The position numbers and the translations under genes are program-made. Source: Nitrospirota bacterium (GTDB taxonomy: Bacteria; Nitrospirota; Nitrospiria; Nitrospirales; Nitrospiraceae). Taken from it: DNA of 64,000 nucleotides. Shown piece after piece: positions 1 through 64,000 of the stretch (position 1 is its first letter; every line of letters begins with the position of its first letter). The notes beneath the pieces are model-generated. The model ran no database searches. It was not told the DNA's origin and worked only from the letters and a program-made list of their open reading frames with translations. Location: NCBI GenBank assembly GCA_030682135.1, contig JAUXQT010000108.1:1-64000 (forward strand), given 5' to 3'.

Positions 1-1302
1 CACTTCGGATCGGCCGTACGGCTGGAAGTCAGCGCCCAGATGCCGGAGCGAATCCGCGAAATCCTCGCACAGAACCTCCGTCTCTCGGCCAACCAGCTCA
101 ACGCTGTCTCCGGCCCGCTCGGCCTATCCGATCTGATCGAGCTGACTAAGCTCGACCGGCCCGACCTGAAAGATCCGCCGGTGCATCAGAAGATCCCCCT
201 GGTCCTGGTCCAATCCGACATGTTCTCGGCGATGCGTCAACGCGATATCCTGCTCTATCATCCGTACGACAGCTTCCTGCCGGTCGTGGATTTCCTGCGC
301 GCCGCCGCGAGAGATCCCGAGGTCTTGGCCATCAAGCAAACGTTGTATCGCGTCGGTCCCGATTCTCCCGTGGTCGAAGCTCTCATGGAGGCGCGGGCCA
401 ACGGCAAGGAAGTCGCCACGCTGGTCGAACTCAAGGCGCGGTTCGACGAAGAGCACAACATTCTCTGGGCCAAGGAGCTCGAACGGGCCGGAGTCCACGT
501 GGTGTACGGGCTCGTGGGACTCAAGACGCACGCCAAGATGTGTCTGGTCGTGCGGCGTGAGGGAGACCGGCTGGCCCGCTACGTCCACCTCAGCACGGGA
601 AACTACAATCCCGCCACAGCCCGGGTCTACACAGACATGGCGCTCTTCACCAGCAACCCTGCGATCGCGTCCGATGTGACGATGCTCTTCAATGCGTTGA
701 CCGGCTATGCCGGACAGAGCCACTACCGTTGTCTCCTGGTCGCCCCGGAGGAAATGCGCACCAGAATCCTCGATCGGATCGAGCGGGTGATCGCCTTCCA
801 TCGCGACAGCGGACAGGGCTATATTGCCTTCAAGCTCAATGCCCTCACAGATCCGGCCTGCATTCAGGCGCTCTACCGTGCCTCGCAAGCCGGCGTCACG
901 ATCGACTTGCAAGTGCGGGGGATCTGCAGCCTGCGGCCAGGAGTCAGCGGCGTGAGCGAACGGATTACCGTCACCTCGATCGTCGGCCGCTTTCTCGAAC
1001 ACAGCCGCATCTTCTTTTTTCGAGCGGGCCAGGAGGAGGAGTTGTGGCTAGGCAGCGCCGACCTGATGCCGAGAAACTTGGACGGGCGGGTCGAAGTATT
1101 GTTCCCCGTCAATGCCCCACACCTTCGCCGGGCCATTCGCGATGACATTCTCTTCGTTCATCTGCGCGACACGGCACAACTGCGCCGAATGGACGAAAAA
1201 GGCATGTACGAGCGAGTGCTTCCGCACGCCGGAGAGCCACCGTTGGACACGCAACAACGCATGGTCGAACTGGCAGGAACCTGGAACCAGGATGGGCTCT
1301 AA
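1..1302 (+). CDS. ppk1: Polyphosphate kinase 1, C-terminal part (5' end outside window)
   Basis: Polymerises the gamma-phosphate of ATP into polyphosphate. The reading frame is open from base 1, so the visible 433 residues are the C-terminal part of a protein that normally has about 700. Visible hallmarks are the phospholipase-D-like segment around YHPYDSF, the GLKTHAKM motif holding the histidine that is phosphorylated in the family, the following HLSTGNYN motif, and a second conserved histidine in FLEHSRIFFF. The first ATG at base 40 is internal and should not be taken as the start. It lies upstream of a CBS gene and a group of phosphate-uptake genes, which fits a phosphate-storage role. 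The upstream promoter is not visible. Confidence 0.95.
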   Translation, partial: HFGSAVRLEVSAQMPERIREILAQNLRLSANQLNAVSGPLGLSDLIELTKLDRPDLKDPPVHQKIPLVLVQSDMFSAMRQRDILLYHPYDSFLPVVDFLRAAARDPEVLAIKQTLYRVGPDSPVVEALMEARANGKEVATLVELKARFDEEHNILWAKELERAGVHVVYGLVGLKTHAKMCLVVRREGDRLARYVHLSTGNYNPATARVYTDMALFTSNPAIASDVTMLFNALTGYAGQSHYRCLLVAPEEMRTRILDRIERVIAFHRDSGQGYIAFKLNALTDPACIQALYRASQAGVTIDLQVRGICSLRPGVSGVSERITVTSIVGRFLEHSRIFFFRAGQEEELWLGSADLMPRNLDGRVEVLFPVNAPHLRRAIRDDILFVHLRDTAQLRRMDEKGMYERVLPHAGEPPLDTQQRMVELAGTWNQDGL

Positions 1303-1465
1303 GCGGTCGCACATTGCCGCCTGCCTAGGGGAGGAGAACCGCTCTGCTTCTGGCATGAACATACGCCTCAGGTGTAGGAATCGTGTGTGTGCAGTTGCCA
1401 TCGGCGGCGATTGATCACTCAAGATGTACTTGAGCTTTCTTCTCGTCACCATAGGCAGGACGTAA

Positions 1466-1520
1466 ATTAACGTATCAGTAATACATCACTAACTCCGTCG
1501 CAATAGCGGGTCGGTAGAGT
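1466..1520 (+). promoter_or_regulatory. Pho-box-like 11-bp repeat array before the CBS gene
   Basis: ATTAAC (1466), AGTAAT (1477) and ACTAAC (1488) repeat with an exact 11-bp period. A fourth slot at 1499 is degenerate, and a -10-like TAGAGT starts at 1515, 10 bp after that slot. The spacing equals that of the arrays at the PstS-like and porin genes. Regulator identity is inferred. Confidence 0.5.
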
Positions 1521-1559
1521 TACGTCCAACTAGAATATTAAAACCATAAGGAGGAACAG

Positions 1560-1943
1560 ATGATCACAGTTGGACAATTGATGAAGAAAGATCTCGTGAC
1601 CGTGGATACGGGCACCTCGGTGATCGAAGCGGCCAAGCTGATGAAGGCTTGCAATGTTGGCAGCGTGCTGATTTCCCATGAAGGCCGCGTCATCGGCATT
1701 GTCACCGAATCGGACATCGTCAGGAAGTTCGTCGGCTCGGACCGCGGCCCCTACTTTATTCCCGTCGAAGACATCATGAGCAGCCCGATTGTCGGGATCG
1801 AAGAACGCTGTTTTCTCACCGAAGCGGCAGATTTGATGGACAGACACCAGACGCGGCACCTCGGTGTGACCAAAGGTGGATCGGTGGTGGGAATCCTCTC
1901 CGTTCGCGATTTGCTCAGACCGGTCTCCATCGACGAGTTCTAA
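1560..1943 (+). CDS. Two-CBS-domain protein
   Basis: A 127-residue cytoplasmic protein made of a tandem pair of CBS domains (about residues 7-60 and 72-123), which together form one Bateman module that usually binds adenine nucleotides. It shows the typical openings TVDTGTSVIEAAKLM and, later, FLTEAADLM followed by LGVTKGGSVVGILSVRDLL. No catalytic or DNA-binding domain is attached, so it is probably a sensor or regulatory subunit with an unknown partner. The start is well supported: AAGGAGG lies 7 bases before the ATG. An 11-bp-period repeat array 40-95 bases upstream suggests co-regulation with the phosphate genes. A palindromic repeat begins 3 bases after the stop. Confidence 0.85.
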   Translation: MITVGQLMKKDLVTVDTGTSVIEAAKLMKACNVGSVLISHEGRVIGIVTESDIVRKFVGSDRGPYFIPVEDIMSSPIVGIEERCFLTEAADLMDRHQTRHLGVTKGGSVVGILSVRDLLRPVSIDEF

Positions 1944-1945
1944 AC

Positions 1946-2098
1946 AGGCTGCTGAAAAAGGCTGCCAGCGTCGTTCCCTGCCTCCGCCGAAGCGGCTTCG
2001 CGCAGGCAGGTCGCTTCACTCAGAGACTCAACGTACCGAAGCGTACGCTCGCCTCTTCTCTCGCTGCGGCCTTGATGGACAGCCATTTTGAGCAGCCT
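1946..2098. repeat. Dispersed palindromic repeat, copy 1
   Basis: Imperfect inverted repeat of about 153 bp whose ends read AGGCTGCTGAAAAAGGCTG and, on the other strand, AGGCTGCTCAAAATGGCTG. Its interior matches the copies at 37917-38032 and 57460-57581 (AAGGCCGCAGCGAG, CGTAC...GTACGTTGA) but carries an extra GC-rich hairpin of about 40 bp. It starts 3 bp after the CBS stop codon, so it may also act as a terminator. Confidence 0.7.
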
Positions 2099-2202
2099 AC
2101 AGAAGAATCGGTCCGCCTCACCGACTCTCTCTACTCCTCGTCGCCGCCGCACCCGATGCGGCAGAGACGGGATCTCTTTTGGCCAGACTCGTTTAATTGG
2201 TT

Positions 2203-2272
2203 TGTTTGGTCTCTCTGGTTGATTGAGTGTATCTGGTTAGTTTCGTTCAACAAAACACCAGACAGACCGAAT
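2203..2272. terminator. Inverted repeat between convergent genes, possible bidirectional terminator
   Basis: Arms near 2203-2222 (TTGGTCTCTCTGG) and 2251-2272 (CCAGACAGACCGAA) pair imperfectly around a 28-base loop. It lies between the convergent CBS gene and OmpR-family gene. There is no clean T-run, so the terminator role is tentative. Confidence 0.4.
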
Positions 2273-2289
2273 AGACCAGATGGACCGGA

Positions 2290-2997
2290 TTAGGCCCGCA
2301 GCTTGTAACCGATCCCACGCACGGTGACGATGATTTTGGGAGAGGCAGGATCCGCTTCGATCTTTTGCCGGAGGGAATGGATGTGGACGTCGAGGGCATG
2401 TTCTTCCAGGGCAAATCCGTCGCCCCAAACCCGGTTGAGCATTTCTTGACGGGAGAAGGCCCGGCTGGGCGATTCGAGAAACTGGCGAAGGATCTGAAAT
2501 TCTTTCGGAGTCAGATCGACCAATCTCCCGTTGACGGTCACTTCGTGGCGGTCCAGGTCCATGCGAAGGGAGCCAGCACTGTAGTGCGCATGTGATTCGA
2601 GACGAGGTTCCCGTCGACGCAAGATAGCCCGCACGCGCGCCACCAACTCACGAATATTTTGACTGCAAATGACGAGATCGATATCCCGGTCGTAATCTTG
2701 GATGCAGTCGTCTTCGCAACAGGGGCTGGCGCCTTCTTGCACCGCAACGATCGGGACGGCGATCAATGTGCGCAACTGCCGTAACGTGGCACTCGTACCC
2801 TGTTGCCGATCGATGATGATCAGCGAGGGCAGGACTGTTCTGGCTGCCGCATAGGCAGCAGACTCGGTCGTCACGACCGTGCTCTGATATCCGCTCGCGT
2901 CGAAGGCCTTCTTGAGCGACTGAGCGAATGGCTCAGCCTCCATGAAGATCAGAATCGTATTCCGTGCGACGGTTATCGGTGGTGGTGTAGCCAACAT
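2290..2997 (-). CDS. OmpR/PhoB-family response regulator with degenerate receiver
   Basis: A DNA-binding regulator: an N-terminal receiver fold (about residues 8-115) and a C-terminal OmpR-type winged helix (about 140-233, with DLTPKEFQILRQFLE and VRGIGYKLRA). The aspartate in SLIIID is kept, but the receiver is unusual. The usual double-acid pocket reads FMEAEP, the switch Thr/Ser position reads VAVQEG, and the lysine before the last beta strand is missing (VICSQN). It also has a cysteine cluster, CCEDDC. The chosen ATG gives 235 residues, the family length; an ATG at 3099 would add 34 residues that overlap the promoter repeats and lacks a good ribosome site. No sensor kinase lies beside it. 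It is divergent from the PstS-like gene and a candidate PhoB-like regulator of the repeat arrays, but this is inference. Confidence 0.8.
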   Translation of the reverse strand: MLATPPPITVARNTILIFMEAEPFAQSLKKAFDASGYQSTVVTTESAAYAAARTVLPSLIIIDRQQGTSATLRQLRTLIAVPIVAVQEGASPCCEDDCIQDYDRDIDLVICSQNIRELVARVRAILRRREPRLESHAHYSAGSLRMDLDRHEVTVNGRLVDLTPKEFQILRQFLESPSRAFSRQEMLNRVWGDGFALEEHALDVHIHSLRQKIEADPASPKIIVTVRGIGYKLRA

Positions 2998-3006
2998 GAC
3001 GAGGTG

Positions 3007-3062
3007 ACTATAGACCGGACAGGGAAAAATCATCGTTAGGGTGGTGTTAACTGTCGGTAAAC
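3007..3062 (-). promoter_or_regulatory. Pho-box-like array in front of the regulator gene
   Basis: On the minus strand GTTTAC, GTTAAC and CCTAAC start 11 bp apart (plus positions 3057-3062, 3046-3051, 3035-3040). A -10-like TATAGT lies at 3012-3007, 11 bp after a degenerate fourth slot. A start there would give an almost leaderless message beginning near the ATG at 2997. It suggests autoregulation. Confidence 0.45.
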
Positions 3063-3105
3063 TCCTACACCTCAGCAATTGTCGTTCCTTCGCATGCATC
3101 CTGGA

Positions 3106-3160
3106 GTTAACGCCGAGTTAACATAGCGTTGACCTGACAGAAACCTCTGGTTTTTATAAC
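3106..3160 (+). promoter_or_regulatory. Pho-box-like array and -10 of the PstS-like gene
   Basis: GTTAAC (3106), GTTAAC (3117), GTTGAC (3128) and AGAAAC (3139) repeat with an exact 11-bp period. TATAAC at 3155-3160 follows the last slot by 10 bp and no -35 box is needed. This is the arrangement of PhoB-activated promoters and the clearest example in the window. Confidence 0.65.
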
Positions 3161-3208
3161 AATAGAATTAGGTACCGTGAAGCACTACTGGATTGGAGGC
3201 ACTGATTG

Positions 3209-4249
3209 ATGGAATATCGCCGATGGATCCCCTGGTCCCCTCTCATCGTTCTTGGCGTATCGCTCGGGCTTGCGTTCGAGACGATGGCTCAAGTTCGACC
3301 GGAGCTAGACCCTCAGATTCCCGCCTATGCCGCTCAGGAACAGATTTCAGGGAAGCTCAAGGTCGCCGGCTCCGACACGATGAAACCATTGATCGACGCA
3401 TGGGTCGGCGATCTTTCTCGCCGGCATCCCGGAATAAAAATTACCGCGGCAGGTGCGGGATCAGAAACAGGCTTGGAGGCTCTTCTGGCACATCAAACCG
3501 AGATCGCCGCGATGTCCCGCCGCATGACGGCCGCTGAGATCTCTGTATTCGTCAAGGAATACGGCTACGAACCGACTGAAGTTCCCGTCGCAAACGATGC
3601 ATTGGCCATCTTCGTTCACAAAGACAATCCAATTACCGGTTTGTCCCTGGATGAATTGGATGCCATGTTCTGCCGCGAACGGCGGCGCGGCTTGAATTAT
3701 GCCGTTGATTCCTGGGGACTCGTTGGACTGATGGACGAATGGTTTGACGCTCCGATTCGACTCTATGGACGGAACGGCAAATCCGGCACGAGTTACCTCT
3801 TCAGAGAAGAAGTCTGCAAAGGCGGGACGTTTCGCCCTCAATTGATCAACGCCCAAGGATCTGCGTCAGTGGTGCTGGATTTGGTCAAAGACCCGCAAGG
3901 CATCGGGTTTAGCGCGATCGGTTACCGGACTTCGATGGTGAAACCCGTTCCGATCGCTTCAGTAAAAGGTGGCCGCTACGTCGAGCCGAACTTCCAAACG
4001 GCCATGGATGGGTCGTACCCCTTGAGGCGTAACCTCTATCTCTATATCGCCAGGCCGCCGAAGACCGCTCCGTCGCCGGCATTGGCGGAACTCGTGCGGT
4101 TTGCCCTCAGCCAACAAGGCCAGCAACTCGCACTCGATCACGGATATTTTCCGCTATCCCTGACGGAACTGACACGACTCACATCCAAGTGGTCCGGCTC
4201 TGTCAAAGCGGTTCAACTGGAGTCGCCTGGCCGTCCGATCAGCGAGTAA
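3209..4249 (+). CDS. pstS: PstS-like phosphate-binding periplasmic protein
   Basis: A 346-residue periplasmic solute-binding protein of the PstS family, expected to capture phosphate. A signal peptide covers about residues 1-28 and ends at TMAQ. The mature part opens with GKLKVAGSDTMKPLIDAW, the family's first ligand loop. Later come SRRMTAAEI and NGKSGTSYLFREEVC, the latter with the SGT phosphate-binding loop. AGGC lies 8 bases before the ATG at 3209; an in-frame TTG three bases earlier is less likely. No PstA, PstB or PstC permease genes are adjacent, so it either feeds a transporter elsewhere or has a signalling role. Four 11-bp repeats with a -10 box lie upstream. A lipoprotein gene and an O/P-type porin gene follow. 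Confidence 0.88.
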   Translation: MEYRRWIPWSPLIVLGVSLGLAFETMAQVRPELDPQIPAYAAQEQISGKLKVAGSDTMKPLIDAWVGDLSRRHPGIKITAAGAGSETGLEALLAHQTEIAAMSRRMTAAEISVFVKEYGYEPTEVPVANDALAIFVHKDNPITGLSLDELDAMFCRERRRGLNYAVDSWGLVGLMDEWFDAPIRLYGRNGKSGTSYLFREEVCKGGTFRPQLINAQGSASVVLDLVKDPQGIGFSAIGYRTSMVKPVPIASVKGGRYVEPNFQTAMDGSYPLRRNLYLYIARPPKTAPSPALAELVRFALSQQGQQLALDHGYFPLSLTELTRLTSKWSGSVKAVQLESPGRPISE

Positions 4250-4285
4250 GTGTTCCTTTCTCTTCGTTGGGAATAGACTACCTAC

Positions 4286-4987
4286 ATGAAACGATCGCTT
4301 GCATCCTTTCGCTTCCCTGCATGGCTCTCTCTTGGATTCACGGCATTCGCCGGCTGTTCATCAGGGCAATTTCCGACCCTCACCATCTATGAGACGCCGA
4401 ACGCGTTCGTTCGACTCCAGGCCGATCCCACGGTTGGACAGAACAACGGACACAGCCATCCGGCCGACATATCAACCGAACGTATGGCGGCAGTCCTGCG
4501 AGGTATCGTGATCCAAGAGCCGCTGATGCGATTGCCACTCTACGACGACTTGAGTATTCCCCGCCGGCACCGAGCGTTCGACGAGGATGCTGTTCTCTTA
4601 TGGGCTCCGCTGCTGAGCCTGGCCATCGGCAAGGCTACGCCAGAGGAAGTGGTTACGTTCTACCAGTCCCGGCATGTATCAGGCGTCAAACGCGAAGTCA
4701 CGTCAGGCGGGATGTTTCTGGATGGAGAGGACCTGCATGTCTTGCTGAGCAACAATCGGTCGGACACCCATACCACTGCCGATACCACCGTAGCCGATAC
4801 AGAGGATGACAGACTGACTCCCCTTCGCTCTCTGACTCCCCAGAAAGGGACGTTGCGGTTCGAGCCACCGGAGTTTCAACGATCGACAGATTCCTTCGGA
4901 GTCGGGAAACTGCTCAAGTGGGATAGGCGCGAGCTGATTATTCAGGTGCACCGTCTGCCGGTGAAGCCAGTCTCTACGGCGCCGTAG
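4286..4987 (+). CDS. Lipoprotein of unknown function
   Basis: A 233-residue protein whose N terminus is a lipoprotein signal: basic start MKRSLASFRF, hydrophobic stretch, then the lipobox FAGC with cysteine at residue 24. The rest is soluble and matches no family I can name. A central segment, GKATPEEVVTFYQSRHVSG, is helical, and the C-terminal third is charged and Thr/Asp rich (about 160-180). It begins 36 bases after the PstS-like gene on the same strand, so the two are probably co-transcribed and phosphate-related. Its stop lies 36 bases from the end of the convergent porin gene. Function unknown. Confidence 0.75.
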   Translation: MKRSLASFRFPAWLSLGFTAFAGCSSGQFPTLTIYETPNAFVRLQADPTVGQNNGHSHPADISTERMAAVLRGIVIQEPLMRLPLYDDLSIPRRHRAFDEDAVLLWAPLLSLAIGKATPEEVVTFYQSRHVSGVKREVTSGGMFLDGEDLHVLLSNNRSDTHTTADTTVADTEDDRLTPLRSLTPQKGTLRFEPPEFQRSTDSFGVGKLLKWDRRELIIQVHRLPVKPVSTAP

Positions 4988-5023
4988 AACTCCATCCTTG
5001 CAATCTCTCCCTGCCGCGGACGC

Positions 5024-6457
5024 TTAAAAACTCCACTGAAGCTGAAATCGCACCAAGTTGCCGGACTGAAGCTGATAGGGGGTCATGGTACAAGCCGGCG
5101 CCCCGGCCCCCAGCGAATTGTCGGCACAGGATGCGGGAATCGTGGACGAGTCTGCCGATGTCCGCTGTGTCCAGGTATACTCCACCGTCAGTTCGAGCGC
5201 CTGATTGAACCGATACTCCAAGCCGAGTTCCACCTCCCGCACCGTGTTCTTCGGCGCATTCGCTTCGTGCTTCTTCGCGCCATAATATTCCTGTGCGCGG
5301 ACAAACGGCATGACGCTCTCACAGAGACTTTCACAGCGGTAGTTATAGAAGAGCTGGAGATATCCCCCGCGGAGGGTGCCGCTTGTGACCTCTGTCCTGG
5401 CTCGATTCAATTCAGGGCCCCGCCCGATCGTGTATTCCCCTTGAAGGCCAAAGGGCTGTGGAAAGAGCACGAAGTGCCAGGCGACTCGCTCGTCCAGATA
5501 GTTTCCGCCGTTTCTCAGAATGGGCGAAAACCCTCCCAACACCTGCTCGTTGGGGACTCCTGCGAGAGGCACCACCGGCGCCGTCGAGACGTTGAATTGT
5601 CCGGTATAGGCATCCATGCCGACCTGAAACATTTGTCCATTGGGGAATTCCATCGGATACATGGAGTGGAATACGACGTGTTTGTCCTTGTTGGCATCGC
5701 GCTTGTTAGCCGTCTGTCCATTGTAGACGCCGATGCCGAGCATGCCGTAATCACCTGAGCCCTTGAGCCCGCTGTCCACGAGACGACGGAATCGTTCACG
5801 CACGTGTGTCGGCGCGTAGTACAGAAATACACCGAGATCCCGTTCGTTGTTTTGGGCGCTGTTGATCGCATCGTTCCGATCCAGGCCCAAGCGGTTCTGA
5901 CTGGACTGCATGTTCTCGAATCCAAACGGCACCTTCGACAATCCGGCTCTGATTCGCCACTCCTTGTTTTCCGTGAGGAAAAGATCGGCATACCAGTCGC
6001 GTAACGTGACAGTCTGTTCGGTCCCGGATAAGAGACTGGCAAACTCAGGCTGGACGTAGACGAACACACGCTCATGCGGTTGTCCGCTGACGATCAACCG
6101 AGCCCGGCGCAAAAAGAACTCATCGTTTTTCCCGATCGAGCGGTCTCCCTGCTGATTGATCAACAGATTATTATTGGTCGAATTGTTATAGCGAAATTGG
6201 GTATAGCCACGTATGCTGATTTTTTCGTACCAGCGCTCTCGAATCGGCACATCGCCGACTCCCCGACTTTCCTCGAACTCCTTGACCTGCCGTTTTTCCT
6301 CATCGGCCTTGAGTTGAATCCACTGATCGACCGTGATTTGCTTGTTTTCCAACAGGAGATCTTCAAGTTTTCCTGCATATCCATCGGACCACCCGCACAC
6401 AACTGAAAGGACAAGACTCCCCGACAGACAGATCGCCCGACTCAATCCGATTTTCAT
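5024..6457 (-). CDS. Phosphate-selective O/P-type porin
   Basis: A 477-residue outer-membrane porin of the OprO/OprP (phosphate-selective porin) family. A signal peptide spans about residues 1-29 (cleaved near GYAGK). A short coiled-coil-like segment follows (about 30-70), then a barrel beginning with ISIRGYTQFRY. Family hallmarks are FFLRRARLIVSGQPHERVFVYVQPEF, the aromatic-rich strands, and a terminal phenylalanine (FQLQWSF) that serves as the barrel-assembly signal. It should pass phosphate or polyphosphate anions across the outer membrane. This fits the neighbouring PstS-like gene and the repeat array 50-100 bases upstream. It is transcribed alone, convergent with the lipoprotein gene. 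Substrate specificity is inferred from family and context. Confidence 0.88.
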   Translation of the reverse strand: MKIGLSRAICLSGSLVLSVVCGWSDGYAGKLEDLLLENKQITVDQWIQLKADEEKRQVKEFEESRGVGDVPIRERWYEKISIRGYTQFRYNNSTNNNLLINQQGDRSIGKNDEFFLRRARLIVSGQPHERVFVYVQPEFASLLSGTEQTVTLRDWYADLFLTENKEWRIRAGLSKVPFGFENMQSSQNRLGLDRNDAINSAQNNERDLGVFLYYAPTHVRERFRRLVDSGLKGSGDYGMLGIGVYNGQTANKRDANKDKHVVFHSMYPMEFPNGQMFQVGMDAYTGQFNVSTAPVVPLAGVPNEQVLGGFSPILRNGGNYLDERVAWHFVLFPQPFGLQGEYTIGRGPELNRARTEVTSGTLRGGYLQLFYNYRCESLCESVMPFVRAQEYYGAKKHEANAPKNTVREVELGLEYRFNQALELTVEYTWTQRTSADSSTIPASCADNSLGAGAPACTMTPYQLQSGNLVRFQLQWSF

Positions 6458-6503
6458 CCGCCCTCCGCAGCTCAGAGATGTACCAGTAAATAATACTGGG
6501 GGC

Positions 6504-6558
6504 AGAATAAGATCGGGTGATTACAGGCAGGTTACGGCTTGGTCCAGTAACGGTTAAC
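6504..6558 (-). promoter_or_regulatory. Pho-box-like array and -10 of the porin gene
   Basis: On the minus strand the slots are GTTAAC (6558-6553), CTGGAC (6547-6542), CGTAAC (6536-6531) and TGTAAT (6525-6520), all 11 bp apart. A -10-like TATTCT starts exactly 10 bp later (6509-6504). The porin ATG lies 46 bp further on. Confidence 0.6.
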
Positions 6559-6591
6559 TTGCCAGAAAGATGGGGGCGAATGGTTAGCCGG

Positions 6592-7992
6592 TCAGCTGGT
6601 GCTGCGGAGGAGTTGGCTACAGCTCCTGACCAGCGACTGTAACCACGTTGGTGATGAGGCCATGGCAACGGCATCGAGCGGCGTGGAGGGGGTCAGCTGG
6701 CCGAGCCGCAGGGCCACATCGCGATACTGCCGGCTCTCCCGGCTGATCGTGCGATAACACTCGACGGCCTCTTGGGACCGTCCCATGGATTCCAGCGTCC
6801 TTGCGTAGAGATACCGGAGCGATACCTGGTCCTGCGCCGATCCGGACGGACGGTCAAGCGCCGTGCGAAAGGCGGCCAGCGCGTCCTCGTATCGACCGAT
6901 TGCCTTCAAGCAGAGTCCTTTCTGCCCGAATGCTTTGATGCCCCAGACTCCATCGTCAGTCAGCCGGTCTAAGAGTGCGAGGGCCTGAGAAAACTCTCCC
7001 GCCTGTTTCAATGACAGGGCTTTGCGGTAGAGGGATGCGGGATCGGGCGCGGATGCCGGGTTAGTGACCGACGAGGAATTGTTCGGCTCAGACTGCGCTG
7101 AATTCAGTGCGGCCACTTCTTCCGCTTCCGCCTCGAGCTCACGCTGGCCCGGCTCGATCGTGTCAGGAACTGCCCGAAACGGCAGAAATCCGTTCTTGTC
7201 ACGGACACGTGCGGCATCGAGAACGACCTGTGCGGTGATCGTCTCGGCCTGTGCGGCATACCCATACACCAGGGCATGGTCACAGAGCTGATTGATCAGC
7301 CGGGGAACCCCGCCGGTCAACGCAAAGACTTTCAGACAGGCAAGTCTGGAAAACAACGGTCTCCGTCCACCGGCGATGTGAACTCGATGGGCAATATAGG
7401 CAATGGTCTCCTCTTCGGCCAGCGGCTCGAGCGCATATTCCACGGCGATGCGCTGGGCGAACTGTTCCATCCCAGGCCCCTCCAGGAGATCTCGAAGCGC
7501 GGGTTGTCCCGACAGCAGGATCTGCAACGAACGCCGCCGCCCATCGTTCAGATTCGAGAGCAGGCGCAGTTCTTCCAGCATCACCGACCCGACGTTCTGA
7601 GCTTCGTCGAGGACCAGGAGCACACGTCGTCCGGCAGCCTGCTCCCCCTCGAGAAACCTCCCGAACTCATGATAGAGCTCCACTTCGCTCTTGCCTTTCG
7701 TATCCAGGCCGAAGGACGCCGTAATCCAGGGCATGAGTCCTCCCAACCCTTCATGCGTATTCGCCAGCAGGCCGATCGTCCATTGATGGCGCGATTGCTC
7801 CAACAAACGGTTCAGCAGCGTGGTTTTTCCTGTGCCCGGATGACCGGTGATCACGATAAAGGCAGAACCGTTGACCAGTCCATATTCCAGCAGGCTCAGC
7901 GCCATCTTGTGCTTGGTTCCCAGGAAGAGAAATCCTGGGTCCGGCAGCAGCGTGAACGGTTTGATCTGCAGCCGATAATAGGCTTCGTACAT
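6592..7992 (-). CDS. ExeA-like AAA ATPase of the exosortase locus, with TPR tail
   Basis: A 466-residue cytoplasmic ATPase of the ExeA/XrtA-locus type. The N-terminal half (about 1-270) has Walker A GHPGTGKTT at 50-58, Walker B VLLVLDEAQN near 127-132, and the family opening YEAYYRLQIKPFTLLPDPGF. The C-terminal part (about 330-440) contains TPR-like helices (ALSLKQAGEFSQALALLD, GRYEDALAAFRTALD), which the usual ATPases of this type lack. It is the last gene of the operon starting at 18174 and begins 7 bp after the kinase-like gene. Exosortase loci commonly carry this ATPase; its role is presumed to be energising or organising polysaccharide or protein export. Confidence 0.85.
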   Translation of the reverse strand: MYEAYYRLQIKPFTLLPDPGFLFLGTKHKMALSLLEYGLVNGSAFIVITGHPGTGKTTLLNRLLEQSRHQWTIGLLANTHEGLGGLMPWITASFGLDTKGKSEVELYHEFGRFLEGEQAAGRRVLLVLDEAQNVGSVMLEELRLLSNLNDGRRRSLQILLSGQPALRDLLEGPGMEQFAQRIAVEYALEPLAEEETIAYIAHRVHIAGGRRPLFSRLACLKVFALTGGVPRLINQLCDHALVYGYAAQAETITAQVVLDAARVRDKNGFLPFRAVPDTIEPGQRELEAEAEEVAALNSAQSEPNNSSSVTNPASAPDPASLYRKALSLKQAGEFSQALALLDRLTDDGVWGIKAFGQKGLCLKAIGRYEDALAAFRTALDRPSGSAQDQVSLRYLYARTLESMGRSQEAVECYRTISRESRQYRDVALRLGQLTPSTPLDAVAMASSPTWLQSLVRSCSQLLRSTS

Positions 7993-7999
7993 CTGTCCG

Positions 8000-8836
8000 T
8001 TACCTCGAACTCGTCATGAGAAGGTCTTTTGCCCGACGCTGCGTGAGCGCCGCTCGGCCGGATTTATTCAAGATGCCGCCAAGAACCGGCACACTTCCCT
8101 TGAGCAGCCCCATGGCCCGCTTCACATCCGTCGAGGCCGTCCGGCCTTCTTCGACGACTAGGAGCAGCGCATCGATGTGCGGAACGAACCCCAGAACATC
8201 GGCTCGCGATAACAGAGGCGGCAAGTCGAACACCAGAAGCCTTGCGGGATACCGGTGCTTCAGTTCCTCCACCAAGACCGCCATCTTGGGCGAGGCGAGA
8301 GCCTCGGCGGAATTCGCGATCACGCGCCCGCCAGGAAGAAACACGAACCGGCCGATCCCGGGGTGAATCAACAGCTGTTCCAGCGGTACCTCGTCGAAGA
8401 GATGCTCGGTCAAACCTGGACAGCTATCCATACCGAAAGTCTGGTGAACGGCCGGCCGATGCATGTCGGCATCGACGAGCAGGACCGTGTGAGCCAAGTC
8501 CATCGCCAACGCCAGTGACAAATTGACTGCCGTAAGCGTTTTCCCTTCGTGTGGAGTGGGGCTCGTCACGCCCAATACATTCCACCCGTTCTGACGGCAT
8601 TGTTTCACGACCTGTGTTCGCAGCATTTTAAACGCATCGACAAAAGCGCCTCCTTCGAATCCGGTGATCAGGCGCTGGGTCCGCATCGTCTCATCGGTGA
8701 GTTCAACGGTTTTCGTCGAGGTATAGACGATGGGCGGGGGCACCGGTCTGGCCGCGCCGGCTTGCCGCCTCTGAGGCGGCGCCTCCGATCCATGTTCTTG
8801 CTTGAACCGCTCTAGTCCCTGTTGCAAATAGTCCAT
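8000..8836 (-). CDS. BY-kinase-like chain-length ATPase (CpsD/CapB type)
   Basis: A 278-residue P-loop ATPase of the bacterial tyrosine autokinase type that pairs with Wzz/GumC proteins to control polysaccharide length. It shows Walker A SPTPHEGKTLTAVNLSLA, the A' motif VLLVDADMHRP and a Walker B-like LLVFDLPPLL. Unlike classic BY-kinases its C terminus (RAKDLLMTSSR) has no tyrosine cluster, so autophosphorylation at that site is not expected. The ATG at 8836 has GGGGAG 6 bases upstream; an upstream ATG at 8890 would overlap the previous gene. Its partner, the chain-length protein, ends 23 bp upstream. Activity as a kinase is uncertain. Confidence 0.85.
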   Translation of the reverse strand: MDYLQQGLERFKQEHGSEAPPQRRQAGAARPVPPPIVYTSTKTVELTDETMRTQRLITGFEGGAFVDAFKMLRTQVVKQCRQNGWNVLGVTSPTPHEGKTLTAVNLSLALAMDLAHTVLLVDADMHRPAVHQTFGMDSCPGLTEHLFDEVPLEQLLIHPGIGRFVFLPGGRVIANSAEALASPKMAVLVEELKHRYPARLLVFDLPPLLSRADVLGFVPHIDALLLVVEEGRTASTDVKRAMGLLKGSVPVLGGILNKSGRAALTQRRAKDLLMTSSR

Positions 8837-8859
8837 CAGCCGCTCCCCTTCTCTCCCGC

Positions 8860-10650
8860 TCAGCCGAGTTTTCTCATGATCGTGTACCACAACACATCCA
8901 GAGGCATCCAGGTCAGATGGAGGACGACGGCGCCAACCACCAGCACGCCGAGCCCGGCAAGGCCGACAACCGCCCGGCGGCGTCCAAGCTGCGTCACTTC
9001 GTCCTCCGACGGCAGATAGGGAATCACGCCCAACGGGAGCATCCCCATGGCGCGGCCAAGCTGGTCGGACGTATGGATCGTGCGATCCACATTGTCCGCA
9101 ACGACGCCGGTTCCCACTCCTCCGGCGAGAGCGAGGAACGCACCCAGCAACAGAATCGCCATCCGGTTGGGGCGGTCGGGCTTCTCCGGCAACTCCGGCG
9201 GATTGATCAGCGAGAACCGCTCCCCTTTACGTTGTACTTCCAATTCACCGGAGACCTGTGCTTCCATTAAACGAGAGGTGATCTCCTGGTACTTGCGCAC
9301 AGAATTTTCACGATCCCGCTGCAGATCAAGATACTCAGGCTCGATCGTCGGTGTCGTCTCCACTCGCTTGGCATATTCGGCCATTCGCTGTTTCAGATCC
9401 ACCCGTGCTTTTTCCAGAGATTGCAATGACGCCGTCGTCGAAGCCAACTGCGACTGGATATTGATATAGGCAGGGTTCTCCGGCTTCACGGTGAGTGGTT
9501 TTGGTGGCCTGGCTATTGCGGCCTGCAGTTCTCGTTCGAGCGAGGCGACGACATTCTGAGTTTTCACCACATCGGGATGCGAGGCCTCCATCCGTTCACG
9601 CAATGCCGCGAGGGACGCCTGCTCCGCTGTCAGACGCTTCGATAGTTCCTCACGTCCATCCGTCGCACCAGGCTCTTTTTCAAGCGACGACAGCTCCTGT
9701 TTCATCTTGATCAGATCGGGATGCTCTGGTTCAAGGTAGGCCGATGCGCTGGCATATTGGGCGCGCAGCGCTTTCAAGCGCTCGCTCGTGTCCAGCATCC
9801 GGTCGCCGCTCGCATTGATGAGGGGTGTATGCGGCTTCAGAGTGGCCAGCTCTCCTTCCAAGTAGGTTTTTCGTTCTTTTAAGCTTCTGATCTCCCGGTC
9901 GCTATCGATGACTTCCCGTTGAGTCGAACTCATGAGCTGCATATTCAGTTGCACCAATTCGGGAAGCGCACCGGCGGCTCGCTGTTTCACCCCCGCCAGC
10001 TTGCCTTCCAGATCCTGGATATGATGCGAAAGACTCTCGGCCTCACGTTTCAAGAAGGCGGTGGTTTCCTGCGCATGCCGCTCGCGGGTCTTGAGATTTT
10101 CGCCCAGGAACAAACTGGTCAGCTCGTTCGCCACCTTCTGTGCCAGCTCAGGACTCTCGCCATCGTACGATAGCGTAAAGGCAATCGTCGCCTGGGTGGG
10201 GTTCTGGGTGCGCTTATCGATGACCTTCACATTCATCACGTCGATCTGGATGTCCTTCACGAAGCGAGCGAGAACTTCTTCCGTCGGGTTTCGCTTCCGA
10301 AGATCCTTGTAGAGGCCGTATTGCTCGACGATGTGCCACAAGGTCGAACGGCTCAAGACTTGCTGCTTGATCGTCTCGATACGCTGATCGGCGTAGGTGG
10401 CAATGGCCGACCGGACGAGATCGGGCGGAATTTCCTGCTCTTCGATGAGAATCGTCGCCGTCGACCGATACACTGCCGGGAGCAGAAACGCCAGCGCGGC
10501 GCTGGCCGCCAGGAGCGACGCGGCCACCATGAGAATCAAGGTCTTGCGCCGGCGTAGCAAGGCCAGATAGTCATAGAGATCTTTTGCCGGAGCGTCCATC
10601 GCTCTCGTCGTCTGAGTCGCACGGCCGCTGCTCATCGGGACACCGACCAT
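8860..10650 (-). CDS. Wzz/GumC-type polysaccharide chain-length protein
   Basis: A 596-residue inner-membrane polysaccharide co-polymerase. A transmembrane segment follows LYDYLALLRRRKTLILM near residues 35-60. A long periplasmic region with strong coiled coil runs from about 170 to 450 (for example FLKREAESLSHHIQDLEGKL), and a second membrane segment sits near 510-530, before a short cytoplasmic tail ending in another hydrophobic stretch. It controls chain length and links the cytoplasmic ATPase to the export channel. The ATG at 10650 has GGAGGG ahead of it, so the gene overlaps the preceding barrel gene by 19 bp and is probably translationally coupled. The type matches the chain-length protein of XrtA/EPS loci. 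Confidence 0.88.
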   Translation of the reverse strand: MVGVPMSSGRATQTTRAMDAPAKDLYDYLALLRRRKTLILMVAASLLAASAALAFLLPAVYRSTATILIEEQEIPPDLVRSAIATYADQRIETIKQQVLSRSTLWHIVEQYGLYKDLRKRNPTEEVLARFVKDIQIDVMNVKVIDKRTQNPTQATIAFTLSYDGESPELAQKVANELTSLFLGENLKTRERHAQETTAFLKREAESLSHHIQDLEGKLAGVKQRAAGALPELVQLNMQLMSSTQREVIDSDREIRSLKERKTYLEGELATLKPHTPLINASGDRMLDTSERLKALRAQYASASAYLEPEHPDLIKMKQELSSLEKEPGATDGREELSKRLTAEQASLAALRERMEASHPDVVKTQNVVASLERELQAAIARPPKPLTVKPENPAYINIQSQLASTTASLQSLEKARVDLKQRMAEYAKRVETTPTIEPEYLDLQRDRENSVRKYQEITSRLMEAQVSGELEVQRKGERFSLINPPELPEKPDRPNRMAILLLGAFLALAGGVGTGVVADNVDRTIHTSDQLGRAMGMLPLGVIPYLPSEDEVTQLGRRRAVVGLAGLGVLVVGAVVLHLTWMPLDVLWYTIMRKLG

Positions 10651-11867
10651 TTCTGCCCTCCGTACGTCAACATGACAAACGTCGAATTTGAAAAATTCCA
10701 TTGATTAAAACTATCCACGGCACGTTCCGCATAGGCGTACGAAAGATCCAGTGTCCACCATGGACTAAACTTCCATGACAGGCTCGGGCTCAACGAGGTG
10801 AACCGCGACTGCGGCACGGATCCGCTCGTGGCATTGGTCACAACCCCCGACACAAAGTAGATGCCTCCATTCAATGAAGCGCTCAGGGTTTCAGTCAGAT
10901 TATGCGACAGCGATCCGCCCAGGCGATCGCTTTGCAGTAAGAGGCCGAACCCGCTGGGATTGATCTCTCGACTGACGTCCATCTGAATCGTCGTACGCTC
11001 AAACTTCTTCCGGAGAGTCCCTTTATAGACCCAGACGGTCTCACGGTTGGTCAGCGCCCCTCCTGGAATCTCCTGCGTCGAGGTCACGAATCGAACTCCT
11101 CCCGAGAATGAACCGGTCATCTCATGGCCGAAGTCGTGAGTCCACCCGCCCTGTAGGCCGTAATAGGTCGAGTCTTGTTTGATGAAGGGCGTGAGGACCA
11201 CCGTATATTCACCGGTCAGTTGAACTTGATCCAGTAGACCGAGGCTGTAGGTCGGTCCCGTCGTTCCCCCGTGCACTTGATAATCCACGAGACCCAATCG
11301 AAGCCCGTTTTCATACTGCGCATCCATGAACTGATAGTTGCTCTGCCAGGACAGCCGCTCCGTGATGCCAACCGTCCAACTGGGCATGGCCGTCCACATG
11401 CTTCGTTGGGTGAAACCCAACACGAATCCGGTCTGTTTCAATTCCCCCATCAACGTATTGTCCCTGGTGAAGCCGCCCTCGAATCCGAATGTATGCCGAT
11501 CCGAGTGGTACGAGGCCCGCAACGGGAAATACAGATTGGTCAGGCTTCTGTCCTGGTTGCCGTAGTATTGAACGAAGTCGCTCTTGACGTTTCCCTCGAC
11601 TGTCAACGACTCTGTAGTCCCCTTGAATTTCACAGCCGGGCTGACCCAATGGCCCCAGACTTCATTGTTCCCGTTGAAGAGCAAGAGATTACTGTTGTAT
11701 TCGCCTTTCACACTCAAGGACGGCTCTGCCGCCCATTCGGCCGCACCAACCTCTCCTCGCATGCCGGCTGCCGTCATCATCATGACGGCACACAAACCGG
11801 CCAAGAAGCATGGTCGCAGCCAGGTTCCCACGGGCACATGATTGATACCGGCATTCGATAGTCCCAT
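10632..11867 (-). CDS. Outer-membrane beta-barrel protein of the exosortase locus
   Basis: A 411-residue protein with an N-terminal signal (hydrophobic residues about 18-42, cleavage near GAAEW), followed by alternating amphipathic strands rich in Tyr, Trp, Thr and Ser that look like a large beta-barrel (GEYNSNLLLF, FGFEGGFTRDN, WTLDLSYAYAERA). It resembles the uncharacterised barrel protein found in XrtA-type polysaccharide loci, where it may act in outer-membrane export beside the Wza-like protein. It starts 4 bp after the export gene and overlaps the next gene by 19 bp. No clear ribosome site precedes the ATG, which suggests coupling to the upstream gene. Family assignment is by pattern and position. 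Confidence 0.75.
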   Translation of the reverse strand: MGLSNAGINHVPVGTWLRPCFLAGLCAVMMMTAAGMRGEVGAAEWAAEPSLSVKGEYNSNLLLFNGNNEVWGHWVSPAVKFKGTTESLTVEGNVKSDFVQYYGNQDRSLTNLYFPLRASYHSDRHTFGFEGGFTRDNTLMGELKQTGFVLGFTQRSMWTAMPSWTVGITERLSWQSNYQFMDAQYENGLRLGLVDYQVHGGTTGPTYSLGLLDQVQLTGEYTVVLTPFIKQDSTYYGLQGGWTHDFGHEMTGSFSGGVRFVTSTQEIPGGALTNRETVWVYKGTLRKKFERTTIQMDVSREINPSGFGLLLQSDRLGGSLSHNLTETLSASLNGGIYFVSGVVTNATSGSVPQSRFTSLSPSLSWKFSPWWTLDLSYAYAERAVDSFNQWNFSNSTFVMLTYGGQKWSVSR

Positions 11868-11871
11868 TCGG

Positions 11872-12474
11872 TCACGGCACCATCACCACGTCGCCACGCT
11901 CCAACAAAATGTTCTGCTTCAGATCTTTCTCCTTCTGCATATCTCCATACCGGAAATGGAAGACCTGCTGAGTGGCTCCGCCACGGCGCATGATCTTGAT
12001 GTCGTTCTCAGCCGCATAAGGCGTTAATCCCCCTGCCATGCTCAAAGCTTGCAGCACATCGGTGTAGTGGCCGACAAGATACTCCCCCGGCTTGTTCACG
12101 CGGCCGAGCACATAGATGCGGTTGCTCAGAACTTTCAGCACGGTCACCGTCACATTGGGATTCGGGAGAAACTTGCTCAGCCGTTTCGCGATGTCGAAGC
12201 GAACGTCCTCTGCCGTACGGCCCGTCGCGGACACGTCTCCAATCAGCGGAAAGGTGATCATCCCGTCTGGGCGCACCACCGTTTCCTGCGTGAGATGTTC
12301 ATCTTTCCACACCGCCACCTTGAGCACATCTTCAGGGCCGAGCAGGTAGCCGGGTTCGGCGACCGCCGTCTCTGCCGCCTGCCCCTGGTTGATCCCGAAC
12401 AGACAGAGTCCCCCTGCAACCGTTGCCACGCACAAGAAGTGGCGAACCAATCCTCCCTGCAGAAACTTCCTCAT
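11872..12474 (-). CDS. Wza-like polysaccharide export protein
   Basis: A 200-residue periplasmic/outer-membrane export protein. The signal peptide ends near GQAAET (about residue 35). Next comes the polysaccharide export domain (YLLGPEDVLKVAVWKDEHL through the TGRTAEDVRFDIAKRLSKFL segment), then one SLBB domain (RIYVLGRVNKPGEYLVG). There is no lipobox cysteine, so it is secreted without lipidation, as in the short exporters of exosortase loci. It forms or gates the polysaccharide exit path. Its ATG overlaps the stop of the TPR lipoprotein gene in an ATGA arrangement (12471-12474), showing tight translational coupling. Confidence 0.9.
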   Translation of the reverse strand: MRKFLQGGLVRHFLCVATVAGGLCLFGINQGQAAETAVAEPGYLLGPEDVLKVAVWKDEHLTQETVVRPDGMITFPLIGDVSATGRTAEDVRFDIAKRLSKFLPNPNVTVTVLKVLSNRIYVLGRVNKPGEYLVGHYTDVLQALSMAGGLTPYAAENDIKIMRRGGATQQVFHFRYGDMQKEKDLKQNILLERGDVVMVP

Positions 12475-14858
12475 CCCGCCACCTCCGCTAATAGCGTCTT
12501 CGCGTCTTCCAATCCCTCAAACGGTGTCCCTGCCGCGACGGCCTTCCTCAAATAGACGAGCGCTTCGCCGGGCTGTCCGGACTTCGAGAGCGCCGCGCCA
12601 AGATGATAGTTCAGCACCGGATGGTCCGGCGCCAAAGCCGTGGCTTGTTTCAGCAAACGCACGGCATCCCCCCCGTGGTTCAATTTGTAGTGGGCCCACC
12701 CCAAGGTATCGAGCAGATAGGGATTCGGCGTCTGCGACTCAAATGCCCGGCTCAGCGTCAAAGCCCGCTCAAGGCTCTTTGGATCGCTTTTGTGATCGAC
12801 CAATGTCGCCGCGAGATTGTTCGCGGCCAGCATCGACTTCGGATTCGTTTTCAAGACCATCTCGTAGTGACCGATCGCCTCGTCGAACCGTCGCTGCGCA
12901 TCAAGACTCACGGCGAGCAGCAAGCGCATCTGTTCATTGTCCGGACTCCCTTGAAGCCCCTTGCGCAGGGCCTCGTCCCCCTCCGTCAGGCGTTTTCCCG
13001 CGTAATGAGAGCGGGCCAGGTGGACCCAGGGAGTGCTCCACTTCGGATTCAGACGCGCCGCAGCCTCAAAATGCGCGGTGGCCGCCGCAGTATCACCTCT
13101 CGTCAGCAACAGCTCGCCCAGAAACCCATCCGCGAAAGGATGATCGGGATGGGCCGCTAACAATGTTTCAAGCCGAGATTGCACTTGCGCAACCTGCCCA
13201 CGCTTGATTCCAAGCTGCACCAGGGCCAGGAGCGGTTCCGGCGCCAGAGGCTGCCGCTCGGCGGCTCGGGAGTAGGCGGCTTCCGCCTTGTCCCATTGCT
13301 GTTGGGCCAAGGCGACATGCCCTTCCGCCAAGTCCGCGACCGTCTGGTCCGCGCCGGCCGTCCGCAGCTTCGTCAACGTTTCCTGGCTCTGTCCCCAATC
13401 CTTCTCCTGTGTCTGCAACTGAAACATCATGCCCAAGAGGGTCACGTTACCGGGATCGCGAGCGACGAGCGGCTCCAAGCGCTCTCGTGCTTCTTTGGTA
13501 TGTCCAACGGACGCATCCAGTCCCGCCAGCATGAGCTGGGCTTCCATCAACCCCGGCTTCACGCTGAGCGCTCCATCCAAACTCTCGCGGGCGAGCGTCG
13601 TCTCACCTGTCATCAAATAGGCTCGCGCAAGCAAGAGATGCCCTTCAGCCGATTCAGGCTGGTCCTTGAGTACGGACCGGAAATCCTGTGTGGCGTCTTT
13701 TCCGTTCCCTCGCTGCAAGGCGATCTTTCCCCGCAACAACAACGCGTCCACGGATCGAGAGTTCTCTTTCAACACCTCTTGAAGCTGGCGTTCCGCGTCA
13801 TCGATCTTGCCTGCGGCCCAATCGAGACCAGCGAGCTTCACTTTGGCTTCCCATCCCTCGGGCTTTCGCTGAAACTCGTCCTGGATGGCGCGGTAAGTCT
13901 CGCGCGCCTTGTCCACCCGCTGCGTCGATTCGTACAAGCTCCCGAGCGCGAACCATAATTTGCTGGAACGCGGCAGGTCTTTGCGCGCATCCATCAGGGT
14001 TGATTCGGCCTGCTCCAGTCCGCGCCGCTTCGCCACATATTCGACTAATGTCAGCCGTTGCGTTTCGTTGTCGGGATCGAGCCGGATCGCCTCCTTGAGC
14101 ACCGATTCGGCCTTATCGTATTGCTGCTGCTGATCGTAGAAGGCCACCTGGCGCAGCCGGTGATTCATAATCGTCGGCTCCAGCGCAATGATCCGTTGCA
14201 GCGTGGATCCCGCTTCTTCCATCTGTCCCTGCTTGATCAAGATCGTGGCCAGCGTGTCGAGGAATTCAAGATTCTGCGGCTGGGCTTCCAGCGCTCGCCG
14301 GAGCAGCGGGAGCGCGGCCTCTCCCCGCTGATTGGCCGTGTACAACGACGCCATGAGCAAGACCGCATCGGTCTCAGCAGGGGCAGTGGCAATCAAGCGT
14401 TCGGCTTGGCCGAGGGCCTCGCTCAACTTCCCGGACACGGCCGTCACGGCAATCTGTAATGCCTGCGCCGGGACATGTCCCGGCGTCTTCGACAGAATCC
14501 GATCCGTGATCTTCGTCACCTGCTCCAGCGCGCGCGCTTCCAGATAGTACTTGGCCAGCTTAATCTGCGCGCGGTCGTGATCCGGACTCAATTCCACGAC
14601 CTGCTGATACCCTGCAACGGCATTGCGCCAGTTCCGCTCTTTCTCCTCGACTTGCGCATAGAGGAAATAGGCTTCGACGTCTTTGGGATCGATCTTCAGG
14701 ACATTCCGAATCGCCACGCGGGCCTTAGGGAAATTACCCTGCTGAAAGTATTCTTGCGCATGGAGGCGATACTTGGCCTTGCGCTCCTCGGGGCCTCCGC
14801 AGCCGAGAGCCCCGCTCATCACCAGAACGGCCAGCACGAGAGCGATACCCTGTTTCAT
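12471..14858 (-). CDS. Large TPR lipoprotein of the exosortase locus (PrsT-like)
   Basis: A 795-residue periplasmic lipoprotein. The signal is MKQGIALVLAVLVMSGALGC, with the lipid cysteine at residue 20. The remainder is about twenty consecutive TPR units (for example YFQQGNFPKARVAIRNVLKI, and ALSKSGQPGEALVYLRKAVA near the end). Such proteins are regular members of PEP-CTERM/exosortase polysaccharide loci and presumably scaffold the export apparatus. An upstream GTG at 14879 is possible, but the ATG at 14858 gives a proper lipoprotein signal. The gene follows the sugar-phosphate transferase by 28 bp and overlaps the exporter gene by 4 bp. Confidence 0.88.
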   Translation of the reverse strand: MKQGIALVLAVLVMSGALGCGGPEERKAKYRLHAQEYFQQGNFPKARVAIRNVLKIDPKDVEAYFLYAQVEEKERNWRNAVAGYQQVVELSPDHDRAQIKLAKYYLEARALEQVTKITDRILSKTPGHVPAQALQIAVTAVSGKLSEALGQAERLIATAPAETDAVLLMASLYTANQRGEAALPLLRRALEAQPQNLEFLDTLATILIKQGQMEEAGSTLQRIIALEPTIMNHRLRQVAFYDQQQQYDKAESVLKEAIRLDPDNETQRLTLVEYVAKRRGLEQAESTLMDARKDLPRSSKLWFALGSLYESTQRVDKARETYRAIQDEFQRKPEGWEAKVKLAGLDWAAGKIDDAERQLQEVLKENSRSVDALLLRGKIALQRGNGKDATQDFRSVLKDQPESAEGHLLLARAYLMTGETTLARESLDGALSVKPGLMEAQLMLAGLDASVGHTKEARERLEPLVARDPGNVTLLGMMFQLQTQEKDWGQSQETLTKLRTAGADQTVADLAEGHVALAQQQWDKAEAAYSRAAERQPLAPEPLLALVQLGIKRGQVAQVQSRLETLLAAHPDHPFADGFLGELLLTRGDTAAATAHFEAAARLNPKWSTPWVHLARSHYAGKRLTEGDEALRKGLQGSPDNEQMRLLLAVSLDAQRRFDEAIGHYEMVLKTNPKSMLAANNLAATLVDHKSDPKSLERALTLSRAFESQTPNPYLLDTLGWAHYKLNHGGDAVRLLKQATALAPDHPVLNYHLGAALSKSGQPGEALVYLRKAVAAGTPFEGLEDAKTLLAEVAG

Positions 14859-14886
14859 AACACCTGTCTCCCCTTCCACGTTCCGA

Positions 14887-16515
14887 TCACCACCACCAGG
14901 CCCGTACCATCAACCCGCCCAACATCCAGGCCGAGACCCAGCCCAAGCGGGTGGCCGCAGAGGCATAGATATGGAGCAGCAGCTCGAATGAAAAGAACAA
15001 CACAATCAGTTTTGCCGCGAGAAGACTGACCGGCACGTCGCCCGCGGTCATGTCCGGCAGGAACGGCATGACGACCGCCAATAAAACAATCAAGTAGTCC
15101 AACGGTGTCGTTTGAAACCGGTCCTCTCCGGCAAACCGGATGGTCAGCACGACGAGTCCCGCTAAGATCACGAACCCGATATTGACGGGCGTCATCATCT
15201 CCGGTCCGGAAAGGCGCGGGGAGATTTCGCTGTAATACATCAGGCAGGTGCTCCCGACATATAGACCCATCCGCACGGCCCATGGCGTTCCGCGGCCTGC
15301 CGCCAGTGAACCCAACAGGGCTGTCAGCAACCCCGCAGCGATCATCCCGGCATCCGAGGGAATCTCCTTCGGCATCGCCACCGATGCGATGAGATAGAGA
15401 GGCACCGCCACTTGAAGCGCCGCAAGTGCCCATTCTCCGATACGTCCCTGCGATCGATGGCCGGTTGCGTGGACGGAGCCGTTCGTTGCGGTGGGCAGGA
15501 TCGCCAACTCCGTCTGCTGGCGCGATCGAACGAACATGGAGAGAATCGCCGCGGCACACAAAAGATAGATACCCAAGAGGACGGCATCCGACTGCCACCG
15601 TAACAAATAGGCGCAACTCACCATCGCGCCATGAGCAAGGTAGATCACCGTGACGACTTGTCCATGGGTCAGCCCTCTGGCCAGCAACTTGTGGTGGATA
15701 TGGTTGCGATCGCCGACAAACGGGGACCGGCCTTCCAATAGGCGTTGCCCCATCACCCCGATCGTATCCAGCAGGGGCACCCCCCAAATGAACAGCGCCA
15801 GCAAGGGGCTGTACAGCGTCCTGCCGGAACCGGTCAACAAAATGGCGGCCACGGCCAGATAGTGGCCCAGAAACTGGCTCCCGGCATCGCCCATGAAGAT
15901 CTTGGCCGGATAGGTATTGAAGCGGAGAAATCCCAACAGCCCTCCCAGGACCGATACCATCAACAGCACCAGCAGCGGCTCGTTCGCCTGGTAGGCGAGA
16001 TAGGCAATGCCCGCAAAGCTGAGCAGGGACAACCCGCCGGCCAAACCATCGAGTCCGTCCGCCAGGTTGACGGCATTCGTTACCCCCACGATCACCAGAA
16101 CGGTGAGTGGAGCGGCCAACCAGAGGGGAAGCAGGGTCTCATCCATGAAGGGTACGGTCGTCAGGCAAACCCCGGCCAACCAGACAACAATTGCAGCAGC
16201 CAGTATTTGTCCGGCAAACTTCATGCGATGGTTGAGGCCGATCCGGTCATCCCACATGCCGAAGAGAAGAATGACCGCACCGCCAAGCAGGCTGATCAAA
16301 ATCAACTGTTCCTTGGGAGACCACAACAAGACTGCCGCAAAGGTTGCGACCGCAAACGCGATCCCCCCGACTTTGGCAATCGGCGCATCATGGGCATGGC
16401 GTTCGCGTGGAACGTCGACAAACTGGAACCGCCAGGCAGAGGCCGTCAACGCCGGGATCAATGCCATACAGATGATCAACGATCCCATGAAGCTGAAAAA
16501 TATCGCCGTGCCCAT
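14887..16515 (-). CDS. Polyprenyl-phosphate sugar-1-phosphate transferase (WecA/MraY family)
   Basis: A 542-residue polytopic inner-membrane enzyme that starts the repeat unit by moving a sugar-1-phosphate from a UDP-sugar to undecaprenyl phosphate. Family motifs are all visible: FGMWDDR (metal-binding Asp pair), NAVNLADGLDGLAGG, FMGDAGSQFLGH, and the histidine motif GDRNHIHHKL. The catalytic part takes about residues 1-330. The C-terminal 200 residues hold several further hydrophobic segments not needed for activity in the core family. The ATG at 16515 has AAGGA 9 bases before it; an ATG at 16524 sits directly against that site and is less likely. It follows the exosortase gene by 12 bp. Confidence 0.9.
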   Translation of the reverse strand: MGTAIFFSFMGSLIICMALIPALTASAWRFQFVDVPRERHAHDAPIAKVGGIAFAVATFAAVLLWSPKEQLILISLLGGAVILLFGMWDDRIGLNHRMKFAGQILAAAIVVWLAGVCLTTVPFMDETLLPLWLAAPLTVLVIVGVTNAVNLADGLDGLAGGLSLLSFAGIAYLAYQANEPLLVLLMVSVLGGLLGFLRFNTYPAKIFMGDAGSQFLGHYLAVAAILLTGSGRTLYSPLLALFIWGVPLLDTIGVMGQRLLEGRSPFVGDRNHIHHKLLARGLTHGQVVTVIYLAHGAMVSCAYLLRWQSDAVLLGIYLLCAAAILSMFVRSRQQTELAILPTATNGSVHATGHRSQGRIGEWALAALQVAVPLYLIASVAMPKEIPSDAGMIAAGLLTALLGSLAAGRGTPWAVRMGLYVGSTCLMYYSEISPRLSGPEMMTPVNIGFVILAGLVVLTIRFAGEDRFQTTPLDYLIVLLAVVMPFLPDMTAGDVPVSLLAAKLIVLFFSFELLLHIYASAATRLGWVSAWMLGGLMVRAWWW

Positions 16516-16527
16516 ATCCGTCATTCC

Positions 16528-18174
16528 TTAATCCGGAACATAACGGCCTAACAGCGGTGTCACGAGACCGGCCATGGCCTGCAGCCGCGCATCGACCATG
16601 GCCTCCGTCTCGCCGGCATTGACGCCCGACACGAGACGCACGAGCGCGCCGTCTGCCCTGTGGCGCGTCAGCGAATCCCAGAAAAGATAGAATTTCACGC
16701 CATACTCGCTAGTGATCCAGCGATCACGTTGCTTGAACCAGTAGTACACAATCTGTTTCTGGCCGCTCTTCTCAATCACGAGACGATTGACCTCCAACGC
16801 CTTGGTCATATCCAACCGCTGGTCGAGTCTCATCGGTTCAAAGGAGGTAATCTCCCAGCCGCCGCCCGGAATACATTGCCTCGGCGAATGCGACGAGCGG
16901 CCTTTTTTCGGCGAGAGATAATAGGCCACGTACAGATTGACCGGAACCTTCTCGACCGCGCTGTAGTCCGCGAGCACGTAATCGTCCAATTGCAAGGCAT
17001 CGAGGTACTGCCGCTCCATGACAGAAGAGGCGCCTGCCCATTCGCCGAGCTGCAAGGGAAAGTCGAGCAGCGACTGCCGCGCAGGAGGAGGAAACTCGTG
17101 CGGGGCGACTGATGGCGCAACCAAGGCCGCCAGAATGAGTAGGACCCCTCCCGCCAGGATGGGAACCGGAGACACAGGATCAGCCGGGCGGGAAACGGCG
17201 ATTGTCGACGCCGTTCTGCGCGGTTTATCTGGCGGAGGACCGATCAATTCGACAAATGAACGCCGGGATGAGGTCGAACCCACACGAGCCAAGAACCACA
17301 TCTCGGCACAGAGGAGACCCAAACTCGCCACGAAGAAGATCCAGCCCTCGAAGAAATGGCTGAAGCCGTCGGCCGCACTCTTGCCATAGGTTTCAACTAA
17401 CAGGCCGATGGTGCCGATCCGGAAGCCGTTGAGGAGGATCGAAATGGGAATGCTGGACAGGACGAGCAGCACTCGTTTCCAGAGGGACTCCCGATAGAGA
17501 TAGGCCACGAGCAAGGTGAGGGCCGTGAGGGGAAACAGATACCGGAGTCCGCTGCAGGCCTCGACGACTTGCAGTTGGATCGGCCCCAGATCGATCACAT
17601 TACCTTCCCGATAGGCCATGACCCCGATGAATTGGAGACACCCGATCCCCAAGGCCGAAGACCACAACTGAAGACGATTGGATAATTCCCCCTGCAGAAA
17701 CTCCGGCATTGGAATGGCGGCGAGAAGGTACAGTAAGGGAAAGGCCAGCAGGCGGATCCCGGACAGTCCGATAACGCATGTCAGCAATCCCATGATCACA
17801 ACCCATAACGAGAACTGGACCACCGCATGCATGGAGGCAAACTCGCCGACGACATAGACAGCGAGTCCTACGGCAGTGATCGGAAGGCCCCACCAGGCGC
17901 CGCGACGTTCGACCATCTGCAATTGAGTCCATCGAAGCCAAATCAGGTACAGGGAAATGAGTGGAATGAACGGCCCATGACTATAATTGTCATCTTCCAG
18001 CCAGGACTGCGCCAGGACTCGCAGGCTGTCTGCGTAGAGATAGCCCAGCACTGCCAGCACAACGGCCAGCAGGCCCCAGAAGACCCAAGCGCTCATGCCC
18101 ACCAGCAGTCGTGTCTGAGACATACCCGAGACAGAAGGCAGAGGGGCTTCGAACGCTGTGGGGCGACTATTCAT
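16528..18174 (-). CDS. xrtD: Exosortase fused to an EpsI domain (XrtD type)
   Basis: A 548-residue inner-membrane transpeptidase-like protein that should recognise C-terminal sorting signals and cleave them. The exosortase part has eight or more membrane segments in residues 20-320. It carries the catalytic triad Cys207 (EACSGLRYLFP), Arg252 (LLNGFRIG) and His273 (FSHFFEGW). Residues about 345-548 form an EpsI domain (RQCIPGGGWEI, YYWFKQRDR), fused here but separate in many species. This fused architecture is typical of XrtD, whose substrates end in VPLPA-type signals; three such proteins lie at 30-37 kb. GAGAGG precedes the ATG at 18174. First gene of the 11.6-kb export operon. Confidence 0.92.
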   Translation of the reverse strand: MNSRPTAFEAPLPSVSGMSQTRLLVGMSAWVFWGLLAVVLAVLGYLYADSLRVLAQSWLEDDNYSHGPFIPLISLYLIWLRWTQLQMVERRGAWWGLPITAVGLAVYVVGEFASMHAVVQFSLWVVIMGLLTCVIGLSGIRLLAFPLLYLLAAIPMPEFLQGELSNRLQLWSSALGIGCLQFIGVMAYREGNVIDLGPIQLQVVEACSGLRYLFPLTALTLLVAYLYRESLWKRVLLVLSSIPISILLNGFRIGTIGLLVETYGKSAADGFSHFFEGWIFFVASLGLLCAEMWFLARVGSTSSRRSFVELIGPPPDKPRRTASTIAVSRPADPVSPVPILAGGVLLILAALVAPSVAPHEFPPPARQSLLDFPLQLGEWAGASSVMERQYLDALQLDDYVLADYSAVEKVPVNLYVAYYLSPKKGRSSHSPRQCIPGGGWEITSFEPMRLDQRLDMTKALEVNRLVIEKSGQKQIVYYWFKQRDRWITSEYGVKFYLFWDSLTRHRADGALVRLVSGVNAGETEAMVDARLQAMAGLVTPLLGRYVPD

Positions 18175-18246
18175 CCGGGTCCTCTCAACAGGTCTCATCC
18201 ACCGGACGAGACCTCACATGGGAGCTAGGTGATCTGTAGGTAGTCC

Positions 18247-18312
18247 AGTTTATCGCTCACCGGTAGAGCGATGGCATCGTCAATATCAAGTTTGTGTTAA
18301 CAGAATGTTAAA
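18247..18312 (-). promoter_or_regulatory. Pho-box-like array of the XrtD export operon
   Basis: On the minus strand TTTAAC, GTTAAC and CTTGAT start 11 bp apart (18312, 18301, 18290). After two degenerate slots a -10-like TAAACT starts 10 bp further on (18252-18247). The conserved stretch TTAACACAAACTTGA is also present at 20752-20768 and 27801-27817. Confidence 0.6.
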
Positions 18313-18423
18313 ACAAGTTGTGAGGATACAGGGGTGAGTTGGAGGGCTTTCGATTATTTGCTGCGACGGAAATTGATCGATACCAGGCCGAGATAGCGCT
18401 ATGAGGTAAACCGTTTCACGACA

Positions 18424-19335
18424 TTATTGGGCCTTGGCTGCGGTAGGAGAGCTGAGTGAAGTGGAGCCAAGTTGCTGCATAAATCGTTTCGTCACCTGCC
18501 ACCAGGGGGCCTCTTCATTCCAGGGTTCCGGTCCGTGATCTCCCCACCCTCCCCAGATCACAACTCCATCGGCATGTTGCGCCATCGTGGCCAATTGCAG
18601 ATCCCAATAGTCCGGTTCGATTGGCCGCTGGCCGAGCGACTCATTGCCTTGGTTATGATACAGCGGCCAAAGAAAACCATAGACAGGCTTGCCTTTTGCG
18701 AGACGGCGGGCTTCCGCGATTTGCGCCTTGGCATAGGCGACCCAAGCCTGGCGGTCTGGATAAAACGTGTAGATCGACGGATACAGCGCATCGACGTGAT
18801 CGACGATCTGAGCCAGCCGATCATTGTCCGCGCGCCACGCCAGGAATTGCGGACTCATCGGATCACTGGCTGCACGCCAATAGTCCGGTATCGGAACCGT
18901 GCCATAGAGTCCGAATGGAACGGCGGGCGCCTCGCCCTTGACCCACGAAAGCAAGGAGAGATACTTGGACACAGTCGATGGCACCGCCAGGCTATCTCCT
19001 GTGAGCGGCCATCGCTCAATGTCCAGGACCACCGGATCCGGCGACGCACGCAGCTCATACGCGAGAGACCGCACGATCACCTCGGGAGGCATGGAGGTAG
19101 CTGGCTGGTTCGCGACAAAGAGGCGGGACTCATACAGCATCGTGAGGGGACGGACATGGTAGTCCGCGAGTGAGGGCTTATTCTTAAAGAGCGTGGCGTC
19201 GAACACGACGAACGAACGCGGGACCGCAGCTACAGCCGTCTGTTCAATCGTGGAAGGCGCGCGAGACAGCACGATTATCGCTGTGGCGATACTGAGCAAG
19301 ATCAGCACGAATAGCGCAATCCTGTGCCGATGCAT
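18424..19335 (-). CDS. Hyaluronidase-like secreted or anchored protein
   Basis: A 303-residue protein with an N-terminal signal or anchor (residues about 5-25, basic MHRHR start). The body resembles the TIM-barrel hyaluronidase (GH56-like) fold: an early strand with FVVFDATLFKN, an acidic motif PVVLDIERWPL that would supply the catalytic acid, KPVYGFLWPLYHNQG, and the late GVVIWGGWGDHG. It may trim or degrade the exported polysaccharide, but substrate is unknown. Its ATG overlaps the stop of the glycosyltransferase gene by one base, so the two form a unit. It could also be an inactive relative that only binds sugar. Confidence 0.65.
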   Translation of the reverse strand: MHRHRIALFVLILLSIATAIIVLSRAPSTIEQTAVAAVPRSFVVFDATLFKNKPSLADYHVRPLTMLYESRLFVANQPATSMPPEVIVRSLAYELRASPDPVVLDIERWPLTGDSLAVPSTVSKYLSLLSWVKGEAPAVPFGLYGTVPIPDYWRAASDPMSPQFLAWRADNDRLAQIVDHVDALYPSIYTFYPDRQAWVAYAKAQIAEARRLAKGKPVYGFLWPLYHNQGNESLGQRPIEPDYWDLQLATMAQHADGVVIWGGWGDHGPEPWNEEAPWWQVTKRFMQQLGSTSLSSPTAAKAQ

Positions 19336-20606
19336 TATTCTTTTCCAGCAACGGCCAGCAATGCCGGTTCAGCTTGCGCCTGGAGACGGGACACGGGAAC
19401 GGACACGGATTCCAGAAGCGTCCGCCAGCTCTGCAGGGCATGGACACGGGCATACTGCCGATCGAACGCCTGTCGCGCCCGCTGCCCGGCTTCGATTACC
19501 ATATGTCGGTTATCAAACAGCTCTCGAATGCATTCCACCATGGGACCGACTTCACCGATACAGAAACTCCACCCGCATCGTTCGCGCTCCAGGATACGGG
19601 AGATCTCTCCGTCAGGATCGCCGACATGAATGACCGGCCGTCCAGCGGCGGCAATGCCATAAAACTTGCTCGGCACAATCATCCCTTCCAGCGTCGGTCT
19701 CAACGAAATCAAATGGACGTCCGGCACACTCAGGCTCCAGCGCAAACGATCAGTAGGCTGGTAGGGGCGGAACTGCACGTTCGTCAGGCCTCGCTCCGCA
19801 ACTTCCGCTTCGAGCCATGGCCGAGCGATGCCGGCGCCGATAAAGACGAAGGCAATGTCGCGCTCCTCTTTCAATCGCTCCGCCGCATCGATCATGGTCT
19901 TGAACTCGTGGACATGCCCCATATTGCCGGAATAACCCAGAACGAACTTCCCTTCCAATCCCCATTCGCGCCGCAGCGGATTGTCCTCCCTGGGAACCGG
20001 TTGAATGACGTCGCCGTCCGCCCAGTTCTCGATCACCGCGATCCGATCGGACGGGACCCCTTCATCGCGCAGACGTTGGGCCATAATGCCCCCAAGCACG
20101 ACGTTCGACCGACCCTGCTGGAGCGACCTATTGCGCAACCGTTTTAACATCGGTGCGGCAAAGCGCACACCGTAGACATCCAGTGAGGTGGCCACTTCCG
20201 GGAACAGGTCCTGGACCCAATTGACGAGCACGCCCTTCTTCATGTGTGCTGCCCATCCGGCGCAGACCGACATCATCGGAGGATCGGTTTTGGCCACCAC
20301 CACATCGCCCGGCTGGATCGACCGGAGCAAACGCCAGGTCGCGCCGAGGTAAAAGGTCAGATAGTCGAGCATCCGCCCCCACATGCGCGCGCGGCCGAAT
20401 CGCGAGGTGCGTACGCGGTGCACCTTCACGCCACAAATCACTTCCTCGGAGAGGAGCGAAGCTTGGGGATCGGTATAGAGTTGCCCGCCGGTAATCACGT
20501 GAATGTCCTGGCCCCGAGAGGCGAGGTCAAAGGCGAGATCGCTGAGGAGCTGACTCGTCGCCGAGTGGTCGGGGGAAAAATAGCGATTGACGAATATGGT
20601 CTTCAT
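19335..20606 (-). CDS. Glycosyltransferase family 4 (WbuB/WcaI-like)
   Basis: A 423-residue cytoplasmic GT-B fold glycosyltransferase. The N-terminal acceptor domain starts MKTIFVNRYFSPDHSATSQL, typical of WbuB/WcaI. The C-terminal donor domain has VLGYSGNMGHVHEF and, near residue 315, PTLEGMIVPSKFYGIAAAG, the nucleotide-sugar binding region. It should add a sugar to the lipid-linked repeat unit. AGAGGA lies just before the ATG at 20606; an upstream start at 20666 lacks a site. An 11-bp repeat array with a -10 box lies 108-173 bp upstream. The sugar cannot be told from sequence. Confidence 0.85.
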   Translation of the reverse strand: MKTIFVNRYFSPDHSATSQLLSDLAFDLASRGQDIHVITGGQLYTDPQASLLSEEVICGVKVHRVRTSRFGRARMWGRMLDYLTFYLGATWRLLRSIQPGDVVVAKTDPPMMSVCAGWAAHMKKGVLVNWVQDLFPEVATSLDVYGVRFAAPMLKRLRNRSLQQGRSNVVLGGIMAQRLRDEGVPSDRIAVIENWADGDVIQPVPREDNPLRREWGLEGKFVLGYSGNMGHVHEFKTMIDAAERLKEERDIAFVFIGAGIARPWLEAEVAERGLTNVQFRPYQPTDRLRWSLSVPDVHLISLRPTLEGMIVPSKFYGIAAAGRPVIHVGDPDGEISRILERERCGWSFCIGEVGPMVECIRELFDNRHMVIEAGQRARQAFDRQYARVHALQSWRTLLESVSVPVSRLQAQAEPALLAVAGKE

Positions 20607-20713
20607 GTTCCTCTGCCGTGGCCCCTTCGTTCCATACTCCGCCGCTACATTCAAATCGATTGACAACGGCGAGTCAAAGATCGCCTCAAATCTAGAGATT
20701 TTTTAGATTTCTC

Positions 20714-20779
20714 AGTCTACTGCTGACAGGTCAACCAATGGAGTCGGCAACCTCAAGTTTGTGTTAAGCCAACGTTAAA
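20714..20779 (-). promoter_or_regulatory. Pho-box-like array of the glycosyltransferase-hydrolase unit
   Basis: On the minus strand TTTAAC (20779), CTTAAC (20768), CTTGAG (20757), a degenerate slot, and GTTGAC (20735) keep an 11-bp period. A -10-like TAGACT begins 10 bp after the last slot (20719-20714). CAGCAGTAGACT is also found at the 27.8-kb array. Confidence 0.65.
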
Positions 20780-20853
20780 AGAGCCTTTGATAGATAGTAT
20801 GGTTACGGTCGCTATGCCATGAGGCCCAAGTCCCAGTCGCTCAAACGCTTCCG

Positions 20854-20881
20854 GCACCGTCTTGTGCTCACAGGACGGTGC
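20854..20881. other. Strong hairpin inside the 20667-21038 gene-free stretch
   Basis: GCACCGTCTTGT and ACAGGACGGTGC pair over 12 bp (one G-T) around GCTC. No T-run follows on either strand. It may stabilise or end the message from the 27.6-21.0 kb operon. Apart from this hairpin and the repeat array at 20714-20779, I see nothing in this 372-bp gap. Confidence 0.5.
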
Positions 20882-21038
20882 ACAGGTGATCTTGGGGCCA
20901 GAGAAACTAGAAAATGGGGTTCCCGTGCTGACGAGATAGGGCTCGGCAGGATGGTCAATGGCGAGCGTACGCCAATCTTCTCAGCCTCCTGCAATGAACG
21001 GACAGACTTAGGGAAGAAGCTTTTCGTTCGCCGGATGG

Positions 21039-21869
21039 TTAGACGGAACAACCTTCTTTCTTGCGCTGTAATTCAATCATTTTGACCACAATCATATACT
21101 CGTAGATAGCCTGAAGAACGCAGTACCTGAAACCAGGGCGGCCATCAAGGAATCCGCGATTCCAGATATACATATAGAAAAACTTCAAGGCGGGGCGAAA
21201 AGGAAGACGGAAAGATAGGTATTTGAGCGCAATTCGTCTTGCAGCCGGATCGCGAGACAAGAGTGACGGCGGAGGCCCGGTGACGCCATGCCTGATCTTG
21301 TGCCCTTCCATCGCTTCGAGCAGGGAATACTTGTTGTGCTTATCGAACCACTCGGTCAAACCTTTGCTGAAGTTGTAATGGACCAGCATGCCCCGCAAGT
21401 AGCCATGCGAGCCGTCGATGACGGGAACCGGGTTGACCAACCGCTCAAATCGCACGTGGGGAGGCCGGAACATCCGCATGATCATGCCGGGCGGCATGGC
21501 ATGCCTAATCCATCGGCCCATGAACATATTCCGTCGGCCACAGTAGTAGGCCACGTCACTCCGATTCGAATCTGCCGCAATAGCAACCAGCTCGTTCATC
21601 AGTTCTTCCGTCATCCGTTCATCAGCGTCGAGATAAAAGACCCAGGGATGTTTGAACGGGATCTCTGCGAGGGCCCAGTTCTGATGGGCAGACCAATTGT
21701 CGAAACGACGCTGTACCACGCGCGCGCCCATGTCCTCGGCAATTTTAACCGTGCGGTCGCTGCTGAATGAGTCCAGCACCACAATGTCATCGGACCATTT
21801 CACCGACTGGAGGCATTCCGGTAAATTGGCCTCCTCGTTCAATGTCAGGATGAGAATCGACACACTCAT
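21039..21869 (-). CDS. Glycosyltransferase family 2 (WaaE/KdtX-like)
   Basis: A 276-residue cytoplasmic GT-A fold enzyme. It opens with MSVSILILTLNEEANLPECL, has IVVLDSFSSDRTVKIAE, and the metal-binding VFYLDADERMTEEL, all as in WaaE-type transferases that add beta-linked sugars. A basic C-terminal region (RRIALKYLSFRLPFRPALKF) probably sits on the membrane. It is the last gene of the 27.6-21.0 kb polysaccharide unit and begins 2 bp after the methyltransferase gene ends. Sugar and acceptor are unknown. Confidence 0.85.
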   Translation of the reverse strand: MSVSILILTLNEEANLPECLQSVKWSDDIVVLDSFSSDRTVKIAEDMGARVVQRRFDNWSAHQNWALAEIPFKHPWVFYLDADERMTEELMNELVAIAADSNRSDVAYYCGRRNMFMGRWIRHAMPPGMIMRMFRPPHVRFERLVNPVPVIDGSHGYLRGMLVHYNFSKGLTEWFDKHNKYSLLEAMEGHKIRHGVTGPPPSLLSRDPAARRIALKYLSFRLPFRPALKFFYMYIWNRGFLDGRPGFRYCVLQAIYEYMIVVKMIELQRKKEGCSV

Positions 21870-21871
21870 AG

Positions 21872-22510
21872 TTATGACTTTTTCGCGATCGCGATCATGG
21901 ATTTAGCCAACGCTGGCACGCGCCCTACCCGACGAAACCTGATCGAATGAAACCCGGCTTCCTGGAGCAAGAGGCTCAGCGTCCCAATCGACCAGAATTT
22001 AATGTGCCCATGATCCCACAATGCGGTGAAGTGACGGTCTAGCTTGCCGGTCAATGCCATGGCGAGATTCTTCCAGTAGCCATGATACGGCGTCGAGACG
22101 ATCACGGTGCCAGACGGCTCGACAAGATCGAAGAGCGATCGCGCAAATAGGCGCGGGGCATACAGATGTTCGACGACTTCGAGACTCACGACGACCGGAA
22201 ACGTGCCATACGTATCTGCAAGAGGGTCGTAGGCCGATCCGAGTTGCAGCTTCAAGTGCGGATAGCGCCGTTTGCCCTGCTCGATGCCTTGAGCGGACGC
22301 ATCGACACCGGTGATTTGATAGCCCTGCCGCGTCAACAGGTCGGCCACCGAACCGTTTCCGCACCCTAGCTCGAATACCTGCTTGTGATCCGTGGGAAGC
22401 TCCAGGGCCGCAAGTTCTTCCAAGAGCGCCGGCACGAGATAATCATGCGACGCGTTCAGTTCCGGATCTTCGTAGGCATACCCGGAGATATCGACCGCTG
22501 GCTCCATCAT
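21872..22510 (-). CDS. SAM-dependent class I methyltransferase
   Basis: A 212-residue methyltransferase. Motif I is VFELGCGNGSVADLL (about residues 43-57), followed by ITGVDASAQGIEQ (acidic loop that binds the SAM ribose) and VVVSLEVVEHLYAP. It may methylate a sugar in the polysaccharide or act on a lipid intermediate; the acceptor is not evident. Its ATG overlaps the stop of the WcaF-like gene (ATGA, 22507-22510) and it stops 2 bp before the next gene, so it is embedded in the operon. Confidence 0.85.
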   Translation of the reverse strand: MMEPAVDISGYAYEDPELNASHDYLVPALLEELAALELPTDHKQVFELGCGNGSVADLLTRQGYQITGVDASAQGIEQGKRRYPHLKLQLGSAYDPLADTYGTFPVVVSLEVVEHLYAPRLFARSLFDLVEPSGTVIVSTPYHGYWKNLAMALTGKLDRHFTALWDHGHIKFWSIGTLSLLLQEAGFHSIRFRRVGRVPALAKSMIAIAKKS

Positions 22511-23067
22511 GACTCTTTCTGCTGCAGTTCATATTTTTTGATGATGCGGGCAGGGTTGCCGCCTACCACGGTCCAGGGATCGATGTTGCGAAAGACGCTC
22601 GTGCGAGCGCCGACTACGGCCCCCTCGCCGATTGTCACGCCCGGCCCGACGAATACATCCGCAGCCACCCAGGCCCGACGCCCGATCCTGATCGGGGACG
22701 AGATGACCGGCCTGTCACTGACCGTATAGTCGTGACTGGCCGTACAGAGGAACGCGTATTGACTGACCGTTGCGTGAGGTTCAAGGATGACCCGATCGAC
22801 GGCATAACAATCCACATGATCACCGAGACAGCTGCCCTCCCCCATCGTCAAGTTCCAGGGGGCCCAGATTCTGGCTGAGGGATAGGGGTGCGCCCCTTGT
22901 TGGATGCTCGCGCCAAATACACGCAGCAACCAGCAACGCCAGGCGTGGAAGGGACGTGGGCTGGGACGGAAAAGCAGGAGCCACACCAGGCTCCATAGCA
23001 CCCGACCCACTCGATTTTGCATCGAGTGCGGACTGGGAAAGGATTGAAGATTCGACCTTAGTCTCAT
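22507..23067 (-). CDS. WcaF-like hexapeptide acetyltransferase
   Basis: A 186-residue acyltransferase with a left-handed beta-helix of hexapeptide repeats (IGRRAWVAADVFVGPGVTIG, GAVVGARTSVFRNI), a hydrophobic N-terminal helix (WSLVWLLLF), and the WcaF-like ending VVGGNPARIIKKY. It should acetylate a sugar of the repeat unit using acetyl-CoA. ATG at 23067 overlaps the upstream stop as TGATG; a GTG lies just before it. It is paired with a second hexapeptide acyltransferase immediately upstream. Confidence 0.85.
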   Translation of the reverse strand: MRLRSNLQSFPSPHSMQNRVGRVLWSLVWLLLFRPSPRPFHAWRCWLLRVFGASIQQGAHPYPSARIWAPWNLTMGEGSCLGDHVDCYAVDRVILEPHATVSQYAFLCTASHDYTVSDRPVISSPIRIGRRAWVAADVFVGPGVTIGEGAVVGARTSVFRNIDPWTVVGGNPARIIKKYELQQKES

Positions 23068-23702
23068 CACATCAGCGGACCCGGATGCTGACCGCGCGTT
23101 GCCGGCTGCGCCAGCATCTCTTCATGAATCGCCTGTTCTTGTTCATCGAACCGATAGCGTAAAACCTTGGCGGGAACCCCGACGACGATGGCATAGGGAG
23201 GCACGTCCTTTGTGACAATCGCGCCGGCGCCGACCACCGCCCCGTTCCCGATCGAAATCCCGCGCAGCAGAATCGCTCCGTGGCCGATCAATACGTCCTT
23301 CCCTATCGTTGTGACAGAGGACGGCGGGCGACCGGAATAGACGACCGGCACACCCGGCTTGTCGTACTGATGGTCGGACCCGACAATCGCGACCTGCGCC
23401 GAGAGGGATGAGTAATGCCCGATATGCACGCGAGGCGGTAGCTGGCTATGAGGCCCGATATACACAAAATCGCCGGCGACGAATCCTGGCCCGATACTCA
23501 CCGCCTTACCCACATGGAAACTCCTCCCGACACGAGCACCCCTGTATCGAAAGCGCACGAGGATCCAGGCTCGAATTTCCTTGAGCAGCTCTTTACCTTC
23601 TCCGACAAGAACATGGCAGCAGTCCCCGACGCGAGATCGCCTCGTCCTCAGCAGGGTGCTCGCGCCGGTTTCATAGGACATATCGCCCGTGCGATCAGCC
23701 AT
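23067..23702 (-). CDS. Hexapeptide-repeat acyltransferase
   Basis: A 211-residue acyltransferase of the left-handed beta-helix class. Repeats begin near residue 65 (VGKAVSIGPGFVAGDFVYIG) and continue to IVTKDVPPYAIVVGVPAKVL, the ending typical of maltose/serine-type O-acetyltransferases. The loop with GSDHQYDKPGVP carries the likely catalytic histidine. It starts 8 bp inside the end of the polymerase gene and overlaps the next acyltransferase gene. Two acyltransferases in one unit suggest a polymer acylated at two positions. Confidence 0.83.
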   Translation of the reverse strand: MADRTGDMSYETGASTLLRTRRSRVGDCCHVLVGEGKELLKEIRAWILVRFRYRGARVGRSFHVGKAVSIGPGFVAGDFVYIGPHSQLPPRVHIGHYSSLSAQVAIVGSDHQYDKPGVPVVYSGRPPSSVTTIGKDVLIGHGAILLRGISIGNGAVVGAGAIVTKDVPPYAIVVGVPAKVLRYRFDEQEQAIHEEMLAQPATRGQHPGPLM

Positions 23703-24984
23703 GCCCGTAGACTCCTTCCGCTAGTTCCTCGGCAGGCAACTCATCCACTGGATCAAGCCGCTGTTCGTCCAGCTCCATCACAGGCTCCTCCATCACCCCC
23801 GGCCTCATGATGCTCACGAGAAACAAGAGTGACGTCGGATTGCCGACATTAATGAGATATCGCTCGAAGACCGCAAGCAGGAGATACCCGACACAGAGTC
23901 CGAACAGAATACTTTGACTGAACCCTGGTCCTGATTCTCTGCAGCCGGCCCAAAGGAGGTACAACCCACGAGTGATGATGTACACGATAGCGAGAAAGCC
24001 AAGCAGCCCGACTTCTGCCAATGTGGCGAGATAACCGTTGTGCGCCGATGAGTCGGCCTTCAGAAGATATTCATGAGCACGGAAGCCCACTCCGAGAACG
24101 GGATTGTGGACAAATAACTCCCAGGTCCACTTCCAGGCAGTCACTCGCCCCGACGCGCCAGAACTGATGCCACGATCAGCAGTGCTGAGCGCATAGAACC
24201 GGTCCAGTACTCTGTACATCACGTCGCCATAGGCGATCGTGACACCGATGACCAAGAGGAGCCCAAGGCCGGCCAGCAATAGCACCGGTTGCCTGCTGGC
24301 ACGGAGACGGAGCCAGACGATCATGCCCAGTCCTACCACTGTTGCGACGGCCGCTGCACGAGAACTGGTCAGAACGATGATCCCGGCAATTGCGCCCATC
24401 ACCGTCAGACGAAGCACCCAGGTCCTGATCGACATCGCCGCGAGGAATACCGACACGGACACCAGTCCGATCGTATTCGGGTTCAGGATATCCTTACCGT
24501 TCCCGAGGCGAGTCCCTGGCACGTAGTCGTACCAGGCAAACCCGACGAGCAAGCCGGTCGTCAGCACAGAAAAGACTTTCAAGCCCCACTCATACTGTTC
24601 TGCATCGAGATTGCTGTTGAATTGTAAGGCCAAGAAGATGCCCGCCAGCGTCAGTACGACATAGCCGCTCGAGAGTAACGCCACCGGACTCATGAAACTG
24701 GATAGGGCCGAAACCATACCGAAGAGAAGGAGCCCACCGGTTGCCGCAAGCGGCATGGCCTGTGGAACAAAACTGCAGCGCCCCATCGCGAAGTACAAGA
24801 GAGGCCACACGACCGCAGTCCCGAGCAACACCATGGAAGACATCCCTTCATGGCCCGCCTCTATACGACCTCCAAGGGACGCGGCAAAAACCCCGCTTAA
24901 CCAGAGTCCCAACACCAGGCCGACCTGGGTTCCGCGCTGAGGGGTGGCGGTTTCGTCGAAATCCTCTTCAAGCTGAAGGCTCAT
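23695..24984 (-). CDS. O-antigen ligase/polymerase-like membrane protein (Wzy type)
   Basis: A 429-residue integral membrane protein with about ten to twelve hydrophobic segments. The Wzy/WaaL signature is the large periplasmic loop after GVGFRAHEYLLK and SSAHNGYLATLAEVGLLGF, preceded by LTSSRAAAVATVVG. In this locus, next to a flippase and chain-length protein, it most likely polymerises the repeat unit. The acidic C-terminal tail (about 395-429) is cytoplasmic and unusual. It overlaps the flippase gene by 4 bp (24981-24984). Confidence 0.85.
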   Translation of the reverse strand: MSLQLEEDFDETATPQRGTQVGLVLGLWLSGVFAASLGGRIEAGHEGMSSMVLLGTAVVWPLLYFAMGRCSFVPQAMPLAATGGLLLFGMVSALSSFMSPVALLSSGYVVLTLAGIFLALQFNSNLDAEQYEWGLKVFSVLTTGLLVGFAWYDYVPGTRLGNGKDILNPNTIGLVSVSVFLAAMSIRTWVLRLTVMGAIAGIIVLTSSRAAAVATVVGLGMIVWLRLRASRQPVLLLAGLGLLLVIGVTIAYGDVMYRVLDRFYALSTADRGISSGASGRVTAWKWTWELFVHNPVLGVGFRAHEYLLKADSSAHNGYLATLAEVGLLGFLAIVYIITRGLYLLWAGCRESGPGFSQSILFGLCVGYLLLAVFERYLINVGNPTSLLFLVSIMRPGVMEEPVMELDEQRLDPVDELPAEELAEGVYGHG

Positions 24985-26366
24985 GCAGACCTCAATGCCA
25001 TCGCGAGTCGACTCCCCATCGTCACGCTGGTCGCCGCCTCACCCGCCACGATGGCAATCGCCAGCCCCTGCACCCCGACGCGTGGCACCAGCAACGCCCC
25101 CAGCCCGGCCAGCAACAGCCACTGCAAGGTAAGCCCTACCATGGGTGTGCGATAGTCCGATAGCGCATAACAGGAGTTCCGGAAGACCCGGCCCAGGCTC
25201 ATGAAGGGAAGCGCCCACACCGTGATCGAGAGGATCGAGGCGGTGAAGCGGGCATGCTCAAGTGAGAACTTGCCGCGCACAAATATCAGCTCCACGATCG
25301 ACTCCGAAAAAATGGACACGCAGGCCACGACCGTGACGCTGACCGCGAGGAGCAAGAGACCTTGTTCCCACAGCATGGCGAACCCGATCGATTTGTCTTG
25401 TCCAAAGGCTTCCACCATGCGCGGAAATGCCATCGTCGTGAGCGGCATGACGAGCAGGGAGAGCGGCACGGACACAATCGTGCTGGCATAGAAAAACCCG
25501 GCGATGGATCCACCCGGAAGCGAGGACGCGATACTTCGCTCTGTCACCGAGACGGCGGCATAGATGAGCTCACCGACCAGAATGGTCCCTGCGGCTCCCC
25601 AGAGCAGGAACCATCCTTCACGAGCAGGGGGCCTGGATTCCGAGGGAGCAGACCACGTCATCCCGACGAGCCGAATCGCAAACAGCAGCATGACGAGCAA
25701 ATTGCCCGCAGCCACACCCAGCGTCAGCGCATCGACCCCGAGCCTCTCAGACCAGAGTGTGATAGAGACAATAGAGCAGAGCGAGATAATGGATCCCGCC
25801 GCAAATCCTGGCGCGAAGGCCCCCAGCACTGAAAGGGCTCCGCGCAAGAGACCTGCCGTGCTCGCAAACACGATCGGCGCCGTGAGGAAATGGAGTGTCC
25901 GGACGCCTAAGGCCTCTTGCGCCCCATCGAAGCGTGGAAAAAAGGCGCTCAGCAAGAGCCCGGCGCTTCCCAATAGAAAGAGCACGACGCCGAGATTCAC
26001 GAGCAGAAGACCACAGAGTGCCGGTTGCACGGCTCGGCTGACAGCGGCCGCCCCACCTTCCCTCGCCACACGGGAGATGAACGCTGTCTCCAGCGCATTT
26101 CCGATCTGCGCGCCGAAGAATAACTGCAGGCTCATGACTGCGACAAAAACATCCAGTTGCGGGCTCAAACCGAACGTGGATGCCACAGTGAGCTCCCGCA
26201 CAAAGCCGAGCACAAGACCGATGCCCGTCAGCAGAGAATATCCAGAGGCCTGACGAAGAGGGCCCAGCACATCGGCAAGCGTCTGCTGCACCTTCCCCAA
26301 AGGCAGCTCATCCAAAGTCCGATCAATTCGATCCTGCGAGACGAACGCTTTTTGCGATATCGACAT
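24981..26366 (-). CDS. MurJ/Wzx-type lipid-linked oligosaccharide flippase
   Basis: A 461-residue polytopic membrane protein of the MATE/MurJ superfamily with about 13-14 hydrophobic segments. The N-terminal part (GLVLGFVRELTVASTFG and LDVFVAVMSLQLFFGAQIG) is typical of MurJ. It should flip the undecaprenyl-linked repeat unit to the periplasmic face for the polymerase encoded next. The start is uncertain: ATG at 26366 begins just before the conserved region, whereas ATG at 26453 adds 29 residues and overlaps the upstream gene by 26 bp. Context favours a polysaccharide role over peptidoglycan synthesis. Confidence 0.82.
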   Translation of the reverse strand: MSISQKAFVSQDRIDRTLDELPLGKVQQTLADVLGPLRQASGYSLLTGIGLVLGFVRELTVASTFGLSPQLDVFVAVMSLQLFFGAQIGNALETAFISRVAREGGAAAVSRAVQPALCGLLLVNLGVVLFLLGSAGLLLSAFFPRFDGAQEALGVRTLHFLTAPIVFASTAGLLRGALSVLGAFAPGFAAGSIISLCSIVSITLWSERLGVDALTLGVAAGNLLVMLLFAIRLVGMTWSAPSESRPPAREGWFLLWGAAGTILVGELIYAAVSVTERSIASSLPGGSIAGFFYASTIVSVPLSLLVMPLTTMAFPRMVEAFGQDKSIGFAMLWEQGLLLLAVSVTVVACVSIFSESIVELIFVRGKFSLEHARFTASILSITVWALPFMSLGRVFRNSCYALSDYRTPMVGLTLQWLLLAGLGALLVPRVGVQGLAIAIVAGEAATSVTMGSRLAMALRSA

Positions 26367-26427
26367 GGACACCACCACCGTTTGCGAACAAGCGCCCGAC
26401 CTCCCAGAGAGGTCCTGGCATCGGACA

Positions 26428-27654
26428 TCAGTTCCGGATTTGCGGTTCGGCATCCTGCTTCTGGAGCCAGGATCCTGAACTCAACCACCCGTACGCCGAC
26501 GCCTTCACATGTGCTTGCTTCCAGGCCAACGTCCGCTCGATGCAATCCGCGAGGCTCTGTGCCCAGGTCTCCGGAGTATAGAGGGCGACGATCCGCCTGG
26601 ATGCTTCGCCCATCTTGTCTGCATCGACGGTGTCCGACGACACCACTCCCAAGAGTCGCGCCATACCGCCGATGTCGAACGGATCGCAGACGTACCCGTT
26701 CACCCCAACCCGCACCAGTTCCGGCACACAGCCGCAGCGATGCGACACGATCACGGGTAATCCCGCCGCCATCGCTTCGTTGACCACCAGCCCCCAGGTT
26801 TCACTCACGCTCGGAAGGACCAGACAGGAGGCAAGCCCGTAATAGGCTGAGACTGCATCTGCCTGTTGGAAGCCGGCGAACACGACATCGCGCAGTTCTT
26901 GCGCACGCGCTCGCAACATCGGCTCCTGAGGCCCACCGCCGACTAGCACCAGGCCCCAAGCCCGTTGCCCAGCCGTCTGCCGATACCTGGCGTAAGATTC
27001 AAGCAATCGAAGAACGTTCTTTTCCGGCGCAAACCGGCCGACAAATAGGAAATAGCGTTCCGGGAGGTTGAGGCGCCTCCGGAGCGCATCCCCCTGCGAT
27101 CGCGCAGCCGCTGCCCCATCCGCAAAGGCCTGGTTATCTACGACGTCATAGCCCGTCCAGATCCATTCGCGGGGAACACCCAACCGCACCAAGTAGGAGG
27201 CGGTCTGCTCTCCAGCTGCAAACGCCGCATCGTAATGCCGGCGAACCCACCAGCCTTTTATTGATTCTTTGAGAGCCGTTCGAGGCCGATCCTCCCAGTG
27301 AGAATCCCCCAAGAAGATACTGACGCGTTGATGGCGTTTGGCCCATCGGGCGGCGGCCCGCATGGCGGCATAGTAATAGCCGGTAATCACGACCGCCTGA
27401 GGATCTGAGTCATCCAGCCAGCCAGTCACACGTGCGGCCAAAGCCTTCGAGTCGATCTGATCGACGGTTTTTCCCGGAAAGGCTTCGACATAGTCGAATC
27501 CCAGATTGGCTGTTCGCACCTGCCACTCGTGAATTCTTTCGGTGGCGCCCAGCGCCATGAGCTCTACGGTATCGTCTCGTCGCAAAGACTGAAGCGCCCT
27601 GAAACGGGGGATGCTGTAAGGAGCAAGTACCGGTTCCAGGCAACAGATCTTCAT
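26428..27654 (-). CDS. Glycosyltransferase family 4
   Basis: A 408-residue GT-B glycosyltransferase. The N-terminal domain starts MKICCLEPVLAPYSIPRF. The donor domain has FLFVGRFAPEKNVLRLLESY, LVLVGGGPQEPML and the acidic ExE-type motif region PSVSETWGLVVNEAMAAGLP. It is the first gene of the 27.6-21.0 kb polysaccharide unit. ATG at 27654 is chosen because it starts the first beta strand; a GTG at 27690 adds 12 residues without similarity. A repeat array with -10 box lies 108-174 bp upstream. Confidence 0.85.
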   Translation of the reverse strand: MKICCLEPVLAPYSIPRFRALQSLRRDDTVELMALGATERIHEWQVRTANLGFDYVEAFPGKTVDQIDSKALAARVTGWLDDSDPQAVVITGYYYAAMRAAARWAKRHQRVSIFLGDSHWEDRPRTALKESIKGWWVRRHYDAAFAAGEQTASYLVRLGVPREWIWTGYDVVDNQAFADGAAAARSQGDALRRRLNLPERYFLFVGRFAPEKNVLRLLESYARYRQTAGQRAWGLVLVGGGPQEPMLRARAQELRDVVFAGFQQADAVSAYYGLASCLVLPSVSETWGLVVNEAMAAGLPVIVSHRCGCVPELVRVGVNGYVCDPFDIGGMARLLGVVSSDTVDADKMGEASRRIVALYTPETWAQSLADCIERTLAWKQAHVKASAYGWLSSGSWLQKQDAEPQIRN

Positions 27655-27761
27655 GCGAGTACGACAGCCTCTCCTCGACACGGATGTCACCGCGACGCAA
27701 GCAATACAGGAGTCCTTGAGGGCATGACACGGTCGTCATGCCATACTATTTCAAGAAATGT

Positions 27762-27828
27762 AGTCTACTGCTGGTGGTACGATGACACGGCCACGCAGAT
27801 CTCAAGTTTGTGTTAACAAATCGTTAAA
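27762..27828 (-). promoter_or_regulatory. Pho-box-like array of the flippase-polymerase unit
   Basis: On the minus strand TTTAAC (27828), GTTAAC (27817) and CTTGAG (27806) keep the 11-bp period. TAGACT at 27767-27762 lies where the 20.7-kb array has its -10 box, shifted by one base. The stretches AACACAAACTTGAG and CAGCAGTAGACT match the 20.7-kb array. Confidence 0.6.
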
Positions 27829-27964
27829 AGACGGGCAGAGAATCGTGCAGGCAGTCTTCCATCTCTGACGCAGCAGCCAATAGGCGTAATTTCATGCTTA
27901 CGACTCTAACGATTGATATCAGGCCCCTCCAGGGTCCCGGATGATCAGAGTCCGATGGCTGGCG

Positions 27965-28303
27965 TTACAAGCCTAGCAATGCGCGCATCTCCGCCTCGGC
28001 CAACTCGATAGCGCCGCGTGGGGTATAGTGAACGCCATCTTCTAGTAGTTCAGCCAATCGGTTGGGACGGGCGGCTCTCCATCCCCTCTCATCCATCAAG
28101 CGCCGGGAATTGACCACCAAGACGTGTGGGTCCGCGGCAGCAATGGCTCGCTGTGCGCCTGGATAGAGGGCATATTCTTCTTCCATTGCTGACGTTAAAC
28201 CTTCTCGGTAGGGATCGCTCATCAGAATCACGGGGGAATTGGCATCTCTGGTCCAGGCCTGTCGTTTGCCAAGAATCCTGTTCTCACGTGACGATGGTGT
28301 CAT
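27965..28303 (-). pseudogene. Remnant of an SGNH hydrolase (C-terminal half)
   Basis: About 112 residues that look like the last third of an SGNH/GDSL esterase: VILMSDPYREG, HVLVVNSRRLMDERGW and the C-terminal catalytic motif DGVHYTPRGA (Asp-x-x-His). The N-terminal blocks with the catalytic serine and the Gly-Asn oxyanion motif are absent, and the frame is closed by a stop 60 bases upstream of the first usable ATG. It lies 116 bp after a large lipoprotein gene that has an SGNH-like C terminus. It is most likely a truncated gene; a short functional protein cannot be excluded. Confidence 0.55.
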
Positions 28304-28418
28304 GAGTCGCGTCCTCAAATCAGGCTGAATTGCCCTCAGTCGCTTTCCCGGAAGACCGAAACATCAGACAGAGCCAAGATCGCACAGCGTTTCGACCGGC
28401 CTATCCCCTCTCTTCCGA

Positions 28419-30557
28419 TTACGGGGTGAGGGTCCGAATCATCGTCGCTGCCACCGTCGCGTTACCCTGCAGGGTGAAATGCACATCGTCTCCGGGGGCA
28501 AACAGGCCGCGATGGAACGGAACCTCGTTCGCCACGTCGGCCAAAAAGCGATGTTCCGGATCGGCTGCGGCCCTGACTCGCACCGCGCTGTTGAACTGAT
28601 CGATGACCGACAGGTCATAGGGATTATAGGTGCCCTGCTCCCGCCGAATCATCGTGGTCAGGATCATGCGGTTCCCATGGTGCAGCACCAAGGCAATCGT
28701 CTCGTCCAGTTCCGCGATGAGAGCGGCCGCCTTCGCATCGGCCTCGGCTTGATTCGCCGCACCGGAGCCCACATCGTTGATACTACCGCCATCGATGTTC
28801 CAGAGGATGATGCCACGGGCATAGGCCATGCCCGCTCCGACATAGGTGTTCCAACTGGCCCGCGACAGACCGGACCGCCCGATGTTCGCGTCGATGCCAC
28901 GGCGCCCGTAGCCCCGTGTGACCCATTCAGGGCGCTGGCGCCACATATTCGGGATGAGGTCTTGATCGCCTTCCTGCGCGAACTGGCCTCCCACATTGTT
29001 GGGGCCTTGCGCCTCCGGTGAAAGCGCCAGAATCGCCGCAGTGGAGAGCGAGTCTACGCCAGCCAGTTCAAGCCAGCGATGGACCGTGATGGCGCCGAGT
29101 TCAAAAGTCGTATCCCCATAGACGGCTTCAAACCCCGCTTTGCCGATGGTCTGCGGAATCCAGTCTGCCAAGGGACCGCTGAAGTAGGTCTGCGTCGTCC
29201 ATGGACCCCTCGTTTCGTCGCTCAACGAGTATGTGGCTGCGCCACTCCTATGCAGGTGTACGGCCAGCTTCCAACGTGAGTCCTTAGCGAATTCAGCCTT
29301 CAAAACCCTTGCGCCTTGCTTGAGATCGTTTCCATCATACGTCAACCGGATTAGGTCGCCGGTATCCGCAGCATTGCGGATGATGAAGTCGCAGGTGGTC
29401 CCTGTCCCGGGCAGATAGAAATCCGTGAAGAACACCGTGGCCCAGCCCTCTTCGTTGAAGGGCAACGTGCCGATGGGATCGATCGTCATAACCCCGGCAG
29501 TTTGTCCGCTTGTGCCGGTCACGACGATGCGCCGCCGCTCTGGATTGATTCCGCCGATAGCATACGCTGTCGGAGTCATGGTGGCGGTGCCTGCATAGGT
29601 GAACATGAGCCCATGTCTGTACTTTGTTCGCGGAAAATGATGGGCAAACTTCTTGGTTCGGTAAGAATTGAGCGGCTCCAGGCTGTAGAGAGGACGCATC
29701 GGAATGTCCGTCCCACTCCACGTTTCAATAGGACCTGCGATACGGAACTTCAAACCAGGCCAGTTGCCAAAACCCATATCCCAGTGACTCCGCATCGATG
29801 CGAGGTTCAGTGACGTGGTATCCACCCCACTGACTTCCCCGACCAGCACTCTATTGATGTAGAGGCCATAGCGGGCATCTGACGCATTGAGGCTGAGGTG
29901 GAATGTCAGCTCTGTCCAGGCGTCGAGCGGAATCACACCGGGCCCGGCCCCACCGCCCATCGAGTCGAGATGGGATGTCGTACCGCCCATGTAATTGGAG
30001 ACCAATACGCCGATGCCCGGCGTGCCGTACGCATATGGGGTGAATGGCGCATTCATAAGAAACAGCCATGCGCGAAGCTTATCCACCCCCCCATCGTGAA
30101 GATTATGAATAATATTCGACGATTGATGCGCCGCCAGCGGTTGGGCCGACACTCGTTCAGGATAGACCCAAAACCTCACCCAGTAGTCGTTGCTGCCGTT
30201 CAACGGTACGCTGGCGTCGTCAACACGAAAATACGCAAGACCGCTCGCACTCGTTTCGATGTAGCCAGTGGCCCTTGACCCGGGCGGGACATCCGTGCTC
30301 CCCACATGGGTCCAGGCTCCAGCAACAAACTGATTCAACCCTGTAGTTCCAGGGGTAGCCGGACCGGTCGTCGGCCAGGATGCACCTGTAATGCTGGTGA
30401 TGGAAGGGATCGGTGTCGCCTGATCTCCCGCACGATCTCCACTTCCACCTGCTCCACCGGATCCTCCACTTCCCGAACAAGACACCATGAGCACCGCCAA
30501 ACCCAGTGCCACCGCACATTGCCCAATTCGGCACATCCAGAGACTACGCAGAGACAT
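28419..30557 (-). CDS. Large lipoprotein with SGNH-hydrolase-like C terminus
   Basis: A 712-residue exported protein. The N terminus (MSLRSLWMCRIGQCAVALGL, then VLMVSC) is a lipoprotein signal, followed by a Gly/Ser linker. Residues about 60-480 are beta-rich with carbohydrate-module character (YWVRFWVYPERV, WKLAVHLHRSG). The last 210 residues resemble an SGNH hydrolase: GIDANIGRSGLSRASWN (block II), ILWNIDGGSIND (block III) and GDDVHFTLQGN (block V). Block I with the serine is not obvious (ILALSPEAQG at the expected place), so activity is doubtful. GAGGAG precedes the ATG at 30557; a longer frame to 30662 lacks a signal. It may bind or deacylate the exported polysaccharide. Confidence 0.7.
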   Translation of the reverse strand: MSLRSLWMCRIGQCAVALGLAVLMVSCSGSGGSGGAGGSGDRAGDQATPIPSITSITGASWPTTGPATPGTTGLNQFVAGAWTHVGSTDVPPGSRATGYIETSASGLAYFRVDDASVPLNGSNDYWVRFWVYPERVSAQPLAAHQSSNIIHNLHDGGVDKLRAWLFLMNAPFTPYAYGTPGIGVLVSNYMGGTTSHLDSMGGGAGPGVIPLDAWTELTFHLSLNASDARYGLYINRVLVGEVSGVDTTSLNLASMRSHWDMGFGNWPGLKFRIAGPIETWSGTDIPMRPLYSLEPLNSYRTKKFAHHFPRTKYRHGLMFTYAGTATMTPTAYAIGGINPERRRIVVTGTSGQTAGVMTIDPIGTLPFNEEGWATVFFTDFYLPGTGTTCDFIIRNAADTGDLIRLTYDGNDLKQGARVLKAEFAKDSRWKLAVHLHRSGAATYSLSDETRGPWTTQTYFSGPLADWIPQTIGKAGFEAVYGDTTFELGAITVHRWLELAGVDSLSTAAILALSPEAQGPNNVGGQFAQEGDQDLIPNMWRQRPEWVTRGYGRRGIDANIGRSGLSRASWNTYVGAGMAYARGIILWNIDGGSINDVGSGAANQAEADAKAAALIAELDETIALVLHHGNRMILTTMIRREQGTYNPYDLSVIDQFNSAVRVRAAADPEHRFLADVANEVPFHRGLFAPGDDVHFTLQGNATVAATMIRTLTP

Positions 30558-30929
30558 ATGGACCGCTCCTCGGTTTCGGGTCACCAGATGAATTGGCGGT
30601 CCCAGAGGGACGACATCCGACCCAAGAGGTGAACAAACGTAGTCTGGCAAGAATGTTCGCATGAGTTAGGCGCCGAACCAGGTAGCCCCACCGCTCTTCG
30701 TCTTGGAAGAGTATGTACGAGGCCCGGCTCACCCTCGCTGAGGGAGACGATCTCAACATCGTTCAGATTACCCGCAACCCACATGTCGCAAAGCGCTTGG
30801 AGAGAATTAAGAGATCCAGACGGAGGGTCACGAAGGCTCCTGGCAGGATACTTCAGGCAGGGAGAAGAAGATATGACCCGAATGGATGCTGCGAGGATGG
30901 ACGCCCGTCCCCGCAGAGTGCGGTCCCAT
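30558..30929. other. Gene-free stretch
   Basis: 372 bp between the SGNH-type lipoprotein gene and the first VPLPA-CTERM gene. The open frames here have no recognisable domain and no ribosome sites. No repeat array or clear promoter is visible. Confidence 0.4.
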
Positions 30930-31580
30930 TTATGCCGTCGCGCCGGTCGCCAGAGCACGTCGTTTCCGAAAAGCCAAACCGCCGAGGCCCATGAAACCAC
31001 TGGCAAAGAACAGGAGACTGGCCGGAAGCGGCACTGGGGTCGGCGCGAGCCCGACAGCCGTCCCCTGCAGGAAGAATGTGGCGGTTCGATTGTCGTGCGA
31101 CCATCCATGCTTTCCCCTGCCCCTTTCGGGGGCAAAGACATGCGTCCACGAAAGGCTAAACTCGGACGTCTCCTGGTTGAAGACTCCCTGGGCGATCCCA
31201 CCGATATTCCAGGCCCGGAACGAATCGCCGCGGCTCACACCGACAAATAGCGACGAGAGATCCATCGTGATCGACGAACCGCTGATGGTGGCAGAAGGCG
31301 CAGCCGCGCCGTTCACACCGGAAGTAAAGAGCGAGAAGGTGCGATGTCCCTTCGTGGTCGGCGAGACGATATCCGGCATGGGCTGATACTGTCCCACTGT
31401 GATCGTCCCTTCTTGAGCCAGCAAGCGATCGGCGACCCGATGGAATTGGCCTCTGTCCCAGGCCTTCTCGCCCATGAGATCTGTGGGAGTGACCCCCATC
31501 GCAGCTGCGAATGGGACCGACCCGAATATCGCCACGGCTGCTGTCATGCCGAATGTGAGAAGAAGGGCGCGAGGTGCCAT
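30930..31580 (-). CDS. VPLPA-CTERM sorting-signal protein 1
   Basis: A 216-residue secreted protein with a signal peptide (MAPRALLLTFGMTAAVAIFG, cleavage near AAAMG) and a C-terminal sorting signal: VPLPASLLFFASGFMGLG, then a basic RKRRA tail. Such signals are cut by exosortases, here presumably the XrtD at 16.5-18.2 kb. The body resembles the protein at 33414-34055 (QYQPMPDIVSPTT against QFQPLPNIFNPIT; FSLFTSG against FSIFTSN; WNIGGIAQGVFN against LNIGGNAAGSFN), so the two are paralogues of an unnamed family. AAAGGAG precedes the ATG at 31580. Confidence 0.85.
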   Translation of the reverse strand: MAPRALLLTFGMTAAVAIFGSVPFAAAMGVTPTDLMGEKAWDRGQFHRVADRLLAQEGTITVGQYQPMPDIVSPTTKGHRTFSLFTSGVNGAAAPSATISGSSITMDLSSLFVGVSRGDSFRAWNIGGIAQGVFNQETSEFSLSWTHVFAPERGRGKHGWSHDNRTATFFLQGTAVGLAPTPVPLPASLLFFASGFMGLGGLAFRKRRALATGATA

Positions 31581-32150
31581 AAGACGCTCCTTTGTTGTCA
31601 TAGGCTGTAACCGAATAACAATATGATCGATGACCGTACACTGATGGTACAAGCCAGCGACAACAACGGCGTAACGTCTTTGTTTGATTTCGATTAATTA
31701 ATTATCAAGATTAAGCGTATAACCTTTTATTATGCCACGAGCACCGGCAACGTTCTGGTCAGAATTGATCAGATGGAAATAATTCACATGACAAGCAGCC
31801 ATGCTGCTACCGGCACACCGATAAGATTTTCTCTCCTTGAATGCCAGCGTTGCGGGCCAGACGGGAGACGTGACGGGAATGCCGTATCAGGGCAGCGGTC
31901 GAGTGTCTGAGCAGGCCAAGCGGGCCTTTCATGGCCCAGGGACGCCTGGACGAAGATCGTTGGTGGCGCCCCCCCCCTTGATCAAGTTCTATCCCGTTTA
32001 CCTTAAGGGGTGGCGATCTTCGAGTCTCGTCTATATGCGGCCAGGTGGTGCGAGGCTCTGGGGGTGCAGAAGATTGGACAAGCGACACGAAAACACGATG
32101 CCGCGCAGGGTGGAGGCGGTTTCAGACAACACCTCCGTGAATATAGCTGG
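31581..32150. other. Gene-free stretch with AT-rich segment
   Basis: 570 bp between the VPLPA-CTERM gene and the end of the HD-GYP gene. An AT-rich patch (31680-31735) is unlike its surroundings and probably contains the promoter of the VPLPA-CTERM gene. A run of nine C bases lies near 31971-31979. I see no gene, and no 11-bp repeat array in phase. Confidence 0.4.
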
Positions 32151-33305
32151 TTAGGAGTCGGATCGGTCGGTCGGGCTGGTCGCCAGAGCCATGGCAGGAA
32201 GGGATGCCCTGCATTCCTGGATCACGAGTGCAAAGAGTTCGGTGAATTTCGGGTCGAAGTGGGTACCGGCATGCGAGAGCATGTACTGGCAGGCGTCATC
32301 GATCGAGAGGGGCGTTCGTCCTGGACGTTCCACGATCAGATGGTCGAATGACTGGGCGAGACAGACGATGCGGGCCAGTGGAGGAATTCCTTTTCCTTGA
32401 AGGCCGTACGGATAGCCTGATCCATCCCACCGCTCATGGTGATACTCAATGATCTGCCCAACCTCAGCCGGGAGCTCCAAGGGCAACAACAGTTTGGCTC
32501 CCTGCTCCGGGTGGTGCCGATTGCCCCCAGATTCCCCGGTCCTGGCGATTTCATCCTCGGCAAACGGATAGGTCTCGGGCCCGATCTTGCCGATGTCGTG
32601 GAGAAACGCCCCCAAGGCCAAGGATTTCTGTTCAGCGAGCGTGAGGTGGATGCGGTTGGCCAGGAGTGTGGCGTATAAACTGACTCGGCTGCAGTGGTTG
32701 AGTAGCTGGCGATCCTTGGCTTCGAGCAGGTCGGAGAGCAGCGGGAGAAGCAGGTTCGGCATGGACTCTGAGCCGGACGCATCATCTAATGCCGGTTTCC
32801 CGATGGCCTGATATCCTGTGAGCAATTCCTTCCATGCCTGCGCGCCCTCAGCTTCTGATCCCCAGAGGTCGGTTGATGTCTTGATGAAATGTCTGAGGAA
32901 GTCGAGCCGCTTTTTCCGTTCGAGCGTCTGGTTGACGAGCGAGAGTAACTCCGTGACATTGAAGGGTTTGAGCAGGTAGCCGGCCGCGCCATGACGGAGC
33001 CCTTCCATCGCCGACGCGACGCTCCCGTATCCGGTGATGATGATGACCTCCACGTCGTCGTGGAGATGTTTGATGTCTCGGAGGAGATCCAGGCCCCGTC
33101 GATCCGGAAGTCTCTGATCGAGGGTAATGAGGTCGATCGGCTGGGAGTTGAGGACGTCAATCGCTGCACTGGCTGATTCGGCGGCCTGGATGTTGTAATA
33201 CGGGCGGAGAATCACTTTCAAGGCATCACGCGGTCCTGCTTCGTCATCAATGACCAACAAGGTGGGCCTCTGCTTCGCCGGACCGGAAATCTCAGATACG
33301 ATCAT
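32151..33305 (-). CDS. Response regulator with HD-GYP domain
   Basis: A 384-residue cytoplasmic regulator. The receiver (about 14-128) is complete: VIDDE, the phospho-acceptor in LITLDQRLPD, IITGYGS and the lysine in LLKPFN. The C-terminal HD-GYP domain (about 195-360) has LGAFLHDIGKIG, HHPEQGAKLL, and IEYHHERWDGSGYPYGL followed by GIPPLARI, so an active cyclic-di-GMP phosphodiesterase is expected. It would lower cyclic-di-GMP on phosphorylation and thereby tune matrix or motility. No kinase gene is adjacent. Its neighbourhood of matrix proteins fits a role in biofilm control, by inference. Confidence 0.9.
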   Translation of the reverse strand: MIVSEISGPAKQRPTLLVIDDEAGPRDALKVILRPYYNIQAAESASAAIDVLNSQPIDLITLDQRLPDRRGLDLLRDIKHLHDDVEVIIITGYGSVASAMEGLRHGAAGYLLKPFNVTELLSLVNQTLERKKRLDFLRHFIKTSTDLWGSEAEGAQAWKELLTGYQAIGKPALDDASGSESMPNLLLPLLSDLLEAKDRQLLNHCSRVSLYATLLANRIHLTLAEQKSLALGAFLHDIGKIGPETYPFAEDEIARTGESGGNRHHPEQGAKLLLPLELPAEVGQIIEYHHERWDGSGYPYGLQGKGIPPLARIVCLAQSFDHLIVERPGRTPLSIDDACQYMLSHAGTHFDPKFTELFALVIQECRASLPAMALATSPTDRSDS

Positions 33306-33340
33306 CGCTGTCCTTTCCCACGATGGGTTCTACCCATAAA

Positions 33341-33386
33341 ATAATCCGCCAGCCAAGCCGCAGGGTCGCTGCGGCCCGACTGGCGG
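33341..33386 (-). terminator. Terminator after VPLPA-CTERM gene 2
   Basis: On the minus strand a two-tier stem (CCGCCAG...CTGGCGG enclosing CCGCAG...CTGCGG) is followed by ATTATTTTAT. It lies 28 bp after the stop of the 33414-34055 gene. Confidence 0.65.
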
Positions 33387-33413
33387 AGAGGTCGATCAGA
33401 CCTTTAGGCTCGA

Positions 33414-34055
33414 CTAGACGAAATTCAGCCGTTTCCGCATGGCCCCGGCGAGGCCGATGAGCCCGCTGCCGAACAGGAACAGTGCTCCGGGCAGCGGAAC
33501 GGCGGCTACCTGCGCCGTTCCCTGCAAGGTGAAGGTCCCGGAGGTCAGAAAGGGCACGCCCGAGAAGGAGCGGGTCCAGGAAATATCGAAGGCATTCGTC
33601 AGTTCGTTGAACGAACCGGCCGCGTTGCCACCGATGTTCAACGACGCCATCAATGGGTTCGTGTTGACCCATCCCCAGCCGGTGCTGGTGACCCCTGCGA
33701 AGAGCGATTGGAGATTCGCCGTCAGGGCGGCCCCGGAGGTCTCTCCGGTTGGAGCCGGGAGGTTGAGGGCTCCTCCGTTGCTCGTAAAGATCGAAAAGGT
33801 GAGGTGGGAAATCGTAATCGGATTGAAGATGTTCGGCAGAGGCTGAAACTGGTTCATGATGAGCTGCCCATTGGCATTGAAGTTGCCAATGATGCTTCCC
33901 AACGAACCGAAGTTCAGATTGACCGATCCACCAGTGATGTCCAGCTGCGTGACGACCGCAGCCTGGGCTGGTGCCGGCAATAGCCAGAGCACCGACGCCA
34001 TCAGGAAAGCCATCACGCTCCCCTTGACTGTTTTGCCCCTTGTTGCCGTTGTCAT
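33414..34055 (-). CDS. VPLPA-CTERM sorting-signal protein 2
   Basis: A 213-residue secreted protein. Signal peptide about 1-32 (WLLPAPAQAAV). The C terminus has the exosortase signal VPLPGALFLFGSGLIGLAG with a basic tail MRKRLNFV. The body is Asn/Gly/Ser rich and beta-like, and is a paralogue of the protein at 30930-31580. GGAGA lies 6 bases before the ATG. Probably anchored or released by XrtD and part of the extracellular matrix. A strong terminator follows, so it is the end of its unit or monocistronic. Confidence 0.85.
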   Translation of the reverse strand: MTTATRGKTVKGSVMAFLMASVLWLLPAPAQAAVVTQLDITGGSVNLNFGSLGSIIGNFNANGQLIMNQFQPLPNIFNPITISHLTFSIFTSNGGALNLPAPTGETSGAALTANLQSLFAGVTSTGWGWVNTNPLMASLNIGGNAAGSFNELTNAFDISWTRSFSGVPFLTSGTFTLQGTAQVAAVPLPGALFLFGSGLIGLAGAMRKRLNFV

Positions 34056-34126
34056 GAAATTCTCCCGTGTCGCTCACACGAATGAATCGTTACGTCTCGC
34101 GTCATTGCAACAGGATCCAGGTTCCC

Positions 34127-34165
34127 AGGGGCGGGGCATGGAGAGAATCTCCAATCCCCGCCCCT
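34127..34165 (-). terminator. Hairpin after the larger PstS-like gene
   Basis: AGGGGCGGGG (34127-34136) and CCCCGCCCCT (34156-34165) form a perfect 10-bp stem 8 bp after the stop codon. There is no T-run, so it is a message-stabilising or weak terminator structure. Confidence 0.5.
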
Positions 34166-34173
34166 GCCTGTCC

Positions 34174-35772
34174 TTATGGCCTATCGTTCACGGCTGTCAA
34201 ACATGCCGGCGCGCCGGACACGTTGGACTTCCAGTTCACCGGGCCCTTGTCTTGGGACTTCGTCACGTGCATTTCCTGTGGCGAGACCCAATACCGCCCG
34301 ACGTTGGGCAGATTGTTGATGATGCTTGGGCTTTCCGCCTGGGTCAAGAATGCACTGATGAGGATCTGTTCGTTCGCGCCGGCTGGGGGCACATTCCGGG
34401 TGTTGAACGCTTCGAACACCCAGTACTGCTGTTTGCCGCAGCGAATATTTTCCTTCTCGTTGCCAAAATAGACCGCTTCTTCGACCGGAGGCACATGCCC
34501 GTTGGCGCTATCGTTGCGCAACGACTTGCCGCCGTCCACCGCCACCACATAACCGGCCGCCGGACTCACAGTTGCAGCCTGTTCCGCTTCCATATAGGCG
34601 GCCGCGGTCGGATGGGCCGGGCGCACGCCCGGGAATGGGAACGGATCGTTCGAGGGAATGGTCGGGCTGGCGTTGCCCTGGATGCAGTCCCGCACATCGT
34701 TGTTCGAGATACCGGACAGCGTCGTCGGCCCTGCGGTTGGAGTCGCTGGCGTACCCAGCGTCAAATTGAAGCTGCCGCTGCCGGTTGGCGTTTGGCCGGT
34801 ATGTTCGTTCGCGTCCTTCATGAGTGTCTGATCGAAGGCCGCCTTCGTGCCGGACCCGGCACGACGCTGGCACAAGATGATCGTCTGATTATCCGAGCTA
34901 TTCACGACTCCGTCACCGTTGGTATCGGCCCCGATTCCACTGAACTGGGTCCAACGTGTCACGTTACGGGAAAACAACGCCTCGATCTGCAACTGCGTCA
35001 AGTTGCGAACCGGGCCGATCACGGAACCGCCGGCCGGATTGATCAATTTCACCGCACTGCCCAGCACGATGGAGAAGGGCACCACGACTGGACGGCTCGA
35101 AGTGATATTGCCGTCGGCGCGAGGACCGACGACGATCGATCCCTGTAACGTCGACCCGATATATCCGACCGAGGTCTGGCCGAATGAGGTGGCCGCCACG
35201 TCAGACACGCCCAGATTCACCACCAGGGCTCCTGCCGGATTGGTGGTCGGGCTCGGGCTGAATTGCGTACAGCTGGGATAGAACTGTCTCGTCCGACCCA
35301 GCGCATCGAGTTCCGTCGTCGGCGCGCCGCAAGACGCGGGATTCTCAAGGACGTATACCTCCCGGGCCGCCGGGTTCGGGGTCACGCCGTCATTGTTGAC
35401 CGTCGGGAACGCGTTCGGTTTATCGATCCCGCCTGAGGAGCTAGTGGATTGATACCGCACCACGATGCTGGGCAAGCCGACGACATTGGTGGCTTCGCAG
35501 ACCCAGGTAATGAACTTGGAGTTGGCCAGACGGTTCCCCGCAGGACCGAGCGAGCCGTCCATGAAAATACGCGGCGCGGTCGCACCGCCCACCTGAGTGG
35601 GAGCTGGACCAGTTGGATTGTTACAAAGGGTGACCGGCACTTCTTCGACGAACGGTTTGGCCGCCGAGGCGCCGGCGACGTTCAAGACTGTCTGGGCCTG
35701 GGCCGACACAGCCACTCCTGCAATCGACGCCAGAGCAGCGAGGATTGCCATGGATGTCTTCATTGATCTCAT
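34174..35772 (-). CDS. Large PstS-like binding protein with calcium-loop insertion
   Basis: A 532-residue exported protein related to phosphate-binding proteins. Signal peptide about 1-27 (AVSAQAQ). The mature protein starts TVLNVAGASAAKPFVEEV, like the first ligand loop of PstS, and has the loop RRAGSGTKAAF near residue 305 with the phosphate-binding SGT. Just before it, near residues 283-295, is DTNGDGVVNSSD, which matches a dockerin/EF-hand-type calcium loop and is not part of ordinary PstS. It is longer than PstS by about 180 residues. AGGAG lies 8 bases before the ATG at 35772. It sits among VPLPA-CTERM genes with no permease genes, so an extracellular phosphate-scavenging or DING-like role is likelier than ABC import; this is inference. 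Confidence 0.75.
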   Translation of the reverse strand: MRSMKTSMAILAALASIAGVAVSAQAQTVLNVAGASAAKPFVEEVPVTLCNNPTGPAPTQVGGATAPRIFMDGSLGPAGNRLANSKFITWVCEATNVVGLPSIVVRYQSTSSSGGIDKPNAFPTVNNDGVTPNPAAREVYVLENPASCGAPTTELDALGRTRQFYPSCTQFSPSPTTNPAGALVVNLGVSDVAATSFGQTSVGYIGSTLQGSIVVGPRADGNITSSRPVVVPFSIVLGSAVKLINPAGGSVIGPVRNLTQLQIEALFSRNVTRWTQFSGIGADTNGDGVVNSSDNQTIILCQRRAGSGTKAAFDQTLMKDANEHTGQTPTGSGSFNLTLGTPATPTAGPTTLSGISNNDVRDCIQGNASPTIPSNDPFPFPGVRPAHPTAAAYMEAEQAATVSPAAGYVVAVDGGKSLRNDSANGHVPPVEEAVYFGNEKENIRCGKQQYWVFEAFNTRNVPPAGANEQILISAFLTQAESPSIINNLPNVGRYWVSPQEMHVTKSQDKGPVNWKSNVSGAPACLTAVNDRP

Positions 35773-35844
35773 ATAATCCGCTCCTGTGATTATGGTGATG
35801 TACACTCTAAACGTTGCTTGTCGAGATTCCCGCTTCAGATCGAC

Positions 35845-36600
35845 CTATGCCGCCATTCTATTCATCGAGCGGCGGGCAATGCCCACGAGTCCGACCAAAC
35901 CGGTTCCGAACAGAATAACCGCAGCCGGTACCGGCACTGCCGCTGGCGTGATCGTCAATTGCCCGGCCGCTGACAAGAAGGCTGTTGCGACTCTCACATA
36001 GGTCTCTGCTTCCCCGTTGATGTTGACGGCGAAGATATTGAGGAGCTGCCCGAGCGTACCATGGGTCGTAAAGCCCAATTGGCCGTTGACGACACCGGCC
36101 GTCCCGAGAAAATTCGTGAACGAATGAGGAGCCGCGGTCGAGGTGAGCGAGGGGTTATTGAGATACACATTCGAATTGCCACCGGTTTGGGCGGCATGTT
36201 GCCCTGCCCAATTCAGAAATTCGCCCGCCGCGTTGACGGCAAAGCTGTTATTGGCCTGGTTCGCGGTAATCGTGGAACTGGTCGACGATACATAAAACGT
36301 CTGGCCGTCCGTCGAGGTGCCCATGACTGAATAGCGCAGCCCCGTTGCAGCTCCAACGTTCAGAGTCGAGAGGTTGCCACTGATGTCGCGAGTTAGCGAC
36401 GAAGTCCCTTCGAAAGCCGGAAGGGCTGAGTTCGGCCCGAAATTCTCATAGCGCTGGTCGTTCCCCCCGTACACGAAAAACCCAGCGTCCCCGAAGTTGA
36501 ACCCCAGGGCAAACACGTTCGATGGTACGCCGGCGCCGGCGACGGCCGACACTGCGACGAGCGCCGCCAGCAGCCGCTTTACATGACTCTGTCTCTTCAT
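35845..36600 (-). CDS. VPxPA-CTERM sorting-signal protein 3
   Basis: A 251-residue secreted protein. Signal peptide about 1-32 (ALVAVSAVAGAGVPSNVFAL). Body rich in Asn, Gly, Ser and Thr. The exosortase signal at the end is VPVPAAVILFGTGLVGLVG followed by RRSMNRMAA. GAGGAGG lies 6 bases before the ATG at 36600. It is unlike the other two VPLPA proteins in the body. The larger PstS-like gene starts 72 bp after its stop codon, so the two may be co-transcribed. Probable substrate of the XrtD exosortase at 16.5 kb. Confidence 0.83.
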   Translation of the reverse strand: MKRQSHVKRLLAALVAVSAVAGAGVPSNVFALGFNFGDAGFFVYGGNDQRYENFGPNSALPAFEGTSSLTRDISGNLSTLNVGAATGLRYSVMGTSTDGQTFYVSSTSSTITANQANNSFAVNAAGEFLNWAGQHAAQTGGNSNVYLNNPSLTSTAAPHSFTNFLGTAGVVNGQLGFTTHGTLGQLLNIFAVNINGEAETYVRVATAFLSAAGQLTITPAAVPVPAAVILFGTGLVGLVGIARRSMNRMAA

Positions 36601-37144
36601 GGTCTTCCTCCTCAGTGATTGATGATATCTGACCGATCTGCCTCTGCCTGCACAGGATGCGACTCTCTCGATCCACCCCTTCTGCCCGCGATGACCAGGC
36701 TCCGTCTCCTGGAGCCTCCGTTCACCTCCTCCCCATGGACGTTCCTTCATCGGTCCGTCACGGGGTCATATGTCTCATATCGGTGTTACCTCGCGATCAG
36801 TTCCTCCTTGCCTGACGGTTAACCCTGTATGAAGATCTCGTGCACATCGGACAGGTAACCCCTATACCGCATACCTGTTCTACGCGAGTACGATTACAAA
36901 CCCGTGGACGTTGTCTTTAGGTGCTGTAAACTCTGAGTACCGACTCAGGTGTTCAGGCTGAAGGCTGGAAATGATCTCGCAAAGCAGGAATTCTTCAATA
37001 GCAGATTGAAAAGCTGAAGACTAAAAGCCTTCAGTCTTCAGCCTATCTACCTGAGCAGTTCTCAAGCCAGATCAACGAGATGAACCATGGCCAATCAATA
37101 GATGACGAGAGGCCAGAACCGCATCACGAGATACGCGCCAAGGA
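36601..37144. other. Gene-free stretch upstream of VPxPA-CTERM gene 3
   Basis: 544 bp without a credible gene. On the minus strand GTTAAC (near 36825) and GGTAAC (33 bp further) are in 11-bp phase, but the slots between them do not match, so I do not call an array. A hairpin lies at 37013-37042. Confidence 0.4.
37013..37042. other. Perfect 10-bp inverted repeat after tonB
   Basis: GCTGAAGACT and AGTCTTCAGC are separated by 10 bases. It lies about 100 bp past the stop of the TonB gene and could end that operon, although no T-run follows. Confidence 0.5.
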
Positions 37145-37780
37145 CTAGGTCGGGGGAAAGAACTTGACGATGATCGTGCGGTCCATGCCGGGAGGGGGAG
37201 GCCGGACTTCGGCCACCTTCGCGAGGGCGTCGAGCGCGGATTGATCGAACAACAGGCTGCCGGATGAGTTGATGAGTCGATATTGCAGCACACGGCCCTG
37301 CTCATCGAGGATGAGTTCGCACAGCACCGCATATTCCAGATCGTCTTGGAGAGACGGCGGTTGCTGATACTTCGATTGAATCGACGCAGTCAAAATATCC
37401 GTATAGCCGGCGAACCGTCCCCGGCCCTTGCCGATGGCGAAGGGATCGGAACTGACCGGCGGTGGACCGGGCGCATCCGAGGCCTTGGGGGGCGGAGGCG
37501 CTTCCGCCGTCGGTGGCGGAGGCGGCGGGGCCTCTTGCGGCTTGGGTTCTTGCTTGGGAGGCTCCGGTTCAGGCTCAGGCTCAGGCTCTTTTTCCGGTGG
37601 CGGGGGCAGTTCTTCTTTTTTGAACGCGTTCAGCTTGTAGACCTTGATCAGGTCCTGGCCCCATTGGGTTTGGGACACCCAATACAAACCACCCCCGATG
37701 CCAAGATGCACCACGCCCACGATCAGGAGCGTCGTGCCGAGCTTGCTCTTCTTTTTTTCAAAACCCTTGTAGCCGGCCAT
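37145..37780 (-). CDS. tonB: TonB-family energy transducer
   Basis: A 211-residue inner-membrane-anchored protein. It has a basic N terminus, one membrane segment (about 15-35, TLLIVGVVHLGIGGGLYWV), a Pro/Glu/Lys-rich spacer (about 54-100, with EPEPEPEP and PPPPPP) and the TonB C-terminal domain (about 125-211, with CELILDEQGRVLQYRLINSS and VRPPPPGMDRTIIVKFFP). It passes proton-motive energy from ExbB-ExbD to an outer-membrane partner. It is the last gene of an operon that also encodes a two-partner secretion system, but no TonB-dependent receptor is seen here. A 255-bp gap with two palindromes separates it from exbD. Confidence 0.9.
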   Translation of the reverse strand: MAGYKGFEKKKSKLGTTLLIVGVVHLGIGGGLYWVSQTQWGQDLIKVYKLNAFKKEELPPPPEKEPEPEPEPEPPKQEPKPQEAPPPPPPTAEAPPPPKASDAPGPPPVSSDPFAIGKGRGRFAGYTDILTASIQSKYQQPPSLQDDLEYAVLCELILDEQGRVLQYRLINSSGSLLFDQSALDALAKVAEVRPPPPGMDRTIIVKFFPPT

Positions 37781-37798
37781 CTCTTCAATTCGTGAAAT

Positions 37799-37903
37799 GT
37801 GAAGCGTGAAACGTGAAGCGTTTTTCAGGAGTGGAGTTTCTAGTTTCAGGTTTCATGTTGTCAGGAGGCTATCTCCGAACACTCGAAACGCTTCACGCTT
37901 CAC
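37799..37903. repeat. Imperfect inverted repeat between exbD and tonB
   Basis: Arms GTGAAGCGTGAAACGTGAAG (from 37799) and CGAAACGCTTCACGCTTCAC (37884-37903) pair imperfectly. The left arm also contains a short direct repeat, GTGAARCGT. It lies directly before the tonB start codon and may affect its expression. Confidence 0.55.
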
Positions 37904-37916
37904 AAACAACTTGCGG

Positions 37917-38032
37917 GATGCTCAAAAAGTTCGTCAGCAAGGCCGCAGCGAGTGAAGACCTGAGGCGTACCCTTGCGGTACGTTGAAGGTCTGAACGATG
38001 CGAGAACGAAGCTGGCGGGCTTTTTCAGCATC
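37917..38032. repeat. Dispersed palindromic repeat, copy 2
   Basis: 116 bp, with ends GATGCTCAAAAAGTTCGTCAGC and, on the other strand, GATGCTGAAAAAGCCCGCCAGC (first 20 bases shown match in most places). The interior AAGGCCGCAGCGAGTGAAGA and AACGATGCGAGAACGAAGCT are nearly identical to the copy at 57460-57581. It begins within 4 bp of the exbD stop codon. Confidence 0.75.
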
Positions 38033-38035
38033 CTG

Positions 38036-38452
38036 CTACGGTTCATTCGTTGGTTTCGTTGCAATCGCGAGATCCTCGACCGGAATCCGTTGCAGAATAT
38101 CCAGCACGGCCACCACATGTTTGTACTCCACTCCGGAGTCGCCCCGGAGCACGAGTGGCAGCTTGCCGCCCTTAGCAGCTTTCAAGTCACGAATGAGTTT
38201 TTCCAGTTCGTTGAGCTTGACGCGCTCTTCGTCCATATAGACATCGCCGTTCTTCTTCACGGAAATCGTCGGTGTCGTGGTTTCCATTTCCGTTTCATGC
38301 GGCGTGGATTCAGGCAGTTTCAACTCGATCCCCTGCACCGCCGCCGTCGTCGTGATGATAAAGATCACGAGCAGCACCCAGGCCAGGTCGAGCAAGGGGG
38401 TCATGTTGATATCGGCAACCGCGCCGTGCGATTTGCGTGAAAAACGTCTCAT
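38036..38452 (-). CDS. exbD: ExbD-type biopolymer transport protein
   Basis: A 138-residue inner-membrane protein with one membrane segment (about 17-42). The proton-relay aspartate is in MTPLLDLAWVLLVIFI. The periplasmic domain ends in a PG-binding-like fold (LRGDSGVEYKHVVAVLDILQ). With ExbB and TonB it forms an energised motor. It starts 106 bp after exbB. A palindromic repeat follows the stop. Confidence 0.9.
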   Translation of the reverse strand: MRRFSRKSHGAVADINMTPLLDLAWVLLVIFIITTTAAVQGIELKLPESTPHETEMETTTPTISVKKNGDVYMDEERVKLNELEKLIRDLKAAKGGKLPLVLRGDSGVEYKHVVAVLDILQRIPVEDLAIATKPTNEP

Positions 38453-38558
38453 ATCTTCCTTTCAGGAATGGGCGAGAGGTGCGAGGCTAGAGGCAATGGG
38501 CAGGAATAAGTTCGGCGCCCCTTGCCGCTCCGCCCCTGGCCCCTAGCCTTGCCCCACT

Positions 38559-39341
38559 TCAGTGCCCCGTCGCCGCAGCGGAGGGTTCGGCTTCTTGGCG
38601 GTGCCCGCCAGGCCGGTAGTCTTCAATATCGTCTGACGCAGCAGCTGCGCCCTTCTTTTCTTGGAGATAGTCCGTCATGAACACGGTTTCGAGATGGGCT
38701 GCGAAGTTATCGAGTTCCATCGTGAGCGTTTTTGTCTTCGTCACGAGGAAGTTGTAGCAAAAGAGGGAGGGGATCGCGACCATGAGCCCCGCGACCGTCG
38801 CGATGAGCGCGGAGGCCACGCCAGGAGCCATCGTCGCGAGCGTCGCCGACTGGGCCTTGCCGATGCCGGCGAAGGTGTCCATGACTCCCCAGACCGTCCC
38901 GAGCAATCCGATAAAGGGCCCACCGCTGATGGCCGTCGCCAGCACGATCATGCCTGATTCCAGGCTGACGGCTGCTTCCCCCAACACCCGCTCGAGGGCA
39001 ATTCGCACGGCGCTCATGCCATGATGCGGAATCTGTTCCACCCCATACTTTTCCTGCTGCACCTTCAGTTCTTCGCATCCGCCGAAATAGACTTCGTACA
39101 TCGGTGAGCCTTGCAACTGTTTGATCGGGCCTTTACCGAAGATCACCAGCGGGCCTTTGGCCTTGGAGTAGTAGCCGAGAAACAGGCCATTCCGCTTCTT
39201 GGCCTTGGCCAACTGGCGAAACTTGTTGATGATCACCGTCCAGCTGACGAGGGAAAACAACAGCAACACCCCGATGGTAATCTTGCCTTCGAGCGTCGCG
39301 TGGTTGAGCGCAAATGCCACGCCTCCTGAACTCATTTCCAT
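38559..39341 (-). CDS. exbB: ExbB/TolQ-type proton-channel protein
   Basis: A 260-residue inner-membrane protein of the MotA/TolQ/ExbB family with three membrane segments: about 20-40, 135-160 (GGPFIGLLGTVWGVMDTF) and 180-200 (GVASALIATVAGLMVAIPSL). Forms the proton channel with ExbD. GGGAG lies 7 bases before the ATG at 39341. The gene begins 19 bp after the TpsA stop, so motor and secretion genes are clearly in one operon. Confidence 0.9.
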   Translation of the reverse strand: MEMSSGGVAFALNHATLEGKITIGVLLLFSLVSWTVIINKFRQLAKAKKRNGLFLGYYSKAKGPLVIFGKGPIKQLQGSPMYEVYFGGCEELKVQQEKYGVEQIPHHGMSAVRIALERVLGEAAVSLESGMIVLATAISGGPFIGLLGTVWGVMDTFAGIGKAQSATLATMAPGVASALIATVAGLMVAIPSLFCYNFLVTKTKTLTMELDNFAAHLETVFMTDYLQEKKGAAAASDDIEDYRPGGHRQEAEPSAAATGH

Positions 39342-39360
39342 GCTGCATCTCCCTTATTCG

Positions 39361-42300
39361 TTAACCGCCCGATGGAGCCTGTGGCTTCACATCGACTTGA
39401 ATGATGACCCCGCGTTTCATTTGGACCGACTTGGCCATTTGAGACTTTTTATCCTTCTCGCCGTCTTTCGACGCCACTTGCTTCCCGCTGTTCGAGGCCG
39501 ACGAGCCGGTCGATTCCGAGGTCGTTTGCTGAACCTGCTCGACCGCCTTGGCTGCCGTCGACGAAGTGGTGCTCGTCGAGGCTGAGGTGGCAGAGACGGT
39601 TGAGGTGGCACCGCTCAAGCCTCCGACCGAACCGCCGCCGGCGCCGCCGGCAGCCGACACGGATGCGCCGCCCACCGACCCTGCCGCGGCGCCGGCGAAG
39701 GCGCCGAGGGATCCGGAGACCGATGAGGCGCTGAACGTCGCCTTCCCGATGATCGACCCACCGAGGAGGTTGAGTGCGTCTCCCGCCTCGAGGTTGATGC
39801 GCCTCCCTCTGATGCCGGCCTGCGGCACATCAATGTTTCTTGCCGCAATCAGTGAAATATCTCCCAACTGCAGAGGTCGGCTGCCGGGGCCGAAGGGCGC
39901 CTGTATGAACTCCTCAAATATTCTGTCGTACTCGACTTTGCGGATCTCCGTGAGCCGGTCGAACTCTGCAACCAGATCGGTTGCGTCCCGGCCCAAGAAC
40001 CTGCGCTTGGTAATGCGGGCGAAGAGCACGTTCATCTGAGGGGTGTTGAATGTCGGAAAGGGCAAGGTTGAAAAATCCGGATCGTACCGCTCCCAGGTAA
40101 AAATTCCGCTCCCGGGAACGGTGGCCAACGTTTGCGGCTGCCCAGGCCCGTTATCAAGCACGAAAAGTGCCTGCTCATCCTTACTCCCGCTGCCGGCATT
40201 GATCGTCCCTGCCGTGGACTTGATCAGAATGTTGCCGGAATCGAACGTCCCGATGCGGGACCTATTCACGTCCACATCTCCCGTCGAGAGAATTCTAATG
40301 CTGCCTCCACGCAGCGTGACGATGCCGGTCTGTTCGGCATTGCCGCCCGCCACAGTGCCGCCGACATTGACCTTGCCCCCGACCGGCGTAATCACGGTAA
40401 CGTCTTGCCCGCCAATCCTCAGCATGAGACTGCCATCCACCAACGCTGGTCTGCCATCCACCAACAGCACGGTTCCGTTCGCGTCGCGAACCGGGTTGCG
40501 ATCGACGAGCACGACCTTTTGTTGAAAGACGATCTGGTCTCCTTGATGGACGCGCTGCCCGCCGATCAAGAACAGCTGGCCGGTTTGTTCGACAAAGAGC
40601 GGTTTCCAGACCAGTTCTACCTGACCGTTGATGACGTCCTGCGCGGTGAACAGGGTCTGCGTGGGATTGGCCAGATCCACGGGAAGCAGGGTTTTGTAGG
40701 CCAGAATCGGGGCGGATGCGCCGGTCTGGTCAGGAAGCGCCAGCACCATGGTTCCCGATTGATCAATCAGCAGGGCCCTGGTCTCCACTGCGCCTGGGAT
40801 GGGTCTGCCGGTCGCATCGACGATCCGCACCCCATCCGCTCCATGGATGAAGATGCTTCCGCCGTTCAACGTGGCCATCTGCGATTGAGTCATCTCGATA
40901 TTTCCGCCGGCTCCGATATCGAGCAATCCGCCTTGCCGCTGTAAAGAAATGGTCGCCGATGCCACTCCGATCCGATGAACGATCCCGATGCTATCGCCAA
41001 GATCGATGTTGCGATTGGCCCGGACTTCAGCATTGCCATTACCCACGAAGGTAATGCCCGCTGTGGTAAACCCCGGCGTTCTCCTCAGTTCGATCGAGCC
41101 AGCGGCATGAATACGCGCCGCGGCTTCCCCGTTGGCCAAAAGCGGCAGAGAGATGCCTGTGGCTAAAATTCCTCTGATATCCCCCCCGGAACTGATCGTC
41201 GTCTGTCTCAAGTAGGGACTCACAAACGTGAGCTGTAACCCTGAGATATCCCCTGCCTGAGTCGACAGACTGATCGTGGCGGCAGGAGGAGCGGTGGAAG
41301 TGAAGGGGGTCCTCAGATCCCGATCAATCTGGAACTGTTGAACGTCCTGCCCCAAGAGGGACTCCACTGTTCCCTCGTTCAGTTTCAGCACTGCCGGAAT
41401 TCCGGCTCGCCCTAGGACCGTCGGCTTCACCCGTAAATCCATTGGAGGAAACCCTGCCAGGACGAAGGAAAATCCTGGCACGTTTGGCACATCCTCTGCC
41501 CCCCCCTGAAAGCTCAGATCTCCCCACCGTTGCAGCCATGGTCTCAAATTCGGATCCGCCAGGGCCACGGACTCATTCACCCTCACCCATCGGGCAGCAG
41601 GATCACCAGGGGTGCCGGTATAGATCAACACCGAGTCTTGAACGATCAGTTGTTGTAACGGCCCCTGCCCCTTAATCTCCTGCCTTGCAGAGAGCCTGAT
41701 CGATCCGGTCGGCGATGGCCAGAAAGACAAGCCACTGGTGCCCGTGACAAGAATAATGCTGCCTTCGTCGGCTGTCGCGGAAAAGTTGGCAGGAAAGAGC
41801 CGTCGCGCAGCGGCGAATTCTCCGGTTGGTCTGCCCGGCTCAATCAGGATGTTGCCGGTGCGAGCTGTCAGATTAAGGCTGCTGTTGGCCGAGAGAAATC
41901 CGGACTCTCGCAAGCCGAAATCCTCCGCCAGACTGAAAAAGATCGATCGGCCTGCATTCAAGTTAGCCGTATTGCGAGGAACGGTGAAGGTCCCGTCGCC
42001 GTTGTCGATCCGGCCGCCAAGGATCAGATTGACCGGCGCCAGTTCCGTTCCGATATCCCGCCCGGCGGCTACGTCCGCAATGCCACCCTGAAGCGTAAAA
42101 CCAGGCCCTCTCTGGTTTCTCGTCGAGACTGGGCCACGCACATCGTTGCCGGCCCGAATCGTGAGGTTTCCCGGCAGCCCCACATGAACACCGGGAAGAC
42201 CGGGAAGGGATACGCGGCTATTGCTATAACGCTCAAACGGACTGGGTATCACCAGGTCGTTCACCGCCGAGAGGCTGATGTCTCCCCCCACCGATGCCGT

Positions 42301-43734
42301 ATTCACGCTCGCGAATTCATTGGGTCCATCGACCAATGCCAGATCGTTACCTGCATGCAAATGGATGCTGCCCCCCCCTGCCGTGCTGACTTGGCCGGCC
42401 GTAATCGTGAGATCTCTCCCGGCGCGACCGAGGATATTCCAATGCGCCCCCAATGACTGGAACTCACTATTGGTAAACGTCAGGTTTCGTCCCGCATTCA
42501 GATGAAACGTCCCCGCCTGGCCGAAGGAAAGCCCCAATGCATCGAGGGATGTGGAGGTCGTGACGTTGATGTCGTCCATCGCCAGGACGTTGATTTCTCC
42601 GCGAGCGGCGCCCGGCGCGAGCGACAAGAGTTCGGCGTCCGAAAGATCGAATCGATCGGGAATAAGCCGGTGGGTTGTCCCCAAGACCGTCCCATTTTGG
42701 TTCACAGAGGTTCCACCCAGCCAGACTTCACCGGCCACGCCTCCCGCGCCTGGCCTGACATCGATCGTGGCGCCGGATTCTACTTGCACGCTTCCCCCGG
42801 TGCGGATGCCGGACGCATCGCGCGTGGCCGCCGTCGCGATGACGGTGCCTCCGTGGGCGCCGGCTTCACCACCGGTGCTGATGGTTTGACTGCTGGCCCT
42901 CATGGTCACCTGCTCGCTGGCCACCAGCTCGATCCGGCCGTTCCGCTGGACGACACTGTTGGCCTGGATGAGATTCCCCTGATTCACGACCCGTCCCGCC
43001 ATGGTCACCTGCCCGCCGTCTGCGAACAACTGCCCGAGATTCAACGCTTCTCCGGCCGGCGCCGTCACCTGGGAGAGAAAGCCTCTCCCGTCCGGGCGAT
43101 TGGAGAGAAAGGCCGTGCTTCCTGCTCCCAGTGACACGTGACCGTTCGTGCTGGTGATGATGCCGGTCGCCGCATTCTCCACGTTCGGCGCAAAGAGATA
43201 GACGCCTTCGACGCCGGCATTGATGGTGCCCGCATTCCTAATGGCTCCGTTCGTCCCGCTGTTCTGGAAGAGATACAGGCCGTTCAAGAAATTACTATCG
43301 CTGAGGTTGAGGGTCGATGCGGCAAACATGCCTCCGACGCTCACCTGACCGGTCGGGCCGATAAAGACGCCGTTGGGATTGAGCAGAATAAACGAACCGG
43401 TCGCATTCAGTGCTCCGTCGATCTGCGTCGCAGGCCCGAATACACGGGCAAGCATCCAGCCTCCGACCGGTTGCGTAATATTGACGATGTGATTCGGCGC
43501 GATGTTGAAATCGCTCGCATGGACGATAGCCCGGGCCGTCGATTGTGCAATTTCCGTCACCACTCTGCCGTCGGCTCGCGTGACCGGAGCTTGGACCACA
43601 ACGCCACCATGGACGACTTCCGTGATCGTGACGGCTGCCTGCACCGGCAGCGCAAGAGTCGCAGAGAGCACCCAGACCAATCCTACCGTCGCCCCTTGGC
43701 GGATGGCATTCAATCGTCGCTTGGTCCTATTCAT
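39361..43734 (-). CDS. Two-partner secretion exoprotein (TpsA, filamentous-haemagglutinin type)
   Basis: A 1457-residue secreted beta-helical protein. After a signal peptide (about 1-33), the TPS domain (about 34-280) carries the family features NITQPVGGW and SFILLNPNGVFIGPTGQVSV. Beta-helix repeats with NAG/GDI-type turns continue to about residue 1330. The last 130 residues are Ala/Ser/Thr/Gly rich, then Lys rich (KDGEKDKKSQMAKS), a low-complexity tail. Translocated through the TpsB channel encoded just upstream. The surface role (adhesion, matrix or nutrient capture) is unknown. Stop lies 19 bp before exbB. Confidence 0.88.
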   Translation of the reverse strand: MNRTKRRLNAIRQGATVGLVWVLSATLALPVQAAVTITEVVHGGVVVQAPVTRADGRVVTEIAQSTARAIVHASDFNIAPNHIVNITQPVGGWMLARVFGPATQIDGALNATGSFILLNPNGVFIGPTGQVSVGGMFAASTLNLSDSNFLNGLYLFQNSGTNGAIRNAGTINAGVEGVYLFAPNVENAATGIITSTNGHVSLGAGSTAFLSNRPDGRGFLSQVTAPAGEALNLGQLFADGGQVTMAGRVVNQGNLIQANSVVQRNGRIELVASEQVTMRASSQTISTGGEAGAHGGTVIATAATRDASGIRTGGSVQVESGATIDVRPGAGGVAGEVWLGGTSVNQNGTVLGTTHRLIPDRFDLSDAELLSLAPGAARGEINVLAMDDINVTTSTSLDALGLSFGQAGTFHLNAGRNLTFTNSEFQSLGAHWNILGRAGRDLTITAGQVSTAGGGSIHLHAGNDLALVDGPNEFASVNTASVGGDISLSAVNDLVIPSPFERYSNSRVSLPGLPGVHVGLPGNLTIRAGNDVRGPVSTRNQRGPGFTLQGGIADVAAGRDIGTELAPVNLILGGRIDNGDGTFTVPRNTANLNAGRSIFFSLAEDFGLRESGFLSANSSLNLTARTGNILIEPGRPTGEFAAARRLFPANFSATADEGSIILVTGTSGLSFWPSPTGSIRLSARQEIKGQGPLQQLIVQDSVLIYTGTPGDPAARWVRVNESVALADPNLRPWLQRWGDLSFQGGAEDVPNVPGFSFVLAGFPPMDLRVKPTVLGRAGIPAVLKLNEGTVESLLGQDVQQFQIDRDLRTPFTSTAPPAATISLSTQAGDISGLQLTFVSPYLRQTTISSGGDIRGILATGISLPLLANGEAAARIHAAGSIELRRTPGFTTAGITFVGNGNAEVRANRNIDLGDSIGIVHRIGVASATISLQRQGGLLDIGAGGNIEMTQSQMATLNGGSIFIHGADGVRIVDATGRPIPGAVETRALLIDQSGTMVLALPDQTGASAPILAYKTLLPVDLANPTQTLFTAQDVINGQVELVWKPLFVEQTGQLFLIGGQRVHQGDQIVFQQKVVLVDRNPVRDANGTVLLVDGRPALVDGSLMLRIGGQDVTVITPVGGKVNVGGTVAGGNAEQTGIVTLRGGSIRILSTGDVDVNRSRIGTFDSGNILIKSTAGTINAGSGSKDEQALFVLDNGPGQPQTLATVPGSGIFTWERYDPDFSTLPFPTFNTPQMNVLFARITKRRFLGRDATDLVAEFDRLTEIRKVEYDRIFEEFIQAPFGPGSRPLQLGDISLIAARNIDVPQAGIRGRRINLEAGDALNLLGGSIIGKATFSASSVSGSLGAFAGAAAGSVGGASVSAAGGAGGGSVGGLSGATSTVSATSASTSTTSSTAAKAVEQVQQTTSESTGSSASNSGKQVASKDGEKDKKSQMAKSVQMKRGVIIQVDVKPQAPSGG

Positions 43735-43754
43735 CGCGATGCTCCTTACTCGTC

Positions 43755-45584
43755 TTAAAATCCAACGCTGACCATAAAGTGCGTAAACGTATCGCCGCGC
43801 TTGGTCGTGCCGGTCGTTTGCAGCGCCATCGCATGATCGAGCTGCAGATTCAGGTTGATCGGCTCGATCCTCATCCGCAGGCCGCCGCCGGCGCCTTCAA
43901 GCCGGGAGATGTCTTGTTGCCCGGCCGGCGCCCGCTTGGTCCAGAGCCTGGCGTAGTCGTAGAAGGCGACCAGCTTCATCGTCGCCTTTACCTCGGAACT
44001 GCGCCGCCGTTGCCAGAAATAATCGATCGGGATAGAGGGCAAATCCGGCGTGTACAGTTCCGCGCGCCAGAGCAAGGCGTTATCCCCCAACGCTTCGTTT
44101 TGAATGTAGCCACGCACCGTATCCATTCCACCGGCAAAAAACTGTTCGGCAGGAATCAGCGGCTCCGAGGCCCATTGCCCATCGATTCGAGCGGACAACA
44201 GAAACTCGTTCGGCAAAGGTTGCATACGGCTGAGACCGGTCTTCACCACTCCGAACGTGCCGGTTGAGCCAGCTCGATTCCCGGGGAATTCGTCGGGATT
44301 GTTCGGGTCTCCTTGAAAGTCTTTCTTGCCTCCGCCGGGAATGAGCCCGGCGACGTAGCCGGTCAGGGTCGTGGTGAAGGTCGTCGACCCATAGGAGTCG
44401 GGATAGGTTCCCGTGTAGCCGGCAGAAACCGGCAGATATTGGATGGGGCTCAACACGATCGCGGTGCCTAAATCTCCGGGAAAGGTGGCTTCGGTTTTCT
44501 CCAGCCGTTTGAAGTCGGCGCCGAACGAGAGCTGATGCCCGGCCTTGCCGCCTTTGAAAATCGGAAAGAGATAGCGAAAACCGCCCACCGTCGCATTTCC
44601 CGCCACGGCGATGTCGCCACCCCCGCCGATCGGCAATGACGTTCCAGCCAGGGTCGAGTTGCTGCTCACCTTCGAGGCATACACCGCCAGCAAATGGTCG
44701 GGCCAGATCAGCGGCGCGACATAGCTGAAGCCGTAGGCCTGCACCGCTCCCCAATTGGTCGGCGTCTGCGTCGTCTGCAGCGTCAGGATATGGTCCTGCC
44801 CCCAGAGATTGCCGTATTGCGCTTCCCAGGTCATACGGGCAGCAGGCGTGGTGAACGGGCCTTTGTTATCGCCTGTCATCTTCGCATGGAGCGGCAGCCG
44901 GTCTGTCGCCTTCAATTCCAAATCCACTGTACCCTGCTCGCTACCGGGCTTCAGCACCGGCGCGATCTTGAGGTCGGGGTTGGCGTTGACAGCATCCAGT
45001 TGTTTCACGAAATCCGGCTCATAGAGCAGCGCGCCGATCTGTACCGAGGGCAGTTTTCCCAGTATGTTGTACCGGGAAAAATAGCGGTTGCCTGTCACCG
45101 TCAGGCCCAAGAGATGGCCTTCGACGACATCGAGCCGCACGGAGCCCTGATCGACCGATTGTTCCGGCACGACGACGAGGATCGTCGGATACCCCAACCG
45201 CTGATAGGCTTTTTCCAGTTCGACCCTCGCCCGGTCGATATCCTTGATCGTCTTCCCCGGTCCCTTATACTTGTTCAGGACTTCATCGATTTTCTCGCGG
45301 GAGAGAAGCGTGCTGCCGTCCACCACAAATTCCAGAATGGAAAACCCGACCGGTTCGACGTGATTCGACGCGGGAGTAGACGGCTCAGCCGGAGTTGCCC
45401 CGTTGGAGCCTGTGCTCTTTGCAGGCGGCTCAGCAGGCGATGCCGGCCTGGCCGGCCCTGGAAGGACCGGCCGATCCGGCAGGACCGGTTGAACGGAGAC
45501 ATCGGCGACAGCCCACGCGTCTGCCATTCCGCCGCCCATCATGAGTCCCAATGCCACGATGACACCTCCAAACCGTCTCACCAT
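43755..45584 (-). CDS. TpsB outer-membrane transporter (ShlB/FhaC type)
   Basis: A 609-residue outer-membrane protein. Signal peptide about 1-27, a Pro-rich linker, then POTRA domains (about 72-230; VGFSILEFVVDGSTLLSREK, VVEGHLLGLTVTGNRYFSRY). The C-terminal barrel has the conserved channel-loop motif GGMDTVRGY and ends in FTHFMVSVGF with a terminal phenylalanine. It exports the TpsA protein. It is the first gene of the secretion-ExbBD-TonB operon, and a five-slot repeat array lies 115-180 bp upstream. Confidence 0.9.
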   Translation of the reverse strand: MVRRFGGVIVALGLMMGGGMADAWAVADVSVQPVLPDRPVLPGPARPASPAEPPAKSTGSNGATPAEPSTPASNHVEPVGFSILEFVVDGSTLLSREKIDEVLNKYKGPGKTIKDIDRARVELEKAYQRLGYPTILVVVPEQSVDQGSVRLDVVEGHLLGLTVTGNRYFSRYNILGKLPSVQIGALLYEPDFVKQLDAVNANPDLKIAPVLKPGSEQGTVDLELKATDRLPLHAKMTGDNKGPFTTPAARMTWEAQYGNLWGQDHILTLQTTQTPTNWGAVQAYGFSYVAPLIWPDHLLAVYASKVSSNSTLAGTSLPIGGGGDIAVAGNATVGGFRYLFPIFKGGKAGHQLSFGADFKRLEKTEATFPGDLGTAIVLSPIQYLPVSAGYTGTYPDSYGSTTFTTTLTGYVAGLIPGGGKKDFQGDPNNPDEFPGNRAGSTGTFGVVKTGLSRMQPLPNEFLLSARIDGQWASEPLIPAEQFFAGGMDTVRGYIQNEALGDNALLWRAELYTPDLPSIPIDYFWQRRRSSEVKATMKLVAFYDYARLWTKRAPAGQQDISRLEGAGGGLRMRIEPINLNLQLDHAMALQTTGTTKRGDTFTHFMVSVGF

Positions 45585-45699
45585 GCCTCATCATTTCCTC
45601 TGGTAACCGAGCCCTTGTTGTCGGCCTGTCTGCTCTTCGTCTGGGCTCCTGCAGGACAGGGACAGCCCGGCAGTCCATTTGCTGCATGCTACGCGTAAA

Positions 45700-45765
45700 G
45701 AAGTATCGTTCAATTGTTACGGCGGGGTTACTGACAACTTGTGGCCCTGTTAACTTCTGGTAAAC
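45700..45765 (-). promoter_or_regulatory. Five-slot Pho-box-like array of the TpsB-TonB operon
   Basis: On the minus strand GTTTAC (45765), GTTAAC (45754), CACAAG (45743), AGTAAC (45732) and CGTAAC (45721) keep an exact 11-bp period. TACTTC starts 10 bp after the last slot (45705-45700). The array lies between divergent genes and could also serve the GspC-like gene, but its orientation favours the TpsB side. Confidence 0.6.
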
Positions 45766-45844
45766 AGGCCTTTCCCCCATTGCCATTGGCCGGCGCTCGG
45801 CATAGGCTCTCCTCGACTTCAGAAAGAACAAGGACACATCACCT

Positions 45845-46720
45845 ATGAAACCGACTCACATCCGGCATCTCGTCATCGTCCTGTATCTCCTCGCAGCCAC
45901 ACTGCTCCTTGCGCACTCGATCAACGCGTTTGTCGAGCATGAGCTCACCACGATTCCCGAGTCCGGCTCGGACAACGTTGTGACGACCGAGCCGGCGTCA
46001 AGCCCCCTCTACACCTCGGTTCAACTTGTCGAGCAGATCAGAACCAGTGGCTTGTTCCCGCTTCCGGCACAACAGTCCGTCCTCGCAGCTAACGGCGCAC
46101 CGGCCGCACCTCCGAAGCCTCCGCTCGACATTGCCAAGAAGCTCCGCTTGCTTGGCACCATCGTGAGCGACCGGGAGGGCGGAGCTGCCGTGATCGAGGA
46201 TATCGCCTCGAAGCGGCAGGGCTTATTCCATCTCCACGACACCATCCCCGATCTCGGTGAGATCCATGCGATCCGGCGCGACGGCGTTGTGATTCGCCTC
46301 GATGACCAGGAAGAGCTGCTCCAACCGGCCGTGCTGCAACAGGATCAGGCCAGGCCGATGCCCGTGGCCATGACGTCATCCCAACAGGCCTTCGTTCCGC
46401 TGCTCAAACGAACATTGGATCGCCGGGAAGTAATGGAGGCCGTCAGCGATCCCACCAAGTTGATGATGCAGGCCCACGCGGTGCCGTACATTACGAACGG
46501 GACGCTAAGCGGCTTTCGACTCGACTTCGTTGCTCCGGCCAGTTTTTTCGAGAAAGCGGGTTTTCTATACGGCGATGTGATTCAACGCATTAACGGAGTC
46601 GAGATTCGCGATCCTGGCCGGCTGCTGAGTTCGTTTCAGCAGGTCGTGAACGAACGCACTGTGAAAGTCGACCTGATCCGTTCCGCGCAAAACACGACGC
46701 TCACCTATGATCTCCGCTAG
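45845..46720 (+). CDS. GspC-like type II secretion protein
   Basis: A 291-residue inner-membrane protein of bitopic type. One membrane segment (about 9-28), then an HR-type domain (about 90-165; KKLRLLGTIVSDREGGAAVI) and a C-terminal PDZ-like domain (about 205-290; DFVAPASFFEKAGFLYGDVI and INGVEIRDPGRLLSSFQQV). This is the layout of GspC, which couples the inner-membrane platform and the outer-membrane secretin of type II secretion. No other type II genes are in the window. It is divergent from the two-partner secretion operon and probably shares its control region. Its partner system must be elsewhere. Confidence 0.78.
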   Translation: MKPTHIRHLVIVLYLLAATLLLAHSINAFVEHELTTIPESGSDNVVTTEPASSPLYTSVQLVEQIRTSGLFPLPAQQSVLAANGAPAAPPKPPLDIAKKLRLLGTIVSDREGGAAVIEDIASKRQGLFHLHDTIPDLGEIHAIRRDGVVIRLDDQEELLQPAVLQQDQARPMPVAMTSSQQAFVPLLKRTLDRREVMEAVSDPTKLMMQAHAVPYITNGTLSGFRLDFVAPASFFEKAGFLYGDVIQRINGVEIRDPGRLLSSFQQVVNERTVKVDLIRSAQNTTLTYDLR

Positions 46721-46782
46721 GCCAGTCCGTCTCGCTCAACATCCATATCTGAACCCTACTGGCAACGGTTGTCTCGCCCGAA

Positions 46783-46821
46783 TGTAACCGGAAGTTAATC
46801 GAGGCGTAACTAGGTCGTTAT
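46783..46821 (+). promoter_or_regulatory. Pho-box-like repeats before the outer-membrane barrel gene
   Basis: TGTAAC (46783), GTTAAT (46794) and CGTAAC (46805) are 11 bp apart, with a weak CGTTAT at 46816. No convincing -10 hexamer is seen at the usual distance. Confidence 0.4.
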
Positions 46822-46884
46822 CGTCTCTCTCCATCCTGGCTTCGTCACAGGATCCATACGAAACAGAACGAGAGGAGGCTGGCT

Positions 46885-47712
46885 TTGAGATCGGTGCAAT
46901 GGCGAGCAATGATCAGGGTACTGCTGTTGGGTGTCGCAATCATGGGCGCCCACTCCATTGCTCAGGCGGAATGGTATGCCGGAGGATACGGAGGGCTCAG
47001 CACGTCTGGCTCTATCACGGACGCCACCATGCCGCTCTTAGGGCAACGACTCGCAGAGCAGCAATTTCCGCAAGCCAATGAACCGCTCAATAGTAGCGGT
47101 CGTGGCACGCTGACCCAAACGTTCAAGACATCGGATGTCTCGCTTAAGAATTCTGCCATCTTTGGAGGAAAGGTCGGATACTTTTTCACCGAGGAGAAAC
47201 TCTCCTGGCTCGGCGTCGAACTGGAAGCCTTCACCACAAATCCGAAGATCAAGACCCAAACACTCACGACCGCTCAAGACATTCAGTACCAACCCAACAC
47301 TCCTGCACCGGCGGCGCAATGTCCTCCTCAAAACATCATCAATCCCCAGCCGAACTGCCCGGCATCTGTGCTCAACAGATCGAGCCTGACCTTGCAGGAA
47401 TCCTCTCTTCGTGTAAGCACAGTGGCCTTCAACCTCATCGCCCGTTATCCAGGACAATTCTTCCAGCCCTACGCCGGGGTCGGAGCCGGGGCCTTCTATT
47501 TTTCCTCCTCAAATGGGAGTATCCAGGGCCGCCAGTTCCGTCCCGGCCTCAATCTGCTCGCAGGAACCAAGGTTCGTGTTACCGACGAGTGGGGGCTGTT
47601 CGCGGAAGGAAAGTATAATATTGCCAATGTCAGTAACTTGGATCCGACCTTCGGACTGAGCGGCATGTACAGCATCTTCCACCTGGTCGCGGGGGTCGCG
47701 TACCACTTTTAA
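46885..47712 (+). CDS. Outer-membrane beta-barrel protein, TTG start
   Basis: A 275-residue outer-membrane protein. Signal peptide ends near SIAQAEW. The mature chain opens EWYAGGYGGLSTSGS and ends HLVAGVAYHF, as in small OmpA/Opa-like barrels, with loop-like NSPxQ-rich inserts (about 130-160). The TTG at 46885 has AGAGGAGG six bases before it, which is far better placed than the ATG at 46909, so a TTG start is likely. It lies 164 bp after the GspC-like gene with its own repeat array. Function unknown. Confidence 0.78.
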   Translation: MRSVQWRAMIRVLLLGVAIMGAHSIAQAEWYAGGYGGLSTSGSITDATMPLLGQRLAEQQFPQANEPLNSSGRGTLTQTFKTSDVSLKNSAIFGGKVGYFFTEEKLSWLGVELEAFTTNPKIKTQTLTTAQDIQYQPNTPAPAAQCPPQNIINPQPNCPASVLNRSSLTLQESSLRVSTVAFNLIARYPGQFFQPYAGVGAGAFYFSSSNGSIQGRQFRPGLNLLAGTKVRVTDEWGLFAEGKYNIANVSNLDPTFGLSGMYSIFHLVAGVAYHF

Positions 47713-47863
47713 CGAACCATGGATGCGGTTACATTACTTCCCCACCGGGATCCACTTTCAAGGCAAGAGTTCCACCACAGGCCCAGCGCGGCTTTAGCGA
47801 TTGCGTTCCCATCCTTCGGGCGAGGATACTTGGGGCTGCAGCGCCTGCGGTGAGGAAACCAGC

Positions 47864-49348
47864 ATGACTCGATCCGACAGCCGTCCCCCTGTTCTCCGTC
47901 CCTGCCGTGCCCTGTCCTCGAAAGTCGAGCGCGAGATCAAGCTCGCCATCGATCCTGATTTCCGCCTCCCCACTCTTCCCGGCACCCCGCTGCCACGACA
48001 TCTGCTGACCTCGACCTACTACGACACGTCCCAGTACGACCTGGCCCATACGGGAATCACCCTCCGCCATCGCATCGCGCGAGGAAAACAGGCCTGGCAA
48101 TTAAAACTCCCGCTGATGAAAGACCGGCAGGAAATCGAGCTGGTCGATCGTCAGTCAATTCCACCAGCCTCCTTTCGCGATCTGCTCTTTCTCCATGTGG
48201 GACAACGGGAACTGGTGCCGGTCGCCACACTACGGGTCTGGCGCGCCGGCGTCCGCGTGCGCATCGACAAAATCGATGTCGCAGCGGTCACGATCGACCA
48301 GGTGTCGGTCGTGAAGGACGGAGTCCTGCTCGATCGTTTTCGAGAACTCGAAATTGAACAGGTAAACGGGAAGGACGACGTGTTGTCTGACCTCGAACGG
48401 CAGCTCCGCCGAGCGGGAGCCCACGATCATGACGGGCGCCCCAAGCTCTTTCGCGCGCTCTCCCTGCCCGCGCCCAGGCCTGAACCGCCTCCGGCGCCGG
48501 ATGCGCCGGCGATCGATCATGTGAGGTGGATCCTTACACGTCATGTCCGATGGCTGCTGGCGCATGACCCTGGCGCCAGACTCGGAAGGGAACCGGAAAG
48601 CCTGCATCAAATGCGCGTGGCCACGAGACAATTGCGCGTTGTCCTGCGCACCGCCAGGCCCCTGCTCCTTCCTGCATGGGCAGACTCGCTGCACGATGAG
48701 CTGCGCTGGCTCGGCCAACTATTGGGACCGGCTCGCGATCTCGATGTCCAACTCGCCTATTTCCGGGAAGAAAGTACGGCACTCGATGCGGGAGACCGCC
48801 GACCGCTGGCACCCTTCATCGCCCACCTGGAAGTCCAAAGAAATCAGACCCACGACGTCCTGCTGCGGGAGTTACAGGGCGCACGATATCTCGACCTCAT
48901 CAGGCGGCTCCAGGATGCGACGGTCAATCCAACCGCTGTCGAATCGGCCGTGACCCTGCACGACCTCGCCACAGGCACGTTCAAGAAACTGCGGAAGGTG
49001 CTTCGCCAGGTCGGTGCGTCACCCACCAGTGCCATGATCCACGAGATCAGGATCAAAACTAAACGGGCCCGCTATGCAGCGGAACTGGCGGAGCCGGCCG
49101 TCGGTAAACCGGCTACTCGTTTTATCAAAAAAGCGCGAGTCGTCCAGGATGTCTTAGGGCTGTATCAGGATGCCATTCAAGCCGAAGCCTATGTCAGGGC
49201 CTTCCTCAAGCAATCGGCCAGCGTGAGAGCGGCCTTCGTTGCCGGGCGTATGGTCGAACGTCAGCGAGAACGCCGCGCACAGGCGAGTCAAGAGATGCGG
49301 ACTCTATGGGAAGGGCTGTTGAAGCGAGGGGAAAACGCTTGGGGATAA
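47864..49348 (+). CDS. CYTH-CHAD domain protein
   Basis: A 494-residue cytoplasmic protein. The N-terminal CYTH domain (about 20-215) has the metal-binding VEREIKLAIDP (ExExK) and THTGITLRHRIARGKQAWQL-type strands; it hydrolyses triphosphate compounds in characterised members. The CHAD domain (about 225-490) has LHQMRVATRQLRVVLR and IHEIRIKTKRARYAAEL, with regularly spaced histidine, arginine and lysine. CHAD domains bind polyphosphate, which links it to the ppk1 gene in this window. GAGGA lies 7 bases before the ATG at 47864; the open frame extends upstream to a TTG at 47801 without a ribosome site. Confidence 0.88.
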   Translation: MTRSDSRPPVLRPCRALSSKVEREIKLAIDPDFRLPTLPGTPLPRHLLTSTYYDTSQYDLAHTGITLRHRIARGKQAWQLKLPLMKDRQEIELVDRQSIPPASFRDLLFLHVGQRELVPVATLRVWRAGVRVRIDKIDVAAVTIDQVSVVKDGVLLDRFRELEIEQVNGKDDVLSDLERQLRRAGAHDHDGRPKLFRALSLPAPRPEPPPAPDAPAIDHVRWILTRHVRWLLAHDPGARLGREPESLHQMRVATRQLRVVLRTARPLLLPAWADSLHDELRWLGQLLGPARDLDVQLAYFREESTALDAGDRRPLAPFIAHLEVQRNQTHDVLLRELQGARYLDLIRRLQDATVNPTAVESAVTLHDLATGTFKKLRKVLRQVGASPTSAMIHEIRIKTKRARYAAELAEPAVGKPATRFIKKARVVQDVLGLYQDAIQAEAYVRAFLKQSASVRAAFVAGRMVERQRERRAQASQEMRTLWEGLLKRGENAWG

Positions 49349-49546
49349 GAAGACTGTTGTAACGTGTTTCTCCCACGAGTGCCGAGGATCAAGACTCGGC
49401 CCATGCCTCCTGGTCACGAGAAAATTCCGTCAAGAATTCGAAAACATTCGATCACACCAAGCCCGCGTTCTCTTGACAGTGGCTCGCGCAGTTGTTAGGT
49501 TTTCGCTCACGAATGTCGGGATAGGTTGGCAGACCGATATTTTCAG

Positions 49547-49621
49547 GCTGGCGTAGCTCAATGGCAGAGCAGCGGTTTTGTAAACCGCAGGTTGGGGGTT
49601 CAATTCCTCTCGCCAGCTCCA
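49547..49621 (+). tRNA. tRNA-Thr (anticodon TGT)
   Basis: A complete cloverleaf: acceptor stem GCTGGCG/CGCCAGC, D arm GCTC...GAGC, anticodon stem GCGGT/ACCGC with loop TTTGTAA (anticodon TGT, Thr), and a T arm with TTCAATT. The 3' CCA is encoded (49619-49621). Confidence 0.95.
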
Positions 49622-49712
49622 CAACTTCTGCCGACGATTCGACCGCTTTCCACCTGACAGATCCCCTAGGTTCCACTCACCATTGAGCTGCTGTCATTGG
49701 AGCCATCGATGG

Positions 49713-49908
49713 CTAGCCCGCATTATTCATGACAGTTCATTGTGAAATCGCGCAGTCGCGTTGCGAGACGGGCACGCGGAGCCGTGAGAGCCCGAGGCGT
49801 ACTTGAACAGTACGTCGAGGGAACGAACGGCGAGCCTGCCCGCCGAAGGCTTGTCGTAACAGCGAATCCGCGATTGCAGCAGAAGTGCTCATGAATAATG
49901 CGGGCTAG
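49713..49908. repeat. 196-bp element with perfect 20-bp terminal inverted repeats
   Basis: Both ends read CTAGCCCGCATTATTCATGA pointing inward (49713-49732 and the complement of 49889-49908). The centre holds GAGGCGTAC...GTACGTCGAGG, which is also the core of the other palindromic repeats in this window. It contains no transposase and looks like a MITE-type or REP-type mobile element. It lies about 90 bp after the tRNA gene. Confidence 0.75.
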
Positions 49909-49991
49909 GTGGCTCGTGGATGGTTCGATTCCGTCGAATCGTTCAGCGCGTGGAATACCGGCCAAATCTCACCGAGAAACGACAGACCGAC

Positions 49992-51410
49992 CTAGCGTTC
50001 GGCTTCCGTGAGATCGCCTGCCTCTTCCAGATCTTCAAGATCGGCTTCCGCCTTCGCCTTCGTGGTTGAGGGATGCAGGCCATACTTCTTCAACATTTTG
50101 TAAAAATCTGCCCGATAGCGACCGGCAAATTGGGCGGCCCGCGAGATATTGCCGCCGGTCAGTTGCAGGACGTTCTTGAGATAGGTCTTCTCGAACTCTT
50201 CCTTGGCTTCGGTCAGCGGCTTCAGCGGCGCGTCCGGTGAGGTGCCCATCGAAGGCAGAAGGTCCGGAGTAATCATGTCCTGGCGCGTCATCACGGAGGC
50301 CTTTTCAATGACATTCTCCAGCTCGCGGACATTACCGGGCCAGGGATGCGTGAGCAGCCGATTGAGCGCGGCCGGTGTAAAACCGCGCAAATCTTTATTA
50401 GCCCGTTTTGCACTCGCGGTCAGAAAATGTTGGGCCAACAAGGGGATATCATCCCGACGGTCGCGCAGCGGCGGGATAAACAACGGGACGACGGAAATGC
50501 GATAGAAGAGATCGTTCCTGAATGAACCATTCTTCACCGCTTCGCCGAGGTCTTTATTGGTCGCGGCAATAATCCGCACATCGATCTTCGTCGTCGTTTC
50601 AGAACCCACTTCGCGGACTTCCCGTTCCTGCACAGCCCGCAAGAGTTTGACCTGCATCGAAAGCGGCATCTCGCCGATCTCATCGAGAAACAGCGTCCCG
50701 CCGTTGGCACATTGAAAGAGGCCTCGCTTGGCGCCATGGGCGCTGGTAAAGGCGCCACGTACGTGGCCGAAGAGTTCAGACTCGAAGAGGGCTTCCGGAA
50801 TGGCCGCGCAATTGAGCGCAATGAAGGGCCCTTTATTCCGTCGGCTGTTCGAATGGATCACGCGGGCGAACACTTCTTTGCCAGTCCCGGTTTCTCCAAA
50901 GAGCAGAATGGTGGCATCGGAGTCTGCCACCTGCACCACTTGTTGGAGCAATCGCTGCATCGCAGGACTCCGTGCGACGATGTTTTCCATGCCATACAAT
51001 TCGTTGACGAGCGACTTCAGGCGTTGGATTTCTCCTCGCATCCGTTGCGGCGAAAGCCCCTCTTCGATCTTGGCCTTGAGCTCCTTATCATCGAACGGCT
51101 TGGTGAGATAGCCAAAGGCCCCGCGCTGCATCGCCTCCACGGCATTGGGAATGCTGCCATGGGCCGTCAGGATGATGACCGGAAGGCCCGGCTGCATGCG
51201 CAGCAATTCCTCTGTCACATCTAACCCGTCTTCGTTACCCAGGCGGAGGTCGGTAATGACCAGGTCGAACCGGTTATTCTTGGCTGCGGCAATCGCGTCA
51301 CGCCCGCTGGTGCAGCCGGTCACGGCAAAACCCATGGCGGTCAACCGCATCTTCACGAGATGCAGGAGGCCCTCTTCGTCGTCGACTACGAGAATATGTT
51401 CTTTTTCCAT
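49992..51410 (-). CDS. Sigma-54-dependent response regulator (GlrR/NtrC family)
   Basis: A 472-residue regulator. Receiver (about 1-120) with Asp10/Asp11, phospho-acceptor Asp54 (VITDLRLG) and Lys104 (LTKPFDD). AAA+ domain (about 145-385) with Walker A GETGTGKE at 172-179 and LFLDEIGEMP. The sigma-54 contact loop reads GAFTSA at 219-224 in place of the usual GAFTGA. Fis-type helix-turn-helix at the C terminus (TGGNISRAAQFAGRYRADFY). It is the third gene of a kinase-lipoprotein-regulator operon resembling glrK-qseG-glrR. Targets are not identified here. Confidence 0.9.
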   Translation of the reverse strand: MEKEHILVVDDEEGLLHLVKMRLTAMGFAVTGCTSGRDAIAAAKNNRFDLVITDLRLGNEDGLDVTEELLRMQPGLPVIILTAHGSIPNAVEAMQRGAFGYLTKPFDDKELKAKIEEGLSPQRMRGEIQRLKSLVNELYGMENIVARSPAMQRLLQQVVQVADSDATILLFGETGTGKEVFARVIHSNSRRNKGPFIALNCAAIPEALFESELFGHVRGAFTSAHGAKRGLFQCANGGTLFLDEIGEMPLSMQVKLLRAVQEREVREVGSETTTKIDVRIIAATNKDLGEAVKNGSFRNDLFYRISVVPLFIPPLRDRRDDIPLLAQHFLTASAKRANKDLRGFTPAALNRLLTHPWPGNVRELENVIEKASVMTRQDMITPDLLPSMGTSPDAPLKPLTEAKEEFEKTYLKNVLQLTGGNISRAAQFAGRYRADFYKMLKKYGLHPSTTKAKAEADLEDLEEAGDLTEAER

Positions 51411-51420
51411 GGCATTCCTT

Positions 51421-52206
51421 TTACGGTATCGTCTGTTCCGGCACAGTCGGAGGCGGTGTGCCAGTCGATGGGGGACGAATCGGACGAACTTTATCCCGCA
51501 TTTCCTGGTCGATACGCTTCAGCGCCTCCAACTGGCTCGTCAATTCATCTATTTTCTTATCTCGATCCGTCAATTGCTTTTGTAAGGATGACAGGATGCC
51601 GGTGTCAGCCGAACCCTTTGTGCTGTCCCGTTTGCCGCTCACGGCGTCCATCTTCCGTTCGCGTTCGGCTAAATCGCGCTGGAGACTTTCCAGGGTTTGG
51701 GCATCGGCATCCTTCATGGCCCGCAATTGCTGGACGGTCAACTCTCTATCAAGCAAGTCCCGCACCAGACGATCAGAAGCCTGGGCCAGGATCGCCTGAT
51801 TCTCTGAAATGGCCGGTGCCGCCATGACCGATTGCAGCCACGATTGCTCAACGGGAACGGCACGATGCTGAAGCAACTGTACCCAGACTTTACTGGAGGA
51901 GGCCAAGCTGCTCTTGGGCGCGGCGGCAATCACTTTCTCAAAATACTTGATGGCACTCTCTCGGCTTTCGTAGAGACCCAGGAGGGCCCGCAAAAAATAG
52001 ACGTGATCGCAGGAGTTGTGCTCGGCGCATTTCGGGGCGAGCGCCTCCTGTTTTTTCGCCAGCGCATGGAGGGATTTCGCCTCTCCCGCATCGACGAGGA
52101 AATAGGGCTGCGACATGGGCGGGGGCGCTGGCCAGGTCGAACATCCCGTGACGAAAAGACAGGACAGGATCGCTGCCATAAGTCCATGCTGAAGAACCTT
52201 CATCAT
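51421..52206 (-). CDS. QseG-like lipoprotein of a two-component operon
   Basis: A 261-residue lipoprotein: signal MMKVLQHGLMAAILSCLF, then the lipobox VTGC with cysteine near residue 22. Residues 40-130 are helical with Cys and His (CAEHNSCDHVYFLRALLGLY), and a coiled coil covers about 145-245 (LSSLQKQLTDRDKKIDELTS), followed by a Pro-rich end. It sits between kinase and sigma-54 regulator, in the position of QseG in the E. coli glrK-qseG-glrR operon, and may act on the kinase. Its ATG overlaps the kinase stop by 4 bp (ATGA). Confidence 0.75.
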   Translation of the reverse strand: MMKVLQHGLMAAILSCLFVTGCSTWPAPPPMSQPYFLVDAGEAKSLHALAKKQEALAPKCAEHNSCDHVYFLRALLGLYESRESAIKYFEKVIAAAPKSSLASSSKVWVQLLQHRAVPVEQSWLQSVMAAPAISENQAILAQASDRLVRDLLDRELTVQQLRAMKDADAQTLESLQRDLAERERKMDAVSGKRDSTKGSADTGILSSLQKQLTDRDKKIDELTSQLEALKRIDQEMRDKVRPIRPPSTGTPPPTVPEQTIP

Positions 52207-53744
52207 GCCGACTCTTCCGGTTTTGCAACCCGCAGAATAAACCGTACGGTCGTCCCCTTCTTGGCTTCGCTTTCGATCCAAATTCGTCCTCCGTGTGCTT
52301 CAACCACTTTTTTGGCCAGCGCTAACCCGAGGCCGCTTCCCGGCGTGGCATGTTTGGCCTTGGTACGTCCTTGATAGAAGCGCTCAAAAATATAGGGCAG
52401 GTCTTCGGCCTGAATGCCTGGTCCGCCATCGGACACACTCACTTCCAGCACTCCCGCTTTCGGGTCAGGCTTCATTACTACCTTTACAATGCCCCCTTCG
52501 GAGCTGAACTTCAAGGCGTTTGAGAGCAAATTATCCAGCACCTGCTCGATGCGAAGGGCATCTGCCTTGACCCAGACACGTTGCACTGGCCCTTCGACCA
52601 ACAGCTGCACATGTTTGGCATCGGCCAGCAGCCGGACTTTATTGACCGAGATATCGGTGATACGCTTGAGATCCGTAGGGACAATTCGATATTCCATCAT
52701 CCCGGCGTCCATCTTGGAGAGATCGAGAATCGTCGAGATGAGGGTGATGAGTCTGCGGCTGCTATCGGCCATAATCCGCAAGGTCGTGCGTTGTTCTTGC
52801 GTCAAGGGACCGGGAATTTCATCCAAGAGCAAATGGGTGCCTTCCTGGATAGAGGCCATCGGCGTGCGCAACTCATGGGAGACGTGGGCGAGAAACTCCC
52901 CCTTCATATCGTCGAGCTCTTGCAGTTTGGTCCCCATCCAATTCACCGCATCGACAAGGTCTCGCAACTCGCTGGGGGCTCGAATGTTGAGCGATGTGCG
53001 GAAATCCCCCTGCCCGATTTGTTTGATATGGTTCTGCAATTGGCGGAGCGGGCGAAGCACCGTGTAGCTGGCAAAGCCGGCCAACGCAATCCCGAACACG
53101 AGCGCAAGCAGCACCAGCTGCTCCGTGACGGCCTCGGCTTGCGCCGAACTCTCCCGTGACCGGCTGACCCCGACACTGATCCCCGTTTCATGAAAGTCGA
53201 TAAACTGTTGAAGTGTCGCGCCCATGCGATCCATCAAGGCGTCTCGCCGCCGCTCATAGTCCACGGATAGGGTAACGGAAGATGCCTGGACGTGATGCGA
53301 CTCTAATTCCGCATGAAAGATCGTAAGCCGTTCTTGCTGGAGGTGCTTGACCTCCTGCAACAGCTGCAGGCCTTGCGGCGCGAGCTCCTGAGTTTCCAGG
53401 CTCTGGAGGCCCCGGTGAAATTCGTCGACCTCTTCATCGAAATGCTGCAAAAATGTGGCATCGCGTACAGCCAGATACTTCTTCTCGCTATTGAGTTGGG
53501 CATAGAGCACGGTGAGCAGACGTTTCGCCGACTCGATCGCCGGATAATGATGTGCCGCCATGTTGGCACTCAATGCCGTCAGCTGGCGCAACTGAAACAG
53601 GGCGTATAAATTTACGCCTGCCATCATCACAATGATGACAAGTGACGTAAGCACGATTCGCCAAAAGATAGATAAACGCACGAGCGACACTCTTTCCCGG
53701 CTTTGAGATGCGCGGATAACTGTAGAGACTGTAGGTATTTCCAT
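52203..53744 (-). CDS. Sensor histidine kinase of the sigma-54 regulator operon
   Basis: A 513-residue membrane sensor kinase. It has two membrane segments (about 29-50 and 210-228), a periplasmic helical sensor between them (about 55-205), and a HAMP domain (about 230-280). The phosphorylated H-box is EFLAHVSHELRTPM with His290. The catalytic domain has the N-box DNLLSNALKFS, the G1-type SVSDGGPGIQ and PGSGLGLALAK. It should phosphorylate the downstream sigma-54 regulator. The ligand is unknown; GlrK-type kinases respond to envelope stress. It heads the three-gene operon. No strong ribosome site is visible. Confidence 0.9.
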   Translation of the reverse strand: MEIPTVSTVIRASQSRERVSLVRLSIFWRIVLTSLVIIVMMAGVNLYALFQLRQLTALSANMAAHHYPAIESAKRLLTVLYAQLNSEKKYLAVRDATFLQHFDEEVDEFHRGLQSLETQELAPQGLQLLQEVKHLQQERLTIFHAELESHHVQASSVTLSVDYERRRDALMDRMGATLQQFIDFHETGISVGVSRSRESSAQAEAVTEQLVLLALVFGIALAGFASYTVLRPLRQLQNHIKQIGQGDFRTSLNIRAPSELRDLVDAVNWMGTKLQELDDMKGEFLAHVSHELRTPMASIQEGTHLLLDEIPGPLTQEQRTTLRIMADSSRRLITLISTILDLSKMDAGMMEYRIVPTDLKRITDISVNKVRLLADAKHVQLLVEGPVQRVWVKADALRIEQVLDNLLSNALKFSSEGGIVKVVMKPDPKAGVLEVSVSDGGPGIQAEDLPYIFERFYQGRTKAKHATPGSGLGLALAKKVVEAHGGRIWIESEAKKGTTVRFILRVAKPEESA

Positions 53745-53893
53745 ACACTATTTTCCCATGCCACTCAAGGGATCAGGCAAACAAATTCTTGCGGTGTCAT
53801 TTACCCTGGCGAGGGCAAGGGAGCCAGGAATGGCTGAGCAGCGTCTGAATCGGGAGTGGTGGAAGCTGAAATATCCTACCACACCGCTCGTCT

Positions 53894-54715
53894 CTACTTG
53901 AATGGCGAGGCAAATCGGCGCTGGCGTCGCGACAGGCCATGGAGTGATGCAAAGAGATGGCCACGAAACAATAACATGGCGACGGCAAGCGGCGGGGTAA
54001 GGAGCAGGCCGAGATACCAGCTGACCGACGAAGGGATTCCCACATAGTCCAGCCAACTACCGAGAATCGTGAAGGGCAGCACAAGGAGTTGGAAAAAATC
54101 CAAACCAGCCCCTCTCCCCACTCGGCTGGAGAGGGAAAAAAACGATTGCAGGCCCATGGGCGAGAGGACGATAGGGATAAGGATCAGGGCAAATGGAAGA
54201 AACCACTCAATCCAATTCTCCAGGACAAACTCATACGAGGTCTTGAATACGTCGAGCGGAGAATCATGCCGCACTTGATAGACAATTTCCGGTGCCGGGT
54301 TCAGCAGCAAAAAAATGAGCAGCAGGCCGGCGTACGACAGGAGTTGCCCATAGGGGTTCGTCTGCAGGCTCATGTCGAGCGCCATGAGCGGCAACCAGAG
54401 CACGAACCCGATGCCGATCACATCCCAAAAGTAATGGCCGACGCTGTTGACAATGTCGTGGAGGGTAAGCACGCGCGCATGGGTAATCGACTGTTCGACC
54501 AGACTCAGAGTGGCACCGACCAACAGAGCGTTCACCGCGCCGAGAAGAAAGCCGCCGATCATGCCGAGGGGCGAGGCAATTTGGCTGGCGAGAACCAGCA
54601 ACAGTCCAAATCCAACCACCGCCACCATCGTCATCCATCCGCGGGCGAGAGATTCTCCGGTTTTGCGGAAGGCGCTCCGATAGAGATCTATAGTTTCAGC
54701 TACAATGCGCGACAT
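53894..54715 (-). CDS. Polytopic membrane protein of unknown function
   Basis: A 273-residue integral membrane protein with six or so hydrophobic segments (for example WMTMVAVVGFGLLLVLASQI near 25-48 and LLSYAGLLLIFLLLNPAPEI). Start at the ATG at 54715 is chosen because the frame upstream (to 54913) enters the promoter region of clpB and is not hydrophobic. It is divergent from clpB. I cannot name a family. Confidence 0.65.
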   Translation of the reverse strand: MSRIVAETIDLYRSAFRKTGESLARGWMTMVAVVGFGLLLVLASQIASPLGMIGGFLLGAVNALLVGATLSLVEQSITHARVLTLHDIVNSVGHYFWDVIGIGFVLWLPLMALDMSLQTNPYGQLLSYAGLLLIFLLLNPAPEIVYQVRHDSPLDVFKTSYEFVLENWIEWFLPFALILIPIVLSPMGLQSFFSLSSRVGRGAGLDFFQLLVLPFTILGSWLDYVGIPSSVSWYLGLLLTPPLAVAMLLFRGHLFASLHGLSRRQRRFASPFK

Positions 54716-54846
54716 GAGAGACAATAGTCTGAGCGAACTTCTCTGGTCAAGCTGCGCCGCGACTCCTCCTGCGCCGTTGACTTCCCCTATCCAATGATTA
54801 TGTAACTGGCAGCAGTGCAAATAATTATGCAGAGAGGAATACTCCA

Positions 54847-57441
54847 ATGGACATGAACCGTATGACGGTGAAGTTACAAGAGGCGCTCCAGACTGCGTCA
54901 TCGCATGCCGCACGGCGGAGCCATCAAGGTATCGATGTGGAACACCTCTTACTTGCCTTCATCGAACAAGAAGGCGGGCTCGCCTCTTCCCTCCTCGAAC
55001 AAGCAGGATTATCGGTGCCCTCCGTTCGCCAGGCGGTCGAGCAGGCACTCGCCAAATTGCCGCAAGTGCAGGGCGCCGGGGCAGCGCCCGGACAACTTCA
55101 TGTCGCATCGCGGCTCAGCCAGGTGTTGAGCAAAGCCGAAGACGAACAACGAGCATTGAAGGACGACTATGTCAGTGTCGAGCATGTCATCCTCGCCATG
55201 GTCCACGAGGGGGGCGTGTTCAAAAAGCTGGGGCTGACGAAGGAACGATTATTGGGAGCCCTGCAACAAGTACGAGGATCGCAACGTGTCACGAGCCAGG
55301 ATCCGGAAGGCACCTACCAGGCGTTGGAAAAGTATGGTCGCGACCTGACCAGGCTGGCAGGACAAGGAAAGTTGGACCCCGTCATCGGGCGCGATGAAGA
55401 AATTCGCCGAGTCGTACAGATTCTCTCGCGTCGAACCAAGAACAATCCCGTGCTCATCGGGGAACCGGGCGTTGGCAAGACGGCCATTGTCGAAGGGCTC
55501 GCCTCTCGTATTGTCAAAGGAGATGTGCCTGAAGGTCTCAAGAAGAAACGCGTCATCACCCTCGACATGGGATCGTTGGTCGCCGGCGCGAAGTTTCGCG
55601 GCGAATTTGAAGAACGATTGAAAGCCGTCCTCAAGGAGGTGCAGACATCGGAAGGGCAAATCCTGCTCTTCATCGATGAGCTGCATACGGTCGTGGGAGC
55701 GGGAGCAGCGGAAGGAGCGATGGATGCCGCCAACCTGCTCAAGCCCATGCTGGCGCGCGGCGAATTGCATTTGATCGGCGCGACGACGTTGGATGAATAC
55801 CGGAAACATATCGAGAAAGATGCTGCATTGGAACGGCGCTTCCAGACGGTGCTGGTCGATCAGCCGACGGTGGAAGACACCATCTCGATTCTGCGAGGGC
55901 TAAAAGAACGTTACGAAGTGCACCATGGGGTGCGCATCAAAGACGCAGCCCTGGTCGCTGCGGCAAAACTGTCGAATCGCTATATCGCCGATCGGTTTCT
56001 TCCCGACAAAGCCATCGATCTGGTCGATGAGTCGGCAGCCTGTTTGCGGACGGAAATCGATAGTTTGCCGGCGGAACTGGATGAAGTCTCCCGTAAGGTG
56101 ATGCAGTTGGAGATCGAGCGGGAGGGCTTGCGGAAAGAACAGGATCAAGCCAGCCAGGCGCGGTTGGCGACGCTGGAACTGGAACTGGGCGAGAAACAAG
56201 AAGAGCGGCAGGCGCTCAGAACGCGCTGGGACTCGGAGAAAGCCTCGGTGGCCCGCCTGCGCAAAATGCGAGAGGCCATGGAGGAGGTCAAGCAATCGAT
56301 GGAGCGTGCCGAACGGGCGTACGATCTGAATCGTGTGGCGGAGCTGCGCTACGGTGAGCTGCCACGCCTTGAACGAGAACTGGCGTTGGAACAGGAACAG
56401 CTCGGCCTGAAACAGGGCGAGAGCCGGTTGCTCAAAGAAGAAGTGGATGAGGACGATATTGCGGCCATCGTGAGCCGTTGGACGGGAATCCCTGTCTCCC
56501 GGCTGGTCGAAGGCGAAACGGAAAAGCTCCTCAGGCTGGGCGAACTGCTGCATCAGCGTGTAGTCGGCCAGAATGAAGCGGTGGACGCGGTGGCCGATGC
56601 GGTTCTCCGCGCGCGTTCCGGCATCAAAGACCCGAACAGGCCCATCGGTTCATTCCTTTTTCTCGGTCCGACCGGGGTTGGGAAGACCGAATTGGCCCGA
56701 GCGCTCGCCTCGACGCTCTTCGATGACGACGCCAATCTGATTCGGATCGACATGTCCGAGTACATGGAGAAACATACGGTGGCCCGTCTGATCGGAGCCC
56801 CGCCGGGCTATATCGGCTACGAAGAAGGAGGCCAACTGACGGAAGCGGTTCGGCGGCATCCCTTCTCCGTCATCCTGTTCGACGAGATCGAAAAGGCCCA
56901 TCACGATGTCTTCAATGTCCTGCTCCAAGTCTTGGACGATGGACGGCTGACCGACTCTCAGGGCCGGACCGTCGATTTCAAGAATACGGTCTTGATCATG
57001 ACCTCGAATATCGGCAGCCCGCAGATCCTTGAGGCCCAGCAACGGCGCGCGTCGTATGACGAAGTCTGTGCCCTCGTCATGGTGGAGCTCCGAGAACATT
57101 TCCGTCCTGAATTCTTGAACCGCGTCGATGAGACGGTGGTGTTTCATCCGCTGGAATCGGAGCAACTGGCGAAAATCGCGGAGATTCAGCTGGAGCGGTT
57201 ACGGGCTCGTTTGGCGGAGCGGCGAATCACTCTGACCATCACACCGGCCGCGTTACGCCATCTGGGTGAGCGCGGGTACGATCCGATCTATGGAGCGAGG
57301 CCGTTAAAGCGCTTGATTCAACAGGAATTGGAAACACCGATGGCGCGTCAGTTGATCAAGGGTGAGTTGCGCGATGGCGATACGGCGACCGTCGACCTGA
57401 AAGACCAGCACATCGTGATCGTGCCGACGGTTACAGCCTAG
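54847..57441 (+). CDS. clpB: ClpB disaggregase chaperone
   Basis: An 864-residue hexameric AAA+ disaggregase of full family length. N-terminal Clp-N repeats (about 1-145), first nucleotide domain with Walker [11 protein letters not shown], and a middle coiled-coil domain (about 400-530). The second nucleotide domain has [14 protein letters not shown] and [12 protein letters not shown]; a C-terminal ClpB D2 small domain ends the chain. It solubilises aggregated proteins with DnaK. GAGAGGA lies 8 bases before the ATG. No CIRCE element is visible. A palindromic repeat follows directly. Confidence 0.97.
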
Positions 57442-57459
57442 AAGCTGCTGAATAGCCTC

Positions 57460-57581
57460 AGGATGCTCAAAATGGCCGTTCAGCAAGGCCGCAGTGAGTG
57501 AAGATCCGAGGCGTACCCTCTGGGGTACGTCGAGGGTCTAAACGATGCGAGAACGAAGCTGACGGACGTTTTCAGCATCCT
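57460..57581. repeat. Dispersed palindromic repeat, copy 3
   Basis: 122 bp with ends AGGATGCTCAAAATGGCCGT and, on the other strand, AGGATGCTGAAAACGTCCGT. The interior AAGGCCGCAGTGAGTGAAGA and the central GAGGCGTACCCTCTGGGGTA are very similar to the copy at 37917-38032. It starts 19 bp after the clpB stop codon and may end that message. Confidence 0.75.
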
Positions 57582-57592
57582 GCTGGGCTGTC

Positions 57593-58018
57593 TCAGCCGA
57601 GGACGATAGATCCGCCCTTCACATCTTGCGTTGTGCCGGTGGCGCGAAGCTTGTCGATTTTCCATTCGGTGGGAGAGACTTCGAACAGGTGGCCTTTAAT
57701 CGTATGGAAGGCCCCCTTCGTGAAGGCCACCAGGTCCGGCGTCTTGAGTTCCATCTTGAGGATCACGGCTTCCGAGGCCAGATGTGTGAGCAGCAGACTC
57801 TTCGGGGTCCTGCTCACTTCGTAGGCTCGTTTCTCATTGATCATCAAGGTGCTATCGTTGAGCTTAGCCGTCACTTTCCCGTTCGCATCGAACAACGCAA
57901 AATTCACGAGTAATGCACCAGTGGCCGGTTTCAAGGCGATCTGAATCTGAGGGATCCCTTCGACTTCAATCGTGCCGTCGGTGTTGCGATACAGGTTCGA
58001 ACCTACTTCCACGTCCAT
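57593..58018 (-). CDS. Conserved-looking small beta-rich protein, unknown
   Basis: A 141-residue soluble protein without signal or membrane segment. It alternates short beta strands (TIEVEGIPQIQIALKPATGA, LLVNFALFDANGKVTAKLND) and has the internal KPATG and KGGSIVLG turns, so a small beta-sandwich is likely. GAGG precedes the ATG at 58018 by 7 bases; an ATG at 58030 adds four residues. It is separated from clpB by the palindromic repeat and lies 38 bp after the small membrane protein gene. I do not recognise a family. Confidence 0.65.
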   Translation of the reverse strand: MDVEVGSNLYRNTDGTIEVEGIPQIQIALKPATGALLVNFALFDANGKVTAKLNDSTLMINEKRAYEVSRTPKSLLLTHLASEAVILKMELKTPDLVAFTKGAFHTIKGHLFEVSPTEWKIDKLRATGTTQDVKGGSIVLG

Positions 58019-58056
58019 GTCTGGCCTCATTTCACTTCAAGGTGAGTACAAATCGG

Positions 58057-58272
58057 TTACGACTTTTTAATTCGATCCAGGATCAATGCGAGACAGCCAC
58101 CGAGCAGACCTCCTCCCATGATGGTCGTCAGCAGCTCGACTAACTTCAGCTCCCACACCGATCCCTGCGCCTGCATGACTTCCCGAATGCCGCCTTGCAG
58201 GAGGATCACGGCGAGCGCCATGGTCGAGCCGACCACAAACCACCAGAGAAATACTTTCAAGGTCGATACCAT
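58057..58272 (-). CDS. Small two-segment membrane protein
   Basis: A 71-residue protein with two hydrophobic segments (about 5-25 and 45-64, MGGGLLGGCLALILDRIKKS at the end) joined by an amphipathic stretch. GAGGT lies before the ATG at 58272, which is 7 bp after the ComM stop, so it is probably co-transcribed with comM. No known family. Confidence 0.6.
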   Translation of the reverse strand: MVSTLKVFLWWFVVGSTMALAVILLQGGIREVMQAQGSVWELKLVELLTTIMGGGLLGGCLALILDRIKKS

Positions 58273-58279
58273 CTACACC

Positions 58280-59809
58280 TCAGAAATCCATTCGCCGGTC
58301 GAGACTGCGATATTGAATCGCCTCGGCCAGATGTACAGGCTCAATCGTATCAGAACCCGCGAGATCGGCAATGGTCCTCGCCACACGCACAATTCGTCCA
58401 TGGGCTCGAGCGGACAATCCGAGCTTCGTCAGTGCCTGCTCCAGAAGCTCCTGAGCCGGAGCCGCCAGGCCACAATACCGCTTCAGGAGCCGCGGCTTCA
58501 ACTGGGCATTTGTGTGAATCCCATCCTGACGATACCGCTGGAGTTGCCGATCACGTGCCGCCAGGACGCGCGATCGAATCGTGGCGGAACTTTCAGGGAT
58601 GGGACCTTGCTCGTGCAGGTCGCGCACGGAGACCGGAGGAACCTCGATATGCATGTCGATTCTGTCTTGAAGCGGCCCCGACAGTTTGGCTCGATAGCGG
58701 CGTATTTGCTGCGGGCTGCAAAGACATTCACGCGCACGATCCCCATAGTAGCCGCAGGGACAGGGATTCATCGCTGCAATCAACATGAAGTGTGCCGGGT
58801 AGCGAAGCGAGCCGCTGGCCCTGGTCAAGGTCACATGCCCGTCTTCCAGCGGCTGTCGCAATCCGTCTAAGACGGGACGTCGAAACTCGGGCGATTCGTC
58901 TAAAAACAACACACCATTATGGGCGAGCGATACTTCTCCAGGCCGTGGGACGGTCCCGCCTCCGATGAGTCCGGCATCGGAAATACTATGGTGTGGTGCG
59001 CGAAAGGGACGAACGGTCAGCAGCGGACGATCGGCCGTCAATTGTCCCGATATGCTATGGACGCGAGTCGTCTCGATCGCTTCCTCCTGCTCCATGAGTG
59101 GGAGAATCGTCGGGAGCCGTTTGGCCAACATCGTCTTGCCGGAACCGGGAGGCCCCACCATCAAGAGATTGTGGCCTCCAGCCGCAGCGATCTCCAGGGC
59201 ACGCTTGGCGTGATCCTGACCCTTCACATCGCCATAGTCGTCATCCTCCACAGGACGCATGGCAAAGAACCGGTCCCGGTCTACCTGGACCGGAGCCAGC
59301 GCAACCGTACCATTGAGAAATGCCACAGCCTCGGGGAGCGTGTGGAGTGGAAAGGCCTTCACGCCCTGCACCATCGCGGCCTCTTGGCTGTTTTCAGCCG
59401 GCAAGAGCAGCCGATGGGTGGACCGACAGGCGACCCCAATCGATAAGGCACCGGTAATAGCCTTGATCTGTCCGTCCAGCGAGAGCTCACCGACACAGAC
59501 GCAGCCTCGGACATGCTCGGCCGGGATCACTTCTTCCGCGACAAGAATTCCAATGGCAATCGCCAGGTCGAGCCCGGACCCTTCTTTCTTGATGCCGGCA
59601 GGAGCGAGATTGACCGTGATTTTCTTGGCAGGAAAATGAAAGCCCGTATTCTTCAGCGCAGATCGAACCCGATCACGGCTCTCTCTCACCGTAGCATCCG
59701 GGAGGCCGACGACCGAGAATTGTGGAAGCCCTCCGGTAATATCGACTTCCACATCGATCAGATGCGCATCGATCCCGACGAGCGCCGCACTCAGAACCTT
59801 GGCAAGCAT
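58280..59809 (-). CDS. comM: ComM/YifB AAA+ helicase-like protein
   Basis: A 509-residue AAA+ protein of the ComM (Mg-chelatase-like) family, which helps branch migration during natural transformation. The N-terminal domain (about 1-170) has PQFSVVGLPDATVRESRDRV and VNLAPAGIKKEGSGLDLAIA. The AAA+ domain has Walker A VGPPGSGKTMLAKRL, LFLDESPEFRRPVLDGLRQP and the ECLCSPQQIRRYRAKLSGPL region. Full length for the family. It is upstream of the small membrane gene and divergent from a secreted-protein gene. Confidence 0.94.
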   Translation of the reverse strand: MLAKVLSAALVGIDAHLIDVEVDITGGLPQFSVVGLPDATVRESRDRVRSALKNTGFHFPAKKITVNLAPAGIKKEGSGLDLAIAIGILVAEEVIPAEHVRGCVCVGELSLDGQIKAITGALSIGVACRSTHRLLLPAENSQEAAMVQGVKAFPLHTLPEAVAFLNGTVALAPVQVDRDRFFAMRPVEDDDYGDVKGQDHAKRALEIAAAGGHNLLMVGPPGSGKTMLAKRLPTILPLMEQEEAIETTRVHSISGQLTADRPLLTVRPFRAPHHSISDAGLIGGGTVPRPGEVSLAHNGVLFLDESPEFRRPVLDGLRQPLEDGHVTLTRASGSLRYPAHFMLIAAMNPCPCGYYGDRARECLCSPQQIRRYRAKLSGPLQDRIDMHIEVPPVSVRDLHEQGPIPESSATIRSRVLAARDRQLQRYRQDGIHTNAQLKPRLLKRYCGLAAPAQELLEQALTKLGLSARAHGRIVRVARTIADLAGSDTIEPVHLAEAIQYRSLDRRMDF

Positions 59810-59973
59810 GGATCACTCCGGTGCAAGACGGAAGGCTGATGGATTATAGAAACCCTCTCCCTCTGTTTCAATCGAAACAACAAGAGGCCACGGAATATGG
59901 TTTCATTTCCCTTGTCGCGGCAATGTACATCTCGGCGCTAGCACCCCTCCCTGCCCTTCTGTATACTTCTCCC

Positions 59974-60597
59974 ATGTGTGTCCCACCCTATTCTTCCGTA
60001 CGATTCCGCCTAGTCAGAGGCGTGGCATACTGCACAATGTTTTTCGGTGCCCTGCTGGTAAGTGTGGTGATCGGCGACTTGGTAACGGGGGGTTGCAGTT
60101 CGGCCTTGGCCCAAATGCCTGGTCGAACCGGCACCGCCTCCGGACCAATTGGCGCTTCGATGGCCGTACTCGCGATCTTGCAAGATGCCGATGTCCTTCC
60201 ACCTGAAGGCACTCCCGAGGCGAATCGCGTCATCAAGATGGTCATTCAATTTCAATCGGTGTTCATGAAGAGCACCGATCCGGACGTGCAAGCGTTTCTG
60301 AATCAGGCGGTGGCGGCACAAGAAAACGTCCTTTCAGACGAAACTCTGTTACGATTCCGTTCGTCAGGCTGGACTTCAGAGGTACTGGAGGCGCTCAATG
60401 GAGCCTGGAGCGTCATGGCGATCGATCAGCGTGAGCGGTTAACACCAGGCTTTCGTCAATTCAACGTGAGCCTGGAGGATTTCGGTTGGTTGATGGAGCT
60501 CGTCGCTAAGGCACGTACCGCCTTCGAGCAACGGGGGCAGCATATTCACCAGGTCTTTGCGCAACGACGGCGGGAGATGCCGGGCGGCGCACAGTAA
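59974..60597 (+). CDS. Exported protein of unknown function
   Basis: A 207-residue protein with an N-terminal signal: basic residues VRFRLVRG, a hydrophobic run MFFGALLVSVVIG, and a likely cleavage near SSALAQM. The mature part (about 48-207) is helical (VIKMVIQFQSVFMKS, WLMELVAKARTAFEQRG). The start is uncertain; ATG codons at 59923, 59974 and 60037 are all possible and none has a strong ribosome site. It ends 18 bp before the AsnC-type gene and may be co-transcribed. Family unknown. Confidence 0.6.
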   Translation: MCVPPYSSVRFRLVRGVAYCTMFFGALLVSVVIGDLVTGGCSSALAQMPGRTGTASGPIGASMAVLAILQDADVLPPEGTPEANRVIKMVIQFQSVFMKSTDPDVQAFLNQAVAAQENVLSDETLLRFRSSGWTSEVLEALNGAWSVMAIDQRERLTPGFRQFNVSLEDFGWLMELVAKARTAFEQRGQHIHQVFAQRRREMPGGAQ

Positions 60598-60615
60598 CCG
60601 CAACAGGAGGACACC

Positions 60616-60852
60616 ATGGCCACGAAAGCTTATATCCTAATCAAGGTCAAAGCAGGGCGAACGAAAGATGTGCTCCAGGCGCTCAAACGCCTTCCCGGCG
60701 TCGAACAGGCCCATTCCTGCTTCGGGCGGCCTGACATCATTGTCTTCATCAGCGTCACGGACGAACGAGCCCTCTCGGATGTCGTGATCACGAAGATTCA
60801 CCAGATCGAGGGAGTAGAAGAAACCGATACGCACATCGTTGCCGATGCCTAG
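60616..60852 (+). CDS. Free-standing Lrp/AsnC ligand-binding domain protein
   Basis: A 78-residue protein that is only the RAM (AsnC-type) effector domain: KAYILIKVKAGRTKDVLQAL, VEQAHSCFGRPDIIVFISVT, and the closing IEGVEETDTHIV. It lacks the helix-turn-helix, so it cannot bind DNA alone; such stand-alone domains bind amino acids or hetero-oligomerise with Lrp proteins. AGGAGG sits 5 bases before the ATG. Confidence 0.88.
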   Translation: MATKAYILIKVKAGRTKDVLQALKRLPGVEQAHSCFGRPDIIVFISVTDERALSDVVITKIHQIEGVEETDTHIVADA

Positions 60853-60967
60853 AAGAAAAGAGCATATAGCGTATGGCTTATGGCCGATAGCAGGTCTGTA
60901 GATTCATCACAGAGTTGTCTGTATTCTGGTTATACGCCATTTGCTAGTAGCTCCGCCCTCTCACGAG

Positions 60968-61954
60968 TTACGCTTCACCTGTGCCGAGAGCGACGTTGAC
61001 TGCGTCTCCGCCCTGCTCTGCCGAACGGTAGCAGGCGTCGGCCACCTCGACGGCTCGCCAGCCATCACGCCCGGTGATAGGCGGAGGGGTCTTCGTCTCG
61101 ACGGAATGGACGAAAGCCCGGAGCGTGGCAAGAATCGTTTGCTGCGGTTGGACCACCCATTCCTGAGGAGCGCGGTCACCGATGACCGCGCTCACTCGAT
61201 GGTGACACCAATCGGCGGAAAGTTGCCCATGAGTTCCCACCCATTCCGTTCTCGCCACCCGCCCTGCTGACACTCGTGCAATGTCCATGACGCATCGCAA
61301 ACCGCTCGTCGTCTGAGCCTGCACAATCGCTATCGTCTCCGGTCCAATTGTCGGGAGCTGGTCCAATTCACACCGGACATTAACCACTGTCTCGCCGGTG
61401 AGAAAGGGCACCAAATCCAACAGGTGAACCCCGATTTCCAAAAGCGCCCCGCGTTGACCTGCTATCGGTGCCTGAATCTGAGCGCTGGCTTTCGTTTCAA
61501 TCCGGCTGGTGAAGGTGGCGTACCGGAGCCGGCCGATCTCCGGCAAGTGATCTTTCAGCGACAGAATCGTTGAGTCGAAACGCATGGTCTGTGCAGTCAT
61601 GAGCATCACACCAGCCTCTTCTGCTGCCCTCACCATCGCCCCAGCTTCAAAGCCTGTCGGCGCTAACGGTTTCTCGATAAGAATCGGCTTCCCCGCCTTC
61701 ACCGCCTCGAAACAGATCTCAGGTGAAAGAGACGGAGGGGTCACCACAACGATAGCCTCTACCAGTGGGTCGGCAATCAAGGCGCGATAGTCCCCGTAGA
61801 TAGGAATGTCTTTCGTCGAGAGTAACGGCAGCCCCTCTCCGATTCGTTTTCGGCCGAGCGCGACGAGGCTCGCTTCTGGAAGATCATGGAGCAGATGGTG
61901 GATATACCGGCTGCCATGCCGACCGGCACCGATCAGACCAATTTTCAGTGACAT
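60968..61954 (-). CDS. Gfo/Idh/MocA-family oxidoreductase
   Basis: A 328-residue NAD(P)-dependent oxidoreductase. The Rossmann start LKIGLIGAGRHGSRYIHHL has the GxGxxG fingerprint, then VVVTPPSLSPEI and the catalytic-type motif LIEKPLAPT. The C-terminal domain begins near 125 and has GALLEIGVHLLDLVPFL, with the usual His. Likely acts on a sugar, inositol or related substrate, perhaps in polysaccharide precursor formation. GGAGGG lies 5 bases before the ATG at 61954; an open frame upstream to 62020 is not coding-like. Confidence 0.87.
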   Translation of the reverse strand: MSLKIGLIGAGRHGSRYIHHLLHDLPEASLVALGRKRIGEGLPLLSTKDIPIYGDYRALIADPLVEAIVVVTPPSLSPEICFEAVKAGKPILIEKPLAPTGFEAGAMVRAAEEAGVMLMTAQTMRFDSTILSLKDHLPEIGRLRYATFTSRIETKASAQIQAPIAGQRGALLEIGVHLLDLVPFLTGETVVNVRCELDQLPTIGPETIAIVQAQTTSGLRCVMDIARVSAGRVARTEWVGTHGQLSADWCHHRVSAVIGDRAPQEWVVQPQQTILATLRAFVHSVETKTPPPITGRDGWRAVEVADACYRSAEQGGDAVNVALGTGEA

Positions 61955-62141
61955 CGTCGCCCTCCAAACCCTATCGATGTGAAAACTGTAGTCGGCCGCA
62001 CAGGCGGGGTCAACTACCACTCACCCCTTGCCGCAAGATTGACAACCCGACAACCTGGTCCCTATAGTACGCCCGCATCGCATGAATCCCGTCTCAAGAT
62101 GACAACGTTCGCATAGCCTTGACGGAAAAGAGATTGCCGCA

Positions 62142-62939
62142 ATGATATCCACCATCGCCCCATTTACTTTGGATCAAATCGGTACCGGCACGGCACGCTT
62201 TCCGAGTGGCGTCGCCATTCCTACGCTGACAGATGCAGCCGTCGATCCCTATATCCAAACACGCGTCTCGAAACACGTCCATGTGGAATGCGTCCAGTTT
62301 TGGCCTCAGCCTAAAGGACTCTACCCCGGGCTTGTTCTCCTGCACGAAGAATGGGGACTGACCTCGCAAATCAAAGATCTCGGCGCCAGATTGGCTTGTG
62401 AAGGTTACGGCGTCATCATCCCAAACCTGTATGGGCGGCTGGGCGGCATGGTAACGGCCAATGCAGAAGTTGCAGATGCGCTCATGGGCAAGCTGAATGA
62501 GACGCACGTCCTCCAAGACATCAACTCCTGCGGTTAATTTCTCAATACGCGCGACCACATTAAGCAAAATATCCATGGCGTCGTCGGCTACGGCATGGGC
62601 GGATCCTACGCGATCCGGTTTGCCTGTCAACGGAAACGGCTTCGAGCCGCAGTCTCCTATTATGGGCGAGTGCCGCAACCGGAAACAGAGATCAGCAATT
62701 TGTATCCTCCCTTGCTCTATCACCAAGCCGGACTGGATCAGTGGGCGCCGGCTCAGCATGTCGATCGGTTACGTGCCGCTGCGACGGAATATAAGAAGCG
62801 TGTCGAGATCCGGACCTACCCCAATGCCCCTCATGCGTTTTGCAATGAACAACGTGTGGAGAGCTATCGTGCCGATGCGACGACGGAAGCCTGGGAAGCA
62901 ACCGCGGCCTTTCTCAAGACCTGCTTCCAGGGCCTTTAG
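62142..62939 (+). pseudogene. Dienelactone hydrolase gene broken by an in-frame stop
   Basis: Codons 1-131 and 153-265 together encode a dienelactone-hydrolase-like alpha/beta hydrolase. They are joined by one open reading frame except for TAA at 62535-62537. Conserved parts on both sides show the frame never shifts: LVLLHEEWGLTSQI on the first side, VVGYGMGGSYAIRFAC on the second, then YHQAGLDQWAP (Asp) and YPNAPHAF (His). The nucleophile position, normally Cys in GFCMGG, reads Gly (GYGMGG). A nonsense mutation plus a lost nucleophile point to decay; a sequencing error is the alternative for the stop. The start at the ATG at 62142 is reasonable. Confidence 0.7.
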
Positions 62940-63011
62940 CGAAATGCCCCACCGTGCGATGTGAAGAGTCCAGGCTTGAGGCTACGAGCAGAAGCAGGAT
63001 ACAGTAACGTC

Positions 63012-63986
63012 ATGCGCCATTACATCCCGTTCATTCGTCCGGCCCAATCTCGCATCGGCCTCTCCTGTGCAATTCTACTTGTCTCTGTATTCGGGGCCTG
63101 CCTGAATGCCAAGGCAGACGAATTGCTTCCGACTGCCATACCGGGTTTCACATCGATCATGCAGGCTCATTCCGATCAACTGTCTAAGCTGGAGTCCGAC
63201 AAAGGAGCCATGACCCTCTTTGTGTCGGCAATCGGTCCCGCCATTCACATGGTGGATGCAGCGCGGACATTGGGAGCCACCGCTTTGCCTGCCAAACTCT
63301 CGAAGGAACTGCTGGTGCCGGATTTGACGACGGCAGTCCAGCGGCTGATGGGCAGTCTGGCCGCCTGGCAGCTTGCAGCAACCATCCGGCAAGCTGTGAA
63401 AGAGCAGCAATTCACGACAATAACCGAGCGATTATCCGGAACCTCACCATCTCAAGCCTGGCTCGATCAACAAGGCAATGCCTCCTGGCATGAGGCACTC
63501 CATCAGCTCTCGGCTGTAGCGGCCTCCCCGGAATGGTCCAAGGTCGATCAGGGAGAATCCGCATCGGCCCTGTTGATCACAGTCTTAGAACGAGCCACTC
63601 GCCTGGAAGTGGACTCCCTGCAAGCCAGCTATCAGGAATGGGATCGGATACGGAATTGGAAGGATCGGGTGCGTGGGCTCCGTGGGCAGGCCCGCCTCTG
63701 TGGAACCTGGCAATGGATCATCCATAACCATCAGCAACACCATCAAGAACAAAAGCTCTCATTGCTCTTTCCTCCAACTGGAAATATGCAGGCGACGTTG
63801 CCGGGACTCGTGGAAACAATCGTGTTGGGCGAGAACGTCTATCTACGGTGGGAAATCGATGGTCGGGTCCAAGAAGACAGCCTGCAATTCAGCAAAGAAG
63901 GCAAGGGACTCGAAGGGACCTTTGTGAACTCCCAAGGAGGGTGGGGATCAATCAGCGGTAAGAGAACAGCCGGCTGTACGCCTTAG
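63012..63986 (+). CDS. Exported protein with C-terminal beta-rich domain
   Basis: A 324-residue secreted protein. Signal peptide about 1-36 (RIGLSCAILLVSVFGACLNA, cleavage near KADEL). A helical region follows (about 40-215). A C-terminal beta-rich domain of about 90 residues opens with LCGTWQWII and has NVYLRWEIDGRVQEDSLQF, with a Cys near its start and another near its end. This looks like a small binding or lipocalin-like fold but I cannot name it. The ATG at 63012 gives a good signal; a GTG at 62961 is unlikely. It is the last gene in the window and begins 72 bp after the hydrolase pseudogene. Confidence 0.65.
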   Translation: MRHYIPFIRPAQSRIGLSCAILLVSVFGACLNAKADELLPTAIPGFTSIMQAHSDQLSKLESDKGAMTLFVSAIGPAIHMVDAARTLGATALPAKLSKELLVPDLTTAVQRLMGSLAAWQLAATIRQAVKEQQFTTITERLSGTSPSQAWLDQQGNASWHEALHQLSAVAASPEWSKVDQGESASALLITVLERATRLEVDSLQASYQEWDRIRNWKDRVRGLRGQARLCGTWQWIIHNHQQHHQEQKLSLLFPPTGNMQATLPGLVETIVLGENVYLRWEIDGRVQEDSLQFSKEGKGLEGTFVNSQGGWGSISGKRTAGCTP

Positions 63987-64000
63987 TATAAAGCATGGCG

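Follow-up and report, generated by a model that had tools for sequence, protein, structure and literature searches.

An island that joins a two-partner secretion (TPS) pair, an ExbB-ExbD-TonB motor and a GspC-like type II secretion gene lies under apparent phosphate control in a Nitrospira-family (Nitrospiraceae) genome, and its gene order recurs in about 30 loci. The window analyzed here is a stretch of 64,000 nucleotides (G000:C31:1-64000) from the 3.75-Mb assembly of this genome. Gene linkage, regulatory arrays, protein folds and a conserved tail of the TPS exoprotein are established from sequence. As an explanation of the whole, to which we give about an even chance, the locus would be a Pho-regulon surface-secretion island whose motor acts on the TPS, the functional steps being predicted ones.

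The core of the island (37145–46720) carries genes for TonB, ExbD, ExbB, TpsA and TpsB on the minus strand and for GspC on the plus strand. These calls are backed by profile searches, and the profile matches together with the conserved loci described below bear out the earlier note on this DNA, which had recognized a TpsB-TpsA-ExbB-ExbD-TonB set divergent from a GspC-like gene. The TPS pair comprises the outer-membrane transporter TpsB (43755–45584), with POTRA_2 (PF08479, 8e-16) and ShlB/FhaC barrel (PF03865, 2e-17) domains that both exceed their cut-offs, and the 1457-aa exoprotein TpsA (39361–43734), whose N-terminal TPS domain matches PF05860 (1e-12; 48.8 bits, cut-off 33.5) and TIGR01901 (5e-11). 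From these domains, TpsB-dependent secretion of TpsA by the two-partner (type Vb) route would be expected, a route for which no energy source is known to be required. The motor genes encode an ExbB/TolQ-like proton channel of 260 aa without DUF2341 (38559–39341; PF01618, 4e-29), an ExbD/TolR-like protein (38036–38452; PF02472, 1e-27) and a 211-aa TonB-like energy transducer with a proline-rich spacer and a TonB_2 C-terminal domain (37145–37780; PF13103, 1.4e-9; TIGR01352 over cut-off), with a mean column conservation of 0.86 among 26 relatives. Profile searches place the MotA/TolQ/ExbB channel, ExbD and the TonB C-terminal domain in one cluster; ExbB and ExbD are closer to TolQ/TolR than to ExbB/ExbD models and fall under every NCBIfam equivalog cut-off, and TonB scores partly toward TolA. 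The gap between tpsA and exbB, given as 19 bp in the earlier note, is exactly 19 nt here and has a median of 19 nt across 26 loci.

The conserved unit is wider than this core and also takes in PEP-CTERM and PstS-like genes on one side (34174–36750) and beta-barrel and CYTH-CHAD genes on the other (46885–49348). In nearly all loci GspC is followed by a gene for a small outer-membrane beta-barrel protein (OMP_b-brl; 46885–47712, plus strand; PF13505, 3.5e-9). A second plus-strand gene (47801–49348) is kept as a neighbor in many loci; its product, which matched none of the NCBIfam models, appears CYTH-CHAD-like from a reading of its sequence. The window also contains ppk.

A TpsB search across 175 Nitrospiraceae genomes gave matches in 40 genomes (9 of 22 genera) at an E-value of 1e-20 and in 34 at 1e-40, with no further genome in the rest of the order at 1e-40. 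Carriers are a minority (34/175), which we count against our explanation. When the window proteins were mapped onto 39 loci, the order PstS-like – PEP-CTERM – TonB – ExbD – ExbB – TpsA – TpsB | GspC – beta-barrel (– CYTH-CHAD) was found in about 30, as far as contigs extend, and it persists down to 53% TpsB identity. The relatives, with 34 carriers among the 175 genomes, show this order rather than the random one that had been named beforehand as refutation. Two loci, L071 and L073, have the set rearranged on a single strand as TpsA – PEP-CTERM – (PstS-like in L071) – TpsB – ExbB – ExbD – TonB – GspC; no PstS-like gene was detected in L073. Since this one-strand arrangement includes GspC, GspC travels with the motor. 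A third rearranged locus, in genome G048, is interrupted by PEP-CTERM genes (L074 and L127), and ExbB and GspC are again close. No paper describing such an island was found in the literature on TPS in Nitrospira.

Pho boxes share a slot spacing of 11 bp. The tpsB and gspC genes have in common a Pho-box-like array of five slots with this spacing (45716–45765), which reads GTTACGGCGGG GTTACTGACAA CTTGTGGCCCT GTTAACTTCTG GTAAAC. Across the 31 TpsB|GspC intergenic regions scored, the best four-slot scores averaged 18.0, compared with 15.45 for shuffled sequence, and periods of 9, 10, 12 and 13 bp gave no excess over shuffled in the same regions; the shared array described in the earlier note is thus real, with a period that is specific and conserved in relatives. 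Another 11-bp array lies upstream of the beta-barrel gene (46783–46821, plus strand), where relatives have an array match at the equivalent place. Two more (3035–3133), the best GTTAAC array in the genome, lie between genes for a PhoB-like response regulator with a Trans_reg_C domain (2290–3099, minus strand; TIGR02154 PhoB, 2e-35, below the equivalog cut-off) and PstS (3206–4249, plus strand; TIGR02136, 9e-56; PF12849, 2e-30).

Within its own genome the TPS-array pattern recovered its source, the region between PhoB and PstS in the window and a single further place, on contig C82, just upstream of a unit encoding a phosphate-selective porin O/P (OprO/P) and PstS (PstS2). This longer pattern gave 4 matches in the genome against 1 for a reversed-pattern control, and in eight relatives 38 matches against 16, so that single matches can be chance. 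Of the 38 matches in relatives, 29 were inspected, and about 24 of these lie at PhoB|PstS, PstS/porin, TPS|GspC, beta-barrel or PEP-CTERM/PstS-like promoters. Since array matches stand mainly before phosphate genes in the nine genomes scanned, the array is best read as a Pho box. Membership of the island in the Pho regulon is well supported by these patterns, with PhoB as the putative binding protein, and the phosphate-type control suggested earlier is in line with the conservation of the arrays and with a pattern common to pstS-type promoters. A looser motif of three GTTAAC repeats was discarded as a specific Pho marker; it also precedes similar flavoprotein-like ORFs on contigs C52 and C76, which are non-phosphate places.

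A further link to phosphate is the putatively exported PstS-like phosphate-binding protein (34174–35805, minus strand, likely start near 35772; PF12849, 1.8e-8). The earlier assignment as PstS-like is strengthened by a profile match to PstS in the PDB (8e-12) and by structure comparison, in which the predicted model (mean pLDDT 73) aligns with 4lat over 260 residues (Z 26.2, rmsd 2.3) and with DING proteins at Z about 16; the fold is a genuine PstS fold. Residues S115, S193-D194, R306 and S310-G311-T312 are invariant or nearly so among relatives (motifs S, SD and RxxxSGT), and by our reading they would belong to the phosphate pocket. While the protein resembles PstS and DING proteins in fold and phosphate-pocket motifs, it is larger, has extra conserved cysteines and stands apart from pst transporter genes, none of which adjoin it.

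The neighboring gene (35845–36750, minus strand) encodes a PEP-CTERM-type exoprotein with a VPVPA tail. Its matches to the VPLPA-CTERM (4.5e-4; 20.2 bits, cut-off 25.35) and PEP-CTERM (0.02; 15.3 bits, cut-off 20.7) models are both under cut-off, and a VPVPA-TM-RR layout is visible. The gene is kept beside TonB, also within the rearranged operon. A VPLPA-CTERM-specific exosortase, XrtD, is encoded in an EPS locus of the window (16528–18198, minus strand; TIGR04152, 520 bits, cut-off 400). XrtD-type genes occur in 30/34 island carriers and 85/141 other genomes (Fisher p 0.002, counting genomes as independent despite their kinship), and in 15 genomes they lie 22–67 kb from the island. This association agrees with PEP-CTERM proteins as partners of XrtD, short of proof.

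With regard to how the motor might engage the TPS, a TonB box near the N-terminus of TpsB, as suggested in the earlier note, did not emerge: the ten best-conserved decapeptides of TpsB all lie outside residues 1–80, the part ahead of the POTRA domain, and we dropped this box as a conserved feature. The candidate docking site lies at the other partner's C-terminus. In an AlphaFold model of TpsA residues 1000–1457, the chain is folded to about residue 1361 and has pLDDT below 50 from fragment residue 363 on, so that residues 1362–1457 (39364–39651, minus strand) are predicted to form a disordered linker and tail; linear docking motifs are laid out in this way, with a floppy end after a folded part. 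The tail consists of a Ser/Ala-rich stretch followed by the peptide GV(V/I)IQVDVKP, here GVIIQVDVKP (residues 1442–1451; 39382–39411, minus strand), which is among the three most conserved TpsA decapeptides. Its strict form occurs in the last 25 residues of 27/34 TpsA ORFs and of 0/806 other ORFs. TonB boxes, too, are short strands and have a comparable composition, and the receptors of this genome carry EVVVSAT and EIVISAT at their N-termini.

A related strand (ISVEILGYGD, ITVQVEGFGD, FTVRVLGFGN, ITVEVLGYGG, IMVDVVGFGD or LTVELLSLGD) lies in the tails of all six ExbBD-linked TpsA proteins read from Pseudomonadota, compared with 0/10 TpsA without ExbBD nearby, six of the ten being taken from loci chosen as controls and the search patterns having been composed after the sequences had been viewed. 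The tails of ExbBD-linked TpsA proteins may be alike through descent alone. Nitrospiraceae and Pseudomonadota tails share no single strict consensus, and the likeness to TonB boxes is loose. From these observations we infer that the C-terminal strand of TpsA is a candidate motor-docking site, acting through pairing with TonB.

The combination of TPS, motor and type II genes is already known, and it is the Nitrospirota form that is new, since Pseudomonadota plasmids and the P. aeruginosa pdt/hxc region carry the combination as well. The earlier note had drawn the parallel with pdt/hxc, and it stands: there too, a TPS pair, ExbB-ExbD-TonB and type II genes occur together in a phosphate-starvation locus. 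The P. aeruginosa genes pdtA-phdA-pdtB-exbB2-exbD2-tonB4-PA0696 adjoin the Hxc type II genes and are controlled by PhoB/VreI and induced by phosphate starvation; the tonB4 system has been called uncharacterized, tpsA, tpsB and tonB4 mutants show unchanged virulence in zebrafish, and Llamas et al. had already pointed out the linkage of TPS, ExbBD and PA0696 in several Pseudomonadota (PMC7035377, PMC2729926). Thus, PdtA/PdtB, ExbB2-ExbD2-TonB4 and the Hxc genes of the pdt/PUMA3-hxc region (PA0674-PA0701) correspond to the combination found here. However, the Nitrospirota island differs in having direct Pho-type arrays, in carrying PEP-CTERM and PstS-like genes where pdt/PUMA3 has phdA, PPIase, YbjN and LapA, and in that only GspC stays beside the TPS in most Nitrospiraceae genomes. 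Among the annotated neighbors between 28 and 49 kb, no VreA/VreI/VreR genes (STN, ECF sigma, FecR-like) were recognized, the ORF at 32151–33305 being judged by eye. We rejected membership in Pdt/PUMA3, as the signaling genes, the DUF2341-ExbB and the adjacent porin are all missing here.

Pdt-like loci on Pseudomonadota plasmids likewise unite TpsB/TpsA with ExbB-ExbD-TonB and with type II or phosphate genes, but have a porin adjoining TonB, a DUF2341-ExbB fusion and a TpsA of about 3500–4600 aa, compared with 1457 aa here; their TpsB proteins are roughly 28–32% identical to that of the window. Aquabacterium pTB101 carries, in a row, type II genes, a PEP-CTERM gene, another protein, TpsB, TpsA, ExbB, two ExbD, TonB and a porin, while in Cupriavidus USMAA2-4 a type II operon is divergent from PPIase-TpsB-ExbB-ExbD-TonB-porin. 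Methylosinus pMSC49a has GspD, a substrate-binding protein, TpsA, porin, TonB, ExbD, ExbB, TpsB and FecR/sigma/STN genes, and Klebsiella pKqq_SB98_1 has TpsA, TpsB, ExbB, ExbD, TonB and porin. On Methylomagnum pRS11DPr1, phoU, PstS-like, TpsB and TpsA genes are together, with ExbB/ExbD/TonB elsewhere on the plasmid near alkaline phosphatases.

We propose that under phosphate shortage a PhoB-type regulator would bind the 11-bp-repeat arrays and turn on four divergent or adjacent units, namely tpsB-tpsA-exbB-exbD-tonB, gspC, the beta-barrel gene and the PEP-CTERM/PstS-like pair. TpsA would be exported by TpsB as a large surface fiber, and GspC would be the island's own type II adaptor and pass a partner exoprotein, probably the PstS-like one, to the shared type II machine of the genome. 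Fiber, exosortase-processed PEP-CTERM protein and PstS-like protein might then form a cell-surface layer for phosphate capture and adhesion; we rate display at the surface, combined with capture of phosphate, as probable. ExbB-ExbD-TonB would work on the TPS, TonB most likely pairing with the C-terminal strand of TpsA as long as that strand remains periplasmic, and this pairing would hold, tension or release the fiber. Such direct action on TpsA, in which the end strand of the flexible periplasmic tail pairs with TonB and the proton-motive force decides whether the fiber is retained, tensioned or released, is plausible, with odds that we put well below even.

If correct, TPS systems with TonB-box-bearing cargo would be a widespread powered subtype in both phyla, Nitrospirota and Pseudomonadota, to which P. 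aeruginosa Pdt might belong as well; the role of ExbB2-ExbD2-TonB4 beside Pdt has been in question since 2009. This suggests a motor at work on a secretion route believed to need none. A conserved version in a distant phylum and a shared exoprotein tail narrow the question to a specific molecular hypothesis, centered on a 10-residue peptide, and would explain the joint occurrence of type II, TPS and TonB genes in phosphate-controlled loci. They also point to an undescribed phosphate-starvation surface program in Nitrospira, whose members nitrify in water and wastewater treatment.

Possible, although rather unlikely in our view, is that the motor powers phosphate or polyphosphate uptake through an outer-membrane protein of the regulon, with TpsA merely binding the substrate as HxuA does for HxuC. 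The HxuC-HxuB-HxuA system of Haemophilus influenzae is a precedent, as it also pairs a TPS exoprotein with a TonB-dependent step, but TonB drives a receptor there and no receptor is adjacent in the Nitrospirota island (PMC5422565). The outer-membrane protein would be the small beta-barrel here and the TonB-adjacent porin in Pseudomonadota, which directly follows TonB in Methylosinus, Klebsiella, Aquabacterium and Cupriavidus; the CYTH-CHAD neighbor and the ppk gene would suggest polyphosphate as substrate. However, the GspC-adjacent barrel is a small OMP_b-brl in which the profile search detected no plug domain, the TonB-dependent receptors of the genome are encoded on other contigs, in some cases close to a different ExbB, and uptake leaves the conserved TpsA tail unexplained.

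Direct action on TpsA also has to be weighed against mere co-regulation, in which the genes are Pho neighbors and the motor has general, Tol-Pal-like envelope duties with no mechanical link to the TPS. The leaning of ExbB/ExbD toward TolQ/TolR and of TonB toward TolA would fit such duties, and the shared array would be enough to account for clustering. We nevertheless regard this reading as unlikely, given that the tight tpsA-exbB packing is kept in 26 loci, that the linkage recurs across phyla and that further MotA/ExbB genes elsewhere in the genome are available for general duties.

GspC (45845–46720, plus strand) is recognized as a GspC-like type II secretion protein by its HR domain (PF11356, 34.4, cut-off 27), its PDZ-like region and PDB relatives that include OutC (1.6e-5) and PulC; it scores below the equivalog cut-offs of TIGR01713 (65.4 vs 101.6) and NF041515 (120.3 vs 150). 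Described earlier as a lone GspC homologue, it is alone locally but not genome-wide. A PF11356 search had hinted at a sole copy; a protein search then turned up another copy, with 47% identity to it, within a type II cluster of its own on contig C82 that also includes E, F, G and pseudopilin-like genes, and a GspD-type secretin lies on contig C55. In locus L045 (genome G008), a complete type II operon, GspC-GspD-barrel-GspE-GspF-GspG, is divergent from TpsB and occupies the place that GspC and the barrel take in the window. The island GspC might therefore be a decaying, now functionless leftover of such an operon, and in the GspC tree, where housekeeping copies form one clade (100/98) and TPS-linked copies fall outside it without forming one clade, the L045 copy branches with the window group, although support is modest (93/79); the housekeeping operon also owns a GspC of its own. 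Yet decay seems improbable, as about 30 species keep the gene intact and with a Pho array of its own, and as it adjoins TonB in both one-strand loci (L071 and L073) and lies near motor genes in L127.

That the motor serves the ordinary TonB receptors of the genome is unlikely, as these receptors and the other ExbB genes sit on other contigs. In an independent ExbB search, which ranks several of the above Pseudomonadota loci first, the best plasmid relatives outside Nitrospiraceae adjoin TpsB/TpsA.

The exosortase XrtD, encoded in the EPS locus (window 16528-18198, minus strand), and the TPS island (tonB, exbD, exbB, tpsA and tpsB, divergent from gspC) form a larger conserved neighbourhood, the distance between the island and XrtD-type genes being 22-67 kb in 15 genomes. 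The PEP-CTERM group adjoining the island includes a 747-aa exported protein (28419-30662) that matched no Pfam or NCBIfam entry.

A second island type, with a TpsB identity of 44-47% and tpsA as first gene, occurs in Nitrospiraceae at loci L071, L072, L073 and, in G048, where many PEP-CTERM genes interrupt it, L074 and L127. TPS-linked ExbB proteins of ~600 aa at several Pseudomonadota loci, L140:13622-15460 among them, carry a DUF2341 and a ConA-like lectin domain ahead of the channel, whereas Nitrospiraceae ExbB (~260 aa) lacks both. Short inverted repeats occur between exbD and tonB (window 37798-38040), together with a palindromic stretch that resembles REP/MITE elements (GTGAAACGTGAAGCG...; GTTCGTCAGCAAGGCCGCAGCGAGTGAAG...).

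Type II genes are further tied to phosphate genes at L155:14347-17018, where a Pho-type array immediately 3' of the housekeeping type II operon is followed by genes for an OprO/P-like porin and one PstS. Distinct from the Pho array, the 11-bp-period repeat between tpsB and gspC, is a near-identical motif common to three promoters of the EPS/exosortase locus (18285-18312, 20752-20779 and 27801-27828): CTCAAGTTTGTGTTAA, then GTTAAA after 6-7 bases. This motif is a candidate site for an EPS regulator.
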